Shown here piece by piece: positions 1-58,741 of a stretch of 58,741 nt of DNA; the first letter of the stretch is position 1; each line of letters starts with the position of its first letter. Under the pieces are notes generated by a model. The model was given only the letters and a program-made list of their open reading frames with translations. It had not been told where the DNA came from and ran no database searches. Source of the stretch: Clostridiales bacterium (GTDB lineage Bacteria > Bacillota > Clostridia > Peptostreptococcales > Anaerovoracaceae); NCBI GenBank assembly GCA_015058275.1, contig SVCQ01000011.1, positions 1 through 58,741 of the forward strand, given 5' to 3'. A program made the translations under genes and the position numbers.

Positions 1-1202
1 TACAAATGCAGGAGGCAAAAGCCGCGTACTGCAGGGCAGTCACAAGCCCCCGCTTCTACAAGCGGTGGGTAGTTGACGTACTGATTCAGTCTTGTCCGGA
101 CAGTCTCCTCAATTTCCTTCGCTATTTCTTTTGCCTTTCTCTCGTTGATGCCGCATCTGTTGGCAACTTCCAGAATGTCTTTTATAGTCGGGTTCTTGCC
201 CTCTCCCGCTATTGTGGTAGCGTGCTCTCCTCCGATCGAATTGGAATACGTCAGATCATATGCCGGCGACAATCTCCATTCTCCTTTGTCGCAAAGGAAA
301 GTGAAATTATTTGAGTGATCGTCTCTGTTGTGTGCGTATACGTTAAAGCACATCAGCCTGTACATTTTTTCGACTTCATTTGTCTTCTTTGTCAATTGCC
401 AGGCAAGCGACATCAGCGATGTGTAATCAAGAGACGGCATCCTGTGCGAAACTTCAAGCAAAGCCGACGCGGATGCCATATGCAGCTTCTCCCCCGTTTT
501 TAGCCCATCGGGATGAGTTATTCTGTCAAAGCGCCTGCATGCGAAGTATCCGCTGCAATTGTCCGAGTGCAGCAGTCTTGTCTCCGGCACCTCAATGCCA
601 CACGCCCTTGCGCACTCTGTGTACTCATACTCCATAAGGCCTATGTTCTTAGGATCGGCCGATGATGGGAATTTTACTATCCAATCCTCTCCATCCAGAT
701 CCAGCATGATCTTTGGCCTCGCTCCGCCGGATGAGCCGCCAAGCGCAAGCAGCATATCCAGATCATCCGATTCCTCTGATCTCAGGATCTTAGCGCACTC
801 ATCGGCGATATGGTCCAGGTTCCCCGCCTTCACATCTTCCGTTCCTTTGTAGACAGGTCTGTATTCAAGAGCGCCAAGACCCGAAGAACCAACTATCGTC
901 AATCTTGAGAGCGCGTCCACTGCATCAGGGTCCTCTCCCTCGCGGCGAAGCATCCTGTCCACAAGAAGTCTTCCCCAGCCATCCGGCAGAGAGTCCTCGA
1001 ATATTCCAAACATCCCATCAAATGGAGTGATATTCGCAATCTTCACACCTCTTTCAAGCGGAAGCGAAAAAGGGCTGATCGAATATCCATCTTGGATCCA
1101 CTCAGCGGAATATTCGAACGCCGTCTGATATCTGCCATAGTGAGCGAGGGTTCCTACAACTCTGTTATCCAGTATCACTTCAACTCTATCCGGCGTTACC
1201 AC
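1..1202 (-). CDS. hipA: HipA-family Ser/Thr kinase toxin (3' end cut by window edge)
   Basis: Reading the minus strand from a GTG at 1202 gives about 400 uninterrupted codons that run off the left edge, so the C-terminus is missing. An SD (GAGGAGG) lies about 5 nt before the GTG, and the start overlaps the end of the HTH gene by 17 bp, the usual hipBA coupling. HipA landmarks are visible: a Ser/Gly-rich nucleotide loop GGSSGGARPK at about residues 155-164, a lysine in VKF near 177, the catalytic loop HNRDDHSNNF at about 291-300, and a metal-binding YDLTYS at about 315-320. Known HipA kinases phosphorylate aminoacyl-tRNA synthetases such as GltX and arrest translation; the target here is unknown. 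All catalytic motifs are present, so the toxin looks active. Confidence 0.9.
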   Translation of the reverse strand, partial: MVTPDRVEVILDNRVVGTLAHYGRYQTAFEYSAEWIQDGYSISPFSLPLERGVKIANITPFDGMFGIFEDSLPDGWGRLLVDRMLRREGEDPDAVDALSRLTIVGSSGLGALEYRPVYKGTEDVKAGNLDHIADECAKILRSEESDDLDMLLALGGSSGGARPKIMLDLDGEDWIVKFPSSADPKNIGLMEYEYTECARACGIEVPETRLLHSDNCSGYFACRRFDRITHPDGLKTGEKLHMASASALLEVSHRMPSLDYTSLMSLAWQLTKKTNEVEKMYRLMCFNVYAHNRDDHSNNFTFLCDKGEWRLSPAYDLTYSNSIGGEHATTIAGEGKNPTIKDILEVANRCGINERKAKEIAKEIEETVRTRLNQYVNYPPLVEAGACDCPAVRGFCLLHL

Positions 1203-1458
1203 GTATTACCTCCTCAATGGATGCGGGGATATAATCTGCGAACAGGCTGTCGATCTGCCCGTCTTCGTTTATAGCGGATGCGATCTTTACAAGCGCGACA
1301 AAAGATAACTCGCCGCTGCTTTCGAAGCGTCGTATCGTTGAGTATGGTACGCCGCTTCGCTCACTCAGTTCTTTGATCGTGATCCCTTTTGCTTTGCGTA
1401 TTCGTTTAAACCGTCCGGCTGCATCCACAGCCATCTCTTTTGGGGTTTTCAGATTCAT
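1186..1458 (-). CDS. hipB: HipB-like XRE-family antitoxin and repressor
   Basis: This 90-residue protein has a classical helix-turn-helix at about residues 15-70 (FKRIRKAKGITIKELSERSG, then VPYSTIRRFE). Its last 17 bases overlap the start of the HipA kinase gene. The start ATG has a GGAGG about 8 nt upstream. HipB antitoxins bind their own promoter and neutralise HipA; the palindromes at 1477-1490 and 1518-1531 are the likely binding sites. The family assignment rests on the fold and on the hipA neighbour. Confidence 0.88.
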   Translation of the reverse strand: MNLKTPKEMAVDAAGRFKRIRKAKGITIKELSERSGVPYSTIRRFESSGELSFVALVKIASAINEDGQIDSLFADYIPASIEEVIRGNAG

Positions 1459-1466
1459 TAAAAAGG

Positions 1467-1531
1467 CCTCCGTTTCGCTAACATTTTAGCAAAACGGAGG
1501 CAAATTGTCAAATAATAGCTAATATATTAGC
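1467..1531 (-). promoter_or_regulatory. hipBA promoter with two palindromic operators
   Basis: On the minus strand a -35 TTGACA (1511-1506) and a -10 TAAAAT (1488-1483) are separated by exactly 17 bp. Two 14-bp palindromes of the form GCTAA-N4-TTAGC lie at 1477-1490, covering the -10, and at 1518-1531, just upstream of the -35. Their centres are 41 bp apart, close to four helical turns. The first palindrome sits inside a larger inverted repeat (1467-1500) whose downstream arm holds the hipB SD. Transcription should start near 1476, so the mRNA would not contain the left arm, and the repeat is better read as DNA operator than as RNA hairpin. Confidence 0.8.
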
Positions 1532-1567
1532 ACATCTTATGCGCCGGAGCTTGCCGATCGGTCATGG

Positions 1568-1801
1568 CTACTCTGCGGCATCCTGCCCCGCTTCTTCTAT
1601 CCTCTCATTGAGCGCATCCACCGCGTCCTGCGCCGCGTCAACAGGGTCCTGCTCCTGCACCTGCTCCTGCTGCGTCGTACCTCCCACGCCCAGACTCTTC
1701 ATCTGCTGCACCGCAAGATAAGCGACGATAAGCGCCACCACAAGGATGATTATTAGCATCAGCCCGGAGCCTCTGCCCTTGTCATTTCTTATCTTACTCA
1801 T
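1568..1801 (-). CDS. Small single-pass membrane protein with acidic coiled tail
   Basis: This 77-residue protein is of unknown function. The ATG at 1801 is preceded by GGAGA at about 9 nt, which is why I prefer it to longer in-frame starts. Residues 2-12 are basic, a hydrophobic segment spans about 14-33 (LMLIIILVVALIVAYLAV), and the rest is Gln/Asp/Glu/Ala-rich and likely helical. The topology would be one membrane anchor with a short charged tail. It is the last gene of the choline/polymer operon, 77 bp after the CPBP protease, and could be a small accessory subunit; that is inference. Confidence 0.6.
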   Translation of the reverse strand: MSKIRNDKGRGSGLMLIIILVVALIVAYLAVQQMKSLGVGGTTQQEQVQEQDPVDAAQDAVDALNERIEEAGQDAAE

Positions 1802-1878
1802 GCTTTTCAGTCTCCATATTTGATCACTACTCTCTTGTACATCGGGCAGTGCCAGGCCGCGAAAGAATCTTCTGGGAG

Positions 1879-2430
1879 TCATATTTTTTCTCCTCTCATC
1901 AGCCAGATGCCATCTGTCAATACAACAACACTCACCAATACGCTCACCCACGCAATCTCCGCATCACTTGCCGTGGCATTCAGCAGCACATGCGCCAACA
2001 GCGGAATCCATATCTGATCCGTCTTCCACACTACAGCTCCGGCCCAGATGGAGAAGCAGAAGGCAAAGGCCATCTGAAACATAATATCAGAAAATGACGT
2101 CCCATCTCGCAGATTCCATAGGTGCATACCGGCGAAGAGCGCGGAAACGATCAGGATTGAAAGCAGCGGCTTCAGCTTCGTCGCCTGGAAGAATACCTTT
2201 TTCAGCAGGAACCAACGGTAGAACAGTTCCTCAATAACAGCCCCCAGAATAAATACTATAGCAGCAGGCAGAAATGGGATCCAAGTGTTGGATGTTGTAT
2301 AAGCCGCTGTAATGGATGCTCGCGTGACTGCCGCTGTGATTATGTTTGTCAGTGGAAGCAGGATTACCGGAAGCCAAAGCAAGATTCTTTCAAACACATC
2401 TGCTGTTTTCGTTTCCACATTTAATCTCAT
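1879..2430 (-). CDS. CPBP (CAAX-like) intramembrane metalloprotease
   Basis: This multi-pass protein of about 183 residues carries the CPBP/Abi family signature: EELFYR (EExxxR), a later GMHLWN, and HVLLNA (HxxxN), the glutamates and histidines forming the predicted metal site. The ATG at 2430 follows an AGGGGTG stretch. An ATG at 2523 would add 31 hydrophilic residues and overlap the transporter gene, and I think it less likely. Family members include the eukaryotic CAAX prenyl protease Rce1 and bacterial proteins linked to bacteriocin immunity or surface-protein processing. Here it closes a surface-polymer operon; its substrate is unknown. Confidence 0.8.
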   Translation of the reverse strand: MRLNVETKTADVFERILLWLPVILLPLTNIITAAVTRASITAAYTTSNTWIPFLPAAIVFILGAVIEELFYRWFLLKKVFFQATKLKPLLSILIVSALFAGMHLWNLRDGTSFSDIMFQMAFAFCFSIWAGAVVWKTDQIWIPLLAHVLLNATASDAEIAWVSVLVSVVVLTDGIWLMRGEKI

Positions 2431-2494
2431 CTTCACCCCTGTGGGGATTTCGATCACGCTTTTCACTCCACTGCTCACATTTCCACCCCACCGC

Positions 2495-4012
2495 CTATTT
2501 CCCGTCCATATACTTCTTCGCATCCCTAAAGAAACTCCATATCATCAGCACCATAATAATCCCGATTGGAAACGCCGTAATGATGCTAATGCTCTGTATA
2601 TTGCTCATCGAACTCTCGGAGAAAGTAAGTGCGATCGGCAGCAATATCAACAGAACACACCACAGCAAAATGACCGTTCTGCCAGGCTTCTCATCTGTTC
2701 CGAGTCTTCGATAGCTATAGCAGGCCGCCGTGTAGGCAATTGAATCAAAAGATGTCGCATAAAAAGCCATCATACAAATCAGCAGCATAACCAGCATCAG
2801 TCCCGAGCCCGGAAGCGAGTCTATGACACTCATGATCACATGATAGGCGTCACCTCCCGCCTGATATTGCCCTACCAGGTTCACCGCTCCGCTCTGCTGC
2901 AGACCCAGTCCATAATTCCCCAAAACAACAAAGCTTACAATCGTTGATCCGACACCGAACAGATATCCGCCCAACACCGTCTGCCGGATTGTTCTGCCCT
3001 GGGAAATCTTCCCGATGAAGAACGGTGCCGCGATACACCAGACCATCCAATAAGCCCAGTAGTATATCGTCCAGTCCTGTGGGAAATGGTTCGTCCGCAT
3101 CGGATCTGTATAGGTTGCCAACCCAAGGAAATTCTGGATCATCTTGCCAAAGGACTGAAGACCATTTTCGATAATAAATCCAGCCTGACCTCCAATAAGA
3201 AACACAAGGATGATCAGGGCAAAGAAAAGAAAAATGCAGAGCTTTGCAAGCCAGGAGATGCCCTTGAATCCATGAATCGCAGCAAAGGTGTATACTGCAC
3301 AGGTAATCAACAGAATAAAAATCGTAAGCGTTGTCCTGGATAATGGTATTCCGAAAAGCTTCACAAGAATCTCGGACATCAGTGGCGTGGCTACTGAAAA
3401 TGTCGTTGCCGTCCCCGCTAAAAGAGCAAACAATGCGAACAGATCTATGATTCTTCCCGCCAGTCCGTCTGCGTGCTTTCCAATGACACCACGGCAGGCC
3501 TCGCTGTAACGCTGGCGGTTCACCTTCCGGACGTGCAGCATGAATCCAAACACGACAGCCAGCACCAGGTAAAATGCCCATGGAATAAAGCTCCAGTGAA
3601 AAAGCGGAAAAACACCGACCCATTCCTCCGGATTTCCAAGGTCTGCCAGATAGGGATTATCCGCATACATCACCCACTCCACAAAGCTGTAGAACAGAAT
3701 ATCTGCAGCCAGACCGCAGGTAAACATCATACTTCCCCAGGTAAAGAAGGAATATTTCGGTTTTTCTCCGGGAGAGCCAAGTACGATATCACCGTAACGG
3801 GAAAGGGACAGGAATAGCGAAACAGCAAGCACACCAAGTCCCATGATCAGATAAAAGGATCCCAGTGTATCTCCGAAGAAAAAACGAACCTTCGCGATCT
3901 GCCCGTTGGCTACCGAAGGATACAGAAACAAAAGCAGCGTGATTGCCCCTATCACAAGTAAGGGGAGCAACGTCAGCAGCCAGTCTATCTTTTTATTATC
4001 CATTTGCTTCAT
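2495..4012 (-). CDS. BCCT-family choline/betaine transporter (LicB/BetT role)
   Basis: This is a 505-residue, roughly 12-helix transporter of the BCCT (betaine/choline/carnitine) family, at the family's usual length. Typical landmarks are the Trp/Tyr-rich stretch around residues 300-320 (DWTIYYWAYWMVWC) and the Gly-rich helix near 340-360. The start ATG overlaps the stop of the LicC gene (ATGA), showing translational coupling. In Haemophilus lic1 and pneumococcal lic loci a choline permease is co-encoded with choline kinase and LicC, and this gene fills that place. Choline as substrate is inferred from context; betaine or carnitine are possible. Confidence 0.88.
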   Translation of the reverse strand: MKQMDNKKIDWLLTLLPLLVIGAITLLLFLYPSVANGQIAKVRFFFGDTLGSFYLIMGLGVLAVSLFLSLSRYGDIVLGSPGEKPKYSFFTWGSMMFTCGLAADILFYSFVEWVMYADNPYLADLGNPEEWVGVFPLFHWSFIPWAFYLVLAVVFGFMLHVRKVNRQRYSEACRGVIGKHADGLAGRIIDLFALFALLAGTATTFSVATPLMSEILVKLFGIPLSRTTLTIFILLITCAVYTFAAIHGFKGISWLAKLCIFLFFALIILVFLIGGQAGFIIENGLQSFGKMIQNFLGLATYTDPMRTNHFPQDWTIYYWAYWMVWCIAAPFFIGKISQGRTIRQTVLGGYLFGVGSTIVSFVVLGNYGLGLQQSGAVNLVGQYQAGGDAYHVIMSVIDSLPGSGLMLVMLLICMMAFYATSFDSIAYTAACYSYRRLGTDEKPGRTVILLWCVLLILLPIALTFSESSMSNIQSISIITAFPIGIIMVLMIWSFFRDAKKYMDGK

Positions 4013-4713
4013 AGCATTGTACTATAACTGTGATCGATTGCCGCCAGTTCCTCCAGAGAATCGATCTCCGCAACCGCTCCGTGTTTCATCTCCCGAATCC
4101 CGAGCCGGTATTCATTCGGATAGCAGAAAAGCGGAACATCGTCCCAATAGATACTGGTGTTTCCGCGTTCGAATTCATAAACGATATGCTCCGACAAACG
4201 CTTCCCGTCCTCTTTGCTCCATCTGCTGATGGAATAAAGCTGATATCCATGTGTGCCACCAGTTCGTGAGCAGGACTGAATTACACCGCCTTCCACATCC
4301 AGCAGCCATTCTTTTGTTTCTCCTTCACACCATGCAGCATTGTAACCGGAACGGTCAAATTCAGAATTCAAAACATCAGGATCATAGATCAGCTGATCTC
4401 CATCCATCACGATGGCATCTTGCAGATAATATCTTGTCACATAAAGCGAGCTGATGTTATTACAGGTTTCATAATATGGATTCTCAATCAGGTTCACTCC
4501 CGGATACGTCTCCGTCAGCCATTGGAACTTCTCTTTCTGATAACCCACAACGATATAAATCTCGGGAATCCCGTTCTGACGCAGGGCGGAGATGATACTT
4601 TCAATCATCCTTATGCCGTTCACTTTGATCAAAGGCTTTGGGGTTTCCATTGTCAGCGGATGAAGGCGTTCGCCCTTTCCGGCGGCCAGTATAATCGCTC
4701 TCTTGATTCTCAT
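4009..4713 (-). CDS. licC: CTP:phosphocholine cytidylyltransferase (LicC-like)
   Basis: This 234-residue nucleotidyltransferase would convert phosphocholine and CTP into CDP-choline. The N-terminal signature is clear: LAAGKGERLHPLTMETPKP at about residues 9-27 (GxGxRL, PKP), and a metal-binding DGD lies near residues 103-105. It is coupled on both sides: its start overlaps the choline kinase stop (ATGA), and its stop overlaps the transporter start. The sugar-nucleotidyltransferase superfamily has many substrates; the neighbouring LicA-like kinase and BCCT permease make CDP-choline the best call. Confidence 0.87.
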   Translation of the reverse strand: MRIKRAIILAAGKGERLHPLTMETPKPLIKVNGIRMIESIISALRQNGIPEIYIVVGYQKEKFQWLTETYPGVNLIENPYYETCNNISSLYVTRYYLQDAIVMDGDQLIYDPDVLNSEFDRSGYNAAWCEGETKEWLLDVEGGVIQSCSRTGGTHGYQLYSISRWSKEDGKRLSEHIVYEFERGNTSIYWDDVPLFCYPNEYRLGIREMKHGAVAEIDSLEELAAIDHSYSTML

Positions 4714-5618
4714 AGCTTCTTCATTTCATGCACAGCAATTTTATAATAATCCCTTGCATAACAATACTGCTTCAGCGCGTAGTCACCGAATTGCACGCCA
4801 AGCTGATGCTTGTATTCACACCAGTTGGACCATAAGAGTCCACAGGCAGCGATATAGCAGTATATCTTCACCCTTGCAGCCCGATCACACATATCTTCAA
4901 AATAAATATCAATCAGCCGGTCAATATTCTCCCTGCTGTAATCACTATACACACAGAACATGGCTACATCAATATGCGGATCCTGCATCCCGGCGTATTC
5001 CCAGTCTGTCAGCTGAAGATCATCGCCGCAGAAAAGAAAATTATCACACACCGCATCAATATGTGCCAGGCAGAAGTCCTTCTCCTGACTGTCAATGTAT
5101 TTTCTCAGTGCAAATACATTATTCTTCGTCTCAGTATAGTCCGGATAAATACTGCTGCGACCATTCCATAGCTCCTCATAGAATTCGATCTGCCCGAAAA
5201 GGTCGAAACGATGCCCTACCATCAGCTTCTCATTATGGAGCCTCCGCAACAGACCCATACTCCGTTTTACATCATCTTCATCATATGGATCGCAAACGTG
5301 TACGCCATCCAGATACTTTGTGATCTTGACTCCAGTATCCGGATTAATATAGACCGGATTATCACAGAAACCATAATTGGAGATTTCCCGATAAACCTCG
5401 GCCTCCTGTTGGCGATTTATCAGTCTCTCCGTCCCCTCACCGGGCACACGGATAATAAACTTTTGATCTTCAACAGAAAAGGCAAACGACCGATTGGTCA
5501 TGCCTTTCTTAAGTACATACCAGTCCGAAACCTCCGAAACACTAAACACATCACAAGCCAGGCGATAGGCCGCTTCTTCAGTTTTTATCTTTTCTGAGTG
5601 ATTCTCCTGTAATCTCAT
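4710..5618 (-). CDS. licA: Choline kinase (LicA-like)
   Basis: This 302-residue APH/choline-kinase-fold protein carries the Brenner loop HIDAVCDN at residues 186-193 (HxDxxxxN) and the metal-binding LTDWEYAG with Asp205. It would phosphorylate choline with ATP in the cytoplasm. The ATG at 5618 has GGAGG 9 nt upstream; the longer frame up to 5738 lies inside the preceding gene and has no SD. It overlaps the TagF-like gene by 41 bp and LicC by 4 bp, so the three are one translational unit. The order licA-licC-permease matches the phosphocholine pathway. Ethanolamine kinase is the main alternative. Confidence 0.87.
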   Translation of the reverse strand: MRLQENHSEKIKTEEAAYRLACDVFSVSEVSDWYVLKKGMTNRSFAFSVEDQKFIIRVPGEGTERLINRQQEAEVYREISNYGFCDNPVYINPDTGVKITKYLDGVHVCDPYDEDDVKRSMGLLRRLHNEKLMVGHRFDLFGQIEFYEELWNGRSSIYPDYTETKNNVFALRKYIDSQEKDFCLAHIDAVCDNFLFCGDDLQLTDWEYAGMQDPHIDVAMFCVYSDYSRENIDRLIDIYFEDMCDRAARVKIYCYIAACGLLWSNWCEYKHQLGVQFGDYALKQYCYARDYYKIAVHEMKKL

Positions 5619-6816
5619 GGTATTTGTCCTCCAGGTAGTCCGCAACTCTGACTGCGCCTTCTCCCGGATAGACCCAGGTCTCGGCACTGACCTCGCATCG
5701 CAGCTTCCTATATTTCTCGTCATGCAGGCACTCATCAATCATATTCTTCAGGTTCTCCATATTCTCTTCCGTCAATATCTGTCCGAGTCTCGGAATCGCG
5801 GTCGTTGACCAGCGTGGCGTATCCAGCCACCATGCATCATACGGGGAGTCATCAAACTTAGTATCCATGCAGATGACCGGCTTATCAAAGGCAAGAGAAA
5901 ACTCGTAAATAGTACCGGAGAAATCCGAAATCAAAATATCCGAGCGGTTCATGACATCAAAGTTATCAAGATCTGTATTCCACTCCAACTGATCGGATGC
6001 AGGAAAGGCATCAAGTATTGGCTGCAGCATATCCATTTCTGTGATATAGGACTGCGGATGCGGACGGATGATGATGTGGTATCCGGTTTCCAGCAACACT
6101 TCAATAATGCGGGAGCCGAACTTCCGCAAAATAGTACTCTCACCCCAGGATGGTGCGACAAGTACAGTCGTGTCATGTTCCGGTGCCGGATTCTTTTTCA
6201 GCCGGGTTACGATATCATCCATGTAAGGAATGCCCACCAGAACCATGTCTTTTGCAGGTTCATCCCTGAGTTTCTCCAAAGCCCTTGTATCATCAATCTG
6301 ATATTGGCCGGAAACGAGAAGGCCGTCGAAGAAGTCAATCCCAAACATACGATAGGTAGTCATTTCGTTGGCCCCATGCTGCATATGGACATACCACTTA
6401 ACTTCCTTACTTTTCTTCCACTGATAGACATCTAAGCCAGGCGTGGTTGCAAGGACAATGGTGGCGTTCAGGAAGTTCATTCTGGACAGTCCCTTGTTCC
6501 CCTCACCAATAAATTCCCCATGCAGATGAGGGTAAGGGGATGAAAGCCCGGGATCATCCGAAGATTGCGTCAGATAGACCATGTCAATGCCCCGTTTATC
6601 CAGTTCCCGTATCACAGGATCAAAGTTCTTCCAGTAACGTTTGTTATCAGAAAAAATAACAAAAGGTGTGGTGGCTGCATCAACCTTGACATTTCCTGCA
6701 GTCCTATATTTCATCTTCATATACAGCTTCCGTGCGCCAAACCAGGCCACAGAAATCAGACCTGTAGCGAGAGAGAACAGCATGGCACCAGTGCCAGGAT
6801 CGATATAGAGTTTCAT
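5578..6816 (-). CDS. CDP-glycerol glycerophosphotransferase-family (TagB/TagF-like) transferase
   Basis: This 412-residue protein has one N-terminal membrane segment (about residues 9-28) and a TagF-type GT-B catalytic region. Residues matching the family's essential histidines are present: MQHG (His147) and RPHP (residues 251-254). The CDP-alcohol-binding SDFSG (297-301) and the following Glu305 are also conserved. Known members move glycerol-phosphate or ribitol-phosphate from CDP-alcohols onto teichoic acids. No glycerol-3-phosphate cytidylyltransferase lies nearby; the only CDP-alcohol maker in the operon is LicC, so CDP-choline is a possible donor (inference). The SD GGAGG lies 7 nt before the ATG. 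Confidence 0.82.
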   Translation of the reverse strand: MKLYIDPGTGAMLFSLATGLISVAWFGARKLYMKMKYRTAGNVKVDAATTPFVIFSDNKRYWKNFDPVIRELDKRGIDMVYLTQSSDDPGLSSPYPHLHGEFIGEGNKGLSRMNFLNATIVLATTPGLDVYQWKKSKEVKWYVHMQHGANEMTTYRMFGIDFFDGLLVSGQYQIDDTRALEKLRDEPAKDMVLVGIPYMDDIVTRLKKNPAPEHDTTVLVAPSWGESTILRKFGSRIIEVLLETGYHIIIRPHPQSYITEMDMLQPILDAFPASDQLEWNTDLDNFDVMNRSDILISDFSGTIYEFSLAFDKPVICMDTKFDDSPYDAWWLDTPRWSTTAIPRLGQILTEENMENLKNMIDECLHDEKYRKLRCEVSAETWVYPGEGAVRVADYLEDKYHEITGESLRKDKN

Positions 6817-6829
6817 TTAGCTGCCTCCT

Positions 6830-7306
6830 TCACCTTTTCTCTTTAAAGACAAACCATTTACTTATCACATAGTTTCCTATGATCACAAGCACCTGTGCTA
6901 TTATCTTTACGATCAAACTGTCTATACTAAGAAGACTAATTCCAAGCCACAGTACCAATTCCTCCAGAATAAGCGTCCCTAATCTTCCAACAAAGAACGC
7001 TATACACTCCCGGATAACACCTCTTACACCATGAGCCTTATCCTTGAACACCCATGTCCGGTTTGTCACATAGGCAAAAGCGACGCAGATCACCCAGCAA
7101 ATGACATTTGCCCACAATGCATTCATAGCAAACGGATCCGTAAACAGCCAGAATAGGCCGATACTCAGAAGCGTTGTGAGTCCTCCAAATAGCAGGTAGA
7201 GCAGCTGCTCCTTAAACCGTTTGTAAAACGGTTGCAGGCTTCTCATCATTTCCCATGACATGATCCGGTCAAAGATATCCTGCCTCTCATTCATTCCGTT
7301 TCTCAT
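6830..7306 (-). CDS. GtrA-family membrane protein (putative lipid-linked sugar flippase)
   Basis: This 158-residue protein with four predicted membrane helices matches the GtrA/DPMS family, including the FxxxGxxxT-like helix (LLFGGLTTLLSIGLFW) and the NRTWVF turn around residues 80-85. GtrA proteins are proposed to flip undecaprenyl-phosphate-linked sugars made by a GtrB/CsbB-type glycosyltransferase, which is encoded immediately upstream with a 20-bp overlap. It acts in the cytoplasmic membrane. An ATG at 7294 is an alternative start. Confidence 0.85.
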   Translation of the reverse strand: MRNGMNERQDIFDRIMSWEMMRSLQPFYKRFKEQLLYLLFGGLTTLLSIGLFWLFTDPFAMNALWANVICWVICVAFAYVTNRTWVFKDKAHGVRGVIRECIAFFVGRLGTLILEELVLWLGISLLSIDSLIVKIIAQVLVIIGNYVISKWFVFKEKR

Positions 7307-8261
7307 ATGTCCTTTCGCTTATGATGAAACGTGGTCGTCCTTTCGTTTCCATATAGGTCTTGCCCACATATTCACCTATGATACCAAGTGCCGTAAGAAT
7401 CGAACCGCCTAGGAAACTGATGACGCAGATCAGACTCGCCCAGCCGGAGACTGTATGACCCGTTACCTGCGCTATGATCGCCCAGATGATCGCAATAATG
7501 CTCAATATAGTCACGATAAAGCCTAAGCCTGTGATAATCCGGATTGGTTTGATGGACAGACTTGTTATTCCGTCGAAGGCCAGCAACAGCATTTTAGACA
7601 GGGGATAATGACTCTTCCCGGCAAGCCTCTCATGCCGCTCGTAATATACCTCTGTGCTCGGAAATCCAATCAGCGGAATCATGCCGCGAAGAAAAAGATT
7701 CACCTCATGATAATTGGCAAACTCCTGCAACACACGGGAAGATATGAGCCGGTAATCCGCATGGTTAAAAACCACCTCCACGCCCATCCTCTTCAGTAGT
7801 TTATAATAAGCCTCAGCTGTAAACCGTTTGAAAAAGGTATCTGTGTCGCGCTTGCTCCTAACCCCGTAAACGACTTCATAACCGTTCAGATATTGCTCCA
7901 CCATCTCGTCCATGGCATTGATATCATCCTGCCCGTCGCAATCAATGGAGATTGTGATATCACACATATCTTTGGCTTCCATAAGTCCAGCAAGTACTGC
8001 GTTTTGGTGTCCACGATTGCGGCTCTGGGAAATACCGATAAAGTGTGAATCCTGCTGGGCAAGAGAGCAAATGATATTCCATGTCTCATCAGCAGAGCCA
8101 TCATTCACGAACATCACACGGCTTTCATCACTGATCATCCCGGCCGCCACGAGAGAAGAAATCTTATCCAGAAACTGCGGTGCAGTAATTGACAGCACGT
8201 CCTGCTCGTTGTAGCAAGGGATGATGATATATAGTTTTGGCTGGCTTCTGTCCATATGCAT
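7287..8261 (-). CDS. GT2 polyprenyl-phosphate glycosyltransferase (CsbB/GtrB-like)
   Basis: This 324-residue family 2 glycosyltransferase has an N-terminal catalytic domain (IIPCYNEQ near residue 13, VNDGSADET, SIDCDGQDD as the DxD site) and two C-terminal membrane helices at about 235-300. That architecture is typical of GtrB/CsbB/DPM1-type enzymes that load a hexose or HexNAc onto undecaprenyl phosphate. Together with GtrA and YfhO it forms the three-part glycosylation system known for LTA in Bacillus, Listeria and Staphylococcus. The sugar cannot be told from sequence. Confidence 0.88.
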   Translation of the reverse strand: MHMDRSQPKLYIIIPCYNEQDVLSITAPQFLDKISSLVAAGMISDESRVMFVNDGSADETWNIICSLAQQDSHFIGISQSRNRGHQNAVLAGLMEAKDMCDITISIDCDGQDDINAMDEMVEQYLNGYEVVYGVRSKRDTDTFFKRFTAEAYYKLLKRMGVEVVFNHADYRLISSRVLQEFANYHEVNLFLRGMIPLIGFPSTEVYYERHERLAGKSHYPLSKMLLLAFDGITSLSIKPIRIITGLGFIVTILSIIAIIWAIIAQVTGHTVSGWASLICVISFLGGSILTALGIIGEYVGKTYMETKGRPRFIISERTYEKRNE

Positions 8262-8270
8262 TCAGCCTCC

Positions 8271-10985
8271 TTAATCATTCAGTTTTGTCCAGTTATTCAT
8301 GTCAAAAATGGAATCGTGTACAGTCCACCAGCTATCCCCTTCTGTGTCAAAGACATATCCATTGTTTTTGTTCGTGTTCCACTTCCAAGAGTCTGTAACA
8401 TAGAGATTTCCTGATTTCATACTGTTGTTAATGGGATTTCCCGTAAAAGGATTCACAGGATCATCGATGATTCCCTGCATGGCTAAAGATGGCACATCCG
8501 CATTGGTCATAAATTCAGAACCGATCATAAACGGTTCATGTGCATCAAAATCTTTAACCATCAAAAGCGGCCAGAAAGATTCGACATCCAATCCGTCCTC
8601 TTTGGTAAGTTCTGAAAACTGCCCATGTTTATACCCATGATCCGCAACAAAGATGATTCGAGTGTTATCATACACCCCTTCTTCTTTCAAATAATCAAGC
8701 CATTTTCCGATTATTTTATATGTTGCAGCATTTGTGCTGTATGATTTCCATGTGTTATTGTCAAGCTTCATCGTCAGCCCGTTATAGTTCTTATCAGAAT
8801 ATGTAAGATCGACCTGTGACCCATCTGGCTCATATGAAGGTGGACTCATTGCAACCGGTTCATGGGGTGTTTCATTGTTCATCATCAGAAAATAGTTTTT
8901 ATCATCATTTTCTGCTTCGGTAATTTGGGGCAACGCATACAGTTCAGAGTAGCGATCAAAAAAAGCCTTCGTATAGCCTGTTTTATCCTTATTAATGCTA
9001 ATGTAATATCCATCGTTATAAACTGCCCCTTTTATAAACAAAGGCACGGTACGGAACAAGCTGTAATCGATGAAATGGTCCTTCTGATTCTCTGCTACAG
9101 CATGTAACGAAGCTTTAAAAGTTTCTATATATTTTCCCTCAAGCGTATAGGAACTGACATTCGGAACATCGTCAAATATAGACAGGTCGCTTGGTGTCTG
9201 ATAATTGGCACAAGGCACATCGCATACCGTAACATCATATCCACTTTTACTGAACAGAGTCGGCATCAGCTTCAGCGCCTCATTATGCTTGTCTTTCAGC
9301 AGCTCAGTTTTCCGTTTATTCATCTCTGCCGGAGAATACTCGTATCCGCCAAAAATCGCCGGAGAGCCATAATTGGTGCAAAGTCCAAAGGAAAGTGTAT
9401 CCTTGTAATATATAAACCCCTCAAACTTATCTTTCAGTTCCGGCAGTTCATCAAAAATATACGGCACATATCCACCTATAGCACGGTCGAGCATAAATAC
9501 AACGACATTCTTTCCGTTTTTGCTGAGATGAAGCACTTTATCCTCAGTTTTAGAAGAAACTAACGAGTTGTCTATTTTATTCGTCTCATTGCTGATCGAA
9601 ATAATATTGCTTATGCTTAAACCAAGCAGTGCGATTCCAATAATGACCGCGATCCTCTTTACCCACTGTGGGCGCTTTATAAACAGAATTAAAAAAACTA
9701 TAGCAGTTACTACGCATACAATGATATTTAGGACAAATCTGAATGTGTCAACCTCCAGGCTTCCTTCAAAGGTTAGATCAGCATATAGAATCCCAACCTT
9801 CGGGTCAAACAGGAACTGATTGATCAGTGCAATACCAAGGAAGATCCACAGAAGAACGGAAAGATTCCGTCTTTCTTTTTCCCCATCTCTAGAAAAGATG
9901 ATGATGACCATCCAAATCAGAAACATCCCGCCGTATACCATAGCGGGATAAGTAAGAAGTTCCCATTGAAATACTCCTGTTGACGTATTCACAAACTCAG
10001 TAACGGAAGAAGCCAGAACATTTGAAGGAATGAACACGCCCATTAAAAGAAAAAGACATACCCCTGTCAAAAGGACTAACGGCATCAGCTTCTGATTAGA
10101 ATCCATAGACATAAATACCGAGAAACGATGTATACTCTCCGGAACTTCGATATGATACTGCAAAACTACCGCTTTGACTATGATGAAGAGCGAAAAAAAG
10201 ATCAGACATTCTGCCACTAGCATATCCAAGTTGGTATCAACAGTATTCAGTACCATTCCTATTGGCATCAGAATTATAATCAATATAGCAGCACCAACAG
10301 ACAGTAGTTTTGTATTATTTTCTCTATTGGCATATACGATATTCTTACACAGTGAGAAAATCTGGTTCATGATCCAATAGATTACCAGACCTGAGGCACT
10401 GTTATAAAGCAATACCAAAAACACGGCAGCAACTCCATAGATCTGGATCTTTTGCCTAAGCGGCCCTCCCTTGGAATAGATAAACCCAGATATACAGTTA
10501 ATAACTGTCATAACTATAGGGAGCAGGTTAATTGATAATCCCCCAATCGTAATGAGCCCGTCAGGAGCCAGCAGATCTGGGATTGGTCCGAAAGAGGCTC
10601 CAGCAAGCATTGGGATATTGGAAACATACTTATACGCAGCGATAAAGAAGGGAATTTGCAAAAGCAATGGTCCGGCTTCCTTCAGCACGCTGAGAGGATT
10701 ATAATGCGCTATCCTGTAATATGCGGACTGCATCATAAAACGCTCGTCACCGGAAAAGTGCTTACGAATATGCGTAATATACGGACGCATCTGCTTTTCC
10801 TTCTCGATCTCCTCCCGCTGCATCAGATCCGCCTTCCGATACAGCGGCAGGGCAAGAAAGTTAACTGCAATGCTGAATGCCAGAATCGCCAGGACAGGCT
10901 CTTCGATCAGACCATAGAGCAAAGTAAAGATTAGATTATAAACAACCACAAGAGGCTGGATAAGGATATTATACAGAATGTTCAT
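8271..10985 (-). CDS. Fusion of YidC/Oxa1-like membrane domain with sulfatase/LTA-synthase-like domain
   Basis: This is a 904-residue two-part protein. Residues 1-220 resemble a YidC/Oxa1 insertase core: the PL turn at about 47, the HYNPL loop at 94-98, LLLQIPFF at 107-114, and SGLVIYWIMNQIF at 198-210. The position normally holding the groove arginine is Asn42. Further membrane helices follow to about 460. Residues 490-900 are an extracytoplasmic alkaline-phosphatase/sulfatase-fold domain with plausible catalytic residues: Asp500 (FMLD), Thr537 (CTNYGSPA), His708 (TPHEP), and Asp782/His783 (ADHG). LTA synthase and phosphoethanolamine transferases share this fold. I know of no described role for the fusion. 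An AAGGAG lies about 13 nt before the ATG, somewhat far. Confidence 0.8.
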   Translation of the reverse strand: MNILYNILIQPLVVVYNLIFTLLYGLIEEPVLAILAFSIAVNFLALPLYRKADLMQREEIEKEKQMRPYITHIRKHFSGDERFMMQSAYYRIAHYNPLSVLKEAGPLLLQIPFFIAAYKYVSNIPMLAGASFGPIPDLLAPDGLITIGGLSINLLPIVMTVINCISGFIYSKGGPLRQKIQIYGVAAVFLVLLYNSASGLVIYWIMNQIFSLCKNIVYANRENNTKLLSVGAAILIIILMPIGMVLNTVDTNLDMLVAECLIFFSLFIIVKAVVLQYHIEVPESIHRFSVFMSMDSNQKLMPLVLLTGVCLFLLMGVFIPSNVLASSVTEFVNTSTGVFQWELLTYPAMVYGGMFLIWMVIIIFSRDGEKERRNLSVLLWIFLGIALINQFLFDPKVGILYADLTFEGSLEVDTFRFVLNIIVCVVTAIVFLILFIKRPQWVKRIAVIIGIALLGLSISNIISISNETNKIDNSLVSSKTEDKVLHLSKNGKNVVVFMLDRAIGGYVPYIFDELPELKDKFEGFIYYKDTLSFGLCTNYGSPAIFGGYEYSPAEMNKRKTELLKDKHNEALKLMPTLFSKSGYDVTVCDVPCANYQTPSDLSIFDDVPNVSSYTLEGKYIETFKASLHAVAENQKDHFIDYSLFRTVPLFIKGAVYNDGYYISINKDKTGYTKAFFDRYSELYALPQITEAENDDKNYFLMMNNETPHEPVAMSPPSYEPDGSQVDLTYSDKNYNGLTMKLDNNTWKSYSTNAATYKIIGKWLDYLKEEGVYDNTRIIFVADHGYKHGQFSELTKEDGLDVESFWPLLMVKDFDAHEPFMIGSEFMTNADVPSLAMQGIIDDPVNPFTGNPINNSMKSGNLYVTDSWKWNTNKNNGYVFDTEGDSWWTVHDSIFDMNNWTKLND

Positions 10986-11033
10986 AGTTGAGTTCTTTCT
11001 CCTTCCCAGTTACTGCCATGCTGTTTTTCTTTC

Positions 11034-13898
11034 TTATTCTGTCTGATTCGTTTCCATTGCTGCATGATTCCCTGTGTTCTCCTTATCAGGATTGATTGGC
11101 TGGTCTGTAACTTCTCCCTTTTCAGCAACCATATTCCCAATCTTTCTTCGTTTTCTGCTGTCCAAAAAAACATAAATTATGATCAGAATCAAGGCGGCTC
11201 CGGCTGCCAGTGTACCGGTCTTCAAGCCTGACGGCATGAATGTCATTTCATAAGTATGTTCGCCCGGTTCCACATCTGCTACCATGAACACCCCCAGACC
11301 CTTATTCAGCTCCGTTTTTTTGCCATCCACAGTCAGCGTCCAGCCCTCATCGTAAGGGATAGTGAACATCAACTCTTGACCCGCTTCTGCTGTAAATGTG
11401 CCTTTCAGATGACTGTCAGTGACTTTCTCGATCGTTGAAGGTAGGCTTAAGATTTGCTGACTCATCTCAGCCAATACTGCATCATCCACATATGCTATCT
11501 GAAACCTGCCAGCTACTTCTTCCAACAGATACTCAGTTACAAATGAGTTTGTCACTGGGAGATATCCCGTGACTGTATCCCCTTTGTGGTAATAGCCTTC
11601 ATAGTTCATGGAAGGAATGTAAGATCCCATTTTATCCATCATACCGGAACGATTATAGGAGTATACTGCTCCATCGCGTATCGCCGTGAATGTATACATG
11701 ATGTAGTGAGTATTTTCCGGCTCTATTTGGAAAGTGCCACGCCTCTGATATTCATCCGCTTTGTACACTGATTCATCATTGCTATCCGAAAGTTTGCCAG
11801 CTTGATTATTCAATATTTTCTCATTTCCCAAAGCACCCGATGTTTCCTCTGTAGAAATCCCGGAACTTCCCACCGACGATGTCTGGGCGCTTATGGAAGC
11901 ATCTCTCGATGCCATTTTTTTCTTCGCCTCCTCATGGCTCAGTTCCTCTGGGTCTGAGATGTTATGTGAGGAAAAGTTAATATTCTCCTCTTCAATAAAT
12001 ATACGTTTATCATTTCCTGTTATAGCCGACCAGGTGCGATTCAAATTATCAAAGACATCCTCAAAATCAATCTCTACCTCTGAAACTCCTGAATCCGCAA
12101 GCATGCCAATAGGCAACGCATAAGGATTCTGATAAAGTGACCATTCTTCAACCTCTACTTTCTTTTCATAACCCTTCTCCTCAGTAAGATCTTCTTTCGA
12201 GACGATATACTTCAGGCCGAGAAGCGTATCCGTTGCAGAAGGTATACCTCTGCCATAGCTGTTACGCATATCGTAGCGATGAACACCCAGCTCACTGAGT
12301 GCAGTCCGCACAAAATCCCTATCATCTGATCCTCCATGACCCACGCCATAGTATCCATAGAGCATCGGATCGTTTCCACAGTTTCCTGATCGCTGTTCGC
12401 CGACCTCCATGCGGTAAAAAGCATTGTCGCTGCCATGAGTCGCATCCACCAGTACGCTTACAGGCATCACGGTTTTCTGATACTCGCTCTCCTTATTAGT
12501 CCACTCCATAACATTCTTGGTAGAGAGAATGTAATTCAAATACAGATTTACGCACATCAGAACCAGAACAACCATAGAAAAGACACGTTCCGGATTCTTT
12601 ACAGGATTCTTCTGATGCATCCAATATGCCAGGAGCATGAGCGCAAGGATAGAAAAATCCAGCAGTGCCATTGTTCCGCTGACATACTCAAACTTCTTCG
12701 AGAAAATGATCAGTGCAGCTACAACCAGAATCACTGCCGCACGTTTCATATTCTTGCCCGGTTCATCCGTAATGTGTTGCCATTCTTCTGCCGCGATCAT
12801 CAGCATCAAGAAGCAAAAGACAAAGGAATCCCGGTAGTTAAACCAGTTTGTCACTGTGCCTCCATGCATAACGATGTTGAAAGCAACTACATAGAAGGAA
12901 ACAAGATATGCAATAAGAAGTACTGCCGCAACTGTTCTTCTTTGCTTCGTGATTTTTTTGTTCATAAAGAAGAGAATCACCAAGAAGACCGGAAGGATAC
13001 CCACAAAAATATTCGGCAAGCCGTTTTGAAGCTCCGTCGTGGAATTGGCTCCAGTAAAGAGTTTAGAAAACATATCAAGAAAGGGCATGTTCTCTTTAAA
13101 GGAGATAACATTAGCAATTGACTGATCCAGTCTACCACCACGCAGAGAAAGAAGTGCCGGAAGCCAGACCACAGAGGAGAGGATTCCAGCAAGGATCGAC
13201 GAGATAATGTATTTTATCGCAATCCGCTTGTTGTTTTCTCTCTGCTTTCTCTCCGCAATGAAGACCGCAAGAAAAATCAAGAATGAAGCAACGCAGAGCA
13301 TAAAACCAAAATAAAAATTGGTCAAAAGCGCATATGCTATAGAAAGGATGTAAATGATTGGATTCTGATCCCTTAGTAGTCTACGAAGCCCCATCACCAT
13401 GATGGGAAGAACAGGGATCACAGAGAAGAAGTTCAACTGAAAGACATTCGCTACCAGAAAGCCGTTCAGCGCATAGGCGGTGGAAAAAATCAGGTCGCTG
13501 CCTTTATGCCCATAAATATCCTTCAGCAAAATGTACATGGTCAGTCCGCAGACACAAAAATTGAGCAGAGACACCCAAGTATACATGGACATAAAGTTTA
13601 TCACGTCTGCAAAAGCGAATAACGCAAAAAAAGGGTTCAAAAGGAACCATCCCCAGGAACCCATCATGTTTCCTCCCAGACCCTTTTCAAAAGAAAAAAG
13701 AATCCCCTCTTGCCCATGAACAGCGCGGCCGACATACCCCATATAATTAATATACAGAGCGTTACCATCAGAGATTACCAGGGAATTGTCCCCGAATGGC
13801 GTAATCCCCAATCCAACCAACGCGGTTAAGATAACAACGGCCGGAATTCCAAAGGATAAAATATAAAATATGATCGATTTATTTCTGATTTTCCTCAT
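11034..13898 (-). CDS. YfhO-family GT-C membrane glycosyltransferase
   Basis: This 954-residue protein has many membrane helices across residues 1-480 and an extracytoplasmic C-terminal part ending with one more helix near 890-910 (LAAGAALILIIIYVFL). The sequence matches the YfhO family: an acidic DGNALYINY loop near residue 45, the FxxxKGLGGNMMGSWGW region near 70-85, and the WFNYRDSFVFCF helix. YfhO uses undecaprenyl-phosphate sugars to glycosylate lipoteichoic acid outside the membrane, with a CsbB-type donor enzyme; such an enzyme is downstream. A Ser/Thr/Glu-rich linker lies near residues 640-700. It is the first gene of the operon; AGGGGA precedes the ATG. Confidence 0.85.
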   Translation of the reverse strand: MRKIRNKSIIFYILSFGIPAVVILTALVGLGITPFGDNSLVISDGNALYINYMGYVGRAVHGQEGILFSFEKGLGGNMMGSWGWFLLNPFFALFAFADVINFMSMYTWVSLLNFCVCGLTMYILLKDIYGHKGSDLIFSTAYALNGFLVANVFQLNFFSVIPVLPIMVMGLRRLLRDQNPIIYILSIAYALLTNFYFGFMLCVASFLIFLAVFIAERKQRENNKRIAIKYIISSILAGILSSVVWLPALLSLRGGRLDQSIANVISFKENMPFLDMFSKLFTGANSTTELQNGLPNIFVGILPVFLVILFFMNKKITKQRRTVAAVLLIAYLVSFYVVAFNIVMHGGTVTNWFNYRDSFVFCFLMLMIAAEEWQHITDEPGKNMKRAAVILVVAALIIFSKKFEYVSGTMALLDFSILALMLLAYWMHQKNPVKNPERVFSMVVLVLMCVNLYLNYILSTKNVMEWTNKESEYQKTVMPVSVLVDATHGSDNAFYRMEVGEQRSGNCGNDPMLYGYYGVGHGGSDDRDFVRTALSELGVHRYDMRNSYGRGIPSATDTLLGLKYIVSKEDLTEEKGYEKKVEVEEWSLYQNPYALPIGMLADSGVSEVEIDFEDVFDNLNRTWSAITGNDKRIFIEEENINFSSHNISDPEELSHEEAKKKMASRDASISAQTSSVGSSGISTEETSGALGNEKILNNQAGKLSDSNDESVYKADEYQRRGTFQIEPENTHYIMYTFTAIRDGAVYSYNRSGMMDKMGSYIPSMNYEGYYHKGDTVTGYLPVTNSFVTEYLLEEVAGRFQIAYVDDAVLAEMSQQILSLPSTIEKVTDSHLKGTFTAEAGQELMFTIPYDEGWTLTVDGKKTELNKGLGVFMVADVEPGEHTYEMTFMPSGLKTGTLAAGAALILIIIYVFLDSRKRRKIGNMVAEKGEVTDQPINPDKENTGNHAAMETNQTE

Positions 13899-14234
13899 GT
13901 TACTAATCCCCTTATGCTGGAATTCTCTATTTGAACGATAGGCTGAGCCTTACGTGATAATCAACCTAACAATATATTGCCCTTGAACACTTTAAATTGC
14001 CCTGATACCGGAGATTCTGCCCTTTATGATCCTTTATGCCATCAGACAGTTAATTCTGCGTCTTCTTCCAAGTTCTCTAAAAGAAAGATTATAGGACTTT
14101 ATCAGATATTGGAAGGAATGTGTCTCTGTCTCTCCTTGATATTAAGAATGCCTCCCCTATAGTGAGGAGGCATCATTGCATTACCATTTTCCGGGAAAAC
14201 TTAATGCTCAATTATAAATTATCTGATGGTATGA
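13899..14234. other. Intergenic region between pilA and the choline/polymer operon
   Basis: This stretch of about 336 bp has no convincing coding sequence on either strand. It holds the hairpin at 14148-14173 and, presumably, the promoter for the yfhO-led operon. I could not find a -35/-10 pair of good quality there. It is A+T-rich like the operon it precedes. Confidence 0.6.
14148..14173 (-). terminator. Hairpin downstream of pilA
   Basis: Eight-base arms ATGCCTCC and GGAGGCAT surround a short loop, about 60 bp past the pilA stop on the minus strand. No clear U-tract follows, so it is a weak terminator or an mRNA-stabilising hairpin. Confidence 0.4.
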
Positions 14235-14606
14235 TTACTCGACTGTAACTGAACCGCTAGCATTGATTTTAACGGTATAATCATTACCATTTGTCTTAGC
14301 ACTAACTGTAACCTCGCTAGTGCCTGTCTCGTTCATAGTCTCAAGCTTTCCAAGAGTAGAATCCTGCCAATCAGCCTGCTTCTGCTGAGCAGTAACAGTA
14401 GCTTCATGTTCAGACCCATCTGTCAAATACTGGGTTGTTACTGTACCGTAGGCAGCACGAATATTTGCCATATCAGTTGCCTCACGGCTCTTCTCGAGCT
14501 GGCCTGTGAATACCGGGATAGCGATAGCTACCAGTACTGCGATGATTGCTACTACGATGAGCAGCTCAGCGAGTGTGAAACCTTTTCTGTTTCTCTTGTT
14601 CTCCAT
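14235..14606 (-). CDS. pilA: Type IV prepilin (major pilin candidate)
   Basis: This 123-residue prepilin has a short basic leader ending in RKG, then FTLAELLIVVAIIAVLVAIA, with the conserved Glu at mature position 5. Cleavage by PilD after the Gly is expected, leaving a hydrophobic helix and a small Thr/Ser-rich globular domain. The SD AAAGGAG precedes the ATG, and a strong sigma-A promoter lies about 110 nt upstream. It has its own promoter at the end of the pil operon and is compact, so I regard it as the major pilin; two longer prepilins at 24775 and 27861 may be minor or alternative subunits. Confidence 0.92.
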   Translation of the reverse strand: MENKRNRKGFTLAELLIVVAIIAVLVAIAIPVFTGQLEKSREATDMANIRAAYGTVTTQYLTDGSEHEATVTAQQKQADWQDSTLGKLETMNETGTSEVTVSAKTNGNDYTVKINASGSVTVE

Positions 14607-14721
14607 TTTTTATTCTCCTTTTCTTAAGATTGATAAAATAATTATCTGGAATGATTTGTCCGGGTCTTATACGGATCCGCTCCCTCCGAACGGGTCCTCT
14701 GTGACCCTCCACACTTGAGTT

Positions 14722-14750
14722 ATTATAACTCTGTCATTTTATAATTTCAA
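14722..14750 (-). promoter_or_regulatory. pilA sigma-A promoter
   Basis: On the minus strand -35 TTGAAA (14750-14745) and -10 TATAAT (14727-14722) have a 17-bp spacer. Transcription would begin near 14715, giving a leader of about 110 nt that contains small inverted repeats such as GGGTC/GGACCC. The same hexamers and spacing occur in front of pilB. Confidence 0.75.
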
Positions 14751-14796
14751 CGTCTGTTTACTATGAATCCCAGTAAGTACAAGGATCATCCCAGGC

Positions 14797-15381
14797 CTAT
14801 TCGTTGATGTCCTCCTCGTCAGCCGGTAGAGCCGAGTCTGCGGCGCCTCCCACCATGGTCTCAAAGAATGTACCATTGAGAGATACTGTGACAGCTCCAT
14901 TGCGGGATGAGCAGTTCATATCGCCTATCATACATCTGTACTCGCCGTGTGTCATGTCGTACAGGATCGCCTCGGCGGTCTTGTAATCAGGCACGCTGAA
15001 CTGCAGAGTGAATCCTCTCCTGATCTGATTGCCCTCTCTTGTGACCGCGTCAAAGGCTATATTGTAGTCACTCACGCTGTCGAGGACAGTGTGCATGAAC
15101 GCAGTCTCCTGCTTGCTGCTGTTATAGCTGCCCATCTTGGAGACGACTCCGGTCGTCTTGTATCCCTGCATCTCGGACTTCATCTGCTTGATGCGCGCTG
15201 ATCTCGCCTCGGCAAAGTCAAGCTCTGTCTGCAGCTCCGAGGCATCCGCTCTTGCGGACATCGTAGCCTCGTTTATATTTACATAAAACAGCCTGTAATA
15301 CAGCAGGACGACTACGCCGACTGCAAGTATTGCTAACAGTATCTTTTCCTTTTTGGAGAAGTTCTTTGTCATGCTTTTCAT
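14797..15381 (-). CDS. pilO: PilO-like pilus inner-membrane alignment protein
   Basis: This 194-residue bitopic protein has a basic N-terminus, one membrane helix at about residues 13-32 (ILLAILAVGVVVLLYYRLFY), a coiled-coil region around 40-70 and a periplasm-type globular domain. Size, topology and its place directly after PilN fit PilO, which with PilM and PilN couples the pilus motor to the machine. Its ATG overlaps the PilN stop (TAATG). The C-terminus is acidic. Identification is by position and topology rather than by strong motifs. Confidence 0.75.
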   Translation of the reverse strand: MKSMTKNFSKKEKILLAILAVGVVVLLYYRLFYVNINEATMSARADASELQTELDFAEARSARIKQMKSEMQGYKTTGVVSKMGSYNSSKQETAFMHTVLDSVSDYNIAFDAVTREGNQIRRGFTLQFSVPDYKTAEAILYDMTHGEYRCMIGDMNCSSRNGAVTVSLNGTFFETMVGGAADSALPADEEDINE

Positions 15382-16058
15382 TACTCTGCCTCCTCCTCTG
15401 TATTGTCTGCCTCATTATCCTCTGCCGGCGCCGGGGCCTCGACCTCCTGTCCGTCCGCCGGTGTCATCAGATATACGATAAACGATACCTCTACATCGCC
15501 GGTCTCGTGGTTCCTGCCCTTGTCAGCCGTGTTGATGACGCAGCGCTCTACGATAGGCTCTCTCTCAAGCGCCGCAGCCACCTGGTTGAGTCCTGACAGC
15601 GATGTGCCGTCGACCTGGAGCGTCATCACATTGCCGCTTACAGTCCAGCTTATGAAGGATCCGCCCGCTGCCTCAGCCTTCTCGACAAGTCTCATGACGC
15701 TGATCCTGTCTATCCTCGAGAGCTCCTCGGATGTCATGCCCTCAGTTGTGTAGTGGGCGTATTCCTCCTCTACATCCTGCATGGACTCTATCGTCTTGTT
15801 GGCGTCATCGATCCTCGACTGGAGGTCCTTGACCTGCGACTTGGCCGATGTCATCTGTACCAGAGGTCTGATCACCAGGAAGATGAGCAGCAACAGCACG
15901 ACGAGCGCCGCGAGTATTACCTCAAGCACGCCCTTACGGGTCGTAAGCAGGCCTTTTTTAGGCGGCACGAGGTTGATGGAAGTCTTCGTAGGGTAATTGC
16001 CCTTTGATCCCTTGCCGAAGCTTATTTCTTTGTCTAGATCTAATTTAAATCCTGCCAC
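15381..16058 (-). CDS. pilN: PilN-like pilus assembly protein
   Basis: This 225-residue protein begins with a GTG at 16058, supported by GGAGG 8 nt upstream. A cytoplasmic N-terminus carries the motif SINLVPPKK at about residues 27-35, matching the conserved INLLP-type motif by which PilN binds PilM. One membrane helix follows at about 46-66, then a coiled coil and a ferredoxin-like domain. The last 25 residues are a Pro/Ala/Glu/Asp tail. It sits between pilM (18 bp gap) and pilO (1-bp overlap). Confidence 0.83.
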   Translation of the reverse strand: MAGFKLDLDKEISFGKGSKGNYPTKTSINLVPPKKGLLTTRKGVLEVILAALVVLLLLIFLVIRPLVQMTSAKSQVKDLQSRIDDANKTIESMQDVEEEYAHYTTEGMTSEELSRIDRISVMRLVEKAEAAGGSFISWTVSGNVMTLQVDGTSLSGLNQVAAALEREPIVERCVINTADKGRNHETGDVEVSFIVYLMTPADGQEVEAPAPAEDNEADNTEEEAE

Positions 16059-16076
16059 TTATATAACCTCCCCCGC

Positions 16077-17144
16077 TTAGTCGATGGCTATGCCGATAGC
16101 CTGTACAAAGCTGTTGCAGTCAGGGATCTCATCCCCATCCGTTACCAGCTCTGACGCTGTGTGAAGTCTCATGTCGAGCATCTCTCCGATGGCCACCGCC
16201 AGAGGGTTGATAGCCGCAGCGCCTCCGCAGAGCCAGAGATCCGTCAGATTGCTGTCCGGATTACTGAATCTGTAGAAGTTCATGGCTCTCATCAGCTCGA
16301 TCGCTATATTTTCATATGCCTGGCGGCATTCCTCTCTCTCGAGGCAGTTCTCAAAGTTGTTGAGAAGGTATGTATGAGCGAGATGGACCTCGACGTTGTA
16401 AAGATCAGCTATAACGTTGTCGAGCGACGACAGACCTATATCGAGCTCACGAGTCGCAACGTGTCTGTCTCCCTTGAACATGTACATACGTACAGATTCA
16501 TATCCCAGATCGAGTATGCCGAATTCATCTGTAGTCTGGGACAGCACGTCCATCTGCTGCCTGATAAGAGATATATACGCGCAGATAGCAGGAGCGGCCT
16601 TGACCAGCTTCAGTCCGGCTCTCCTGAGCATCGCGGCGATGTTCTCTATATCATCGCGGCGTCCTCCGACAGCCATGAGGTTGAGTGTCTCCTCCTTTGG
16701 CTCTTCTGCCGGAGTTTCCTCTTCTTCAGGTGAAACAGGTTCCTGTTCAGGTGCAGTCTCCTCCTTGACTTCTTCCTTTTCATCAGGCGGAAGAACTGCA
16801 TAGTCAAAGACATAGTCCTTAACCTCGCCTGTGATATAGTCATTAAACTCATAAGGCAGGTTGTAGACCAGCTGCTCCTTTGTCATCATCGGCATCTTGA
16901 CGTTCTTGACGTATACCGATGAGTTGGACATTACAAATGCGGCGTTATTAGCCTTGATACCGTTGTCCTTTAAGGTCTTTGCGATGAGCTCGCTCAGCAG
17001 TTCAGTGGAAGTGAACTTACCGTCCTTTACAAGGTTCTCAGGCATCTTGACCGCGACCGCATCGAGGACGTATCCGTCCTCAACGAGTGCGAGCTTGAGT
17101 CTGTCTACCCCCGCGTCTATTCCGAGAATTTGATTTTTTGCCAT
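16077..17144 (-). CDS. pilM: PilM-like actin-fold pilus assembly ATPase
   Basis: This 355-residue actin/FtsA-like protein starts at the ATG at 17144 with GGAG about 9 nt upstream; a longer in-frame start at 17252 lies inside the pilD gene and is rejected. The phosphate-1 motif IDAGVDRLKLAL is at about residues 9-20, a second DLGYESVRMYMF is near 213-224, and a glycine-rich CGGAAAINP near 310. PilM recruits PilN on the cytoplasmic side. An unusual Pro/Glu-rich acidic insert of about 35 residues lies around 110-150, which canonical PilM lacks. Confidence 0.83.
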   Translation of the reverse strand: MAKNQILGIDAGVDRLKLALVEDGYVLDAVAVKMPENLVKDGKFTSTELLSELIAKTLKDNGIKANNAAFVMSNSSVYVKNVKMPMMTKEQLVYNLPYEFNDYITGEVKDYVFDYAVLPPDEKEEVKEETAPEQEPVSPEEEETPAEEPKEETLNLMAVGGRRDDIENIAAMLRRAGLKLVKAAPAICAYISLIRQQMDVLSQTTDEFGILDLGYESVRMYMFKGDRHVATRELDIGLSSLDNVIADLYNVEVHLAHTYLLNNFENCLEREECRQAYENIAIELMRAMNFYRFSNPDSNLTDLWLCGGAAAINPLAVAIGEMLDMRLHTASELVTDGDEIPDCNSFVQAIGIAID

Positions 17145-17170
17145 ATTACGTACTCCGTTTGTACTTTGTG

Positions 17171-17968
17171 CTAGAGTCCCAGGAGTCCCTGGTACCAGTT
17201 TATAAGCGGTTCGCCGTACAGCAGCATAAGCGCTGCGGCGCCCGCGATCCATGGTCCGAACGGGAACGCAGTCCCCTTGTCGGACGCTTTATTGGCTATA
17301 AGATTGTATATAAGGCCCGCGATGCAGGCGATTATCAGTGTAAACAGCGTGCCCGTTATGCCAAGATACAGGCCGACGACAGCTATGAGCTTGATGTCGC
17401 CTCCGCCCAGGGTGTCCCTGCCCATGATCCGGTCCATGATCAGTGATACGGCGAGCAGTCCTCCGCCAAAGAGCAGCGCAGCCGCTGCGTGCGCCAGTAT
17501 CTCTCCGCGGCCCATATGCAAGAGAGGCAGTGCGGCGATCCATGTGATCACAGCTGCGACATGGCAGCCGTCAGGGATTATCATGTCGTCTATATCCGTA
17601 AGCGTCAGCATGAACAGCACGCAGAGGAAGATATAGTTCCTCAGGCACAGCCATGTCAGATCGAATCTCAGCAGGCACAGCACCGTGATGATGCCGAATG
17701 CCAGCTCTGTCAGCGGATATCTCGCGGATACCTTTGCGCCGCAGTACCTGCAGCGCCCTTTGGATGACAGCCAGCTGATGAGCGGTATCAGGTCCCTTAT
17801 CCCGAGATCATGCCCGCAGCTGGTGCAGTGGCTGTGTCCCTTGAGGAAGGACTCCTCTCTGACCGATCTGTACGCGGCGCAGTTGAGGAAGGACCCCATG
17901 CATGTGCCGAGTATAAAGGCCGCTGCCACGCAGTATATCAGCATAGGTGTGTATTCATATATGCTCAT
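17171..17968 (-). CDS. pilD: Prepilin peptidase / N-methyltransferase
   Basis: This 265-residue polytopic aspartic protease cleaves the type IV prepilin leaders and N-methylates the mature residue. Two CxxC pairs (CTSC, CRYC at about residues 48-76) form the usual zinc site of the methyltransferase loop. The catalytic aspartates are in TDIDDMIIPD (about 122-131) and GGGDIKL (about 189-195). Its start overlaps the upstream pseudopilin-like gene by 4 bp (ATGA). Confidence 0.93.
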   Translation of the reverse strand: MSIYEYTPMLIYCVAAAFILGTCMGSFLNCAAYRSVREESFLKGHSHCTSCGHDLGIRDLIPLISWLSSKGRCRYCGAKVSARYPLTELAFGIITVLCLLRFDLTWLCLRNYIFLCVLFMLTLTDIDDMIIPDGCHVAAVITWIAALPLLHMGRGEILAHAAAALLFGGGLLAVSLIMDRIMGRDTLGGGDIKLIAVVGLYLGITGTLFTLIIACIAGLIYNLIANKASDKGTAFPFGPWIAGAAALMLLYGEPLINWYQGLLGL

Positions 17969-18639
17969 GATTTATATGCGTCTCCCGTCCAGCCGTCGTC
18001 TGCGTGCCAGATGGCGCAGTAATCCTCATCGGCATATACAAAATAATTGACTTCACCCTCCGCGTCCGTGCCGTAAAACGACACTATACCGTCAAAGCCA
18101 TCCGTCTCGGATGTCCCGCGCCTTATATTGACCTCCTCTGTCACGTATACGCATTTGAGAGGCTTGCTGTTGACCGTGATGACTATCTCCTCAGGCTCAG
18201 GGTCTCCCTCCTTGGCCTTTTCGAGTATATTCTTGCGCTCCTCAAGCAGCTGATTGCCCGCGTACGTAGCATTGAGCCTGGTCCTCTCGCGGACATTTCT
18301 GTCGTGCAGTCCGCACAGCGGCTCAAGTATCCCCTCGCTGTTGCGTATAAGGTAGACGTTGCCGCCGTTCGGACAGATGTCCGGACGGGCCGGCATCACC
18401 TCATCGAGGGTCCGCCTGGCCTCCTTGAGACTGCTCTCATCGAATGTATCAAGGTAGGCGATCACAAGCCCGTCCTTTGCGGACTTCATGGCCTGCTCGC
18501 AGGCTATGCATTGCCATTCATAATTGAATCGCTTGAGTGCCGGTATCGACAGTATGAACACGAGTATCAATATAACGACTGACAGTATTACGAGTATTCG
18601 CGCTGTGCCGCCGTATGTACTTCGCAGCTTGTCTGTCAT
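17965..18639 (-). CDS. Pilus-locus protein with N-terminal membrane anchor (pseudopilin-like)
   Basis: This 224-residue protein has an N-terminal membrane helix at about residues 13-33 and a globular domain containing CPNGGNVYL and a later CGLHD. Cys-Pro-x-Gly-Gly and Cys-x-x-His elements recur in minor pilins and pseudopilins of Firmicutes. The normal prepilin site (Gly then Phe-Thr-Leu-x-Glu) is absent, so it may be a non-cleaved subunit or an adaptor. It lies between pilC (6 bp) and pilD (overlap), so a role in pilus assembly is likely. No specific family is claimed. Confidence 0.6.
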   Translation of the reverse strand: MTDKLRSTYGGTARILVILSVVILILVFILSIPALKRFNYEWQCIACEQAMKSAKDGLVIAYLDTFDESSLKEARRTLDEVMPARPDICPNGGNVYLIRNSEGILEPLCGLHDRNVRERTRLNATYAGNQLLEERKNILEKAKEGDPEPEEIVITVNSKPLKCVYVTEEVNIRRGTSETDGFDGIVSFYGTDAEGEVNYFVYADEDYCAIWHADDGWTGDAYKS

Positions 18640-18644
18640 GATCC

Positions 18645-19865
18645 CTACATCCCGTTATACATTGTGAACATCGCAAGATAGATCGATATTACTATATATC
18701 CCGCGACAACACCGATAAATATGAGAGTCGCCGGCTCGAGCTTGGCGAGCGCCGCCTGAGTTGCGGACTCAAGCTCGGAGTCATAGTACTCTCCGGTCAT
18801 CCCGAGCGTAGACTCGAGTTCTCCGCTCTCCTCACCTACCGCGGTCATGTCGCACAATATATCCGGAAGGCATCCGGCCTCTTTGATGCTTCGTCCGAGG
18901 CCGTGTCCGGTCTCAAGCTCAGCTACTACCTTGTTGACCTCTGTACTTATATAGTAATTTGTCAAAGTGCGCGCGGTGATGCTGACTGCCTTTGTCACCG
19001 GAAGTCCCGCGCCCAGCATCATCGCCATCGTGTTGGCGAACTGGCTGGCGGCCTGGAGGGTGTTGATCTCTCCGAGCACCGGCAGCCTGAGCATGAGCTT
19101 GGCGACCTTCATGCGGCCTTCCTCGGTATTGCTGTATATTCTGAAGGCTAGGAACAAAGCCGCGAGTATAGCCACTATCACGAGCCAGTATTTACCAAAG
19201 AAGTTCGAAAGCGCTATGAGAGAGCGCGTCATTACCGGAAGCTCCGATCCCTGATCGGCAAATATCGCTGTAAATGTCGGTACAACCTTGACCATCAGTA
19301 CTATAACTACAGCGATGGCAAGGACTATTACGAAGGTCGGATAGATCATCGCGCCTCTGACCTTGCCCTTGAGCTTGAGCTGTTTGGAGTAGTGCTCGCT
19401 CACAGAGTCGAACGCGCTGTCGAGATTACCCGACTCCTCGCCCGCGTGTACGGTCTCAAGGAATGTGGTAGGCAGCAGCCCGTCACCGTGGTCCGCAAAG
19501 CTTGCCGATAGTGAACGTCCGGCCTCTACATCAGCGGCTACCTCGTCGAGCATGATCTTGAGAGGCTTGTCGCTTATCTTGTCACTTATGAGTCTGACGG
19601 TCCTGGAGACCGGTATGCCCGATCTCAGTATGGTGGAGAACTGGCTGCACATAAGAGTAAAGGCCTTGTCGTTGAGCTTCTTGCTCCCGACATCTCCCCC
19701 GAGGAACGAGCCGACGGCGCCCTTCTCCATTATCTGATCGAGCTGCAGCACAATAGGATAGGTCTCTTTGAGCCTTTTCGCTGCATCCATTTCGTTATAG
19801 CCCTCTATAACGCCGGATACCTTTTTGCCGTCTCTCGATAATACTGTGTAGTTGAATGTTTCCAT
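18645..19865 (-). CDS. pilC: Type IV pilus inner-membrane platform protein PilC (GspF family)
   Basis: This 406-residue GspF/PilC platform protein has two homologous T2SSF domains (about residues 70-195 and 270-395) with the usual three membrane segments, for example YPTFVIVLAIAVVIVLMVKV near 176 and LIFIGVVAGYIVISIYLAMF near the end. The N-terminal domain begins FNYTVLSRDGKKVSG, typical of the family. It anchors the PilB and PilT motors. The gene follows pilT by 10 bp. Confidence 0.93.
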   Translation of the reverse strand: METFNYTVLSRDGKKVSGVIEGYNEMDAAKRLKETYPIVLQLDQIMEKGAVGSFLGGDVGSKKLNDKAFTLMCSQFSTILRSGIPVSRTVRLISDKISDKPLKIMLDEVAADVEAGRSLSASFADHGDGLLPTTFLETVHAGEESGNLDSAFDSVSEHYSKQLKLKGKVRGAMIYPTFVIVLAIAVVIVLMVKVVPTFTAIFADQGSELPVMTRSLIALSNFFGKYWLVIVAILAALFLAFRIYSNTEEGRMKVAKLMLRLPVLGEINTLQAASQFANTMAMMLGAGLPVTKAVSITARTLTNYYISTEVNKVVAELETGHGLGRSIKEAGCLPDILCDMTAVGEESGELESTLGMTGEYYDSELESATQAALAKLEPATLIFIGVVAGYIVISIYLAMFTMYNGM

Positions 19866-19875
19866 TTAGTGATCC

Positions 19876-20925
19876 TTATGCGTTCTTTCTGACATATTCA
19901 GGCTCGTGAGCGTACTGCATCGCAGTCTCCTTTGTGACCATGCCTGATTTGATAAGCTTTACAAGAGCCTGGTCCATCGTCTGTCCGCCGATAGCAGCGC
20001 TTGTGGATATGGCATTTACGATCTGAGGTGTGTTGCCGTTCCTGATGAGATTTCGGATCGCGTCTGTTACGACCATCATCTCGCAGGCCAGTACTCTGCC
20101 GCCTGCCGGCTTTGGCAGGAGCTGCTGTGTGATTACAGCCTGCAGTACCATCGACAGTTGGAGCCTGATCTGTGTCTGCATCGCCTCAGGGAATACCTGT
20201 ACGATACGGTCTACGGCATCCGATGCGGAGCCGGTGTGAAGTGTACCGAATACGAGGTGGCCTGTCTCGGCGGCCGTGATCGCTGTCTCGATGGTCTCGC
20301 GGTCACGCATTTCGCCGATGAGGATCACGTTCGGATCCTCACGAAGGCTGGCTCTGAGGCCGCTGGCAAAGTCCTTTGTGTCCTTGCCTACCTCGCGCTG
20401 ATTGATGGCAGCCTTGTCAGGCTTGTATAAGTACTCCACAGGGTCCTCAAGTGTGACGATGTGGCACTTTTTAGTGTGATTGATGTAGTCGAGGAGCGCC
20501 GCGAGCGTTGTGGACTTACCGGAACCGGTCTCACCGGTAACAAGGACTATGCCCTTGTGAAGTCCCGGCAAATTCATCGCCGCCGGCGGAAGTCCGAGCG
20601 TCTCAAGTCTCGGAATAGTATCCGAGAGAAGTCTGAGCGCTACCGAAGGCATACCCTGCTGTTTGAAGATATGGATACGGCAGCGGTTACCCGCAAAGGT
20701 CTCGGCAGCGTCGAGCTCGCCGGTGCGATCAAAGAGCTCGTACATCGCGTCTGTCTTTGCGAGCTCCTTGGCATAATAGATGCAGTCCGACTCGCTGAGA
20801 GGCTCCGGACTCATGTCCTCGAGCTGGCCGTCTCTCCTGTACTTAGGAGGCAGGGAGTAGATCAGATGGATATCCGATGCTCCGTCCTCTCTGGCCTTTA
20901 ACACCATTTGCTCTATTGTAAGCAT
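19876..20925 (-). CDS. pilT: Pilus retraction ATPase PilT
   Basis: This 349-residue PilT-type secretion ATPase has the Walker A GETGSGKST near residue 130, the Asp box, the Walker B-like ILIGEMRDRETI near 200, and a His box around 225 (GHLVFGTLHT). The true start is the ATG at 20925, with AAAGGAG just upstream; the apparent N-terminal extension to 21069 is read from a dispersed repeat. PilT depolymerises pili for twitching or DNA uptake. The repeat-bearing 161-bp gap to pilB may hold regulation. Confidence 0.94.
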   Translation of the reverse strand: MLTIEQMVLKAREDGASDIHLIYSLPPKYRRDGQLEDMSPEPLSESDCIYYAKELAKTDAMYELFDRTGELDAAETFAGNRCRIHIFKQQGMPSVALRLLSDTIPRLETLGLPPAAMNLPGLHKGIVLVTGETGSGKSTTLAALLDYINHTKKCHIVTLEDPVEYLYKPDKAAINQREVGKDTKDFASGLRASLREDPNVILIGEMRDRETIETAITAAETGHLVFGTLHTGSASDAVDRIVQVFPEAMQTQIRLQLSMVLQAVITQQLLPKPAGGRVLACEMMVVTDAIRNLIRNGNTPQIVNAISTSAAIGGQTMDQALVKLIKSGMVTKETAMQYAHEPEYVRKNA

Positions 20926-20943
20926 ATAATTACTCCTTTGTAT

Positions 20944-21053
20944 GAGATCCTTCGCTGCGTTCAGGATGACAATGTATATGTCATTCTGAGGGAGCGCAGC
21001 GACCGAAGAATCTCGTTGAATTCTATGGGATCCTCCACTGCGTTCAGGATGAC
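20944..21053. repeat. Cluster of three short dispersed-repeat copies
   Basis: Two direct copies (20944-20970 and 21027-21053, sharing CTGCGTTCAGGATGACA) flank a copy in inverse orientation at 20979-21015. The inverse copy is identical over 37 bp to the reverse complement of 36212-36248. They lie in the pilB-pilT gap and could fold into a long hairpin. This fits a small non-coding intergenic repeat family. Confidence 0.75.
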
Positions 21054-21086
21054 AGTACTGACTTGTCACTCCGCTATGTCAGGTTT

Positions 21087-22838
21087 TTAAATATCCTCGT
21101 AGATTACGCGTTTTACTTCGTCGTCGGTTGTGACGCCTTGCTCGACCAGCTTGATCGCGTTGTCCTTGAGTGACACAAAGCCGCTGTTCGGATCCGCGAG
21201 CATGTTCTCGATAGCTTCTCTGCCCTTGCCGGCTGCTATCATGCGGCGCACCTTGATATCAAGAGGCAGTATCTCAAACACTCCCGTACGTCCGCGGTAG
21301 CCCGTGTCAAAGCACTTAGGGCAGCCCTTGCCGCGATAGAACATGCGCTCAGGATCGTATGGGAGCCCGAGCTCTTCCTGATCCTCCTCTGACGGATGGT
21401 ACGACTCTCTGCAGTCCGGGCAGATCCTCCTGACCAGCCTCTGGGAGAATACTCCTTTTAGCGCGCTGGCTACCAGGTAAGGCTCAACTCCCATGTCGAT
21501 AAGTCTCTCAACCGTACCAACAGCATCGCTGGTATGGATAGTCGAAAGCACGACGTGACCTGTGATAGCAGACCTCATGGCGATCTCAGCCGTCTCACCG
21601 TCACGGATCTCTCCTACGCATATGATATCCGGGTCCTGTCGAAGTATGGCCCTGAGGCCCTTGGCAAATGTCATGCCTGTCTTTTCGTTGATCTGTACCT
21701 GATTGATGCCGTCTACGTTGTACTCGACCGGATCCTCGAGTGTTATGAGGTTGACCTCGCGTGTGTTGAGGTCGTTGATCATGGAGTACATCGTTGTTGA
21801 CTTACCGCTTCCGGTAGGTCCTACAATGAGGATAACTCCGTTCTTGATCTTTATAAGCTTTTCGTATTTCTTGATGTCATCACCGATAAGTCCGATCGCA
21901 CTGTGATCGAGATTGCCGGCGGACTTGTCGAGAAGTCTGGCTACGATCTTCTCTCCGTATACAGTCGGCAGCGTGGATACACGCAGGTCGATATCCTTGT
22001 TTTGGATCTTGACGTTAAAACGTCCATCCTGAGGAACGCGACGCTCAGTTATGTCAAGATTGGCCATTACCTTGAAGCGTGCGGTAACAGCGGACTGGAG
22101 CTCGCGAGGTACTGTCAGTATGTCTCTCAGAAGTCCGTCAATACGCATGCGGACAGAGAATTCATCCTCTCTCGGCTCAAGATGTATATCGCTGGCGCGC
22201 TCTGTGATCGATCTTTCTATGATCGAGTTGACCAGCCTGATGGCAGGCGCCTGGTTGGCGCTGTCCTCGCCGAGGATCGTCGATGTGAATGTATTGCTGA
22301 CTTCATCATCATCGCCCGAGAGAGCAGCCTCTCTCTTCATCTCCTCAATAGCCTTGGCCGCACCTTCGTTACCATAGAGGATCTGTATCGATCTGTCTAC
22401 AGCCGAAGCCATAGCGATCATAGGTACGATCTTCTTATGTACTGTCTTGCGGACCTCTTCAAGCGCATAGAAGTTAAGAGGATCTGCCATAGCAAGATAA
22501 AGCTCGTCTCTGATAATACGTACAGGGACGACCTGATACTGCTTGGCTATATTGCCCGGCACTACCTGAGCGAGCTCTGTAGGTATATTGATCTTGGTAA
22601 GATCTATATACTCGATACCGAGCTGCATCTGGAGCGCTTCGATCATCTCAAGCTCAGTGATGAGTCCCTCATCCTGCAGGATGGTACCCATTCGCTTACC
22701 AGAGCCTTTATTCTTGGCAAGAGCCTCTTCTATCTGTTCATCAGTTACCAGTCCGGCTGCGACCAGGATATCTCCCAATCTCTTAGGTCGTTTACTGCCG
22801 CCGTTCTTATTGCCTCCGGAAGTCTCAATAACCGCCAT
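21087..22838 (-). CDS. pilB: Pilus extension ATPase PilB with MshEN N-terminal domain
   Basis: This 583-residue GspE/PilB ATPase opens with two MshEN-type repeats (RLGDILVAAGLVTDEQ at about residues 19-34, and MGTILQDEGLITELEMIEAL at about 50-69), the motif pair known to bind c-di-GMP in MshE. Then come the Walker A GPTGSGKST near 343, a Walker B-like DIICVGEIRDGET near 405, and a four-cysteine zinc site (CPDC...CPKC) near 485-525. It powers pilus assembly. GAGGG precedes the ATG, and a strong promoter lies about 60 nt upstream. It is the first gene of the pil operon. Confidence 0.94.
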   Translation of the reverse strand: MAVIETSGGNKNGGSKRPKRLGDILVAAGLVTDEQIEEALAKNKGSGKRMGTILQDEGLITELEMIEALQMQLGIEYIDLTKINIPTELAQVVPGNIAKQYQVVPVRIIRDELYLAMADPLNFYALEEVRKTVHKKIVPMIAMASAVDRSIQILYGNEGAAKAIEEMKREAALSGDDDEVSNTFTSTILGEDSANQAPAIRLVNSIIERSITERASDIHLEPREDEFSVRMRIDGLLRDILTVPRELQSAVTARFKVMANLDITERRVPQDGRFNVKIQNKDIDLRVSTLPTVYGEKIVARLLDKSAGNLDHSAIGLIGDDIKKYEKLIKIKNGVILIVGPTGSGKSTTMYSMINDLNTREVNLITLEDPVEYNVDGINQVQINEKTGMTFAKGLRAILRQDPDIICVGEIRDGETAEIAMRSAITGHVVLSTIHTSDAVGTVERLIDMGVEPYLVASALKGVFSQRLVRRICPDCRESYHPSEEDQEELGLPYDPERMFYRGKGCPKCFDTGYRGRTGVFEILPLDIKVRRMIAAGKGREAIENMLADPNSGFVSLKDNAIKLVEQGVTTDDEVKRVIYEDI

Positions 22839-22897
22839 AGTATATCCCTCAATCTAAAATAATATAATTGGTCCAAAAACAAATTTATACATGTTGA

Positions 22898-22926
22898 ATT
22901 ATAAGCCTACAATGCCCGTTTTTCAA
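22898..22926 (-). promoter_or_regulatory. pilB operon sigma-A promoter
   Basis: On the minus strand -35 TTGAAA (22926-22921) and -10 TATAAT (22903-22898) are 17 bp apart. The expected start near 22891 gives a leader of about 53 nt. Both hexamers and the spacing equal those of pilA. Confidence 0.75.
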
Positions 22927-23212
22927 CAACGCAGCATGTATTCATTTGTGTACCTTAACACATTTTGTTCCCGGATTATCACCTTACGAGTATTGCGCTT
23001 CAAGCGACTCCCCATCTCATTGAAATTTTGTCATTCTATGTATATTTATTGAGAAAGCCCTACGCTCTTCGTTAGCGCACATTAATCCGTTCGGCCTCAT
23101 TTGGCCTCACGGGGTCTGTCAGCCATTCGCGCTCACTTTACTGCCGGCCTCAGGGCTTAGTAGTGCCCGCAGCCGGCGCGGCGCTCATGGGACAGACTGC
23201 GCCCACAAAAAC

Positions 23213-23243
23213 AAGAAAAATGCAGAACCTTGAGGATTCTGCA
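23213..23243 (-). terminator. Rho-independent terminator after the repeat-rich membrane protein
   Basis: On the minus strand arms GCAGAATCC and GGTTCTGC form a hairpin followed by TTTTTC. It lies about 30 bp past the stop at 23276. Confidence 0.8.
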
Positions 23244-23275
23244 CTTAATACTATAAACCTAGCAGCTGAGAGGCT

Positions 23276-24526
23276 CTATCTGGTTCTGATCGAGTTGATG
23301 GAATCATCCATTACCTTGCGGAAATCATTAAGTGAATCCTTGTCATAAAGAATTCCTTCGAGCGCATACACGCAAAGCCCGTCTTCATCCTGTAGCGCGA
23401 AGTAATATATCACTCGGCCGTAGGTTGCTCCTGCCTCGCCCTCCGCTCCATCCTCTGCGTTGTATACCAGGAAGCCGTGAAGTGAGCCCGTGTCCTTTTG
23501 CGTACGGCGATTTGCCTCACTGTCGTCGGTCGCCCAGTCTGAGAACCAGTTGGACGCGTCCTTGCCCTCAGGGATGTCCGCCTTTCTGGTGAAAGAGTCT
23601 TTGTACAGAGAGATATCGTACATGGACTTGCCGTCCTTGTCGAAGTATATCGCATTTGCCGAGTATGGAACCGAAGGATACTCTTCGTCACCCTGCCCAT
23701 AGTCGTATGCGATGTTGTATGTTGCATTCTCGGTCGGCACATCAACGCTGACATTATTGATCGTGAGTGTACCTTCCGTGTATGTGATCATGTCCGATTT
23801 ATCGGAGCCGGAAGGCGCAGCATCGCTGCCGCCTTTGAGAGATAACAGATGCGAGATCATCCCAACTGCTACGATCAGGATCGCGAGCCCTACGGCTGCC
23901 GCGATGATCATCGTTTTTTTGCTGAATTGGAATTTCGGTTCCCTTTCCTTCTTCTCTTTGTCCTTAGCTTTTAGAAGGGCCTTTGCATCCTCATGAACAG
24001 GGCCTTCGGTCGCTTCAGCTGTCGCCGTTTCCGGTGAAGCTGCCGCCTGTTGGTCAGTTACTTCTGTATCCGCAGCAGCCGTCTCAGTCTCAGGTGAAGT
24101 TGCCGCCTGTTGGTCAGTTACTTCTGTATCCGCAGCAGCCGTCTCAGTCTCAGGTGCTATAGTGGAATTATCCAGGCTATCTTGTACCGGAGTGGTATCA
24201 ACTTCGGCCTCAGTAGCAGGAGCAGCATTGTCCTCGGCCTCTGGTGCCGGAGTCGATTCTTCCACAGCTTCAGTAGCCGGTGTGGCACTGTCCTCGGCCT
24301 TTGGTGCCAGAGATGAATTATCCTCCGCTTCAGGTACTGGAGTAGCGGCTTCGTCTGCAGGCGTATCCTCCTGCGCGTCTATCATCATAGGTTCCGGATC
24401 TGCATCAAGCAAAGACGAAAGGTCCGTAGCCTCCTCATATGAGGCTTTGCGTTCCTGCTCGTTTTCGATCTTATTGAGCATATCCTTGATTCTTTTAGCT
24501 TCTGATTTTCTTTTGTTTTCATCCAT
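23276..24526 (-). CDS. Membrane protein with long Pro/Ala/Glu/Thr repeat region, function unknown
   Basis: This 416-residue protein is not recognised by family. Residues 1-40 are charged and helical; about 45-180 are a low-complexity region rich in Ala, Glu, Thr, Pro and Asp with a 20-residue tandem repeat (TETAAADTEVTDQQAATSPE type). A basic stretch is followed by one membrane helix near 204-224, and residues 235-416 form a globular domain expected outside the membrane. The topology is a cytoplasmic disordered tail and an outer domain. It lies between the pil operon and the second prepilin gene. AAGGA precedes the ATG and a terminator follows, so it is probably a single-gene unit. Confidence 0.7.
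   Translation of the reverse strand: MDENKRKSEAKRIKDMLNKIENEQERKASYEEATDLSSLLDADPEPMMIDAQEDTPADEAATPVPEAEDNSSLAPKAEDSATPATEAVEESTPAPEAEDNAAPATEAEVDTTPVQDSLDNSTIAPETETAAADTEVTDQQAATSPETETAAADTEVTDQQAAASPETATAEATEGPVHEDAKALLKAKDKEKKEREPKFQFSKKTMIIAAAVGLAILIVAVGMISHLLSLKGGSDAAPSGSDKSDMITYTEGTLTINNVSVDVPTENATYNIAYDYGQGDEEYPSVPYSANAIYFDKDGKSMYDISLYKDSFTRKADIPEGKDASNWFSDWATDDSEANRRTQKDTGSLHGFLVYNAEDGAEGEAGATYGRVIYYFALQDEDGLCVYALEGILYDKDSLNDFRKVMDDSINSIRTR
24031..24155. repeat. 60-bp tandem repeat inside the membrane protein gene
   Basis: Two adjacent 60-bp units, nearly identical on either side of the 24,061/24,121 boundary, encode the 20-residue repeat. Looser copies of the same Glu/Ala pattern follow. 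Such repeats vary in number by slippage. Confidence 0.75.
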
Positions 24527-24774
24527 AACAGATTGTCCTTAGTCGTCCATTTTTCAGTTCATTGTTTTAAATTCATGCGAGAACACCTCTGTCCTCTATA
24601 GGCAGCGGGATAAGTCGCACCCACTTTAATTGATAACAAATATGCATAAAGTATAAAGAATAGGTCCGCTCGCTTCAAGCCCGCCCCATTTGGTAATTTG
24701 GGCGTTCAGATCATAGTAAGGAAAAAGGACTGTATCAAAAAAAACACCGCCGTGAAGCGGTGTGTCAGATCTGA
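24527..24774. other. Intergenic region between prepilin 2 and the repeat-rich gene
   Basis: This A+T-rich gap of about 248 bp has no supported gene. It carries the prepilin terminator (24737-24765) and must hold the promoter of the downstream gene, but I found no -35/-10 pair I trust. Confidence 0.5.
24737..24765 (-). terminator. Rho-independent terminator of the second prepilin gene
   Basis: On the minus strand arms ACACCGC and GCGGTGT enclose a short loop and are followed by eight T residues. It lies 10 bp past the stop. Confidence 0.88.
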
Positions 24775-25335
24775 TCAGTCTATATTAATCCTGATACTGT
24801 ACTTCGGATCATTGGCTGCGTTCTTACCACCGATATAATCACCATTTGAATTCTTCCAGTAAGCATCTATATGTGGATTGTCTCCTGTAGGATAGATCGA
24901 GACAAGGACAACAGCATCCGTATAATCTTCTTTAGATGAGTACGAGCCTCTATTATTGCCCATGGTGTACTTCATGCCGCCATCAACCTTTGTACCCTTA
25001 CCATAAGGTTTTACAGCTTTATCTTTCGATCCTTTAGGAATAAACACTTCGCTTCCGGGAATATATATACCTGAAGCATTGTTCTGATCGATATTGTTAT
25101 TATCCCACCACAGCATTCCTGCTTTGGTAGCACTCGGTTTATCAGTGACTCCCTTATAATAATAAATCATCCCGATAGACGCAGCCTGTCTCAGTGTGGC
25201 TATATCATATGCCTCCCTGGACTCTTCAAGCTGCCTGTTAAACACCGAAACAGCAACAGCAACAAGGACTGCAATAATTGCCACTACGATCAGTAATTCT
25301 GCTAACGTAAAACCTTTATTCTCTCTCCTGTTCAT
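24775..25335 (-). CDS. Type IV prepilin 2
   Basis: This 186-residue prepilin begins MNRRENKG, then FTLAELLIVVAIIAVLVAVA with Glu at mature position 5, so PilD should process it. The ATG at 25335 has GAGGTG 6 nt upstream; an upstream in-frame Met at 25392 is rejected since it would bury the leader. The globular part is rich in Tyr, Asn, Asp and Gly. It is a stand-alone gene with its own terminator. It may be a minor or alternative pilin; the head has no clear similarity to PilA beyond the N-terminal helix. Confidence 0.9.
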   Translation of the reverse strand: MNRRENKGFTLAELLIVVAIIAVLVAVAVSVFNRQLEESREAYDIATLRQAASIGMIYYYKGVTDKPSATKAGMLWWDNNNIDQNNASGIYIPGSEVFIPKGSKDKAVKPYGKGTKVDGGMKYTMGNNRGSYSSKEDYTDAVVLVSIYPTGDNPHIDAYWKNSNGDYIGGKNAANDPKYSIRINID

Positions 25336-25420
25336 CCTGTCACCTCTATCAATAGTCCCATCTATACTTTCTAATAACAGAAACAGAATCATTAGGTTAA
25401 TAAATTATAATACATTAATT

Positions 25421-25454
25421 GGAAAAAGAAAAAAGACTGCATCGCTGCAGTCTT
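25421..25454 (-). terminator. Terminator of the tRNA operon
   Basis: On the minus strand arms AAGACTGCA and TGCAGTCTT surround a four-base loop and are followed by a run of T. It begins 3 bp after the tRNA-Cys 3' end. Confidence 0.88.
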
Positions 25455-25457
25455 AGT

Positions 25458-25531
<74 letters not shown>

Positions 25532-25571
25532 ATATATTGCGAAGGGACTCATTTGAGTCCCTCCGGCTTCT

Positions 25572-25646
25572 TGGCTAGGGTAGCAGGATTCGAACCTGCG
25601 AATGACGGAATCAGAATCCGTTGCCTTACCGCTTGGCTATACCCCA
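25572..25646 (-). tRNA. tRNA-Gln (CTG)
   Basis: Acceptor TGGGGTA pairs with TACCCTA (one G-U). The anticodon loop TTCTGAT gives CTG, and GGTTCGAATCC and CCA are present. The U1-A72 pair is typical of bacterial tRNA-Gln. Confidence 0.93.
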
Positions 25647-25695
25647 TCAGCACTGATATTGTAGCACATCTTATGCGCTTGTAAAAGAGAAAAGT

Positions 25696-25772
25696 TGGGG
25701 TGGATGGTGGGATTCGAACCCACGAATACTGGAGCCACAACCCAGGGTCTTAACCACTTGACGACACCCACC
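25696..25772 (-). tRNA. tRNA-His (GTG)
   Basis: The anticodon loop TTGTGGC gives GTG. The extra G at -1 facing C73, the identity mark of tRNA-His, is visible. T-arm GGTTCGAATCC and CCA are encoded. Confidence 0.95.
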
Positions 25773-25787
25773 ACAATCTTTAAAAGG

Positions 25788-25864
25788 TGGCGACCGGGAA
25801 CGGGCTCGAACCGTCGACCTCCAGCGTGACAGGCTGGCATTCTAACCAGCTGAACTACCCGGCC
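25788..25864 (-). tRNA. tRNA-Asp (GTC)
   Basis: Acceptor GGCCGGG/CCCGGTC, anticodon loop CTGTCAC (GTC), a standard D-arm and T-arm, discriminator G and encoded CCA. Confidence 0.95.
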
Positions 25865-25868
25865 GCGA

Positions 25869-25944
25869 TGGTGGGACCAATAGGGCTCGAACCTATGACC
25901 CCCTGCTTGTAAGGCAGGTGCTCTCCCAGCTGAGCTATGATCCC
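25869..25944 (-). tRNA. tRNA-Val (TAC)
   Basis: Acceptor GGGATCA/TGGTCCC, anticodon loop CTTACAA (TAC), T-arm GGTTCGAGCCC, and encoded CCA. Confidence 0.95.
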
Positions 25945-25948
25945 AAAT

Positions 25949-26025
25949 TGGTAGCGGCGACTGGACTTGAACCAGTGACCTTCCGGGTATGAACCGGACG
26001 CTCTAGCCAGCTAAGCTACGCCGCC
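25949..26025 (-). tRNA. tRNA-Met (CAT)
   Basis: Acceptor GGCGGCG/CGCCGCT with a G-U first pair, anticodon loop TTCATAC (CAT), encoded CCA. The paired first acceptor position argues for elongator Met rather than initiator. A CAT anticodon could also be a lysidine-modified Ile tRNA, which sequence alone cannot rule out. Confidence 0.9.
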
Positions 26026-26057
26026 GCAAATGCGCTGATTGTTCAACGCGCTTGATT

Positions 26058-26086
26058 ATATTAACAAATGGAAATAGTGTTGTCAA
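26058..26086 (-). promoter_or_regulatory. Promoter of the tRNA operon
   Basis: On the minus strand -35 TTGACA (26086-26081) and -10 TAATAT (26063-26058) have 17-bp spacing. They lie about 33 bp upstream of tRNA-Met and face away from lgt. Confidence 0.65.
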
Positions 26087-26136
26087 CAATATTTATGATA
26101 TACTGTTCGGGCATGACTAATAACGGAGGTTATATT

Positions 26137-26886
26137 ATGGGACATCCTGATCCTATCGCATTCACAATATTCGGAATTGACATCAGATGGTACGGCATAC
26201 TCATCGCCTGCGGCATGCTCATCAGCGTTCTTATAGCTGCTAAAAGAGCTCCGCGACACGGCTTCACAGAGGATGACGTGCTCGATGTGTGCATATGGAT
26301 GCTGCCTATAGGGGTCATAGGCGCAAGGCTTTATTATGTCCTCTTCAACGCCTCTTATTACCACAGTCTCCGCGATGTGCTGGATATACGAAGCGGCGGG
26401 CTTGCAATACACGGCGGCATCATATTCGGCATGATCACGGTATTTATCATCTGCCGTCGCAAGAAGATCCATCCTCTCAACATGCTCGACCTGTTCATGC
26501 CTTGCGTGGCTCTCGGCCAGGCTATCGGCAGATGGGGCAATTACTTCAACGGAGAGGCGCACGGAGGTCCTACCGATCTGCCATGGGCTATTCTGGTCGA
26601 TGGCCAGCTGGTACACCCTACCTTCCTTTATGAATCTATCTGGTGCCTCATATTATTCTTTGCTCTGAGCTGGTTCGATAACAAAAAGCGCACTGCCATG
26701 GGGCAGACGCTTTCACTGTATCTCATATTCTATTCTCTCGAACGCTTCCTTGTAGAGGGACTGCGTACAGACTCTCTGATGATTGGTCCGTTCAAGCAGG
26801 CTCAGGTCATCAGTATCGCAGCGATCATCGCAGGTATCATCCTCTATCGCTACGTTTCGAAGAAGTACCCTCTCGAATCAAAGTAA
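26137..26886 (+). CDS. lgt: Prolipoprotein diacylglyceryl transferase
   Basis: This 249-residue polytopic enzyme transfers diacylglyceryl from phosphatidylglycerol to the lipobox cysteine of prolipoproteins. Family landmarks: GGLAIHGGIIFG near residues 85-96, the Lgt signature GRWGNYFNGEAHG near 130-142 with the conserved Arg, Asn and Glu, and HPTFLYES near 160. The ATG at 26137 has GGAGG 7 nt upstream; upstream in-frame Mets have no SD. It is one of only two supported plus-strand genes. Its last 9 bp overlap the end of hicB on the other strand. A diverged copy of its last ~200 bp lies at 27656-27856. Confidence 0.94.
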   Translation: MGHPDPIAFTIFGIDIRWYGILIACGMLISVLIAAKRAPRHGFTEDDVLDVCIWMLPIGVIGARLYYVLFNASYYHSLRDVLDIRSGGLAIHGGIIFGMITVFIICRRKKIHPLNMLDLFMPCVALGQAIGRWGNYFNGEAHGGPTDLPWAILVDGQLVHPTFLYESIWCLILFFALSWFDNKKRTAMGQTLSLYLIFYSLERFLVEGLRTDSLMIGPFKQAQVISIAAIIAGIILYRYVSKKYPLESK

Positions 26887-27225
26887 CGCTCCCCTTGCTC
26901 TGCATTTCTCGGCAACTGCATCGACAATAAACTGATTGATCGAAATCTTATCTTCTGCCGAAAACAGTGCTGCACTCCTGTGCAGGACTGGTGTCAGCCT
27001 TATATTTAAGCTTCCACGATACTCCCTTTCAGGATCTTTCCCAAGCTTTTTACACAGCTCAATGTAATTATCTACCGACTGTCTGAAGTTCTCTTCAAGC
27101 TCATCAACTGAGTAACCATGGAAATTGAGCGAATCAGTGATCCCAATCACTGTCCCTGTGAAGATCTTATCTTCATTGTCGTATTCGATACTGGCATGAT
27201 ATCCGTTATATTCCATTAGTGCCAT
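26878..27225 (-). CDS. hicB: HicB-family antitoxin
   Basis: This 115-residue protein has an N-terminal RNase H-like HicB fold (YHASIEYDNEDKIFTGTVIGI, with SLNFHGYSVDELEENF near residues 35-50) and a C-terminal DNA-binding tail of ribbon-helix-helix type (DKISINQFIVDAVAEKC). The ATG at 27225 is preceded by AGGAGG at 7 nt. It begins one base after the hicA stop. HicB neutralises HicA and represses the operon. Its stop overlaps the lgt stop convergently by 9 bp. Confidence 0.9.
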   Translation of the reverse strand: MALMEYNGYHASIEYDNEDKIFTGTVIGITDSLNFHGYSVDELEENFRQSVDNYIELCKKLGKDPEREYRGSLNIRLTPVLHRSAALFSAEDKISINQFIVDAVAEKCRARGALL

Positions 27226-27226
27226 T

Positions 27227-27496
27227 TCAATTCCTCCTGTGTATCTCTCCCAGTTCATCAAGGAATGTGATAATCAGCTTGATCTGATAGCGATATAGTT
27301 CATTCCCCGGATGCGGTCCGTCAAAAGTCAGCACCCTCCTTGATTTTGTGTGGACATAGCGAAGCCCCGATCCTCTGCCACCGGATTCTTTTATGCATCC
27401 GCATCTGGTCATAAGCTGATCAAGTTCTCTGATTGTAAAGTTGGCAGGAGCCGGCTTGCGCATCAGTTTGTCCAGAAGATCTTCCTTCTTTGGCAT
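27227..27496 (-). CDS. hicA: HicA-family mRNA interferase toxin
   Basis: This 89-residue protein has the double-stranded-RNA-binding-like HicA fold. The catalytic His is seen in the context GSGLRYVHTKS, and the downstream FDGPHPGNELYRYQIKLII is typical. HicA cleaves mRNA and slows translation. The gene precedes hicB, as usual, with AGGAGG before the ATG and a palindromic promoter immediately upstream. At about 89 residues it is slightly longer than the ~60-80 of many HicA proteins. Confidence 0.88.
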   Translation of the reverse strand: MPKKEDLLDKLMRKPAPANFTIRELDQLMTRCGCIKESGGRGSGLRYVHTKSRRVLTFDGPHPGNELYRYQIKLIITFLDELGEIHRRN

Positions 27497-27510
27497 AAGT
27501 CCTCCTGTCT

Positions 27511-27545
27511 GCCACTATTATATAGTGGCAAATATTGTTGGTCAA
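27511..27545 (-). promoter_or_regulatory. hicAB promoter and operator palindrome
   Basis: On the minus strand -35 TTGACC (27545-27540) and -10 TATAAT (27522-27517) have a 17-bp spacer. The -10 sits in the centre of a near-perfect palindrome (27511-27529, arms GCCACTA / TAGTGGC), a natural HicB binding site blocking RNA polymerase. Confidence 0.75.
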
Positions 27546-27655
27546 TATCTTTTGATACAGTAAATGGTATAAGAGGCTTGAAAATAAGTCGAACAACGGA
27601 TGCACTAAATCCTACAAAAAACAACCGACTTTTTGCACTCAGTCAAATCAAAAAG

Positions 27656-27856
27656 AAAAAGCGCACTGCCATGGGGCAGACGCTTTCGTTATATCTCATA
27701 TTCTATTCTCTGGAGCGCTTCCTGGTCGAAGCCCTGCGTACAGACTCTCTGATGATCGGCCCATTCAAGCAGGCTCAGGTCATCAGCATCGCAGCGATCG
27801 TCGCAGGCATAATTCTCTATCGCTATACTTCAAAGAGGTATCCGCTGGAGAAGTGA
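27656..27856 (+). pseudogene. Partial second copy of the lgt 3' end
   Basis: This 201-bp stretch is homologous to 26683-26886 of lgt: by hand count about 28 mismatches plus one missing codon, roughly 86% identity. It keeps the frame and its own stop codon, with mostly synonymous changes, but lacks the first three quarters of the gene and any start signal. Its left border (27656) begins exactly at AAAAAGCGCACTGCC. It lies on the far side of hicAB and ends 4 bp from the convergent prepilin 3 stop. Confidence 0.88.
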
Positions 27857-27860
27857 GTTG

Positions 27861-28874
27861 TCATTTACTGACAAAGACCTCAAGGTCAGTTCCGTTGACC
27901 CATACTTTTGTACCATTATCTGTCAGCTTTATCCTTACCTGATGCTCATCTGCCCTTTTGCCTATAACCTGATCTGATGTAAGCAGATATGTATCCACGT
28001 AATTATAGCTTTTGCCATAACCGAATTTATTAGTCTGTTCACCAAGGCCGTTGTCTCCGTTTGAGTAGACCCTTGGTGAATAGCCAAGGTCATCCAGATA
28101 CGCCGTGCTTCTTGTGGCACCGTCAGGGTTGAGCCTAACTGAATAGCTATCCCCTCCGTCCACCTGGTATGCGAACAGGATCCCAAAGTCTTTGCGTGCT
28201 CTGTTATACATGTTCTCGCCAAGTATATCTATGATGGCAGCCTCATCCAGATTATTGAAATACGCGGCTATGGATCTCAACACATCAAGATCCGACTCAA
28301 CTCTTTGTTCATTCGGAATGCTCATTATGGCGTTATATGCATTCTGTTTGTTCTGTTTTGCATCATTAGACATGCTGTACCAGTCGCCCGTAGCTGTCTG
28401 TATAGTCTTATTAGGAAGCTCGTTGTACAGTAGTCCGTATCCGCTGCCCCAGACGATCGTGGTTTCTGAGGTTCTAAGGTCGATGGTGATCGTGCATTTG
28501 CCTCCGGCTTTAGGTTTGCCCTTCCAGTGGGAGGTATCGCTGGCGCTGACGCCTCCTATGGACAGTGAGGATATATCCGACTGCCAGTCATCTACCTTTT
28601 GGACGAGTGGTTCATATACGAGAGCATAGACGTCCCCGCTTTTAGTAATCGCGGATCCTGCCTCAGGGGTTTCGCCCATCAGGGCCGTGGTCATGAGCTG
28701 AGCGTAAGCAGACCGGACATTTGCAAGGTCTGTAGCTTCCCTGCTCCTTTCGAGCTGTTTTGTGAACATAGGCACAGCTATACCAACGAGCACCGCAATG
28801 ATAGCCACAACTATCAGGAGCTCGGCAAGCGTAAATCCGTATGACGATCTCTTGTATAGTACTTTCCTGTCCAT
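27861..28874 (-). CDS. Type IV prepilin 3 (long)
   Basis: This prepilin of about 337 residues is by far the longest of the three. Its N-terminus reads MDRKVLYKRSSYG, then FTLAELLIVVAIIAVLVGIA with Glu at mature position 5. The ATG at 28874 is preferred, with AGGGGA upstream; an ATG six bases earlier is possible. The large globular head ends KVWVNGTDLEVFVSK. It may be a tip adhesin or minor pilin of the same machine; no family for the head is recognised. It ends 4 bp from the lgt fragment stop, convergently. Confidence 0.88.
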   Translation of the reverse strand: MDRKVLYKRSSYGFTLAELLIVVAIIAVLVGIAVPMFTKQLERSREATDLANVRSAYAQLMTTALMGETPEAGSAITKSGDVYALVYEPLVQKVDDWQSDISSLSIGGVSASDTSHWKGKPKAGGKCTITIDLRTSETTIVWGSGYGLLYNELPNKTIQTATGDWYSMSNDAKQNKQNAYNAIMSIPNEQRVESDLDVLRSIAAYFNNLDEAAIIDILGENMYNRARKDFGILFAYQVDGGDSYSVRLNPDGATRSTAYLDDLGYSPRVYSNGDNGLGEQTNKFGYGKSYNYVDTYLLTSDQVIGKRADEHQVRIKLTDNGTKVWVNGTDLEVFVSK

Positions 28875-28947
28875 AGTCATCCCCTATTGCCTGCAGGAGA
28901 TATCTATTTGTTAAAAGGATAGCACTGTACAAAAAACAGCACAAGTG

Positions 28948-28971
28948 AAAAAGACTGCAAGGGGCGCAGTC
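28948..28971 (-). terminator. Rho-independent terminator downstream of ychF
   Basis: On the minus strand arms GACTGC and GCAGTC are followed by TTTTTC. It lies about 170 bp past the ychF stop and about 75 bp before prepilin 3. No gene is visible in 28,975-29,140. Confidence 0.75.
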
Positions 28972-29141
28972 TCTTTCGAAAAAGGGTATTGGGACTAGAG
29001 ATAGGATTGTCTAGCAATCCTTAAATGCATTGTAGGATGTCAATATATTGATTTCAAGTGTGGAGTACACAAAAAAACAAGATTGGCTGTTTTAGTACAA
29101 GATGATGCCTCAAAGCCTTGAATTGTCAACTGTTTGGAGTT

Positions 29142-30236
29142 TTAGACATTGAAGAGGAAGTGCATTACATCGCCGTCCTTGACTTCGTACTCCTTGCCCT
29201 CGGATCTGAGCCAGCCCTTCTCCTTGGCTTTGGCAAGTGAGCCCTCGCACTCCATGAGCTTGTCGTAGGATATGGTCTCGGCACGGATGAAGCCCTTCTC
29301 GAAGTCTGTGTGAATCTTGCCCGCGGCCTGAGGCGCGAGTGTGCCTCTCCTGATCGTCCAGGCTCTGGTCTCATCCTCTCCGGTTGTGAGGAAGCTTATG
29401 AGATCGAGAAGCGCGTAGGAAGATCTGATGAGCTTGTTGAGGCCCGGCTCTTCGATGCCCATGTCCTCGAGGAACATAGCTCTCTCCTCGTCGTCGAGCT
29501 CAGCGAGCTCAGCTTCTATGCTGGCGCAGATGACCACTACCTCGGAGCCTTCCTTTGCGGCATAGTCTCTGACAGCCTTGACGTAATCGTTGTCTCCGGA
29601 TGCTGCATCGCCCTCTGAGACGTTGGCTGCGTATATGACAGGCTTGTATGTGAGAAGGTCGAGGGACTTTACAAAAGCAGCCTCACTCTCGCTAAGATCC
29701 TCAAGCTCTCTGGCGGCTCTGCCCTGTCCGAGCAGGTCGTTTATCCTGCCGAGAAGCTCGAGATCGGCCTTGGCGGACTTGTCTGCCTTGGCCTGCTTTT
29801 CGGTCTTTTGTATCCTCCTCTCGAGGACCTCCATGTCGGCTATGATGAGCTCAGTGTTGATAGTCTCGATATCGCTGACAGGATCTATCCTGCCGTCGAC
29901 ATGCACCACGTTAGGATCATCAAAGCATCTTACGACATGTACTATAGCCTCGACCTCGCGGATGTGTCCGAGGAACTTGTTGCCAAGCCCCTCTCCTTTG
30001 GACGCGCCCTTTACAAGGCCCGCGATGTCGCTGAATTCTATAGTCGTGTAGATCGTCTTTTTGGAATTGTACACATTAGAAAGAGTCGTTACGCGCTCGT
30101 CCGGCACCGTAACAACTCCTACGTTTGGTTCTATCGTGCAGAACGGGTAATTGGCCGCTTCCGCACCTGCTTTTGTGATTGCGTTGAAAAGAGTACTCTT
30201 GCCTACATTAGGGAGTCCTACTATTCCAAGTTTCAT
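29142..30236 (-). CDS. ychF: YchF/OLA1-family ATPase
   Basis: This 364-residue Obg-like P-loop protein is full length for the family. Residues 1-20 carry the Walker A GLPNVGKST; DIAGLVKGASKGEGLG (about 70-85) is the G3/switch II region. The G4 motif NVSEGD replaces NKxD, the reason YchF prefers ATP. The TGS domain lies near 280-360 with the C-terminal GDVMHFLFNV signature. It is a universally conserved protein tied to translation and stress. GGAGGT lies very close to the ATG. Confidence 0.96.
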   Translation of the reverse strand: MKLGIVGLPNVGKSTLFNAITKAGAEAANYPFCTIEPNVGVVTVPDERVTTLSNVYNSKKTIYTTIEFSDIAGLVKGASKGEGLGNKFLGHIREVEAIVHVVRCFDDPNVVHVDGRIDPVSDIETINTELIIADMEVLERRIQKTEKQAKADKSAKADLELLGRINDLLGQGRAARELEDLSESEAAFVKSLDLLTYKPVIYAANVSEGDAASGDNDYVKAVRDYAAKEGSEVVVICASIEAELAELDDEERAMFLEDMGIEEPGLNKLIRSSYALLDLISFLTTGEDETRAWTIRRGTLAPQAAGKIHTDFEKGFIRAETISYDKLMECEGSLAKAKEKGWLRSEGKEYEVKDGDVMHFLFNV

Positions 30237-30249
30237 ATGACCTCCGGGT

Positions 30250-30687
30250 CTATATTGTCTTGATGATGGTCAGCATGTTGTGACCGTCCTTGTACTCATA
30301 TATGACATCGTCCATGGTGTTTTTGATCAGGTAGATCCCGAGTCCGCCTATCTTCCTCTCCTCTGCCGAGAGAGTGACATCAGGGTCAGCCTTGGCGAGA
30401 GGATCATAAGGGATACCCTTGTCTACAAACTGGATGTACGCTGCAGCAGGATCACCTTTTACTTCCATCAGAACAGTGGCCATGCCGGTACTGTCTTCGT
30501 ATGCGTAGTGAGCGATATTGACAAACCACTCCTCTACGGCGATATCGATCTGCATCTGAGTCTTGAGGGAGCATCCCGCAGCCTCGAGATTAGAGTCTAT
30601 GAATTGAAGTACCTTAGGCAAGTTAGTGACAGTTGCTTCAAGTTCGAGCACGCTTGCGTTTGCTTTGTTTATTTCCCGTTCAAACAT
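30250..30687 (-). CDS. RsbW-like HATPase (anti-sigma factor / serine kinase type)
   Basis: This 145-residue GHKL-fold protein has an N-box EEWFVNIAHYAY (about residues 53-64), G1 FVDKGIPYDP (about 88-97) and G2 GGLGIYLIK (about 113-121). Such kinases phosphorylate STAS antagonists and bind sigma factors or other targets. Its start overlaps the upstream STAS-kinase gene by 19 bp, and a second STAS gene lies just beyond, so it completes a partner-switching set. No sigma factor is encoded nearby. Confidence 0.85.
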   Translation of the reverse strand: MFEREINKANASVLELEATVTNLPKVLQFIDSNLEAAGCSLKTQMQIDIAVEEWFVNIAHYAYEDSTGMATVLMEVKGDPAAAYIQFVDKGIPYDPLAKADPDVTLSAEERKIGGLGIYLIKNTMDDVIYEYKDGHNMLTIIKTI

Positions 30688-31844
30688 AAGCTGTCTGTCC
30701 TTTCCAGCAGTTCGTTGATAGCGTTAGTCCAGAAATCAAAATCGGCTTTGTTGGCATCCACGATGTCCCTGCTGATCAGTCTGCCGATCAGCCTGGTGTA
30801 TCCGACGATGCGCGCCCTGTCCTCTACCTCGCGGATACGTGTCTCGTCATCCGTACCGAGGTACTTAGGCAGGAATTCCTTCCAGAATCTGATGCTCGTG
30901 TCGTAGTCGTAGCCCTGGAATTCCTTGACCGCATCGTGGTCTGTGTCGTAGAAGCCGACGAATGCGTTGTAGATGAAGCCAAGCTCAAAGATAGGATCGC
31001 CTACACTGAGCGTATCCATGTCGATGAGGAGGACTTCATCACCTGTAAGTTCGAGGTTCTTTGAGTGATAGTCGCCGTGGATCATGTGGTTGTCGTACGG
31101 GATGGCCTCAAAGAGCTTGATGAGCTTGGCGCCCTTGTCCTCAGGAAGGACTCCTGCGACGATTCCCGCTCTTTTGTTCATCAGCTCGCGTATATCCGGG
31201 AGCTTGCCGTCAGGCACCTCAGTACTGTGGATGATCCTGAGCATGTCCGTGAACTCATCGAGGCACCACTCGAATTTGTCAGGCTGCTCTGTGAGTATCT
31301 TGGCAAATGAGCTGGCATCGAGCATCTCGAATACCGAACCGTAGCCGTCGCCTACTCTGACTATGTCGTAGGAGATGGCAGTCGGAACGCCGAGCACGAG
31401 TGCGAGTCTTGCGACCTCGCGCTCATTCTGGATCTCGTCGAAGGCGTTAGGATCGTTGTAGACCTTGACTACATTGTCTCCGTCTATCCTGTACACGGCT
31501 CCGTTGGCGCCGCGTCCGATCTGCTCGCAGCCCGTGATGTCCACGACCTTGTAAGCCTTTTCGATGTCGATCATCTGGTTGAATCCTGTCATGTCGAAGA
31601 TATCGTATACCTCCGTGCTGACGTTGATGATCTTGAGTTCAGGGTGCTGTTTGCGTAAATGCAGAAGCACACGAAGACCGGCAGATGAAATGTACTCTAG
31701 CTCCTGTGCGTCAAGCACAAGCTTGAGATCGCCCTTTGACTCAAGGGCCTCATTGATCTCTCTCTCGACATCCGCGGAATTACCCGAATCGATACGTCCC
31801 GACAGTTCGATTATAAATCTGTCGTCTGCAGTCCTGTGTTCCAT
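30669..31844 (-). CDS. STAS domain fused to an aminoglycoside-phosphotransferase-like kinase
   Basis: This 391-residue protein is made of an N-terminal STAS domain (about residues 1-100, with the phosphorylation site region YISSAGLRVLLHL) and a kinase-like domain (about 105-391). The kinase loop HGDYHSKN and the metal site LLIDMDTLSVGDP are intact. The arrangement resembles the TIGR02172 paralogous family, whose substrate is unknown. Between a STAS protein and an HATPase, it may join a partner-switching circuit to a small-molecule or protein kinase output. That link is inference. Confidence 0.85.
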   Translation of the reverse strand: MEHRTADDRFIIELSGRIDSGNSADVEREINEALESKGDLKLVLDAQELEYISSAGLRVLLHLRKQHPELKIINVSTEVYDIFDMTGFNQMIDIEKAYKVVDITGCEQIGRGANGAVYRIDGDNVVKVYNDPNAFDEIQNEREVARLALVLGVPTAISYDIVRVGDGYGSVFEMLDASSFAKILTEQPDKFEWCLDEFTDMLRIIHSTEVPDGKLPDIRELMNKRAGIVAGVLPEDKGAKLIKLFEAIPYDNHMIHGDYHSKNLELTGDEVLLIDMDTLSVGDPIFELGFIYNAFVGFYDTDHDAVKEFQGYDYDTSIRFWKEFLPKYLGTDDETRIREVEDRARIVGYTRLIGRLISRDIVDANKADFDFWTNAINELLERTDSLCLNGK

Positions 31845-31864
31845 AAACGCACCTGCCTGTCTGA

Positions 31865-32164
31865 TTACTCGATAGTGAGGATGTCTACGAATCCTGTTAC
31901 GTCAAAGATCTCCATTACTGTCTCACTTACGTTGATGAGCTTCATTGTGCCCTTCTGGTTCATTGTCTTCTGAGCAGTCAGAAGCACACGAAGTCCGGCA
32001 GATGAGATGTACTCAAGCTTGTCCATATCCAAAACGAGATTCTCAACTGAATCGAGAGAAGACGAAAGTTCGCTCTCAAGTTCAGGGGCGGTTACGGTAT
32101 CAAGTCTGCCGATGAGTGCAACGTTGAGATCCTTACCTTCTAATTTCTTTTCGATATTAAGCAT
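31865..32164 (-). CDS. STAS-domain anti-sigma-factor antagonist
   Basis: This 99-residue stand-alone STAS protein of SpoIIAA/RsbV type has the conserved phosphorylatable serine region KLEYISSAGLRVLL near residues 53-66. The SD GGAGG lies 8 nt before the ATG. It is the first gene of a three-gene unit followed by the STAS-kinase fusion and HATPase genes. It would bind the HATPase when unphosphorylated. Confidence 0.9.
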   Translation of the reverse strand: MLNIEKKLEGKDLNVALIGRLDTVTAPELESELSSSLDSVENLVLDMDKLEYISSAGLRVLLTAQKTMNQKGTMKLINVSETVMEIFDVTGFVDILTIE

Positions 32165-32230
32165 TGATCATTCCTCCATGTTTGAAATAATTATTTGTAA
32201 TTTGCTGATTTGCTTATATTACCGATAGAT

Positions 32231-32260
32231 ATTTTAGCATAAAAAACCCTTGGAACTCAA
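32231..32260 (-). promoter_or_regulatory. Candidate promoter of the STAS operon
   Basis: On the minus strand -35 TTGAGT (32260-32255) and -10 TAAAAT (32236-32231) have an 18-bp spacer, in the divergent gap between this operon and the RNase H-like gene. Confidence 0.45.
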
Positions 32261-32327
32261 TTATTTTGAAAGATTTACAAACTCTGTTCCCTGTGATAGT
32301 TTTGTTAATGAACGAAAGGATGTTTTT

Positions 32328-33308
32328 ATGAAAGTTTTTACGAGAGACTACAGGATAACAGGCGAGTATCATCCGCTCTGGAAGTCATATTTCAGAGGGA
32401 TGGATCCGTGCGTCCTGGATATAGAGACCACAGGCCTCGACAGGTCGAGATGCCGCGTGATCCTCATAGGTCTTCTGACGTATACTGACAGCGGCGTGCG
32501 CGTGACTCAGTTCCTGGCCGAGAATCATTATGAAGAGAGCAAGGTCCTCGATGCCGCGATGGACTTCATTGAGGACAATAAGATCGGCTACCTCATCACG
32601 TACAATGGAGCCCATTTCGACATCCCGTTCATCAACGCCAGACTCGACGCATGTTTTGCAGGCAGGACACTCGATCTTTACGACTTCGATCTATACAGAT
32701 TCATCAAATGCGGCACAGATCTCAGATCGCGTCTCGAATCCCTGAGCCAGAAGTCTGTCGAGAACTACTACGGCATACTTGATGACCGCGGGGATACCAT
32801 CAGCGGCCGCGAGAGCGTCATGATGTTCGATCAGTACGTCCTGACAGGCAATACAACTCTCGAGAAGGTCATACTCACCCACAACAGAGAGGACGTCCTG
32901 CATCTTAACCGCCTCATGTATCTGGCGCTTGCGGATGTGGACGACATGCACTCTGCCCTCGCCTCGTACGGCTTCCCTGCCTCAGGCGGCAGGCTGAGCG
33001 TCAGGCCCAGGCTCTCAAAACAAAAGAAGTCTCTTAAGATCACAGGCACCCAGCTGAGTGACCCTGTATCCTGCGCGTACTTCCCGGATGCCGACTGCCC
33101 TGTCAAAGCCCAGTTCAACGCCACTTCTTCGTCATACGAAATAGACGCCCCGGTGGGACGTCTTGAAGATGACTATTATATAGACGCAAGTTCTCTGGGT
33201 TTCGATCTCAGCGATGATCCCGACTGCGTCAACGGTTATCTGATCCTTGATCCGCGCACGATCAACCTCATATCCGGCCTGCTGGCAGAGAAGTACATAG
33301 ATCTCTAG
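32328..33308 (+). CDS. RNase H-like (DEDDh-type) exonuclease, YprB-like
   Basis: This 326-residue protein has an RNase_H-like fold. The exonuclease motifs are seen: DIETTGL near residues 25-31, YNGAHFDIPF near 96-105, and HNREDVLHL near 184-192 as the third site. It resembles B. subtilis YprB in its N-terminal domain. The ATG at 32328 follows AAAGGA at 7 nt; the longer frame to 32250 lacks an SD. It is convergent with the YitT gene, and the two stop codons overlap in CTAG. The substrate is unknown. Confidence 0.8.
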   Translation: MKVFTRDYRITGEYHPLWKSYFRGMDPCVLDIETTGLDRSRCRVILIGLLTYTDSGVRVTQFLAENHYEESKVLDAAMDFIEDNKIGYLITYNGAHFDIPFINARLDACFAGRTLDLYDFDLYRFIKCGTDLRSRLESLSQKSVENYYGILDDRGDTISGRESVMMFDQYVLTGNTTLEKVILTHNREDVLHLNRLMYLALADVDDMHSALASYGFPASGGRLSVRPRLSKQKKSLKITGTQLSDPVSCAYFPDADCPVKAQFNATSSSYEIDAPVGRLEDDYYIDASSLGFDLSDDPDCVNGYLILDPRTINLISGLLAEKYIDL

Positions 33309-34345
33309 CCGTCCAGGTCGCGTATATCTGAGAATCCCCTTCCGACTCCCCATACGGACTTGACCGATGTAACAGATACGAACGATCTCGGGTCCTCCTT
33401 TGCGAGGTACCTTTTTATTATGAAGCTCTCACGCGGCGAGCAGAGTATCTTGAGCTGCTTCCTCTTGTCGCCCGTGTACTCTCCCGTGATCTCTATGCTG
33501 GACACTCCGCGTCCAAGCTCGTTCATGATGAAGTCAGTGAGCCCGTCCGGATCTCCCGGTATGATATCGAGCTCGACTATCTTGTCGGAGAGACCGAACA
33601 TCACCGCGTCACCTACCTTCATGGATATGTAGATGATGACGACAGCGTACAGGGCAATATTGACGCCGAATACAAAAGCGCTGAAGATTACTATCACCGC
33701 GTTGATGGCGAAGGTGATGTCGTTGAGCCCGAGATGAGGCGCCCAGCGGTATTTGATGACCTTGGCCAGCGAATCCGTTCCTCCTGATGAGAATCCGGCC
33801 TTGAAAGTAAGTCCGTTGGACACTCCGATGATCACGCCGCAGAAGACGGATACCAGGAAGAGGTCGTCGCTCTTTACAAGCACCACATTTTTGAGCTCGA
33901 GCACGAGCATAGCCAGCGGATATGTCAGCGACATGAGGAGTATCTTCCTCACCTCTTTGAAGCCGAGGAAAACCCACACTATTGCCGTGATGATAAGAGA
34001 CAGCGCATAGTAAGTCAGAGAGTAGTTGAAACCCGTGTAGTTCTGGATGATCCTGGATATACCGGTGATGCCTCCGAAGGTAAGTTCGTTTGGCAGCATT
34101 ACCGACACTGTACCCAGTGATCCGATCACTACGGCCGCGAGTGCAAGAGCGATCTCTCTGGCCCTCATGGTAAACCTGGAGTGACCGTGGAGCTCAGGAT
34201 CCGCCGCATACCTGTCGTTGGCTTCCTTGTTGGCGGCAGCCTCCTTTACCAGCTTTTGATCTATGCTCTCGGCCGGGTTTGCAGGCTTCAGAGCTCTGCT
34301 GACCGGATTTAATTTTTTGTTCTTTTTGTCTGACACCTCTGCCAC
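33305..34345 (-). CDS. YitT-family membrane protein (DUF161/DUF2179)
   Basis: This 346-residue protein carries a long charged N-terminus (about 60 residues), five or six membrane helices, and a C-terminal cytoplasmic DUF2179 domain with the pattern GVSSIEITGEYTGDKRKQL. GLTFKAGFSSGGTDSLAKVI near the middle is a typical YitT signature. The start is a GTG, directly after the methyltransferase stop, with a poor SD, so translation may be coupled. The function of the family is not well known. Confidence 0.85.
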   Translation of the reverse strand: MAEVSDKKNKKLNPVSRALKPANPAESIDQKLVKEAAANKEANDRYAADPELHGHSRFTMRAREIALALAAVVIGSLGTVSVMLPNELTFGGITGISRIIQNYTGFNYSLTYYALSLIITAIVWVFLGFKEVRKILLMSLTYPLAMLVLELKNVVLVKSDDLFLVSVFCGVIIGVSNGLTFKAGFSSGGTDSLAKVIKYRWAPHLGLNDITFAINAVIVIFSAFVFGVNIALYAVVIIYISMKVGDAVMFGLSDKIVELDIIPGDPDGLTDFIMNELGRGVSSIEITGEYTGDKRKQLKILCSPRESFIIKRYLAKEDPRSFVSVTSVKSVWGVGRGFSDIRDLDG

Positions 34346-34347
34346 CC

Positions 34348-35667
34348 CTATCTATATCCCTCAGTGATCTCGGCAGGATACTCCTTGCCGAATATATCAA
34401 CCGCAACAGCCCTGAAGTTGCTGCCTGCCATGAATGTCATCTCTCCCAGGTCCTCGTCAAAGAGCAGGCTGCTGTCGTAGCCGGAGCTGTCCCCCGTGTC
34501 TATCATGACGTGGTCTGCGAACTGCAGTCTGTCGGCCCTCAGGGCTTCATCCACGTGCGGTCTGTCCTTAAGCTGTATGGAGCCTGTGTCTATCTCAGGC
34601 ACGATGTCTCTCAGGCGGCATTTATACATGTATCTGCCGTCCTCGAGCTCGTCCCTGCTCATGATCTCTATGTCCGCCCTGCCGTAGGAGCCATCGCCGC
34701 TCTCCGGGCCCTGATCCGCCCTGATGTATCTGAATGACGCGCCGGCCTTCCTCAGCCTGCGCCTTGCCATCGACGCAGCGAGTTCCTCGCTGTCGCAGCC
34801 TGTCCACGATCTCCCGAGCATACAGGCTGCTTCGAGGAGGCTCCCGCTCCCGCAGAAGAAATCCCCCACAAGGTCGCCCTCCTCCGTCGATGCCTCGATG
34901 ATGCGCTTCATCAGCTCGAGCGGCTTCTGAGTCGCATAGCCTGTCCTCTCAGCCGAGGTCCTGCCTACCATGTCTATATACCAGACGTCCTTCATGTTGA
35001 CTATGGTATACCAGCCGTTATCATCGCGGAACTCCTCCACGCCCTTGAACCTGTACGGCTTGCGGTCCCTGTTATATGACTTCTCACCCGGCACATCGAT
35101 GTAGTACAAAGATGTCTTGGAATACACGAGTATTGTGTCGTGCTTGCGGGCGAAGTGGCGCTTGCCGGATCCCCCGGACTTGTAGCACCAGATGATCTCG
35201 TTGACGAAGTTCTTCTCGCCCATCAGCTCATCCAGCACCATCTTGATGTAGTGAGCCGAGTGCCAGTCGAGATGGACCCACATAAGGCCGTCGTCGGACA
35301 GGAGGTCCCTCATCATCAGCAGCCTCGCGGTCATGTTCTCTATGTAATACTCGAGGTTCCTGTCGAACTTGTCGTCATACGCCAGGTGGTGGACCTTGTG
35401 ACTCTTGCCCTCACCGTCTCTCACGCTGACGGATGCGTTGAAGCTCGAGCGCGTAAAGAACGGCGGGTCGATGTATATGAGCCTGTAGCTGCCGGCATAG
35501 CCCCTCTCAAGGAGCTCCGCCATGTACTCGAGATTGTCCCCGAGCCTGAGCTCATTGCCGCCACGGCCGCCGGCCTCACTTTTGCCACCGATAAAAGAGC
35601 CTTGTACTTGCTCGTACAGGGCTCTTCCTTTACTGATTCCTAAAAGTATCTGTTCGATCACCGTCAT
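34348..35667 (-). CDS. DNA (N6-adenine or N4-cytosine) methyltransferase
   Basis: This 439-residue enzyme has motif IV DPPFFTR (about residues 67-73) before motif I GDFFCGSGSLLEAA (about 270-283) and motif X-like TQKPLELMKRI, which is the beta-class order. The ATG at 35667 begins one base after the stop of the P-loop gene and replaces an earlier Met inside that gene. No restriction endonuclease is nearby, so it looks like an orphan or regulatory methyltransferase. The target motif is unknown. The C-terminal ~100 residues are a region I do not recognise. Confidence 0.85.
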   Translation of the reverse strand: MTVIEQILLGISKGRALYEQVQGSFIGGKSEAGGRGGNELRLGDNLEYMAELLERGYAGSYRLIYIDPPFFTRSSFNASVSVRDGEGKSHKVHHLAYDDKFDRNLEYYIENMTARLLMMRDLLSDDGLMWVHLDWHSAHYIKMVLDELMGEKNFVNEIIWCYKSGGSGKRHFARKHDTILVYSKTSLYYIDVPGEKSYNRDRKPYRFKGVEEFRDDNGWYTIVNMKDVWYIDMVGRTSAERTGYATQKPLELMKRIIEASTEEGDLVGDFFCGSGSLLEAACMLGRSWTGCDSEELAASMARRRLRKAGASFRYIRADQGPESGDGSYGRADIEIMSRDELEDGRYMYKCRLRDIVPEIDTGSIQLKDRPHVDEALRADRLQFADHVMIDTGDSSGYDSSLLFDEDLGEMTFMAGSNFRAVAVDIFGKEYPAEITEGYR

Positions 35668-35668
35668 C

Positions 35669-36091
35669 TTAGTTGAGGACTTCCATGCCGTCGAAGTTGA
35701 CACCGATCATCTCTTCGAGCTCGGCGCTTACGCTGAGTACGAAGTCGATGCCCGACTCCTTGGAAATGATCTTGATCTTTTCGATGAAGCTAGGAAGCAC
35801 TTCGAGAGCGAAGTCTCTGTGTCTCATAATGCCATCGAGGAAGATCGTCTCGATATCGTTGTCCGAGCTCATGATGCCGAACAGGAACCCGATATACTCA
35901 TCCTCATTTGTGATGTGCGGGAAATCCTCCATGCACACTACTCTGATCTTGTAGTCAAGATCGTAGATGAGTCTGGAGTTCTTATTTATGAATACTATGC
36001 TTCCTCTGGCTGTCTGGACAGTATCGTTGGCGAGTTCGATCATTCTTTTGGTCTTACCGCTTCCTTTATGTCCGATCAAGAGTTTCACCAT
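35669..36091 (-). CDS. Small P-loop ATPase, function unknown
   Basis: This protein of about 140 residues begins MVKLLIGHKGSGKT, a clear Walker A at residues 7-13, and has a Walker B-like hydrophobic-Asp (ETIFLDGI) near 87. AAGGAGGT lies 9 nt before the ATG at 36091. It is translationally coupled to the DNA methyltransferase gene. It may assist that enzyme or be an independent small kinase-like ATPase. Confidence 0.7.
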   Translation of the reverse strand: MVKLLIGHKGSGKTKRMIELANDTVQTARGSIVFINKNSRLIYDLDYKIRVVCMEDFPHITNEDEYIGFLFGIMSSDNDIETIFLDGIMRHRDFALEVLPSFIEKIKIISKESGIDFVLSVSAELEEMIGVNFDGMEVLN

Positions 36092-36163
36092 AGGGCTGTA
36101 CCTCCTTAATAGTCTCAATTGTTATTATGGATTAGTATATTACAACATGTGGTATCCATTCAA

Positions 36164-36193
36164 GGAAAAGCCCCGCCTTTTTTCAGACGGGAC
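36164..36193 (-). terminator. Terminator of glyA
   Basis: On the minus strand arms GTCCCGTC and GGCGGGGC (one G-T) are followed by TTTT, about 60 bp past the glyA stop and just before the P-loop gene. Confidence 0.7.
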
Positions 36194-36211
36194 TGTATTT
36201 TTTCCGATTCT

Positions 36212-36248
36212 CGAGATTCTTCGGTCGCTGCGCTCCCTCAGAATGACA
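36212..36248. repeat. 37-bp dispersed repeat copy
   Basis: This is identical, in reverse complement, to 20979-21015 in the pilB-pilT gap. It lies 2 bp after the glyA stop. Confidence 0.8.
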
Positions 36249-36250
36249 CA

Positions 36251-37522
36251 TTATGCCTTGGCTTCTGCGGCCTTGGCTGCATCGAGCTGCTTGACTACAT
36301 CGTCGATCCTGTGAGCAACGGCTCTGAAGTCGTCCTCGAGGTATCCTCTTGTAGTCATCGGAGCTGTACCGATACGTACGCCGGAAGTCTGCATTGGTGA
36401 TCTCTTTTCGTTAGGTACGCAGTTCTTGTTGAGAGTGATGCCTACCTCGTCGCATGCAGCCTGGAGGTCCTTGCCTGTGAACTCATGGTCGCTGAGGTCG
36501 AGCAGGAAGACGTGGTTGTCTGTTCCCCCTGTAACTACCTTGTAGCCCATCTTTGTGAACTCGTCAGCGAATGCGGCGCAGTTGAGTCTTACCTGATGCT
36601 GATATGTCTTGAACTCAGGCTTGAGAGCTTCCTCTGCGCATACAGCCTTACCTGCGATGATGTGGCAGAGAGGGCCGCCCTGTGCGTACGGGAATACAGC
36701 GGAGTCGACCTTTTTGGCCAGCTCAGGTCTAGCGAAGATCATGCCGCCGCGAGGACCTCTGAGAGTCTTGTGTGTAGTGGTTGTAACGATGTCTGCATAG
36801 CCGAATGGTGTAGGATGCTCGCCTGCGGCTACGAGGCCTGCGATGTGAGCCATGTCTACCATGAAGTATGCGCCAACGCTCTTGGCGATCTCTGCGAATG
36901 CAGGGAAGTCGATGATCCTGGAGTAAGCGGATGCACCGGTGAGGATCAGCTTTGGCTTGAACTCTTCTGCCTTCTTCCTGACATCCTCCATGTCGATGCG
37001 GCCGTTGTCGTCTACATCGTAGAAGTGCATGTCATAGAGCTTGCCGCTGAAGTTGACTGCGGAACCGTGAGTGAGGTGTCCGCCGTTGTCGAGGTTGAGA
37101 CCGAGGATAGTGTCGCCCGGCTCAAGGATAGCCTTGTAAGCAGCGAAGTTAGCCTGCGAGCCCGAATGCGGCTGTACGTTTACGTGATAGTCTGTCTTGA
37201 AGACCTTTCTCCACAGGTCGCAGCAGTACTCTTCGAGTTCGTCAACGATGATAGTGCCGCCGTAGTATCTGCCCTTATTGCCGGATTTTCTTTCGATAGG
37301 AGCCTGCGGATAACCCTCTGCGTACTTCCATGAGAGGCAGCTTCCGCATGCAGCCATGACGGCCTCGGAGCAGTAGTTCTCGGATGCGATGAGTTCCACG
37401 TTGTTCTTCTGTCTGAGATACTCCTTGTTAACAAGGTCTGCAACCTTCTCAGAGCTCTTGCGGATCTCTTCAACGATCATCTGGTTGTAGTTGCTGTTGT
37501 CGTTTCCGTTTCTGTCAAACAT
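36251..37522 (-). CDS. glyA: Serine hydroxymethyltransferase
   Basis: This 423-residue PLP enzyme interconverts serine and glycine with tetrahydrofolate. It has the SHMT core: GYPQAPIERKSGNKGRYYGG (substrate loop), HSGSQANFAAY near residue 118, and the PLP-lysine in TTTHKTLRGPRGG near 230. The SD AAAGGA precedes the ATG. It lies in a one-carbon group with folC, folD (some 5 kb away) and valS between, all on the same strand. Confidence 0.96.
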   Translation of the reverse strand: MFDRNGNDNSNYNQMIVEEIRKSSEKVADLVNKEYLRQKNNVELIASENYCSEAVMAACGSCLSWKYAEGYPQAPIERKSGNKGRYYGGTIIVDELEEYCCDLWRKVFKTDYHVNVQPHSGSQANFAAYKAILEPGDTILGLNLDNGGHLTHGSAVNFSGKLYDMHFYDVDDNGRIDMEDVRKKAEEFKPKLILTGASAYSRIIDFPAFAEIAKSVGAYFMVDMAHIAGLVAAGEHPTPFGYADIVTTTTHKTLRGPRGGMIFARPELAKKVDSAVFPYAQGGPLCHIIAGKAVCAEEALKPEFKTYQHQVRLNCAAFADEFTKMGYKVVTGGTDNHVFLLDLSDHEFTGKDLQAACDEVGITLNKNCVPNEKRSPMQTSGVRIGTAPMTTRGYLEDDFRAVAHRIDDVVKQLDAAKAAEAKA

Positions 37523-37576
37523 AGCGCTGATCCTTTCCCCGATATTGAGATTTAATGATTAATAAAATGGCTTTGG

Positions 37577-38803
37577 TTAATGATAATCATACGTAAAAAG
37601 GCGTCTCATTTCTCCCGCAAGATAAATGGAGCCTGTTACCAGTATGCATTCATACGCCGGATCCGATGCAAGCCCGTACGCCTCCTCGATTGAGTCGCAT
37701 ACGATGCAGTCTCTGCCCGCCTCGGCTATGAGCTCGCCTATGCGGTCCGGAGACTCCGCCCTTGCGTAGGATACGGCTGTCGCTGCGTAGGAGCACCCTC
37801 TGAGTCCTCCCGTCAGTAATTGTACCATACGAACTGAATTTTTGTCTTTCATACATCCAAAAATTACAAGAGTTCTTTTGATCTTTTTGCTGCGTGCGAA
37901 GGCAGTGTATGCTGAAACGAGAGCCTCTATGGCGTCGGGGTTGTGAGCGCCGTCGATAATGAACCACGGCTCGCCTTCCCTGCGGCTGTCTTCGTTGAGG
38001 ATCTCGAAGCGTCCCGGCAGGTTCGCTTTTGACAAACCGATTGCCATTGCTTCATCAGATATCTCAATTCCGGATGCATCAAGCGCCGCAACGGCAGTAG
38101 CCGCATTGTGCCTCTGATGCTCTCCGCGCATCGTCACAGGAGAGCCGCCATCCTTAGATCTGAAGCGGCTGAGTATCTGATCCGCATCCGATGCATCGAT
38201 GAACTCAGCGCCCTTCTCAGAGGCTGTCATTCTCAGGATGTTCTTTACCGAAAGATCCGGCGTCTGGGATACGACGGGCACGCCATCCTTTATGATGCCG
38301 GCCTTCTCACGTGCTATTTTGAATATGGTATTGCCGAGCTCCGCCGTATGATCGAGTCCCACCTGGGTTATCACAGTGACCAGAGGCTTCGATATGGTGT
38401 TCGTCGAGTCGAGTCTCCCTCCGAGTCCTGTCTCGAGCACCACATAGTCCGGCGCCTGTTCTTTGAACCAGAGATATGCGGCAGCCGTGTATACTTCGAA
38501 TACTGTCGGCTCCTCCGAATGTAAAGTATTCTTTACCTTTTCTCTGAGTCCATCAAGCTCGGACTGGTCTATCATCCGGTGTTCTCCGTCCCAGAGCTGT
38601 ACCCTCTCGCACTCGCTCTCCAGGTGCGGAGAAGTATAAACGCCCACGCGATACCCTGCCTCCTCAAGCATAGAGGCTACCATTACGGCAGTAGATCCTT
38701 TACCGTTCGTACCTGCAATATGGAGCACTTTAAATGCTGCCTCGGGGTTACCGAGAGCAGCAAGTAAAGCTTTCATTCTGTCAAGTCCGTCAAAACTGGC
38801 CAT
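37577..38803 (-). CDS. folC: Folylpolyglutamate / dihydrofolate synthase
   Basis: This 408-residue Mur-ligase-like enzyme adds glutamates to folates. Walker A GTNGKGST is at about residues 31-38, SPHLESECERVQ near 60, and GLGGRLDSTN near 127. Only an ATG at 38803 with a weak SD fits; homologs usually begin about 15 residues earlier with a YEEAL helix, and the codons upstream (in valS) contain no good start. The true start may therefore be a non-standard codon, or the N-terminus is short. Confidence 0.9.
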   Translation of the reverse strand: MASFDGLDRMKALLAALGNPEAAFKVLHIAGTNGKGSTAVMVASMLEEAGYRVGVYTSPHLESECERVQLWDGEHRMIDQSELDGLREKVKNTLHSEEPTVFEVYTAAAYLWFKEQAPDYVVLETGLGGRLDSTNTISKPLVTVITQVGLDHTAELGNTIFKIAREKAGIIKDGVPVVSQTPDLSVKNILRMTASEKGAEFIDASDADQILSRFRSKDGGSPVTMRGEHQRHNAATAVAALDASGIEISDEAMAIGLSKANLPGRFEILNEDSRREGEPWFIIDGAHNPDAIEALVSAYTAFARSKKIKRTLVIFGCMKDKNSVRMVQLLTGGLRGCSYAATAVSYARAESPDRIGELIAEAGRDCIVCDSIEEAYGLASDPAYECILVTGSIYLAGEMRRLFTYDYH

Positions 38804-38813
38804 AATGAAACGA

Positions 38814-41477
38814 TTATTTAAGTGATTCCAGTCTGGCGATAACAGTCTCGAGCATGCCGCGGTACTTCTCGCCCTTGGCCTTCTCTTCGTCGATGAGATG
38901 CTGCGGAGCCTTGGATACAAATCCCTGGTTGGCGAGCTTCTTCTCTACTCGCTCTACCTCGGATTCGAGTTTTTTCTTCTCCTTGTTGAGTCTTTCGATC
39001 TCGGCATCCCTGTCGACCAGATCACCGATCTTGACGGCGATCTCGGCTCCGTCGATGACTGCTGTCATGACATCATCAGGCATCTCATAATCATTGCCCT
39101 TGATGTCTATATCGATGACGTTGGCGAGCTTGCGGATACGCTCCTCTACAGTCGCGATCTCATCAGCAAGCCTGTCTGTCTTGATTATCAGGTTGAGCTT
39201 TTTGCCCGGCGAAGCCTCGGCCTCAGCCCTTATGTTACGTACAGCCTTAGTGACTGCCATGGTGGCGTTGATCCTCTTGACGGACTTCTCGTAGTTCATC
39301 TCAGGATCGTACACAGGCCACTCAGCTCTGATGAGCATGGCGTCTCTGCCTGTCCTGTTATCGTCATGCGGCAGGCAGCTCCAGATCTCCTCTGTGATGA
39401 ACGGCATGAACGGATGGAGGAACTTCAGCAGATCCCTGAGCACCTTTGTCAGTACCCATCTTGCGATCTTCTTGTCCTCTTCATCATCGCCGTAGAGCCT
39501 GCTCTTGACCATCTCGATGTACCAGTCGCAGTAAACATCCCAGATGAGCTCGTAGATCTTCTGGCCGGCAAGGCCGAGCTCGAACTTATCGAGCATGTCG
39601 GTGATGTACTTGCCGCCGTCGTTGATCATCTGGAGTATCCACTTGTCCTCGTGTCTGAGTTTCGACTCATCGTACTCCATAGGAAGCCACTTGCCCTCCT
39701 CATCCTGGAGGTTCATGATGGTGAATCTCGAAGCGTTCCAGAGCTTGTTGGCGAAGTTACGCGCAGCCTCTATCCTCTTCGGGATGTATCTGGTGTCGTT
39801 ACCGGGCGAGATGCCCGTGCAGAGCATGAATCTCAGAGCGTCGGCTCCGTACTGGTCGATCGACTCGAGCGGATCGACACCGTTGCCGAGGGACTTGCTC
39901 ATCTTGCGTCCCTGCTCGTCTCTTACAAGGCCGTGTACGAATACGTAGTCGTAAGGCGCGTCGCCCATGCACTCGTATCCGGAGAATACCATCCTGACTA
40001 CCCAGAAGAATATGATGTCGTAGCCCGTGACGAGCACACTGTTAGGGTAGAAGTAGTCGAGATCCGGAGTCTTGTCAGGCCAGCCGAGTGTCGAGAACGG
40101 CCAGAGAGCCGAGCTGAACCATGTATCCAGCACGTCTTCGTCCTGCGTGAAGTGCTTGCATCCGCACTTCGGGCAGACCTCAGGCATGTGATCTGCGACC
40201 ACGATCTCGCCGCACTCGTCGCAGTAATATGCAGGGATCCTGTGTCCCCACCAGAGCTGACGGCTGATGCACCAGTCTCTTATCTCATAAAGCCATCTGA
40301 GGTAGACCTTGCCAAACCTCTCAGGCACGAACTTCATGCGTCCTGTCTCGACAGCCGCGATGGCCGGCTTTGCGAGCTCGTCCATCTTTACGAACCACTG
40401 GTCGGACATCATAGGCTCGACAGCGCTGTGACATCTGTAGCACTTGCCCACAGGGATCTCCATGTCCTCTGTCTTGACAAGATATCCCGCCTCGTCGAGA
40501 TCTTTGACCCATGCCTTACGGCACTCGTATCTGTCCATGCCCTCGTACTTGCCGGCGTGCTCATTCATTGTGGCATCGTCGTTCATGCAGGAGATGATCT
40601 CAAGATCATGTCTCTGTCCGACCTCGAAGTCGTTAGGGTCGTGAGCCGGAGTGATCTTAACAGCACCGGTTCCCTTCTCAGGATCCGGATACTCATCCGC
40701 TATGACCGGGATCTCCCTGCCGACTATAGGCAGGATGACCTTCTTGCCTACGAGGTCCTTGTATCTCTCATCGCTCGGATGTACCGCGATGGCGATATCT
40801 CCGAACATGGTCTCAGGTCTTGAAGTGGCGACCGTGATTCCCTCGCCGCCGTCAGCACCCGGGTATCTGAAGTACCAGTACTTGCCGTTTTCGTCCTCGT
40901 GCTCGACCTCTGCATCAGACAGCGAAGTCTTGCAGTCCGGGCACCAGTTGATCAGACGGTTGCCCTTGTAGATCCAGCCCTTCTCATAAAGGTCGATAAA
41001 GAATCTGACGACAGCCTTGTTGCACTGCTCGTCCATGGTGAAGCGCTCGCGCGTCCAGTCGCAGGAGTCTCCGAGCTTGCGGCACTGCTTTGTGATGCGG
41101 CCGCCGTATTCTTCCTTCCATGCCCATGCATGCTCGAGGAATTCCTCTCTTGTGAAGTCTCTTTTGTCCCTGCCGGTCTTCTCGCGAAGTTCATTGGCTA
41201 CCTTGACCTCAGTCGCGATGCTCGCGTGGTCAGAGCCCGGAAGCCAGAGTGCGCTGTACCCCTGCATCCTCTTCCATCTTGTGAGGACATCCTGGAGTGT
41301 CTGGTCGAGCGCATGTCCCATGTGGAGCTGTCCCGTGATATTCGGAGGCGGCATCACGATGGTGAAAGGCTTCTTATCCCTGTCGATATCGGCATTGAAA
41401 GCGCCTTCGGATTCCCACATCTCATAGATGCGGTCCTCGAATTCCTTCGGATTGTATGTCTTTGCAAGATTCTTCAT
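38814..41477 (-). CDS. valS: Valyl-tRNA synthetase
   Basis: This 887-residue class I synthetase charges tRNA-Val. The HIGH-like HMGHA (near residue 52) and KMSKS (in KMSKSLGNGVDP near 520), the editing domain, and a zinc-binding CDECG/CPKCGC pair are present, with a C-terminal coiled-coil arm. AAAGGA lies 9 nt before the ATG. No T-box leader precedes it: the upstream gap is only 27 bp. Confidence 0.97.
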   Translation of the reverse strand: MKNLAKTYNPKEFEDRIYEMWESEGAFNADIDRDKKPFTIVMPPPNITGQLHMGHALDQTLQDVLTRWKRMQGYSALWLPGSDHASIATEVKVANELREKTGRDKRDFTREEFLEHAWAWKEEYGGRITKQCRKLGDSCDWTRERFTMDEQCNKAVVRFFIDLYEKGWIYKGNRLINWCPDCKTSLSDAEVEHEDENGKYWYFRYPGADGGEGITVATSRPETMFGDIAIAVHPSDERYKDLVGKKVILPIVGREIPVIADEYPDPEKGTGAVKITPAHDPNDFEVGQRHDLEIISCMNDDATMNEHAGKYEGMDRYECRKAWVKDLDEAGYLVKTEDMEIPVGKCYRCHSAVEPMMSDQWFVKMDELAKPAIAAVETGRMKFVPERFGKVYLRWLYEIRDWCISRQLWWGHRIPAYYCDECGEIVVADHMPEVCPKCGCKHFTQDEDVLDTWFSSALWPFSTLGWPDKTPDLDYFYPNSVLVTGYDIIFFWVVRMVFSGYECMGDAPYDYVFVHGLVRDEQGRKMSKSLGNGVDPLESIDQYGADALRFMLCTGISPGNDTRYIPKRIEAARNFANKLWNASRFTIMNLQDEEGKWLPMEYDESKLRHEDKWILQMINDGGKYITDMLDKFELGLAGQKIYELIWDVYCDWYIEMVKSRLYGDDEEDKKIARWVLTKVLRDLLKFLHPFMPFITEEIWSCLPHDDNRTGRDAMLIRAEWPVYDPEMNYEKSVKRINATMAVTKAVRNIRAEAEASPGKKLNLIIKTDRLADEIATVEERIRKLANVIDIDIKGNDYEMPDDVMTAVIDGAEIAVKIGDLVDRDAEIERLNKEKKKLESEVERVEKKLANQGFVSKAPQHLIDEEKAKGEKYRGMLETVIARLESLK

Positions 41478-41504
41478 TTTACGTTTCCTTTTCGTCTTCC
41501 TGAT

Positions 41505-42206
41505 CTATATCTCGTTGTATTTATTGCCGCTGTCCAGCACCTTGTGGCGCACTCTCGACATCGTCTCATCTATCCTGTGAAGGTCCTCTGCGCAGGACTT
41601 GAGGGTATCCACGATCTCCGGATCCAGCTCTCCCTTGTGCTTGTAGCGAAGCTCGTGTTCGAGACTTGCCCATGCATCCATCGCGATGCTCCTGAACTGT
41701 ATCTCGACAGGCACCATCTTCTTGGTGTGTACCAGATACACCGGCACGGCCACGACCACGTGCAGGCTCCTGTATCCGCTCTCCTTAGGCCTGTCGCAAT
41801 AGTCCTTGACCCTGATGACCTCAACATCCTCCTGATCAAGGAGCAGGTCGGAGAGTATGGCGAGGTCCTCCTCGTAATTGCATACCACCCTGATGCCCGC
41901 TATATCCAGTATCTCGCGCTTTACGGTATCGAGGTTGTTGATCGGATCCTCGATGCCGTAGCGCGCAGCCTTCTCTATTATGCTGTCAAAGCTCTTGAGC
42001 CTCGAATGCTCGTGATGTATAGGCATGTACGAATGCTGCTTGTCGAAGTCGTCTGAGATGTTCTTGAGTCTTGTCTCGAGCACCCTTATAGCTGAATTGT
42101 ACTGCAGGCTTATATCGTCTATCGCCTTCTGAAGTTCTTCGTCCGTACCCTTGAATTCAGGCATCCTCTCGCGGATCCTGTCTGCATAGTAATATCTGAA
42201 ACTCAT
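41505..42206 (-). CDS. Small (p)ppGpp synthetase (RelA/SpoT-domain, RelQ/YjbM-like)
   Basis: This 233-residue single-domain alarmone synthetase has the synthetase core DIAGIRVVCNYEEDL near residues 100-114, GYRSLHVVV near 142-150 and EIQFRSIAMDAWASLEHEL near 167-185, and lacks the HD hydrolase, TGS and ACT domains of long RSH proteins. It would make (p)ppGpp from ATP and GTP/GDP under stress. The SD GGAAGG precedes the ATG. Because it lies next to valS and folD, transcription may be joint. Confidence 0.9.
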   Translation of the reverse strand: MSFRYYYADRIRERMPEFKGTDEELQKAIDDISLQYNSAIRVLETRLKNISDDFDKQHSYMPIHHEHSRLKSFDSIIEKAARYGIEDPINNLDTVKREILDIAGIRVVCNYEEDLAILSDLLLDQEDVEVIRVKDYCDRPKESGYRSLHVVVAVPVYLVHTKKMVPVEIQFRSIAMDAWASLEHELRYKHKGELDPEIVDTLKSCAEDLHRIDETMSRVRHKVLDSGNKYNEI

Positions 42207-42259
42207 TTTTCCTTCCCGAAGTATTATTTCTATGTCCTATATCCCCTGCGTTGCGCCTC

Positions 42260-43120
42260 TTATCTCCTCGCAGCCTTTATGATGTTGCGAAGGAGCAACG
42301 CCGTAGTCACTCTGCCTATGCCTCCCGGCACCGGAGTGTATGTGAGATCAGTGATCTCTCCCTTTTCCTTTATCTCATCTATATCCAGATCGCCGTGCAT
42401 CTTGCCGTCCCTGCCGGTACCGGTACCGACGTCGAGTATGATCTGGCCGTCCCTGAAGTACTCTGTCCCGTAGCCCTGTGTCATGCCGGTAGCCAGCACG
42501 ACTATGTCCGCATCGCGGCATGCCTTTATCTGATCCTCCTTAGGAGTCTTTGAATGGCAGACCGTGATGGTCGCATCCTCGTTGAGCATCATAATTGCAA
42601 GAGGCTTGCCTACCGTGAGGCTCCTGCCGACTATGGTGACCCTGCGTCCCGACGGGTCAATGCCGTAATGATGCATGACTTCCATGCAGGCCTCAGCCGT
42701 ACATGCAAAGAACGCATCCTCCTTGCCGGTAAAGAGCTCCGCGATTGATATATCCGTGATCGCATCGACGTCCTTGGCCGGATTAAGCATCGTCCTGAGC
42801 TTCTCACCGTCTATCGAGGCAGGAAGCGGTCTCAGCATGATGATGCCGTGTATGCCCTCGTCCTCGTTGACGGCCTGGAGTGTGACATCGATCAGAGCCT
42901 GACTTATGTTGCTCGTGAAGTTGATGGCCTGGGTCTCTATACCATAAGCAGCGCTCTGCTTGAGTATGGCGTTCTCATAGTACTGCTGGCCGCTGTCTTC
43001 GCCTGCGCGGATGACAGCGAGCTTCGGCACTATGCCCCGCCCTTTGTACTCTTCGACCGAGCGAATGATGTATTCTTCGATCTTTTCTTTTACAGCGTCG
43101 CCGTGAAGTTCTATGAACAT
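42260..43120 (-). CDS. folD: Methylenetetrahydrofolate dehydrogenase / cyclohydrolase
   Basis: This 286-residue bifunctional enzyme oxidises methylene-THF and hydrolyses methenyl-THF. The catalytic region has Tyr and Lys in YYENAILKQ near residue 47-55, GIIMLRPLPASID, the GRSLTVGKP loop near 165-173 and the closing YTPVPGGIGRVT near 263-274, all matching FolD. Its start overlaps the potC-like gene by 10 bp, so translation is likely coupled. Confidence 0.96.
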   Translation of the reverse strand: MFIELHGDAVKEKIEEYIIRSVEEYKGRGIVPKLAVIRAGEDSGQQYYENAILKQSAAYGIETQAINFTSNISQALIDVTLQAVNEDEGIHGIIMLRPLPASIDGEKLRTMLNPAKDVDAITDISIAELFTGKEDAFFACTAEACMEVMHHYGIDPSGRRVTIVGRSLTVGKPLAIMMLNEDATITVCHSKTPKEDQIKACRDADIVVLATGMTQGYGTEYFRDGQIILDVGTGTGRDGKMHGDLDIDEIKEKGEITDLTYTPVPGGIGRVTTALLLRNIIKAARR

Positions 43121-43902
43121 GTCTGCGGTGCTTTCCTTTCGTTACTGTCCTGCCTTATGTTGACTGCGAGCAGGACCAGAAGAGCGACTACGAATATTAT
43201 TGTCGATAGTGCGAAGAGGCTCGGCCTGATGCCGATCTTGACTTCGCTGTATATGAGAGTCGAGATCGTGTTGATGCCGGCTCCTCTTGTAAAGTACGTG
43301 ATGATGAAGTCGTCTACCGACATGGTGAAGCTCAGAAGGAAGCCCGACAGTATGCCCGGCCTCAGCTCAGGCAGCACGATCTTCCTGAATGCGTACTTCT
43401 CCGACGCTCCAAGGTCCAGAGCCGCTTCGTAGAGCTTCTCGGTGTTCTTGTTGACACGCGGCCTGACTGAGAGGATCACATACGGTATGCAGAATGTCGC
43501 ATGGCTGAAGAGTATGGTCATGTACCCTCTCGGCGCTCCCACCATCAGGAAGAAGAGCATCAGCGCGATACCCGTAACTATGTCCGCATTGAGCATCGGT
43601 ATGTTGTTGAAGCCGAGCAGTATATTTTGCGTCCTAGGCTTCATTGCCGCCATGCCGAGCACAGCCAGCGTGCCCACTATGGTCGCTATAAGGGCTGCGA
43701 GTATGGCGATCGAGAATGTATTGACTATGGCGCCCATCATCAGTCTCGAATGGAAGAGTTCCTCATACCAGTGCAGGCTGAAGCCTCCCCATACCGACAT
43801 GGACTTGGTCTCGTTGAATGAAAGCACGATAAGAGTGAGTATCGGCAGATACAGGAACAACATAATTATTACGATATAGATTCTTCCAAATACTTTTTTC
43901 AT
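43111..43902 (-). CDS. potC: Spermidine/putrescine ABC permease PotC
   Basis: This 263-residue polytopic permease has the binding-protein-dependent transport signature with the EAA-like loop EAALDLGASEKYAFRKIVLPELRPGI near residues 160-185. The ATG at 43902 is preferred; the in-frame extension to 44082 runs through an unrelated structured region. It is last in the potA-potB-potC set and overlaps folD. No potD (solute-binding protein) is seen downstream. Confidence 0.9.
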   Translation of the reverse strand: MKKVFGRIYIVIIMLFLYLPILTLIVLSFNETKSMSVWGGFSLHWYEELFHSRLMMGAIVNTFSIAILAALIATIVGTLAVLGMAAMKPRTQNILLGFNNIPMLNADIVTGIALMLFFLMVGAPRGYMTILFSHATFCIPYVILSVRPRVNKNTEKLYEAALDLGASEKYAFRKIVLPELRPGILSGFLLSFTMSVDDFIITYFTRGAGINTISTLIYSEVKIGIRPSLFALSTIIFVVALLVLLAVNIRQDSNERKAPQTCS

Positions 43903-44149
43903 TGCCAATCTCTTTTTGTAGTACGTAGCGAGCTCAAGTCCCTTACGTCGCACGGCTCTCGCCTTGTCGCGGCTTAACGCAGCGGTACTAAGCTCTGTCT
44001 TCGCCTTGCGGCTCGCCAATAATGCTATCAGTGAAAATGCGGCGTTGCCGTAAGGTAGATAGCATTGACCTCCGGAGGCCAAGCTCCTTCGGTAACTGCT
44101 AAGTGCCGGCTACCGCTTACGCTCCGTGCGGGTACTTGTGCTCGCTTCC
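43903..44149. other. Structured spacer between potB and potC
   Basis: This gap of 247 bp inside an otherwise gapless operon has no supported gene. It holds an inverted repeat AATGCTATC ... GATAGCATT (about 44020-44070) and a CCTCCGGAGG palindrome near 44092. It looks like an inserted small repeat element or structured RNA. Confidence 0.5.
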
Positions 44150-44977
44150 CTATATCAGGTTCGCGCCTCCCGTCTTATCGAACTTCTGCAGGGCGAGCAT
44201 GCTGATAATTATGAATACCATCATTACCAGCGACAGCCCCGATCCGAGATACCAGTTGGAGTTCACCGTGAATTCCTGCTCGATGATATTGCCGATCAGG
44301 TTGATCTTGCCTCCGCCGAGCATATTGGAGATAACGAATGTTGTAAGAGCAGGTATGAACACCATCGTGATGCCCGAGACGATGCCCGGCACAGACAGCG
44401 GCAGGATGACCCTTGTATATACCATGCTCTTGCGCGCGCCTAGGTCGTAGGCGGCCTCGATGAGGTGATTGTCTATCTTGGATACCGTGTTGTATATAGG
44501 CAGTATCATGAACGGCAGGAAGTCATATACCATGCCGAGCACGATGGCTCCCGGAGTGTTCATCATCTCCTGCCTCGGAAGCCCTATCGCCGCGATGACG
44601 GCGTTGATGACGCCCTGTCTTTCGAGCAGCACCTGCCAGGCCATCGTCCTGAGCAGGAAGTTCATCCACATCGGAAGTATGATTACGAAGATGAGGAAGC
44701 CCTGCTTGCCGTATTTGCTCTCCCTCAGGATCATCGCCATCGGGAAGGCTATCAGGAGGCATATCAGCGTGCTTATGAAGGCGAGCAGAAGCGATAGTCC
44801 GAGGGCCTGCAGATGGTCGTGCCTGAACATAGCAAGCACATTGTTTAGCGTGAAGCCTCCGTCCCTGCTTGTAAAGCCGTAGTACGCAATCGAAGCGAGC
44901 GGGATGATGGTGCCCGCTATGATCCATACGATGAACGGTATGCTGTATTGCTTTTTTGCTACTAAATTGGTGCCCAT
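44150..44977 (-). CDS. potB: Spermidine/putrescine ABC permease PotB
   Basis: This 275-residue polytopic permease has the EAA loop in EAAYDLGARKSMVYTRVILPLSVPGI near residues 175-200. It begins directly after the potA stop. With PotC it forms the membrane channel of the polyamine importer. Confidence 0.92.
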   Translation of the reverse strand: MGTNLVAKKQYSIPFIVWIIAGTIIPLASIAYYGFTSRDGGFTLNNVLAMFRHDHLQALGLSLLLAFISTLICLLIAFPMAMILRESKYGKQGFLIFVIILPMWMNFLLRTMAWQVLLERQGVINAVIAAIGLPRQEMMNTPGAIVLGMVYDFLPFMILPIYNTVSKIDNHLIEAAYDLGARKSMVYTRVILPLSVPGIVSGITMVFIPALTTFVISNMLGGGKINLIGNIIEQEFTVNSNWYLGSGLSLVMMVFIIISMLALQKFDKTGGANLI

Positions 44978-46063
44978 CTATATATCGAGTTCTATCGCGC
45001 TTTCGGCCTCGCTCTTAGGCTTGTGCATTATCTGTATGTTCTCCGGATCGACATGCATGCCGATCTTCTCTCCCACTTCGTGCTGGTCGTAGTTCTGGAG
45101 CAGCCACTCGATCTTGCCGTGCTCGCTCTGCACCAGCATCTCATAATGTACTCCGATAAAGAGCTTGGAGATTATAGTGCCGTTCCACTGGCCCTTGCCG
45201 TAAGGAACGATATCTATGTCCTCAGGTCTTATGACAACGTCTACCCTGCGGCGCGGCGGGAAGCCCTCTTCCGTACCGTCGATGCACGGATACTCTATGC
45301 CGTCTATCTTTACGACCTTCTCGTCAGTCATCTGGCCCGAGACTATATTGCTGTCACCTATGAAGTCGGCTACGAAGGCGTTGACCGGCTCGTCGTAGAT
45401 CTCCTGAGGGGTGCCCTCCTGCTGGATGTATCCCTCGTTCATTACGACGACCTTGTCGGACATCGTAAGAGCCTCCTCCTGGTCGTGGGTGATGTATATG
45501 AATGTGATGCCGAGCTCCTTTTTGAGGCGCACCAGCTCGTATTCCATCTCCTGCCTGAGCTTGAGATCGAGTGCTCCGAGAGGCTCGTCAAGGAGCAGCA
45601 CCCTCGGCTCGTTTACTATGGCTCTTGCCATCGCGATCCTCTGCTGCTGGCCGCCCGAAAGCTGGTCGATGCGTCTGTTCTCAAAACCCATGAGGTTGAC
45701 GAGTTTAAGCGCATCCGCGACCTTCTTTTTGATCTCGTCCTCGGGTCTGTTCTTGACCCTGAGGCTGAAGGCGATGTTCTCTCCCACGCTCATGTGCGGG
45801 AAGAGCGCGTAGTTCTGGAAGACGGTGTTGACCGGGCGCTGGTTGGCAGGCATGTCCGTGATGTCCTTGCCCTCGAAGTACACCCTGCCCTGATCCGGCT
45901 TCTCAAAGCCCGCGATGATGCGCAGAGTGGTGGTCTTGCCGCAACCCGAAGGACCCAGCAGTGTGACGAATTCGTTCTCGTCCACGCTGAGGTCGATGCC
46001 GTTCAACACTACATTGTCGTCAAAGCTTTTGACGATCCCCTCTAGTCTGATAAGTTCGCTCAA
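44978..46063 (-). CDS. potA: Spermidine/putrescine ABC ATPase PotA
   Basis: This 361-residue importer ATPase shows Walker A GPSGCGKT near residue 38, the LSGGQQQR signature near 138, Walker B LLLDEPLGALD near 157, His switch near 193 and a TOBE-like C-terminal domain. The start codon is TTG at 46063, preceded by AAAGGG at about 7 nt. It heads the potABC set. Substrate is inferred from family similarity; other PotA-like ATPases serve different substrates. Confidence 0.92.
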   Translation of the reverse strand: MSELIRLEGIVKSFDDNVVLNGIDLSVDENEFVTLLGPSGCGKTTTLRIIAGFEKPDQGRVYFEGKDITDMPANQRPVNTVFQNYALFPHMSVGENIAFSLRVKNRPEDEIKKKVADALKLVNLMGFENRRIDQLSGGQQQRIAMARAIVNEPRVLLLDEPLGALDLKLRQEMEYELVRLKKELGITFIYITHDQEEALTMSDKVVVMNEGYIQQEGTPQEIYDEPVNAFVADFIGDSNIVSGQMTDEKVVKIDGIEYPCIDGTEEGFPPRRRVDVVIRPEDIDIVPYGKGQWNGTIISKLFIGVHYEMLVQSEHGKIEWLLQNYDQHEVGEKIGMHVDPENIQIMHKPKSEAESAIELDI

Positions 46064-46081
46064 TAGAGTACCCTTTCTTTT

Positions 46082-46975
46082 TTATTTTTCAAGTCCGAGG
46101 TCATCGAGGACTCCGAGTATGGATTCCATCTGAGTCCCCTCGTTGAATTCTATCTTGCCTGCGTCCGCCTCCTGCGAAAGTACAGGATCGATCGGGAGCT
46201 GCTCGAGGAGCTTGATGCCGTAAGTGGCGGCTACAGCCTCTGCACTACTCTCGCCGAACATGTGGATCTTCTCTCCGCAGTGCGGGCACTCGATATAGCT
46301 CATGTTCTCGACAAGTCCAAGTACAGGGATGTTGAGAAGCTCAGCCATCTTGACAGCCTTGGCGACTATCATGGATACGAGATCCTGAGGCGAAGTAACT
46401 ACGATGATTCCGTCGACAGGAAGCGACTGGAATACAGTCAGAGGCACATCGCCTGTCCCCGGCGGCATGTCGATGAAGAGCACGTCGAGGTCTCCCCAGC
46501 ATACATCTGTCCAGAACTGCTCTACCACGCCTCCGATGACCGGTCCTCTCCATACGACAGGGTCAGTCTCGTTCTCGACGAGGAGGTTGATGGACATCAG
46601 TTTGATCTCCATTGCAGTCTGCTCAGGCATGATGCCAAGCTCGCTTCCGAAAGCCTTTGAGTGTACGCCGAACATCTTAGGGATCGACGGACCTGTGATG
46701 TCCGCATCCATGATGCCTGTCTTATAGCCGTGTCTTGTTGCGGCCAGTGCCGAGAGTGCAGTCACCATCGACTTGCCGACTCCGCCCTTGCCGGACACTA
46801 CTCCGATCACCTTCTTGATGGAGCTGTTCGGATTGAGCTGGGCCTTCTGGATGCCGCCTTCTCTTGACGGGCAGTCGGATCCGCAGCTTGAGCAGTCATG
46901 TGTGCAGTCCTCAGGAGCTGCTCCGCCCTGCTGTGCTTCCTGGTGCATCATCACATGCTTAAGGTTATAGATCAT
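46082..46975 (-). CDS. Mrp/ApbC/NBP35-family Fe-S cluster carrier ATPase
   Basis: This 297-residue protein has a Cys-rich N-terminus (CTHDCSSCGSDCP near residues 24-36), the deviant Walker A GKGGVGKS near 61-68, Walker B-like LFIDMPPGTGD near 166, and a C-terminal CPHCGE. The N-terminal cluster resembles NBP35-type scaffolds. It would deliver Fe-S clusters. GGAGG precedes the ATG. Confidence 0.93.
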   Translation of the reverse strand: MIYNLKHVMMHQEAQQGGAAPEDCTHDCSSCGSDCPSREGGIQKAQLNPNSSIKKVIGVVSGKGGVGKSMVTALSALAATRHGYKTGIMDADITGPSIPKMFGVHSKAFGSELGIMPEQTAMEIKLMSINLLVENETDPVVWRGPVIGGVVEQFWTDVCWGDLDVLFIDMPPGTGDVPLTVFQSLPVDGIIVVTSPQDLVSMIVAKAVKMAELLNIPVLGLVENMSYIECPHCGEKIHMFGESSAEAVAATYGIKLLEQLPIDPVLSQEADAGKIEFNEGTQMESILGVLDDLGLEK

Positions 46976-47013
46976 TTCATTTCCTCCGTATATTTTGATT
47001 GTTGATTATTGAT

Positions 47014-47622
47014 TTATTCACCTGCGAGCGTCCTTATCTCGCTCATCATGCCTCCGAAGAGAGCATCCTGGAGCTTTGCATTGGATGAGATATCCGTTAC
47101 CCACTCGCCGTTGTCCATAGGCTCCATGGTCTTTATATCCACGTAGCTTATGTATTGTTTGTCTTTAAGCTTTGAGAGCCTTGAGAAGAGCTCGGCGTAG
47201 AACTCCCTGCCGTCGGCGTCTTCGGTCGACGCGTTCCTGTGGCTCCTGATATAGTCCTTCCAGGTCGCGAGGTATTCCTTGCCGAAGTCGTAGGTGATGA
47301 TCTTGACTGACACCAGCGTGTACTCGCCGCTGTCATCGCTCAGATCTTCGCTGCCGATGATCTCGTAGTCGAAATCCCTGGCCTTCGCAAGGAACGCTTC
47401 GAAGTCCTTTCCCGACTCTGCCGGGAGCATCTCCTGCACCTCGCTCAGTCTGCCCGCTGCATTCTCCGAAGTCTGGAGCCTGTCGAACTCAGAGCTCACC
47501 TTGATCTCCGCTCCGTTTCGCAGGCAGCCCGTCAGCATCAGCGCCAGTATCATCATGCAGATGATGAAGCATATTCTTACCGGCCCGGCGGATCTATTGC
47601 CGGACTTTGGTCTTTGCGTCAC
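47014..47622 (-). CDS. Lipoprotein of unknown function coupled to selB
   Basis: This 202-residue protein has a basic N-terminus, a hydrophobic core and a lipobox LTGC at about residues 30-33, so it should be lipid-anchored. The start is a GTG that overlaps the selB stop (GTGA). The remaining domain is acidic and I do not recognise it. Its coupling to the selenocysteine operon is notable, but lipoproteins are not known to take part in Sec insertion, so it may be a passenger. Confidence 0.75.
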   Translation of the reverse strand: MTQRPKSGNRSAGPVRICFIICMMILALMLTGCLRNGAEIKVSSEFDRLQTSENAAGRLSEVQEMLPAESGKDFEAFLAKARDFDYEIIGSEDLSDDSGEYTLVSVKIITYDFGKEYLATWKDYIRSHRNASTEDADGREFYAELFSRLSKLKDKQYISYVDIKTMEPMDNGEWVTDISSNAKLQDALFGGMMSEIRTLAGE

Positions 47623-49514
47623 TTTACTGCCTTTCTTGTCTCGCCGTCAAATATGGTGATCCCGGCCTTGTCCATCGCCGGAAGCAGCTCCGCGGCGTAC
47701 TTCCTGGATGTGCCGAGTTTATCTCTGTAGTCGGCGAGTATGAACTTATCTTCGAACGACCTCGCAGCGTCCACGGCCTGATTCCAGGCCTCCGTTGAGA
47801 TGTAGTACGACGGATTGACTTTATATATCCTGCCTTCTTCCTCGAGGTCCTCGAGTATTGCCCTTACAATGCGGCCATCGGATGAGAGAGCGAAGATCTC
47901 ATCATTTTTGATCATCTCGATGCCGGCAGCCTCATACCTCGATGCTATGTCATCCTTGAGCGCCAGCTGCTCGTCTGTGTACTCTATGCTGAAGCCGGCT
48001 ATGGCTATGGACTTGCCCCTGTCCTCGATCACGCCGCAGTCCAGCATGTATCTGACCAGAGCCTGGACGAGCTTGTCGTCCTCGAGATACCACCTGTCCC
48101 TGAGCCTGGACATGAGTTCCTGGCGCGGGATGCCGTCCGCAAGCGGATTGTCCTGATGGTAGAGCTCGATTATCTGCTTTGTGTCGTCTATAAGCCTTGC
48201 GATCTTGGCGTCGCTCACAAGTGTCGAATCCGAGAGCTTTACTATCCTGCCCCCTTCGACCTCCCTGTCTGCGATCACGGCCATCTCGCTGTGGAGAAGA
48301 CCGAGCTCGTCTGCGAGCTCATCCTGCTTCACGAAGCGTCTCTCGCCCGCCTTTGCGCATACGATCTCCTCGATGCTGCCGCCGGCGAGCACATCCATAC
48401 CTGCGAGGACTTCCTCGCGGTTCCTCTTGTGCTTGGCAGGAAGAGCGTCTATTATCCGGCCGCCTCCGATCGTGATGATCGGCGAGTAGAAGCGGATTAT
48501 GAATCTGTCGCCTCTCCTTACGGCCATAGGCTCCTCGAGCCTGAGCTGTGCGTAAGTCTCCTCGCCCGCCGAGAGTGCATCCCTGTCAAGGAGTATGACC
48601 TTGCAGATGACCTCATCCGATCCGCAGTAGAGGTGGACGCGGCTGTTGTTGAGCACGACCCTGTCTGTCGAGCTGAACATCCCGAGCCTTACATCCAGCA
48701 TATTGGTCACGGTGACGGCTCCCGGATACGAGAGCACATCGCCCCTGTCTATCTCATCCTTTGTGATGCCGGAGAGATTGATCGCTGTCCTCTGGCCTGC
48801 CAGAGCGCTCTCAGTCTCCTTGCCGTATGTCTGTATGCCCCTGACCTTGACGCGGCTGCCCCTTGGATTGACGATCACATCATCGCCCACGGACACCTCT
48901 CCGTCCATCAGAGTGCCTGTAACGACGGTGCCGAAGCCCTGCATGGTGAACACCCTGTCCACCGGCAGTCTGAAGAGCTCCTTGTCCTCTCTTCTCTTCT
49001 GCTCCCTGTCGCACTTCTTTATTATCTCTTCCTTGAGAAGGTCTACGCCCTCTCCCGTCGCCGCGCTTACCGGTATGACCGGCTTGCCTTCGAGGAATGA
49101 TCCTTTGAAGTACTCATCGACCTCCTCGAGCAGCATCTCAAGCCACTCCTCCTCGACCATGTCGGTCTTGGTCACGGCTATGATGCCGTCATCGATGCCG
49201 AGAGCCCGGAGTATCTCAAAGTGCTCTCTGGTCTGAGGCATTATGCCCTCATCGGCGGCCACTACGAAGAGCACGAAGTCAATGCCTCCGATGCCCGCGA
49301 GCATGTGCTTGATGAATTTCTCATGCCCCGGCACATCGATGACTCCGATGTTGTATCCGGCATCGTTAGGTATGTGGGCGAATCCCAGCTCTATCGTGAT
49401 GCCGCGTTTCTTCTCCTCCTCGAGCCTGTCCGTATCTATCCCGGAGAGCGCCTTTATGAGGGTCGTCTTGCCGTGATCTACGTGGCCGGCCGTTCCGATG
49501 ATGATGTTCTTCAT
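47619..49514 (-). CDS. selB: Selenocysteine-specific elongation factor SelB
   Basis: This 631-residue protein has an EF-Tu-like G domain (GHVDHGKT near residue 9-16, DVPGHE near 56, TKTD near 112), followed by beta domains and a C-terminal set of winged helices that bind SECIS RNA. It begins at the ATG at 49514, two bases after the selA stop. With selA and the tRNA-Sec gene it forms a complete local Sec insertion set except selD. Confidence 0.95.
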   Translation of the reverse strand: MKNIIIGTAGHVDHGKTTLIKALSGIDTDRLEEEKKRGITIELGFAHIPNDAGYNIGVIDVPGHEKFIKHMLAGIGGIDFVLFVVAADEGIMPQTREHFEILRALGIDDGIIAVTKTDMVEEEWLEMLLEEVDEYFKGSFLEGKPVIPVSAATGEGVDLLKEEIIKKCDREQKRREDKELFRLPVDRVFTMQGFGTVVTGTLMDGEVSVGDDVIVNPRGSRVKVRGIQTYGKETESALAGQRTAINLSGITKDEIDRGDVLSYPGAVTVTNMLDVRLGMFSSTDRVVLNNSRVHLYCGSDEVICKVILLDRDALSAGEETYAQLRLEEPMAVRRGDRFIIRFYSPIITIGGGRIIDALPAKHKRNREEVLAGMDVLAGGSIEEIVCAKAGERRFVKQDELADELGLLHSEMAVIADREVEGGRIVKLSDSTLVSDAKIARLIDDTKQIIELYHQDNPLADGIPRQELMSRLRDRWYLEDDKLVQALVRYMLDCGVIEDRGKSIAIAGFSIEYTDEQLALKDDIASRYEAAGIEMIKNDEIFALSSDGRIVRAILEDLEEEGRIYKVNPSYYISTEAWNQAVDAARSFEDKFILADYRDKLGTSRKYAAELLPAMDKAGITIFDGETRKAVK

Positions 49515-49515
49515 G

Positions 49516-50973
49516 CTATCTGAGAGCCTCCGCAACTGCTTCGATCTCGCTGTCCGCTATAGTGCGGACGCAGAGCAGCAGCCTGTCTTCATGTATCCTT
49601 GCGATGACAGGGATCTCCGCCTTGCGGAGCTTCCTCTCCGTCCTGTCTGCCGACTTCATGCCGTCCCTGACAGATACCGCCCATCCAGGGAGCCTGACCA
49701 TCGGGGCGGAACCACCGCCGATCTGATCCTTCACAGGGACTATATCCAGAGTGATGTCCGTGTTGACCCTCTTGATCGCGTCCGCGAGCCTCTCGGCCCT
49801 TTGTCTCATTTCGTCACCCGAAGCTGAGATCATGCGGAGTACCGGGATGTCTCTGAGCGCTGTCTTAGGGTCTCTGTATTTCATGAGCGTCGCTTCAAGC
49901 GCGGCGAAGGTCATCTTGTCGACCCTCATCGCCCTTGCGAGCGGATGCTTCTTCATTGCCTTTATGTACTTCTTGCGTCCTACTATGATGCCTGCCTGAG
50001 GACCGCCGAGCAGCTTGTCGCCGGAGAAGAGCATTACATCGATGCCTGTCGCAAGGGATGCCGGGATATTAGGCTCACTGAGCCCGTACGCCGACATGTC
50101 GAGCATGAGGCCGTTGCCCATGTCGAAGATTACCGGCAGATCGTACTTGTCACCGAGCTCGACAAGCTCCTCAAGGCTCGCCTCCTCGGTGAAGCCGACT
50201 ATGTCGTAGTTGGACTTGTGGACCTTCATGAGAGCGCCTGTCTCGAACCTCTCGCCGCGTCTTGGATCCCTGGCGCGCCATTCGCCTTTGTCAAGCTCAC
50301 CCTTAGTCATGATGGCCTTCTCATAGTCGCTGATCTTGGTCTTGTTGCTTGTGCCTACTTCCTGAAGATAGGCTCCGGACTGCATCATGATATCCGGGAT
50401 CCTGAATGCTCCGCCTATCTCAACGAGCTCGCCTCTTGATACCACGATCTCCTTGCCCGCTCCTAGCGTGGCCAGGACTATCATTGTGGCAGCAGCGTTG
50501 TTGTTGACTACCATGGCATCCTCGGCGCCTGTGAGCTCAGCGATCAGATCTCCCACGAGGTCGTGGCGGGATCCTCTCTTGCCCTTAGGCACGTTATATT
50601 CAAGGTCGGAATAGCCTTTGGATACTCTGCCCACGTTGATGACTGCATCCTCGCAGAGCGGCGCCCTGCCGAGGTTGGTGTGAAGTATGGTCCCGGTTGC
50701 ATTGATTACAGGATAGAGATTGAGCTCCTCATCCTCTGCGAGCCTCGCTGCGGCAGCCTCTGCCACCCTTGTGATCTCAAGCTGCGATGCGTCGAATTTC
50801 TCTGCATCCTTGTCCTTGAGATCCAGTATGCTCGCCCTCAGATCAGCGATCACTTCGCGCACCGCCCTGGTCACGAGCAGATCGCCTTTCTCTTCTGACA
50901 ATACAACAAGAGACTCCTGCCTCATCACTTCATCGATCTTGGGGAGTCCTCTGAGTAATTCCTTTTTGTTCAC
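49516..50973 (-). CDS. selA: L-seryl-tRNA(Sec) selenium transferase
   Basis: This 485-residue PLP enzyme converts Ser-tRNA(Sec) to Sec-tRNA(Sec). The PLP-lysine is in MLFSGDKLLGGPQAG near residue 305, with INATGTILHTNLGRAPL near 88-104. The start is a GTG at 50973 with AGGAGGT 7 nt upstream. The tRNA-Sec gene lies directly upstream and selB directly downstream. Confidence 0.95.
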   Translation of the reverse strand: MNKKELLRGLPKIDEVMRQESLVVLSEEKGDLLVTRAVREVIADLRASILDLKDKDAEKFDASQLEITRVAEAAAARLAEDEELNLYPVINATGTILHTNLGRAPLCEDAVINVGRVSKGYSDLEYNVPKGKRGSRHDLVGDLIAELTGAEDAMVVNNNAAATMIVLATLGAGKEIVVSRGELVEIGGAFRIPDIMMQSGAYLQEVGTSNKTKISDYEKAIMTKGELDKGEWRARDPRRGERFETGALMKVHKSNYDIVGFTEEASLEELVELGDKYDLPVIFDMGNGLMLDMSAYGLSEPNIPASLATGIDVMLFSGDKLLGGPQAGIIVGRKKYIKAMKKHPLARAMRVDKMTFAALEATLMKYRDPKTALRDIPVLRMISASGDEMRQRAERLADAIKRVNTDITLDIVPVKDQIGGGSAPMVRLPGWAVSVRDGMKSADRTERKLRKAEIPVIARIHEDRLLLCVRTIADSEIEAVAEALR

Positions 50974-50996
50974 GGCATCGACCTCCTGTTACAAAT

Positions 50997-51093
50997 TGGC
51001 GGGAGTACGTGGGAATCGAACCCACCCGGGAGGCTCTTAACCCCCTACAACGGTTTTGAAGACCGCGAGGCACACCAGCACCTGTCTACTCCC
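50997..51093 (-). tRNA. selC: tRNA-Sec (TCA)
   Basis: This 97-nt minus-strand tRNA is longer than normal owing to a large variable arm. The anticodon loop CTTCAAA holds TCA, acceptor GGGAGTA pairs with TACTCCC, and CCA is encoded. It sits directly in front of selA, which confirms the identity. Confidence 0.95.
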
Positions 51094-51206
51094 AGGTCGT
51101 AGCGGAAAGCAACACAAAAAACATGCTGACCGCACTTAAGGGATTGTATCAAAAATGAGATGCAGTATCAACAGAACTGACGCTATTTCCTACAATAAGA
51201 TGGCCA

Positions 51207-51236
51207 CAAAAACAGGCAGCCTCCTAAGCTGCCTGT
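51207..51236 (-). terminator. Rho-independent terminator of the subtilase gene
   Basis: On the minus strand arms CAGGCAGC and GCTGCCTG with a 8-base loop are followed by TTTTTG, about 20 bp past the stop. Confidence 0.9.
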
Positions 51237-51258
51237 CTGTCATCTGCGAGTGCAGATT

Positions 51259-54200
51259 CTATTTGATCTTTGCGGTCTTCCATCCGGACCACTTCGATAC
51301 ATGTTTGACACCGCCTATGTACTTGTATGCCCTTATGCGGACGCTGTATTTCTGCTTTCTCGCAAGACCGCTGATCTTCTTGGAAGTCTTGCCCTTGCCG
51401 GCAGTGAATGTCTGATAGTATCCAGGACCCGAGACCTGTATCTCGATGCCGTCGATCTTCTTTCTGTTCTTCTTGGAGACCTTCTTCCATCTGACGGTCA
51501 TCTTCTTTTTGGCCGCCTTAGGCTTGCTGATCTTTACCGACGGCCGGTCAGTAGGATATACGATGCGCGCGATGGCCGAGTACGTCGTATAGCCGCAGCC
51601 CGTGCATCGGTGTCCCATGACTCCCTCCGAATCCTCTGTCGCAGGGGCGATCACGAAGTCTGTCCATGTGTGAGTGTGCGGCGCGCTTATGGTGAAGTAA
51701 ACCGTCTTTGTGCCTGTGAAGCGTCCTTTGCCTGTGAATATCACAGAGGCCATGCCTGCCTTTATGTTATTGGCATAGGATATGCTGTAATCTGTCCCCT
51801 CATTGAGGGTCTCTCCGTCATATGTTACGACAGGATCCTGGGTTATGGCGCTTCCTGTATAGCTCCTGTCAGTAATGCCGCTCACATCGCACTCATTCAT
51901 GCTGACTTTAGTGGTGATGGTAATACTCGACGGAGCGTATAGCCAGTCGTCGCTGTTCCCGCCGTCTATCACGAGCCTCATAGAATTGTATTCACTCATG
52001 ATATCCCCGTATTCCCACGGGTCGTTGACAAGGGCGATCACCGCACCGTCTGTTTCAGCGGCACTGATAGTTACACTTGCGTCCTCCAGCTCATGATCCT
52101 CCGTCTCAGGAGCTTCGCCTTTATTGCTTACTGTCTTGAGCCTCTTGCCGCTGACCTCAGCGGATATTATCTCCTCATCGGCAGACATGGCGAGCCTGAA
52201 CAGATCCTCTATGCTGATGCCGTAAACATCATATTCCGTATCGCCTTCCGATACCGTATATTCTCTGTCATAGTCAGAGTTGACTATATCCACCAGGGAT
52301 TCGGTGGTCTCATGTTTATTGCCGTTGTGATCATTCCAGACCAGCCCCACAGCGTCCCTTCGCAGCACGACTTCTACATTTACGCTGCCCTTAAAGTCTT
52401 CTTCCATGTCATCGACATCGAATTCCGCGGCCCCGTCTATGTAATACTCACTGCTCTGCACTTTGACCTTATACCAGCCGACAGTGAGACCGTAAGCGCC
52501 GCTGCTGTTCTTTTTATACTCAGTATTTCCCGTTAAGGACGCAACAGCAAGTGAATAATCGCCGTCCGGGATCTCGGATCCGTTCTTATCCTTTACAGTC
52601 ACATATACCGGGTACTTCCTGCTGCCCTCCAGGGTAAATGTGCACTGCGTTTCGTCAAGGGCAGCTGTGATCTCTCTGGTCTGAGACTTGTATCCTTCTG
52701 CGGCTGCCGTGACCGTGTACACTGCTTTCTTACTGAGTGTCCATACTCCGTTATTATCCTGTACTGCAGCGTTATCCGTCTTATTTACAACAGTTACTGC
52801 CGCTCCGGTGATCTCCGAGCCCGCTTCATTTCTGACCGTCACGGTAAGATCGGAAGTCCCCTCCACGTTCGTTATCAGCTTGTCTACTGTTCTCTTGAAG
52901 TCGGTCTTGCCCCAGCCGTAGGCGGCATCCTGCCCTTCGGTGCCCTCCGCAGGGATGGCAGTATCCTTAAGGAGCTCCATGAACCCGGTCTGAGTCATGT
53001 TATTATCGATGCTCTTGCATATCGCGGCCAGCGCAGCGACCTCAGGACAGGCGAAGCTGGTCCCCGATCCTGATCTGTATCCATACTTAGCACTATATGA
53101 AGGCCCAAAGATATCCTCACCGGGAGCAGTCACCCAGACCTTATTCTCATAGCCTTCACCGTCTTTCGAAGCAGCCGCACGCTGCGAGAACGACGAAACA
53201 TTCAGGTCACTGTCCAGCGAGCCTACGCCCATGGTGTACTGGGCAGGATAGCTTGGCTCATGACCGTCCTCGTAGTCGTTGCCTGCAGCGCAGACCACTA
53301 TTATTCCCCTGTTCATGGCAGCGGCACATGCCTGCTTCAGCTTGGTCGACTGTCCCGGCCCTCCGAGGCTCATGTTAATAACGGCTATATTAACACCCGC
53401 CTCCTTCTGAGCGACAGCATAATTGACAGCATCGGTCACTACACTCATGGACGCCCTTCCGCTTGAATCAAACACCCTGAGAGGCATTATTCTGACATCC
53501 TGAAGCAGCCCCGCTATGCATGTCCTGTTATTCTTGACAGCCGCGATTATGCCGGATACAAAGGTACCATGCCCGTTGTCATCTGCTGTATATGAGGAGC
53601 TTTTGTCGGAAACGAAATTGCTTCCTGTGACGACTCTCGTTTCATCGATGTCAGCATGTCCTGTATACAGTCCCGAATCTATGACCGCAATTACGATGTC
53701 ATCCCGGCTGTTCCCGTCACCATTGGCATCGACATCCAGGTCTGTATCCTGACCTTCAAAGTTATAGTCCCATACTGCCGGCACATTCATCGCGCTGATG
53801 TTATACTGTCTGCCGTATAAATTGTCGTTTGGCGCAGCAGAGGCTGCGGCCGCCCCGCTGTCTGAGATCGATACCTCGAAGTCAGGCTCCGCGCTGTCCA
53901 CATACTCAGGGGCAACAAGCCTCCTGAATTCATCAAGCGAACCGCAGGTGTAGGTCCTGTCTGTGTACTCAAGCGACTTTATCCCGGCTCCTCCGGCTAT
54001 CGCCCTGTCGATGGCCGCGACGACATCATCGCCGGCGCTCTCTTTGAGGCTGATCACATAGCCGTCCGAAGCGATATCGCTGTTGTCCGCTTTGATCTTT
54101 GCGGCTCTTTCGTAAGGATCCGCGATGTCACTGTACTCCTTGAACTCAGGCTCGCTGTCGATTTTGAGCGCATCAGAAGAAGCCGCGGCTTTATTATCTG

Positions 54201-54300
54201 CCGTCCTGACCTCGGTATCTCTGTCCAGGCACATCAGGACTATGCCTGCCGCAGCGATAACGCATGCTATTGATAGTACGATTACCAGCCTTTTCCTCAT
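51259..54300 (-). CDS. Secreted subtilisin-family (S8) serine protease with C-terminal repeat domains
   Basis: This 1013-residue protein has an N-terminal signal/anchor (about residues 4-24), a propeptide, and the S8 catalytic triad Asp208 (VIAVIDSG), His244 (NGHGTFVSG) and Ser415 (GSGTSFACPE). The C-terminal half has carboxypeptidase-regulatory-like (Cna-B/PEGA-like) domains, an Ig-like YTG-type domain near 830-890, a CTGC-containing HTHTW motif near 895-930 and a Lys-rich Fn3-like end. No LPxTG is seen, so it is secreted or wall-bound non-covalently. The ATG lacks a clear SD. It has its own terminator. Confidence 0.93.
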   Translation of the reverse strand: MRKRLVIVLSIACVIAAAGIVLMCLDRDTEVRTADNKAAASSDALKIDSEPEFKEYSDIADPYERAAKIKADNSDIASDGYVISLKESAGDDVVAAIDRAIAGGAGIKSLEYTDRTYTCGSLDEFRRLVAPEYVDSAEPDFEVSISDSGAAAASAAPNDNLYGRQYNISAMNVPAVWDYNFEGQDTDLDVDANGDGNSRDDIVIAVIDSGLYTGHADIDETRVVTGSNFVSDKSSSYTADDNGHGTFVSGIIAAVKNNRTCIAGLLQDVRIMPLRVFDSSGRASMSVVTDAVNYAVAQKEAGVNIAVINMSLGGPGQSTKLKQACAAAMNRGIIVVCAAGNDYEDGHEPSYPAQYTMGVGSLDSDLNVSSFSQRAAASKDGEGYENKVWVTAPGEDIFGPSYSAKYGYRSGSGTSFACPEVAALAAICKSIDNNMTQTGFMELLKDTAIPAEGTEGQDAAYGWGKTDFKRTVDKLITNVEGTSDLTVTVRNEAGSEITGAAVTVVNKTDNAAVQDNNGVWTLSKKAVYTVTAAAEGYKSQTREITAALDETQCTFTLEGSRKYPVYVTVKDKNGSEIPDGDYSLAVASLTGNTEYKKNSSGAYGLTVGWYKVKVQSSEYYIDGAAEFDVDDMEEDFKGSVNVEVVLRRDAVGLVWNDHNGNKHETTESLVDIVNSDYDREYTVSEGDTEYDVYGISIEDLFRLAMSADEEIISAEVSGKRLKTVSNKGEAPETEDHELEDASVTISAAETDGAVIALVNDPWEYGDIMSEYNSMRLVIDGGNSDDWLYAPSSITITTKVSMNECDVSGITDRSYTGSAITQDPVVTYDGETLNEGTDYSISYANNIKAGMASVIFTGKGRFTGTKTVYFTISAPHTHTWTDFVIAPATEDSEGVMGHRCTGCGYTTYSAIARIVYPTDRPSVKISKPKAAKKKMTVRWKKVSKKNRKKIDGIEIQVSGPGYYQTFTAGKGKTSKKISGLARKQKYSVRIRAYKYIGGVKHVSKWSGWKTAKIK

Positions 54301-54384
54301 TTGATGGTGATTATATCATCAAGCTGTTGTTTTTTCCCGTTTTTATTCCTAAGGAATATACAGTCTGGCGTACAGCCTTCCGAC

Positions 54385-54422
54385 TAAAAAACTGCATCTG
54401 CGGATCATCACGACAGATGCAG
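54385..54422 (-). terminator. Rho-independent terminator of cysE
   Basis: On the minus strand arms CTGCATCTG and CAGATGCAG with a 13-base loop are followed by TTTTTT, about 17 bp past the stop. Confidence 0.88.
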
Positions 54423-54438
54423 CCTTTATGAATATCAA

Positions 54439-55344
54439 TCAGATGTACCACTCGATTTCGCCTTCGAGCGCCTTCCTGTCTGAAGAGAGCTCCTGTCCGC
54501 ACGGTTTTGTGACAATTGTCTCGCCGTCGTTCAGGGAGTGAGTCAGCCATACATTTCCGCCGACCACGCAGTCATTGCCGATCTTTGTGTCTCCGCCGAG
54601 TATGGTGGCTCCTGCGTAGATGACCACCCCGTCTCCGATATCCGGATGACGCTTGACGCCCTTGATCGGAGTGCCGTCCTCTGCGAGGGCGAAGCTCTTG
54701 GCTCCAAGTGTCACGTGCTGATATATCTTGACGTGATCTCCGATAGTCGTCGTCTCTCCGATGACCACGCCCGTGCCGTGGTCGATGAAGAAGTATCTGC
54801 CGATGGTCGCACCCGGATGGATGTCGATGCCGGTCTCCTTGTGAGCCTGCTCCGTCATGACCCTCGGGATCATCGGAACGCCCATCTCATACAGCTTGTG
54901 TGCGATCCTGTAGATTGCTATTGCGTAGAATGCAGGATATGTGACGATGACCTCATCCGTGCTGGTGGCTGCAGGGTCTCCCTCGTAGCCTGCCTGGATG
55001 TCTGTCTTTAATATCTCAAGTATGCCCGGCAGAGCGTTGATAAGTTCATCCGCCTTTTCGGAGGCTTCCTCCACGTCTCTGTACACGAGTTCGAGCGTCT
55101 GCACGATGGCATCGTACGCCCTCATCAGCTCGTATGTCCTCTTCTCGGTCTCAACGAATCTTGCGCGTGTCTTACCGAAATGGTACGGGAACATAGCCCT
55201 GAGCAGATGGTCGATAGCCTCGGCCACCTTCTCCTTCATGCCGAGCATATGCCCGTCATTAGGTCTTGTGTCTATCTCCTTCATCCTGTAGGCGAGTTCC
55301 TCAAGATGTCCGGCTCCTGCGCCTTTGTTTTGTATTGTCATCAT
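54439..55344 (-). CDS. Serine O-acetyltransferase (CysE/EpsC-like)
   Basis: This 301-residue enzyme makes O-acetylserine for cysteine synthesis. The left-handed beta-helix signature HPGATIGRYFFIDHGTG at about residues 195-210 and VIGETTTIGDHV follow an alpha-helical N-terminus longer than in short CysE. GGAGGG is at the start; either of two adjacent ATGs (55344 or 55341) is possible. Confidence 0.92.
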   Translation of the reverse strand: MMTIQNKGAGAGHLEELAYRMKEIDTRPNDGHMLGMKEKVAEAIDHLLRAMFPYHFGKTRARFVETEKRTYELMRAYDAIVQTLELVYRDVEEASEKADELINALPGILEILKTDIQAGYEGDPAATSTDEVIVTYPAFYAIAIYRIAHKLYEMGVPMIPRVMTEQAHKETGIDIHPGATIGRYFFIDHGTGVVIGETTTIGDHVKIYQHVTLGAKSFALAEDGTPIKGVKRHPDIGDGVVIYAGATILGGDTKIGNDCVVGGNVWLTHSLNDGETIVTKPCGQELSSDRKALEGEIEWYI

Positions 55345-55360
55345 ACCCTCCGGTGATTAC

Positions 55361-55615
55361 TTATGCCTGTGCCAGTGCCTGTCTGAGTGCTTTACTGAGC
55401 TGGTCCGGACAGGATGTGTCCTTGAAGCCGCAGGTGGTGCCTTCGAGCTTGTCGATGACCTCCTCTGCCTTCATGCCTTTGATAAGCTTGGATATGCCGC
55501 TGAGGTTGCCGTTGCAGCCTCCCGTGAATACGACATCATTGATCCTGTCCCCGTCGAGTTCAACCTCGATCATCACAGAGCATGTGCCCTCGGGATAATA
55601 TGTGAATTTGTTCAT
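55361..55615 (-). CDS. TSCPD-domain protein
   Basis: This 84-residue protein has the TSCPD (TIGR03905-type) pattern: GGCNGNLSGISKLI near residues 31-44 and TSCPDQL near 66-72, with four cysteines that may form a metal site. The AAGGAG SD is clear. The family's function is unclear; related domains occur at the ends of some ribonucleotide reductases. It is upstream of cysE by 16 bp, so the two are probably cotranscribed. Confidence 0.9.
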   Translation of the reverse strand: MNKFTYYPEGTCSVMIEVELDGDRINDVVFTGGCNGNLSGISKLIKGMKAEEVIDKLEGTTCGFKDTSCPDQLSKALRQALAQA

Positions 55616-55627
55616 GTATATAACTCC

Positions 55628-56203
55628 TTACAGCCCGATCTGATCGGCGATCTCCGTCATCGATTCGAGCGCGATATCTATGAATTCGTCCCATGTGATG
55701 CCTGTCTTTTCGATCAGGCTCATGTACTGTCTGTTGGCGCCGGCCGCGAATCTCGTCTCCTTAAATCTCTTGTTGACGGATTTGTGCTTGACGCTGGCTA
55801 CCTTTTTGTCCGGATAGATCTGAGCGATCGCCTTTACAAATCCGGACATCGGATCTGCAGCGATAAGAGCGTACTCGAGCGTAGTCTCAGGCTGCTTGCC
55901 GCAGGCCGGATTGTGTGCCATGATGGCGTTCTCCATCACAGGATCGCCGAAGCCCTCATTCTGAAGGATCTTTGCCGAAGTCGGGCCGTGTGTCCCGAAG
56001 TCGTCTCTCCACGGTGCAGTCTCCTCATCGAGGTCGTGCAGAAGTCCGCAGATGCCCCAGTACTCGACATCATCCGGCGCGAGCCTCTTTGCGAGACCCC
56101 TCATGATAGCCTCAACGGCATAGCTGTGGGTGATGTAGTTCTCACCCTTGACGTATTTGTGCAGGAGCTCGTTCGCCTGCTCCCTTGTAAGTTTAGCTTC
56201 CAT
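55628..56203 (-). CDS. HD-domain protein (predicted hydrolase)
   Basis: This 191-residue HD-domain protein shows the metal ligands: His in YITHSY near 26, HD in LLHDLDEE near 56-57, and a distal Asp in IAADP near 116. Such small HD proteins hydrolyse phosphate esters of nucleotides or other small molecules. It is 12 bp upstream of the TSCPD gene and 65 bp after punA. Confidence 0.82.
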   Translation of the reverse strand: MEAKLTREQANELLHKYVKGENYITHSYAVEAIMRGLAKRLAPDDVEYWGICGLLHDLDEETAPWRDDFGTHGPTSAKILQNEGFGDPVMENAIMAHNPACGKQPETTLEYALIAADPMSGFVKAIAQIYPDKKVASVKHKSVNKRFKETRFAAGANRQYMSLIEKTGITWDEFIDIALESMTEIADQIGL

Positions 56204-56268
56204 TAAAAGTTATGTCCCTTCTGTAAATACAAATGATTTGTGATTTTAACCCGTAGATTCTACCCGTT

Positions 56269-57108
56269 TTAGAGCTGTATTGCAAGGTCGACGACCCTGG
56301 TGAAATCGTCCTTGATGGCAAGGCTCGCCTCCGCGACCTCATCGCCTGAGATAGGCTGATCGAGCACGCCGGCTGCCATGTTCGACAGGAACGATATGCC
56401 GATGATCTCCACGCCCGCATGATTGGCTACGATGGCTTCAGGCACGGTCGACATGCCGACTGCATCGGCCCCGATAGCCCTTGCGAACCTGATCTCGGCA
56501 GGAGTCTCGAATGACGGTCCGCTGAACATCGCATAGACTCCCTCATAGAGCTCTATGCCCTCGGCAGCAGCCTGCTTTTTGAGCTTTTCTCTCAGCTCCT
56601 TGCTGTATGTATATGTCATGTCCGGGAATCTCGGTCCCAGCTCGTCTATGTTCCTTCCGATGAGCGGGTTGTCGCCCGAGAGGTTGATGTGGTCGCTCAA
56701 GAGCATCAGATGCCCCATGCTGAAATCCGTATTGACGCAGCCTGCGGCATTTGTGAGTATGAGCCTTTTGATGCCGAGTGCCGCCATTACCCTTGTCGGA
56801 TAGGCCGCCTTGTCCATGTTGCGGCTCTCATAGTAGTGGAAGCGTCCCGCCATGACGATCACTCTCTTGCCGAGGTACTCTCCGAATACGAGCTCTCCCC
56901 TGTGCTCCGAGACCCATCCGGACTCCATGTTAGGGATGCTGTTGTACGGCAGTACGATAGGATCCTTGATCCTGTCCGCGTAATCGTTGAGGCCCGTGCC
57001 CAGTACGATGCCGATCTCCGGCTCCGAGACTCCCTGCTCGTGCAGGTATCCGATAGTGTCCCATATCCTCTCGATCGGCTCCTTGCCGGAATACTTTCTC
57101 ATTGACAT
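56269..57108 (-). CDS. Purine nucleoside phosphorylase (class I, trimeric type)
   Basis: This 279-residue enzyme cleaves purine nucleosides with phosphate. GIVLGTGL near residue 33-40, AGRFHYYES near 92-100, TNAAGCVN near 117-124, and the substrate residues MFSGPSFETPAEIRF (with Glu) and VGMSTVPE near 220 match PNP class I. GGAG precedes the ATG. Confidence 0.94.
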   Translation of the reverse strand: MSMRKYSGKEPIERIWDTIGYLHEQGVSEPEIGIVLGTGLNDYADRIKDPIVLPYNSIPNMESGWVSEHRGELVFGEYLGKRVIVMAGRFHYYESRNMDKAAYPTRVMAALGIKRLILTNAAGCVNTDFSMGHLMLLSDHINLSGDNPLIGRNIDELGPRFPDMTYTYSKELREKLKKQAAAEGIELYEGVYAMFSGPSFETPAEIRFARAIGADAVGMSTVPEAIVANHAGVEIIGISFLSNMAAGVLDQPISGDEVAEASLAIKDDFTRVVDLAIQL

Positions 57109-57127
57109 GTCTTGATCTCCTTGTCTG

Positions 57128-57568
57128 TTACTTCACGCCTGATTCCTCTACGAGCTTCCTTGCCTCCGCAAGGCTTATGCCTCTCTCCGAAGCTATCCTC
57201 GCAAGGTCCTCATACTCGTACTTGTACCTGCTGACTCCGTATCCGCTGACTTCCTTGACCCGTACCGGTCCGTACGGCGTATCCAGGGTCTTCTCGCTTC
57301 TGTCCAGTATGTATCTTTCGGAGATGACTTCCCTGATGCCTATGGTCGTGGTGTATTTGAAGATGAGACCGGCCATGCGCTGCTTCTCGTCCTCTTCATC
57401 CGAGGTCATCACAGTGAGCATGGTCGCCGGGCGCCCCTTCTTCATCTGGATCGGGGTCATGCTGACGTCCCTGGCGCCATGCGCCATGAGCTGCTCAGCC
57501 GCGAATGCCAGCTCCTCCGCCGTCATGTCATCAATGTTGCACTCAAATTCGCAAACTCTGTCTTTCAT
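57128..57568 (-). CDS. Stand-alone LarC C-terminal (LarC2-like) domain protein
   Basis: This 146-residue protein matches the C-terminal part of the LarC nickel-insertion protein (DUF111): ECNIDDMTAEELAFAAE near the start, DVSMTPIQMKKGRP near residue 33-46, and GIREVISERYILDR near 95. LarC normally has a LarC1 portion, absent from the adjacent sequence. In L. plantarum LarC is joined by ribosomal frameshift. The upstream gene here is an unrelated ABC ATPase, so the protein may act alone or with LarC1 elsewhere. Confidence 0.82.
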   Translation of the reverse strand: MKDRVCEFECNIDDMTAEELAFAAEQLMAHGARDVSMTPIQMKKGRPATMLTVMTSDEEDEKQRMAGLIFKYTTTIGIREVISERYILDRSEKTLDTPYGPVRVKEVSGYGVSRYKYEYEDLARIASERGISLAEARKLVEESGVK

Positions 57569-57579
57569 GATCCGCCTTT

Positions 57580-58671
57580 TTAATCTGCAAATATCTTTAT
57601 GGTTACAGTTGTCGTGTCTGTCTCTTCGTCGTATGCGTACTCGTTGGAACGGCTGTATACATCGATCATCTTGAGCAGCATCTGCTCTTCTTCGCTGCCC
57701 GGCCTGTAATTGCCCGGATAGCTGACGGTGATGTATGCAGACTTATGCGACTCCGAATACTCGCTGACGACATTGATCTTTGGCTCAGGAAGAGCCGGCA
57801 TCAGTATCGCGAGGCAGAGTTCCTCGACTACCGAGCGTATGCCGTAAGCGACCTTCTCAGGTATCCTGTTCTTGAAGCAGTATGTATCGATCTCGGATAT
57901 GGCTCCGACGAAGTCGTAGTCCTTGCTGTCGATATTGAGTTCGAGCACCTTGAGCCTTCTGACGAATCTGCGCGTATTGTCCCTGACCGGATGATCGAAT
58001 ACCTGCTCGGTGCTTCCGTCCTCGTAGATGATGCCCTCATCCATGTAGAACACGCGGTTCGAGACCTTTTGGGCCAGTCTCATCTCGTGTGTGACTATCA
58101 TCATGGTCTTGCCGCTCTTTGCGAGCTCCTCGATTACCGCCTCGACCTCGCCTACCATCGTCGGGTCGAGCGCGCTTGTAGGCTCATCGAAGAGAATTAT
58201 ATCCGGATCCATCGCGAGCGTACGCGCGATCGCGACACGCTGCTTCTGACCTCCCGAGAGAGATGACGGATACTTGAGAGCCCTCTCCGCAAGACCGACC
58301 TGGCGAAGCAGGGATATGCCCCTGTCGTAGGCTTCCTGCCTGCTGAGTCCGAGCAGCTTTACAGGAGCGTGCATGATGTTCTCAATGACCGTCATGTGGT
58401 TGAAGAGATTGTAGGACTGGAATACCATGCCCATCTTCTGGCGCACCTTATTGATGTCGCAGCCCGGCGCTGTGATCTCCTCTCCGTCCACAAAGATCTG
58501 TCCGCCTGTAGGCGGATCGAGGAAGTTGAGGCACCTCAGCAGTGTCGACTTGCCCGTGCCGGATGGTCCGATCACGGCGATCGCGTCGCCATCGTTGACA
58601 ACAGCGTTTATGTCCTTAAGGACCACCGACGGTCCGTATGCCTTCTGCATGTGTCTGAATTCAATCATCAA
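57580..58671 (-). CDS. Amino-acid-type ABC ATPase with extra C-terminal HATPase-like domain
   Basis: This 363-residue protein has a GlnQ/HisP-like ABC ATPase in residues 1-245: Walker A GPSGTGKST near 36, LSGGQKQR near 138, Walker B IILFDEPTSALD near 156 and the His switch in VTHE near 195. Residues about 250-363 are an extra domain (VAYGIRSVVEELCLAI, and later DTTTVTIKI) that looks like a GHKL/RsbW-type fold or a degenerate version. No permease gene is visible in the window. The ATG has no clear SD. Confidence 0.82.
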   Translation of the reverse strand: MMIEFRHMQKAYGPSVVLKDINAVVNDGDAIAVIGPSGTGKSTLLRCLNFLDPPTGGQIFVDGEEITAPGCDINKVRQKMGMVFQSYNLFNHMTVIENIMHAPVKLLGLSRQEAYDRGISLLRQVGLAERALKYPSSLSGGQKQRVAIARTLAMDPDIILFDEPTSALDPTMVGEVEAVIEELAKSGKTMMIVTHEMRLAQKVSNRVFYMDEGIIYEDGSTEQVFDHPVRDNTRRFVRRLKVLELNIDSKDYDFVGAISEIDTYCFKNRIPEKVAYGIRSVVEELCLAILMPALPEPKINVVSEYSESHKSAYITVSYPGNYRPGSEEEQMLLKMIDVYSRSNEYAYDEETDTTTVTIKIFAD

Positions 58672-58741
58672 AAATTCGGCAAGGATACCCCGTCTTCTGC
58701 AAGGCGGGGAGGAATTGCCCCCTCCTCTCCTGATCAGTTTT

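Follow-up and report, generated by a model that had tools for sequence, protein, structure and literature searches.

LtaS-type enzymes carry five membrane helices, followed by an outward-facing domain. EptA and MCR-1 transfer head groups on the outside of the membrane, as does PptA, and we know of no YidC domain in any of the three. GacH and SccH, known from streptococcal rhamnans, belong to the sulfatase family, and to our knowledge they have neither a YidC domain nor a partner of the PF04464 family. According to the accessible part of the work on this system, SccH adds glycerol phosphate from phosphatidylglycerol to sugars set by a polyprenyl-phosphate-glucose system, with glucosylation by SccN/SccM coming first (PMC11754754). 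Teichoic acids are glycosylated by CsbB/GtcA/YfhO, as described in the available portion of PMC8035078.

CDP-choline and CMP-aminoethylphosphonate (CMP-AEP) serve as parallel donors, and the words 'sulfatase', 'insertase' and 'glycerophosphotransferase' do not occur in the available text of the paper concerned (PMC6697681). According to a 2023 survey, N. meningitidis and N. gonorrhoeae lack the Lic-1 system (LicA-B-C-D); it terms the donor of PptA a gap in knowledge and mentions some phosphocholine-bearing species for which there is no known route (PMC10434233). The passage of lipids by a YidC-type groove has been shown in vitro and by simulation (PMC10491306, available text).

The window, by which we mean the whole stretch of 58,741 nucleotides of Clostridiales DNA analysed here (contig SVCQ01000011.1), encodes a protein that compares with several of these systems (Table 1). 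Its N-terminal domain has the fold and the five-helix core of YidC/Oxa1/SpoIIIJ insertases, but differs from them in the lack of the basic groove residue, an insert at residues 52-55, a separate 100/100 branch and the joining to an enzyme. Like LtaS and LtaP, the protein has five predicted helices, an outward alkaline-phosphatase-fold domain and an invariant Thr at the nucleophile position; unlike them, it has a YidC-like domain in front and is linked to CDP-choline/CMP-AEP genes. As in Lic-1, LicA-like and LicC-like enzymes and a BCCT transporter belong to the window gene run, but LicD had no match in the window genome (G000, 82.8% complete) or in two other genomes with the fusion, G038 (98%) and G113 (91%), where a TagF-like protein and the fusion are found instead. 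PEP mutase, phosphonopyruvate decarboxylase, a transaminase and a LicC-like enzyme, typical of PntC phosphonate loci, occur in loci L040 and L057 too. The GtrB/GtrA/YfhO set of the window resembles the polyprenyl-phosphate-glucose system of GacH/SccH (PMC11754754, available text), the head group in those systems being other than that expected for the fusion.

Table 1. Positions of the fusion gene, its parts and its neighbours in the window.
Feature	Position	Strand	Basis
Fusion gene, 904 aa: YidC-like + LtaS-like membrane part + sulfatase-fold domain	8271..10985	-	ORF call, Pfam, AlphaFold2
YidC-like domain, residues 1-220	10326..10985	-	PF02096; Foldseek of solo model to 3wo6
Codon of Asn42, place of YidC groove Arg	10860..10862	-	HMM alignment
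Two-helix hairpin, residues 221-276	10158..10325	-	Model and hydropathy
LtaS-like five-helix membrane part, residues 297-479	9549..10097	-	Model helices, hydropathy, charge
Alkaline-phosphatase/sulfatase-fold domain, residues 485-904, predicted outside; D500, T537, H708, D782, H783	8274..9533	-	Pfam, alignment, model, Foldseek
TagF-like (PF04464) partner, 412 aa, N-terminal YIDPGTG	5578..6816	-	Pfam, locus comparison
GtrB/PgfS-like polyprenyl-phosphate sugar transferase	7287..8261	-	PF00535; PgfS model 209 bits, cut-off 500
GtrA-like flippase	6830..7306	-	PF04138
YfhO GT-C glycosyltransferase	11034..13898	-	PF09586 E 1.5e-153
LicA-like choline kinase (longest ORF, TTG; true start probably further in)	4710..5738	-	PF01633 E 9.2e-13
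LicC-like nucleotidyltransferase	4009..4713	-	PF12804/PF00483; LicC by place beside LicA
BCCT betaine/carnitine/choline transporter	2495..4012	-	PF02028 E 9.9e-117

A YidC-like domain fused to a sulfatase-fold enzyme

The fusion reading frame starts with ATG and has no internal stops. Pfam recognised 60KD_IMP (PF02096) on residues 32-218 (E 3.2e-21, 76.4 bits against a cut-off of 35) and Sulfatase on residues 492-789 (E 1e-9, 38.6 bits against a cut-off of 25), and the NCBIfam model yidC_oxa1_cterm (TIGR03592) gave 73.6 bits, under its cut-off of 84.3. The YidC-type core claimed in the original prediction was borne out by the PF02096 score and by the model of the N-terminal domain, which matches YidC folds. 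Two of the motifs named there are placed correctly, QIPFF at residues 110-114 and SGLVIYW at 198-204; the third, NPL, is present at residues 96-98 of the window copy, but across the family only its Pro is kept (94/101), position 96 being mostly K and position 98 mostly T. The five residues that had been taken to complete the catalytic site, D500, T537, H708, D782 and H783, are invariant in 101/101 aligned copies (4 of the 105 fusion ORFs were left out for length). With a Thr at the nucleophile position and conserved metal-ligand positions, the domain agrees with the sulfatase fold, the predicted roles of these residues being assigned by family analogy.

A total of 105 fusion ORFs were found across 83 of the 86 loci examined, which rules out chance or misassembly as the source of the fusion; at L105, L124 and L131 the ORF caller used found no fusion ORF. 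The 86 loci are the window, six further loci and 79 from a scan of one genome each for 84,980 species with a 9-row alignment, in which the best 80 of 524 confirmed stretches gave these 79. Both scan patterns lie in the YidC-like domain, and the scan is blind to sulfatases without it. L033 and L116 are a single contig counted twice among the 83 loci, which also include L040 and L041 from one genome, L122 and L125 from another, and two [Clostridium] aminophilum records (L076 and L127). Among the matches listed, the carriers are mostly rumen or gut Clostridia, together with a Schwartzia, a Phascolarctobacterium and a Solobacterium, and one record labelled as an actinobacterium also has a fusion-type match. 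Cultured carriers among these matches include Schwartzia succinivorans, Butyrivibrio sp. MB2005 and [Clostridium] aminophilum. Of the 148 genomes from the window's taxonomic family, 5 carry the fusion; for its phylum the figure, at E 1e-25 and with the window's own genome counted, is 3 of 398. A single-sequence scan of genome contigs gave no confirmed relative, and in plasmids nine records matched by the YidC domain only, none spanning 80% of the query.

The statement that no characterised protein is like this one agrees with the open-access literature, in which we found, by title, no paper on a protein of the YidC-sulfatase type (subscription journals are mostly outside this scope), but as a sequence family the protein is not unique, being present in 83/86 loci. 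The enzyme families themselves are already known; it is their joining to a YidC-type domain, and the swapped form reported below, for which we found no description in the open-access literature.

AlphaFold2 modelled the whole fusion, with a 73-row alignment, at a mean pLDDT of 86.7 and a pTM of 0.77 (residues 282-284 and 286-294 below 50), and residues 1-225 alone at 90.3 and 0.81. The predicted N-terminus came out YidC-like: Foldseek matches of its model at E < 0.05 were YidC entries only (3wo6, 6al2, 3wo7, 3wvf, 6y86 and 5mg3_C), with TM 0.67/0.71 for 3wo6. The whole model matched MCR-1, an entry of which came top, PbgA, phosphonate monoester hydrolases, LtaS and LtaP at E ~1e-6 to 1e-7, with target-normalised TM of 0.34-0.49. 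The helices are read as five of the YidC core, two of the hairpin and five of the LtaS-like part, the last preceding the catalytic domain as in the LtaS-type layout, and the sulfatase domain is thereby predicted to lie outside. The loops of the window fusion contain 0, 0, 0, 0, 0, 1 and 2 K+R when placed outside and 10, 1, 0, 1, 0 and 1 when placed inside, so the charge rule backs this topology mainly via one large inner loop. The hairpin region has a hydrophobic stretch in 90/101 copies and none in the other 11, those displayed having mostly short charged linkers; with a short linker in place of the hairpin, the helix parity would be kept.

Divergence of the YidC-like domain

In the alignment to E. 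coli YidC, Asn42 sits on the groove Arg (R366 by the alignment's count). This position is occupied by N in 93 of the 101 fusions, by S in 4 and by Q in 2, with a gap in 2, and is basic in 0/99, whereas in 31 standalone YidC proteins it is R in 19 and K in 9 (28/31 basic). A four-residue insert is present at 52-55, with A52 and D53 conserved, and T160, N163, Y194 and N207, which are invariant in the fusion copies, distinguish the domain from standalone YidC; three of them (T160, N163 and N207) are polar residues that lie inside predicted membrane helices. Fused and standalone YidC separate at 100/100 in two trees, with a stem of 4.8 or 4.4 changes per column; of the 101 fused rows the first tree held 30 and the second 20, always with the window copy, the bootstrap of the first was not settled, and the second omits the long-branched standalone YidC of L049 and L055. 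Judged by its sequence, the fusion domain is a very divergent paralogue of YidC.

One may ask whether such a paralogue still handles proteins, for instance, whether it inserts or folds the membrane part of the fusion, the partner protein, or some surface protein such as a pilin, to be modified afterwards by the sulfatase domain. The YidC fold is retained, yet the basic groove residue is gone in all 99 copies that have a residue there and the TIGR03592 cut-off is missed. Residues 31-220 are better conserved in the 101-copy alignment than most of the sulfatase domain, as would be expected of a working insertase or chaperone, and therefore the YidC-like domain is not a relic. However, a separate standalone YidC is present in 6 of the 7 fusion genomes checked, including the window genome (none was found in G113, 91% complete), which rules out the fusion as the cell's sole housekeeping insertase. 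The pilin variant draws on the position of the window gene, which comes after a type IV pilus gene run, and on PptA, which puts phosphocholine on Neisseria pilin (PMC10434233, available text), but PilB- and PilC-like genes occur in 1 of the 83 loci, namely the window, and a general pilin-modifying role was rejected on this ground. A dedicated insertase or chaperone thus appears quite improbable.

The TagF-like partner and neighbouring head-group genes

A gene for a TagF-like protein is present in 77/83 loci and adjoins the fusion in 73; in the window it lies two genes away, with GtrB and GtrA between. Where the two genes are adjacent on the same strand (80 pairs), they are separated by a median of 1 bp, with 50 bp or less in 75, and the partner precedes the fusion in 68. 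The window partner matches PF04464 with 35.7 bits against a cut-off of 22.1, and phmmer found no match for it among solved structures. H144, H147, RPHPQS and SDFSG are conserved at no less than 95% in an alignment of 73 of the 78 partner copies, and YIDPGTG occurs in 76/78 partners and in the first 260 residues of no other called ORF of these loci. A search of the 148 family genomes at E 1e-30 found the partner in exactly the five that bear the fusion, a coincidence expected by simple draws with a chance of 1 in ~5.5e8, but the five represent three genera and are not independent. A LicC-like gene is present in 18/148, all five carriers among them, and G082, of the same genus, has neither fusion, partner, LicC-like gene nor LicD.

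Locus genes were labelled by their best phmmer matches at E 1e-8 to one reference each, uncurated, and the locus counts take the first 24000 bases of the window. Recognised CDP-choline or CMP-AEP genes are present in 45/83 loci, with a nucleotidyltransferase in 39, and the other 38 have no recognised head-group gene, some of the contigs being short. These counts may be low, because the caller retains the longest ORFs without overlaps and did not pick up the window LicA. PEP mutase or phosphonopyruvate decarboxylase labels were found at L040, L057, L079, L101 and L135; at L040, PEP mutase, phosphonopyruvate decarboxylase and AEP aminotransferase pass the NCBIfam cut-offs. In G135, four choline-binding-repeat proteins are encoded just upstream of the fusion, and the one scanned passes Choline_bind_3 and Choline_bind_1. 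GtrB was found in 6, GtrA in 2 and YfhO in 1 of the 83 loci; therefore, the sugar step is not general, and a general dependence on GtrB/GtrA/YfhO is ruled out. Uncurated 'PilT' labels appeared at L117, L125 and L134.

Where the original prediction had left the choice between a polymer synthase and a decorating enzyme, these neighbourhoods point to decoration with a zwitterionic head group, the synthase being kept as a rival. In the latter case, the TagF-like protein and the LtaS-like part would build or extend a teichoic-acid-type chain with glycerol phosphate from phosphatidylglycerol or CDP-glycerol, the zwitterion would be added separately by LicD or another enzyme, and the YidC-like domain would pass or steady the chain. 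LtaS and LtaP are among the closest folds, the five helices with an outward domain are the layout of LtaS, and PF04464 is a glycerophosphotransferase family; on the other hand, the window genome encodes two other sulfatase-family proteins (open frames of 741 and 935 aa), which are candidates for an ordinary synthase. CDP-glycerol could still be used, because three fusion genomes (that of the window, G135 and G144) have a match to its synthase above the cut-off and the remaining four have weaker ones, but a LicC/PntC-like gene is present in 7/7, including the LicD-less G000, G038 and G113. LicD itself occurs in G135, G144, G393 and G464 (4/7), and is therefore another candidate phosphocholine transferase there, in keeping with the synthase reading. 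Finally, 16/83 loci hold two to five fusion copies, not all adjacent to each other, which fit a variety of acceptors better than one backbone synthase. We consider a synthase role unlikely.

Mirror fusions and a possible head-group relay

In genome G097 (L137), the YidC-like domain is joined to PF04464 instead, in one 691-aa protein (PF02096 E 6.5e-32 and PF04464 E 1.2e-7, both over cut-offs), and the protein of the next gene, 679 aa long, has AYIDPATTTYIIQ close to its N-terminus. The latter protein resembles the sulfatase part of the window fusion (E 8e-7); a Pfam search at E 0.001 gave no match for it, and its paralogue at L136 matches Sulfatase below the cut-off. Such mirror fusions occur in 4/148 family genomes: whole in G097 and G129, in two pieces in G133, and in G014, where the gene is probably split over contig ends. 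A sulfatase-type gene adjoins the mirror fusion in 4/4 cases, that of G133 being a single tblastn match of 35% identity, and in G129 the motif is found as YLDPST on a separate 101-aa protein. The window-type fusion had no match in these four genomes in the search of the 148, and no matching gene was found in G045 (L138). L137 is the one mirror locus of the four where head-group genes were seen, namely a BCCT gene and one that fuses LicC and LicA; LicC-like genes lie elsewhere in G014, and a search at E 1e-15 gave none in G129 and G133.

In the tree, the two mirror YidC domains included group with standalone YidC, apart from the window type. This suggests that two separate fusions brought a YidC-type domain to the same enzyme pair, which is likely rather than certain, as both fused groups sit on long stems. 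The two mirror domains read keep the groove Lys, so the loss of groove charge is not needed for the role, and a charge-free groove as a requirement is weakened. To our mind, no other finding speaks as strongly for cooperation of the modules as this swap. The original prediction was silent on the TagF-like partner, the neighbouring head-group genes, the divergence of the groove and the domain-swapped form.

Another reading is that the YidC-like domain just tethers the enzyme beside its partner, since gene order and module swap show that the set of parts is what persists. Invariant T160, N163 and N207 in predicted membrane helices exceed the needs of a tether, however, and two apparently separate fusions both took a YidC-type domain; a scaffold and nothing else is, in our opinion, quite improbable as well.

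Our best explanation, which we favour tentatively and with a little less than even confidence, is an inside-to-outside head-group relay, by which a surface polymer would receive phosphocholine or aminoethylphosphonate. Gene linkage suggests this pathway, and phosphocholine as the head group in the window. LicA and LicC, or phosphonate enzymes elsewhere, would produce CDP-choline or CMP-2-aminoethylphosphonate in the cytoplasm, and the TagF-like enzyme, with its YIDPGTG end as a putative membrane anchor, would transfer phosphocholine or the phosphonate to an inner-face lipid or lipid-linked acceptor. The YidC-like domain, with its polar uncharged groove, might then pass the head group or the lipid to the outer leaflet. 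Such a lipid-gate role, which had been proposed from the outset, is reasonable by analogy, since lipid scrambling in vitro has been described for E. coli YidC and for further insertases of the Oxa1 family (PMC10491306, available text). Outside, the sulfatase-fold domain would transfer the head group to a surface glycan or teichoic acid, with Thr537 as the putative nucleophile and with D500, H708, D782 and H783 predicted, by family analogy, to bind metal and substrate; in the window, the acceptor is perhaps a sugar added by GtrB/GtrA/YfhO.

The routes of phosphocholine and aminoethylphosphonate to bacterial surfaces are only partly known, and the fusion with its TagF-like partner offers, as a two-gene unit found in dozens of rumen and gut genomes, a testable second surface route. 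It is a speculative but real possibility that a YidC-superfamily fold was turned from protein insertion to the role of a conduit that passes zwitterionic head groups or lipid-linked glycan parts. Two lineages would have welded it independently to different enzymes, one to an outer transferase and the other to an inner CDP-dependent transferase, and the result would be a surface-decorating synthase-translocase-transferase that replaces LicD in some genomes. The fusion could also supply a physiological case of lipid passage via a YidC-type groove.

Domain-swapped loci and a stand-alone motif protein

The table lists the loci where YidC and the TagF-like enzyme form a fusion and a neighbouring gene is of the sulfatase type; at L136, four sulfatase-type genes stand in a tandem row. 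Beside one such arrangement (L150) we found the Y(I/L)DPxT membrane motif in a separate small protein, which had zero matches in NCBIfam. Outside this locus, the motif occurs at the start of either the TagF-like enzyme or the sulfatase.

Coordinates of features in the window and in relatives' loci (L numbers, own coordinates)
Feature	Position	Strand	Remark
YidC + TagF-like fusion, sulfatase-type gene adjoining	L137:6508-8583 and 8580-10619		domain-swapped pair
YidC/TagF-like, neighbouring sulfatase-type gene	L150:8301-12880		domain-swapped
Same arrangement	L151:4232-8274		domain-swapped
Same arrangement	L136:1-9493		domain-swapped
101-aa Y(I/L)DPxT protein	L150:7962-8267	-	
Four consecutive choline-binding-repeat proteins	L031:3113-10363		flanked by LicC-LicA and TagF-like gene
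MttB-type methyltransferase, corrinoid protein, BCCT transporter, LicC-LicA fusion	L041:12370-19784		assigned by inspection
PEP mutase + N-terminal cytidylyltransferase-like domain	L040:14657-15952		PF01467 + PF13714
Type IV pilus gene run	window 14235-22838	-	immediately upstream of YfhO + fusion
tRNA-SeC, SelA-like and SelB-like ORFs	window 47619-51093	-	Sel ORFs assigned by inspection

Surroundings of the fusion in the window

The pilus run comprises a pilin and, assigned by inspection, PilM/N/O-like proteins, prepilin peptidase, PilC, PilT and PilB. Judging from tRNA-SeC with the SelA- and SelB-like ORFs, the organism is a selenocysteine user.

Head groups and acceptors

The choline-binding-repeat proteins belong to a genome of the same genus as the window genome. 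The gene set at L041, the second fusion locus of its genome (G393), perhaps supplies the head group by a betaine-type pathway. At L128, L065, L096 and L135, a single TagF-like gene is surrounded by 3-5 fusion genes, perhaps one for each acceptor.
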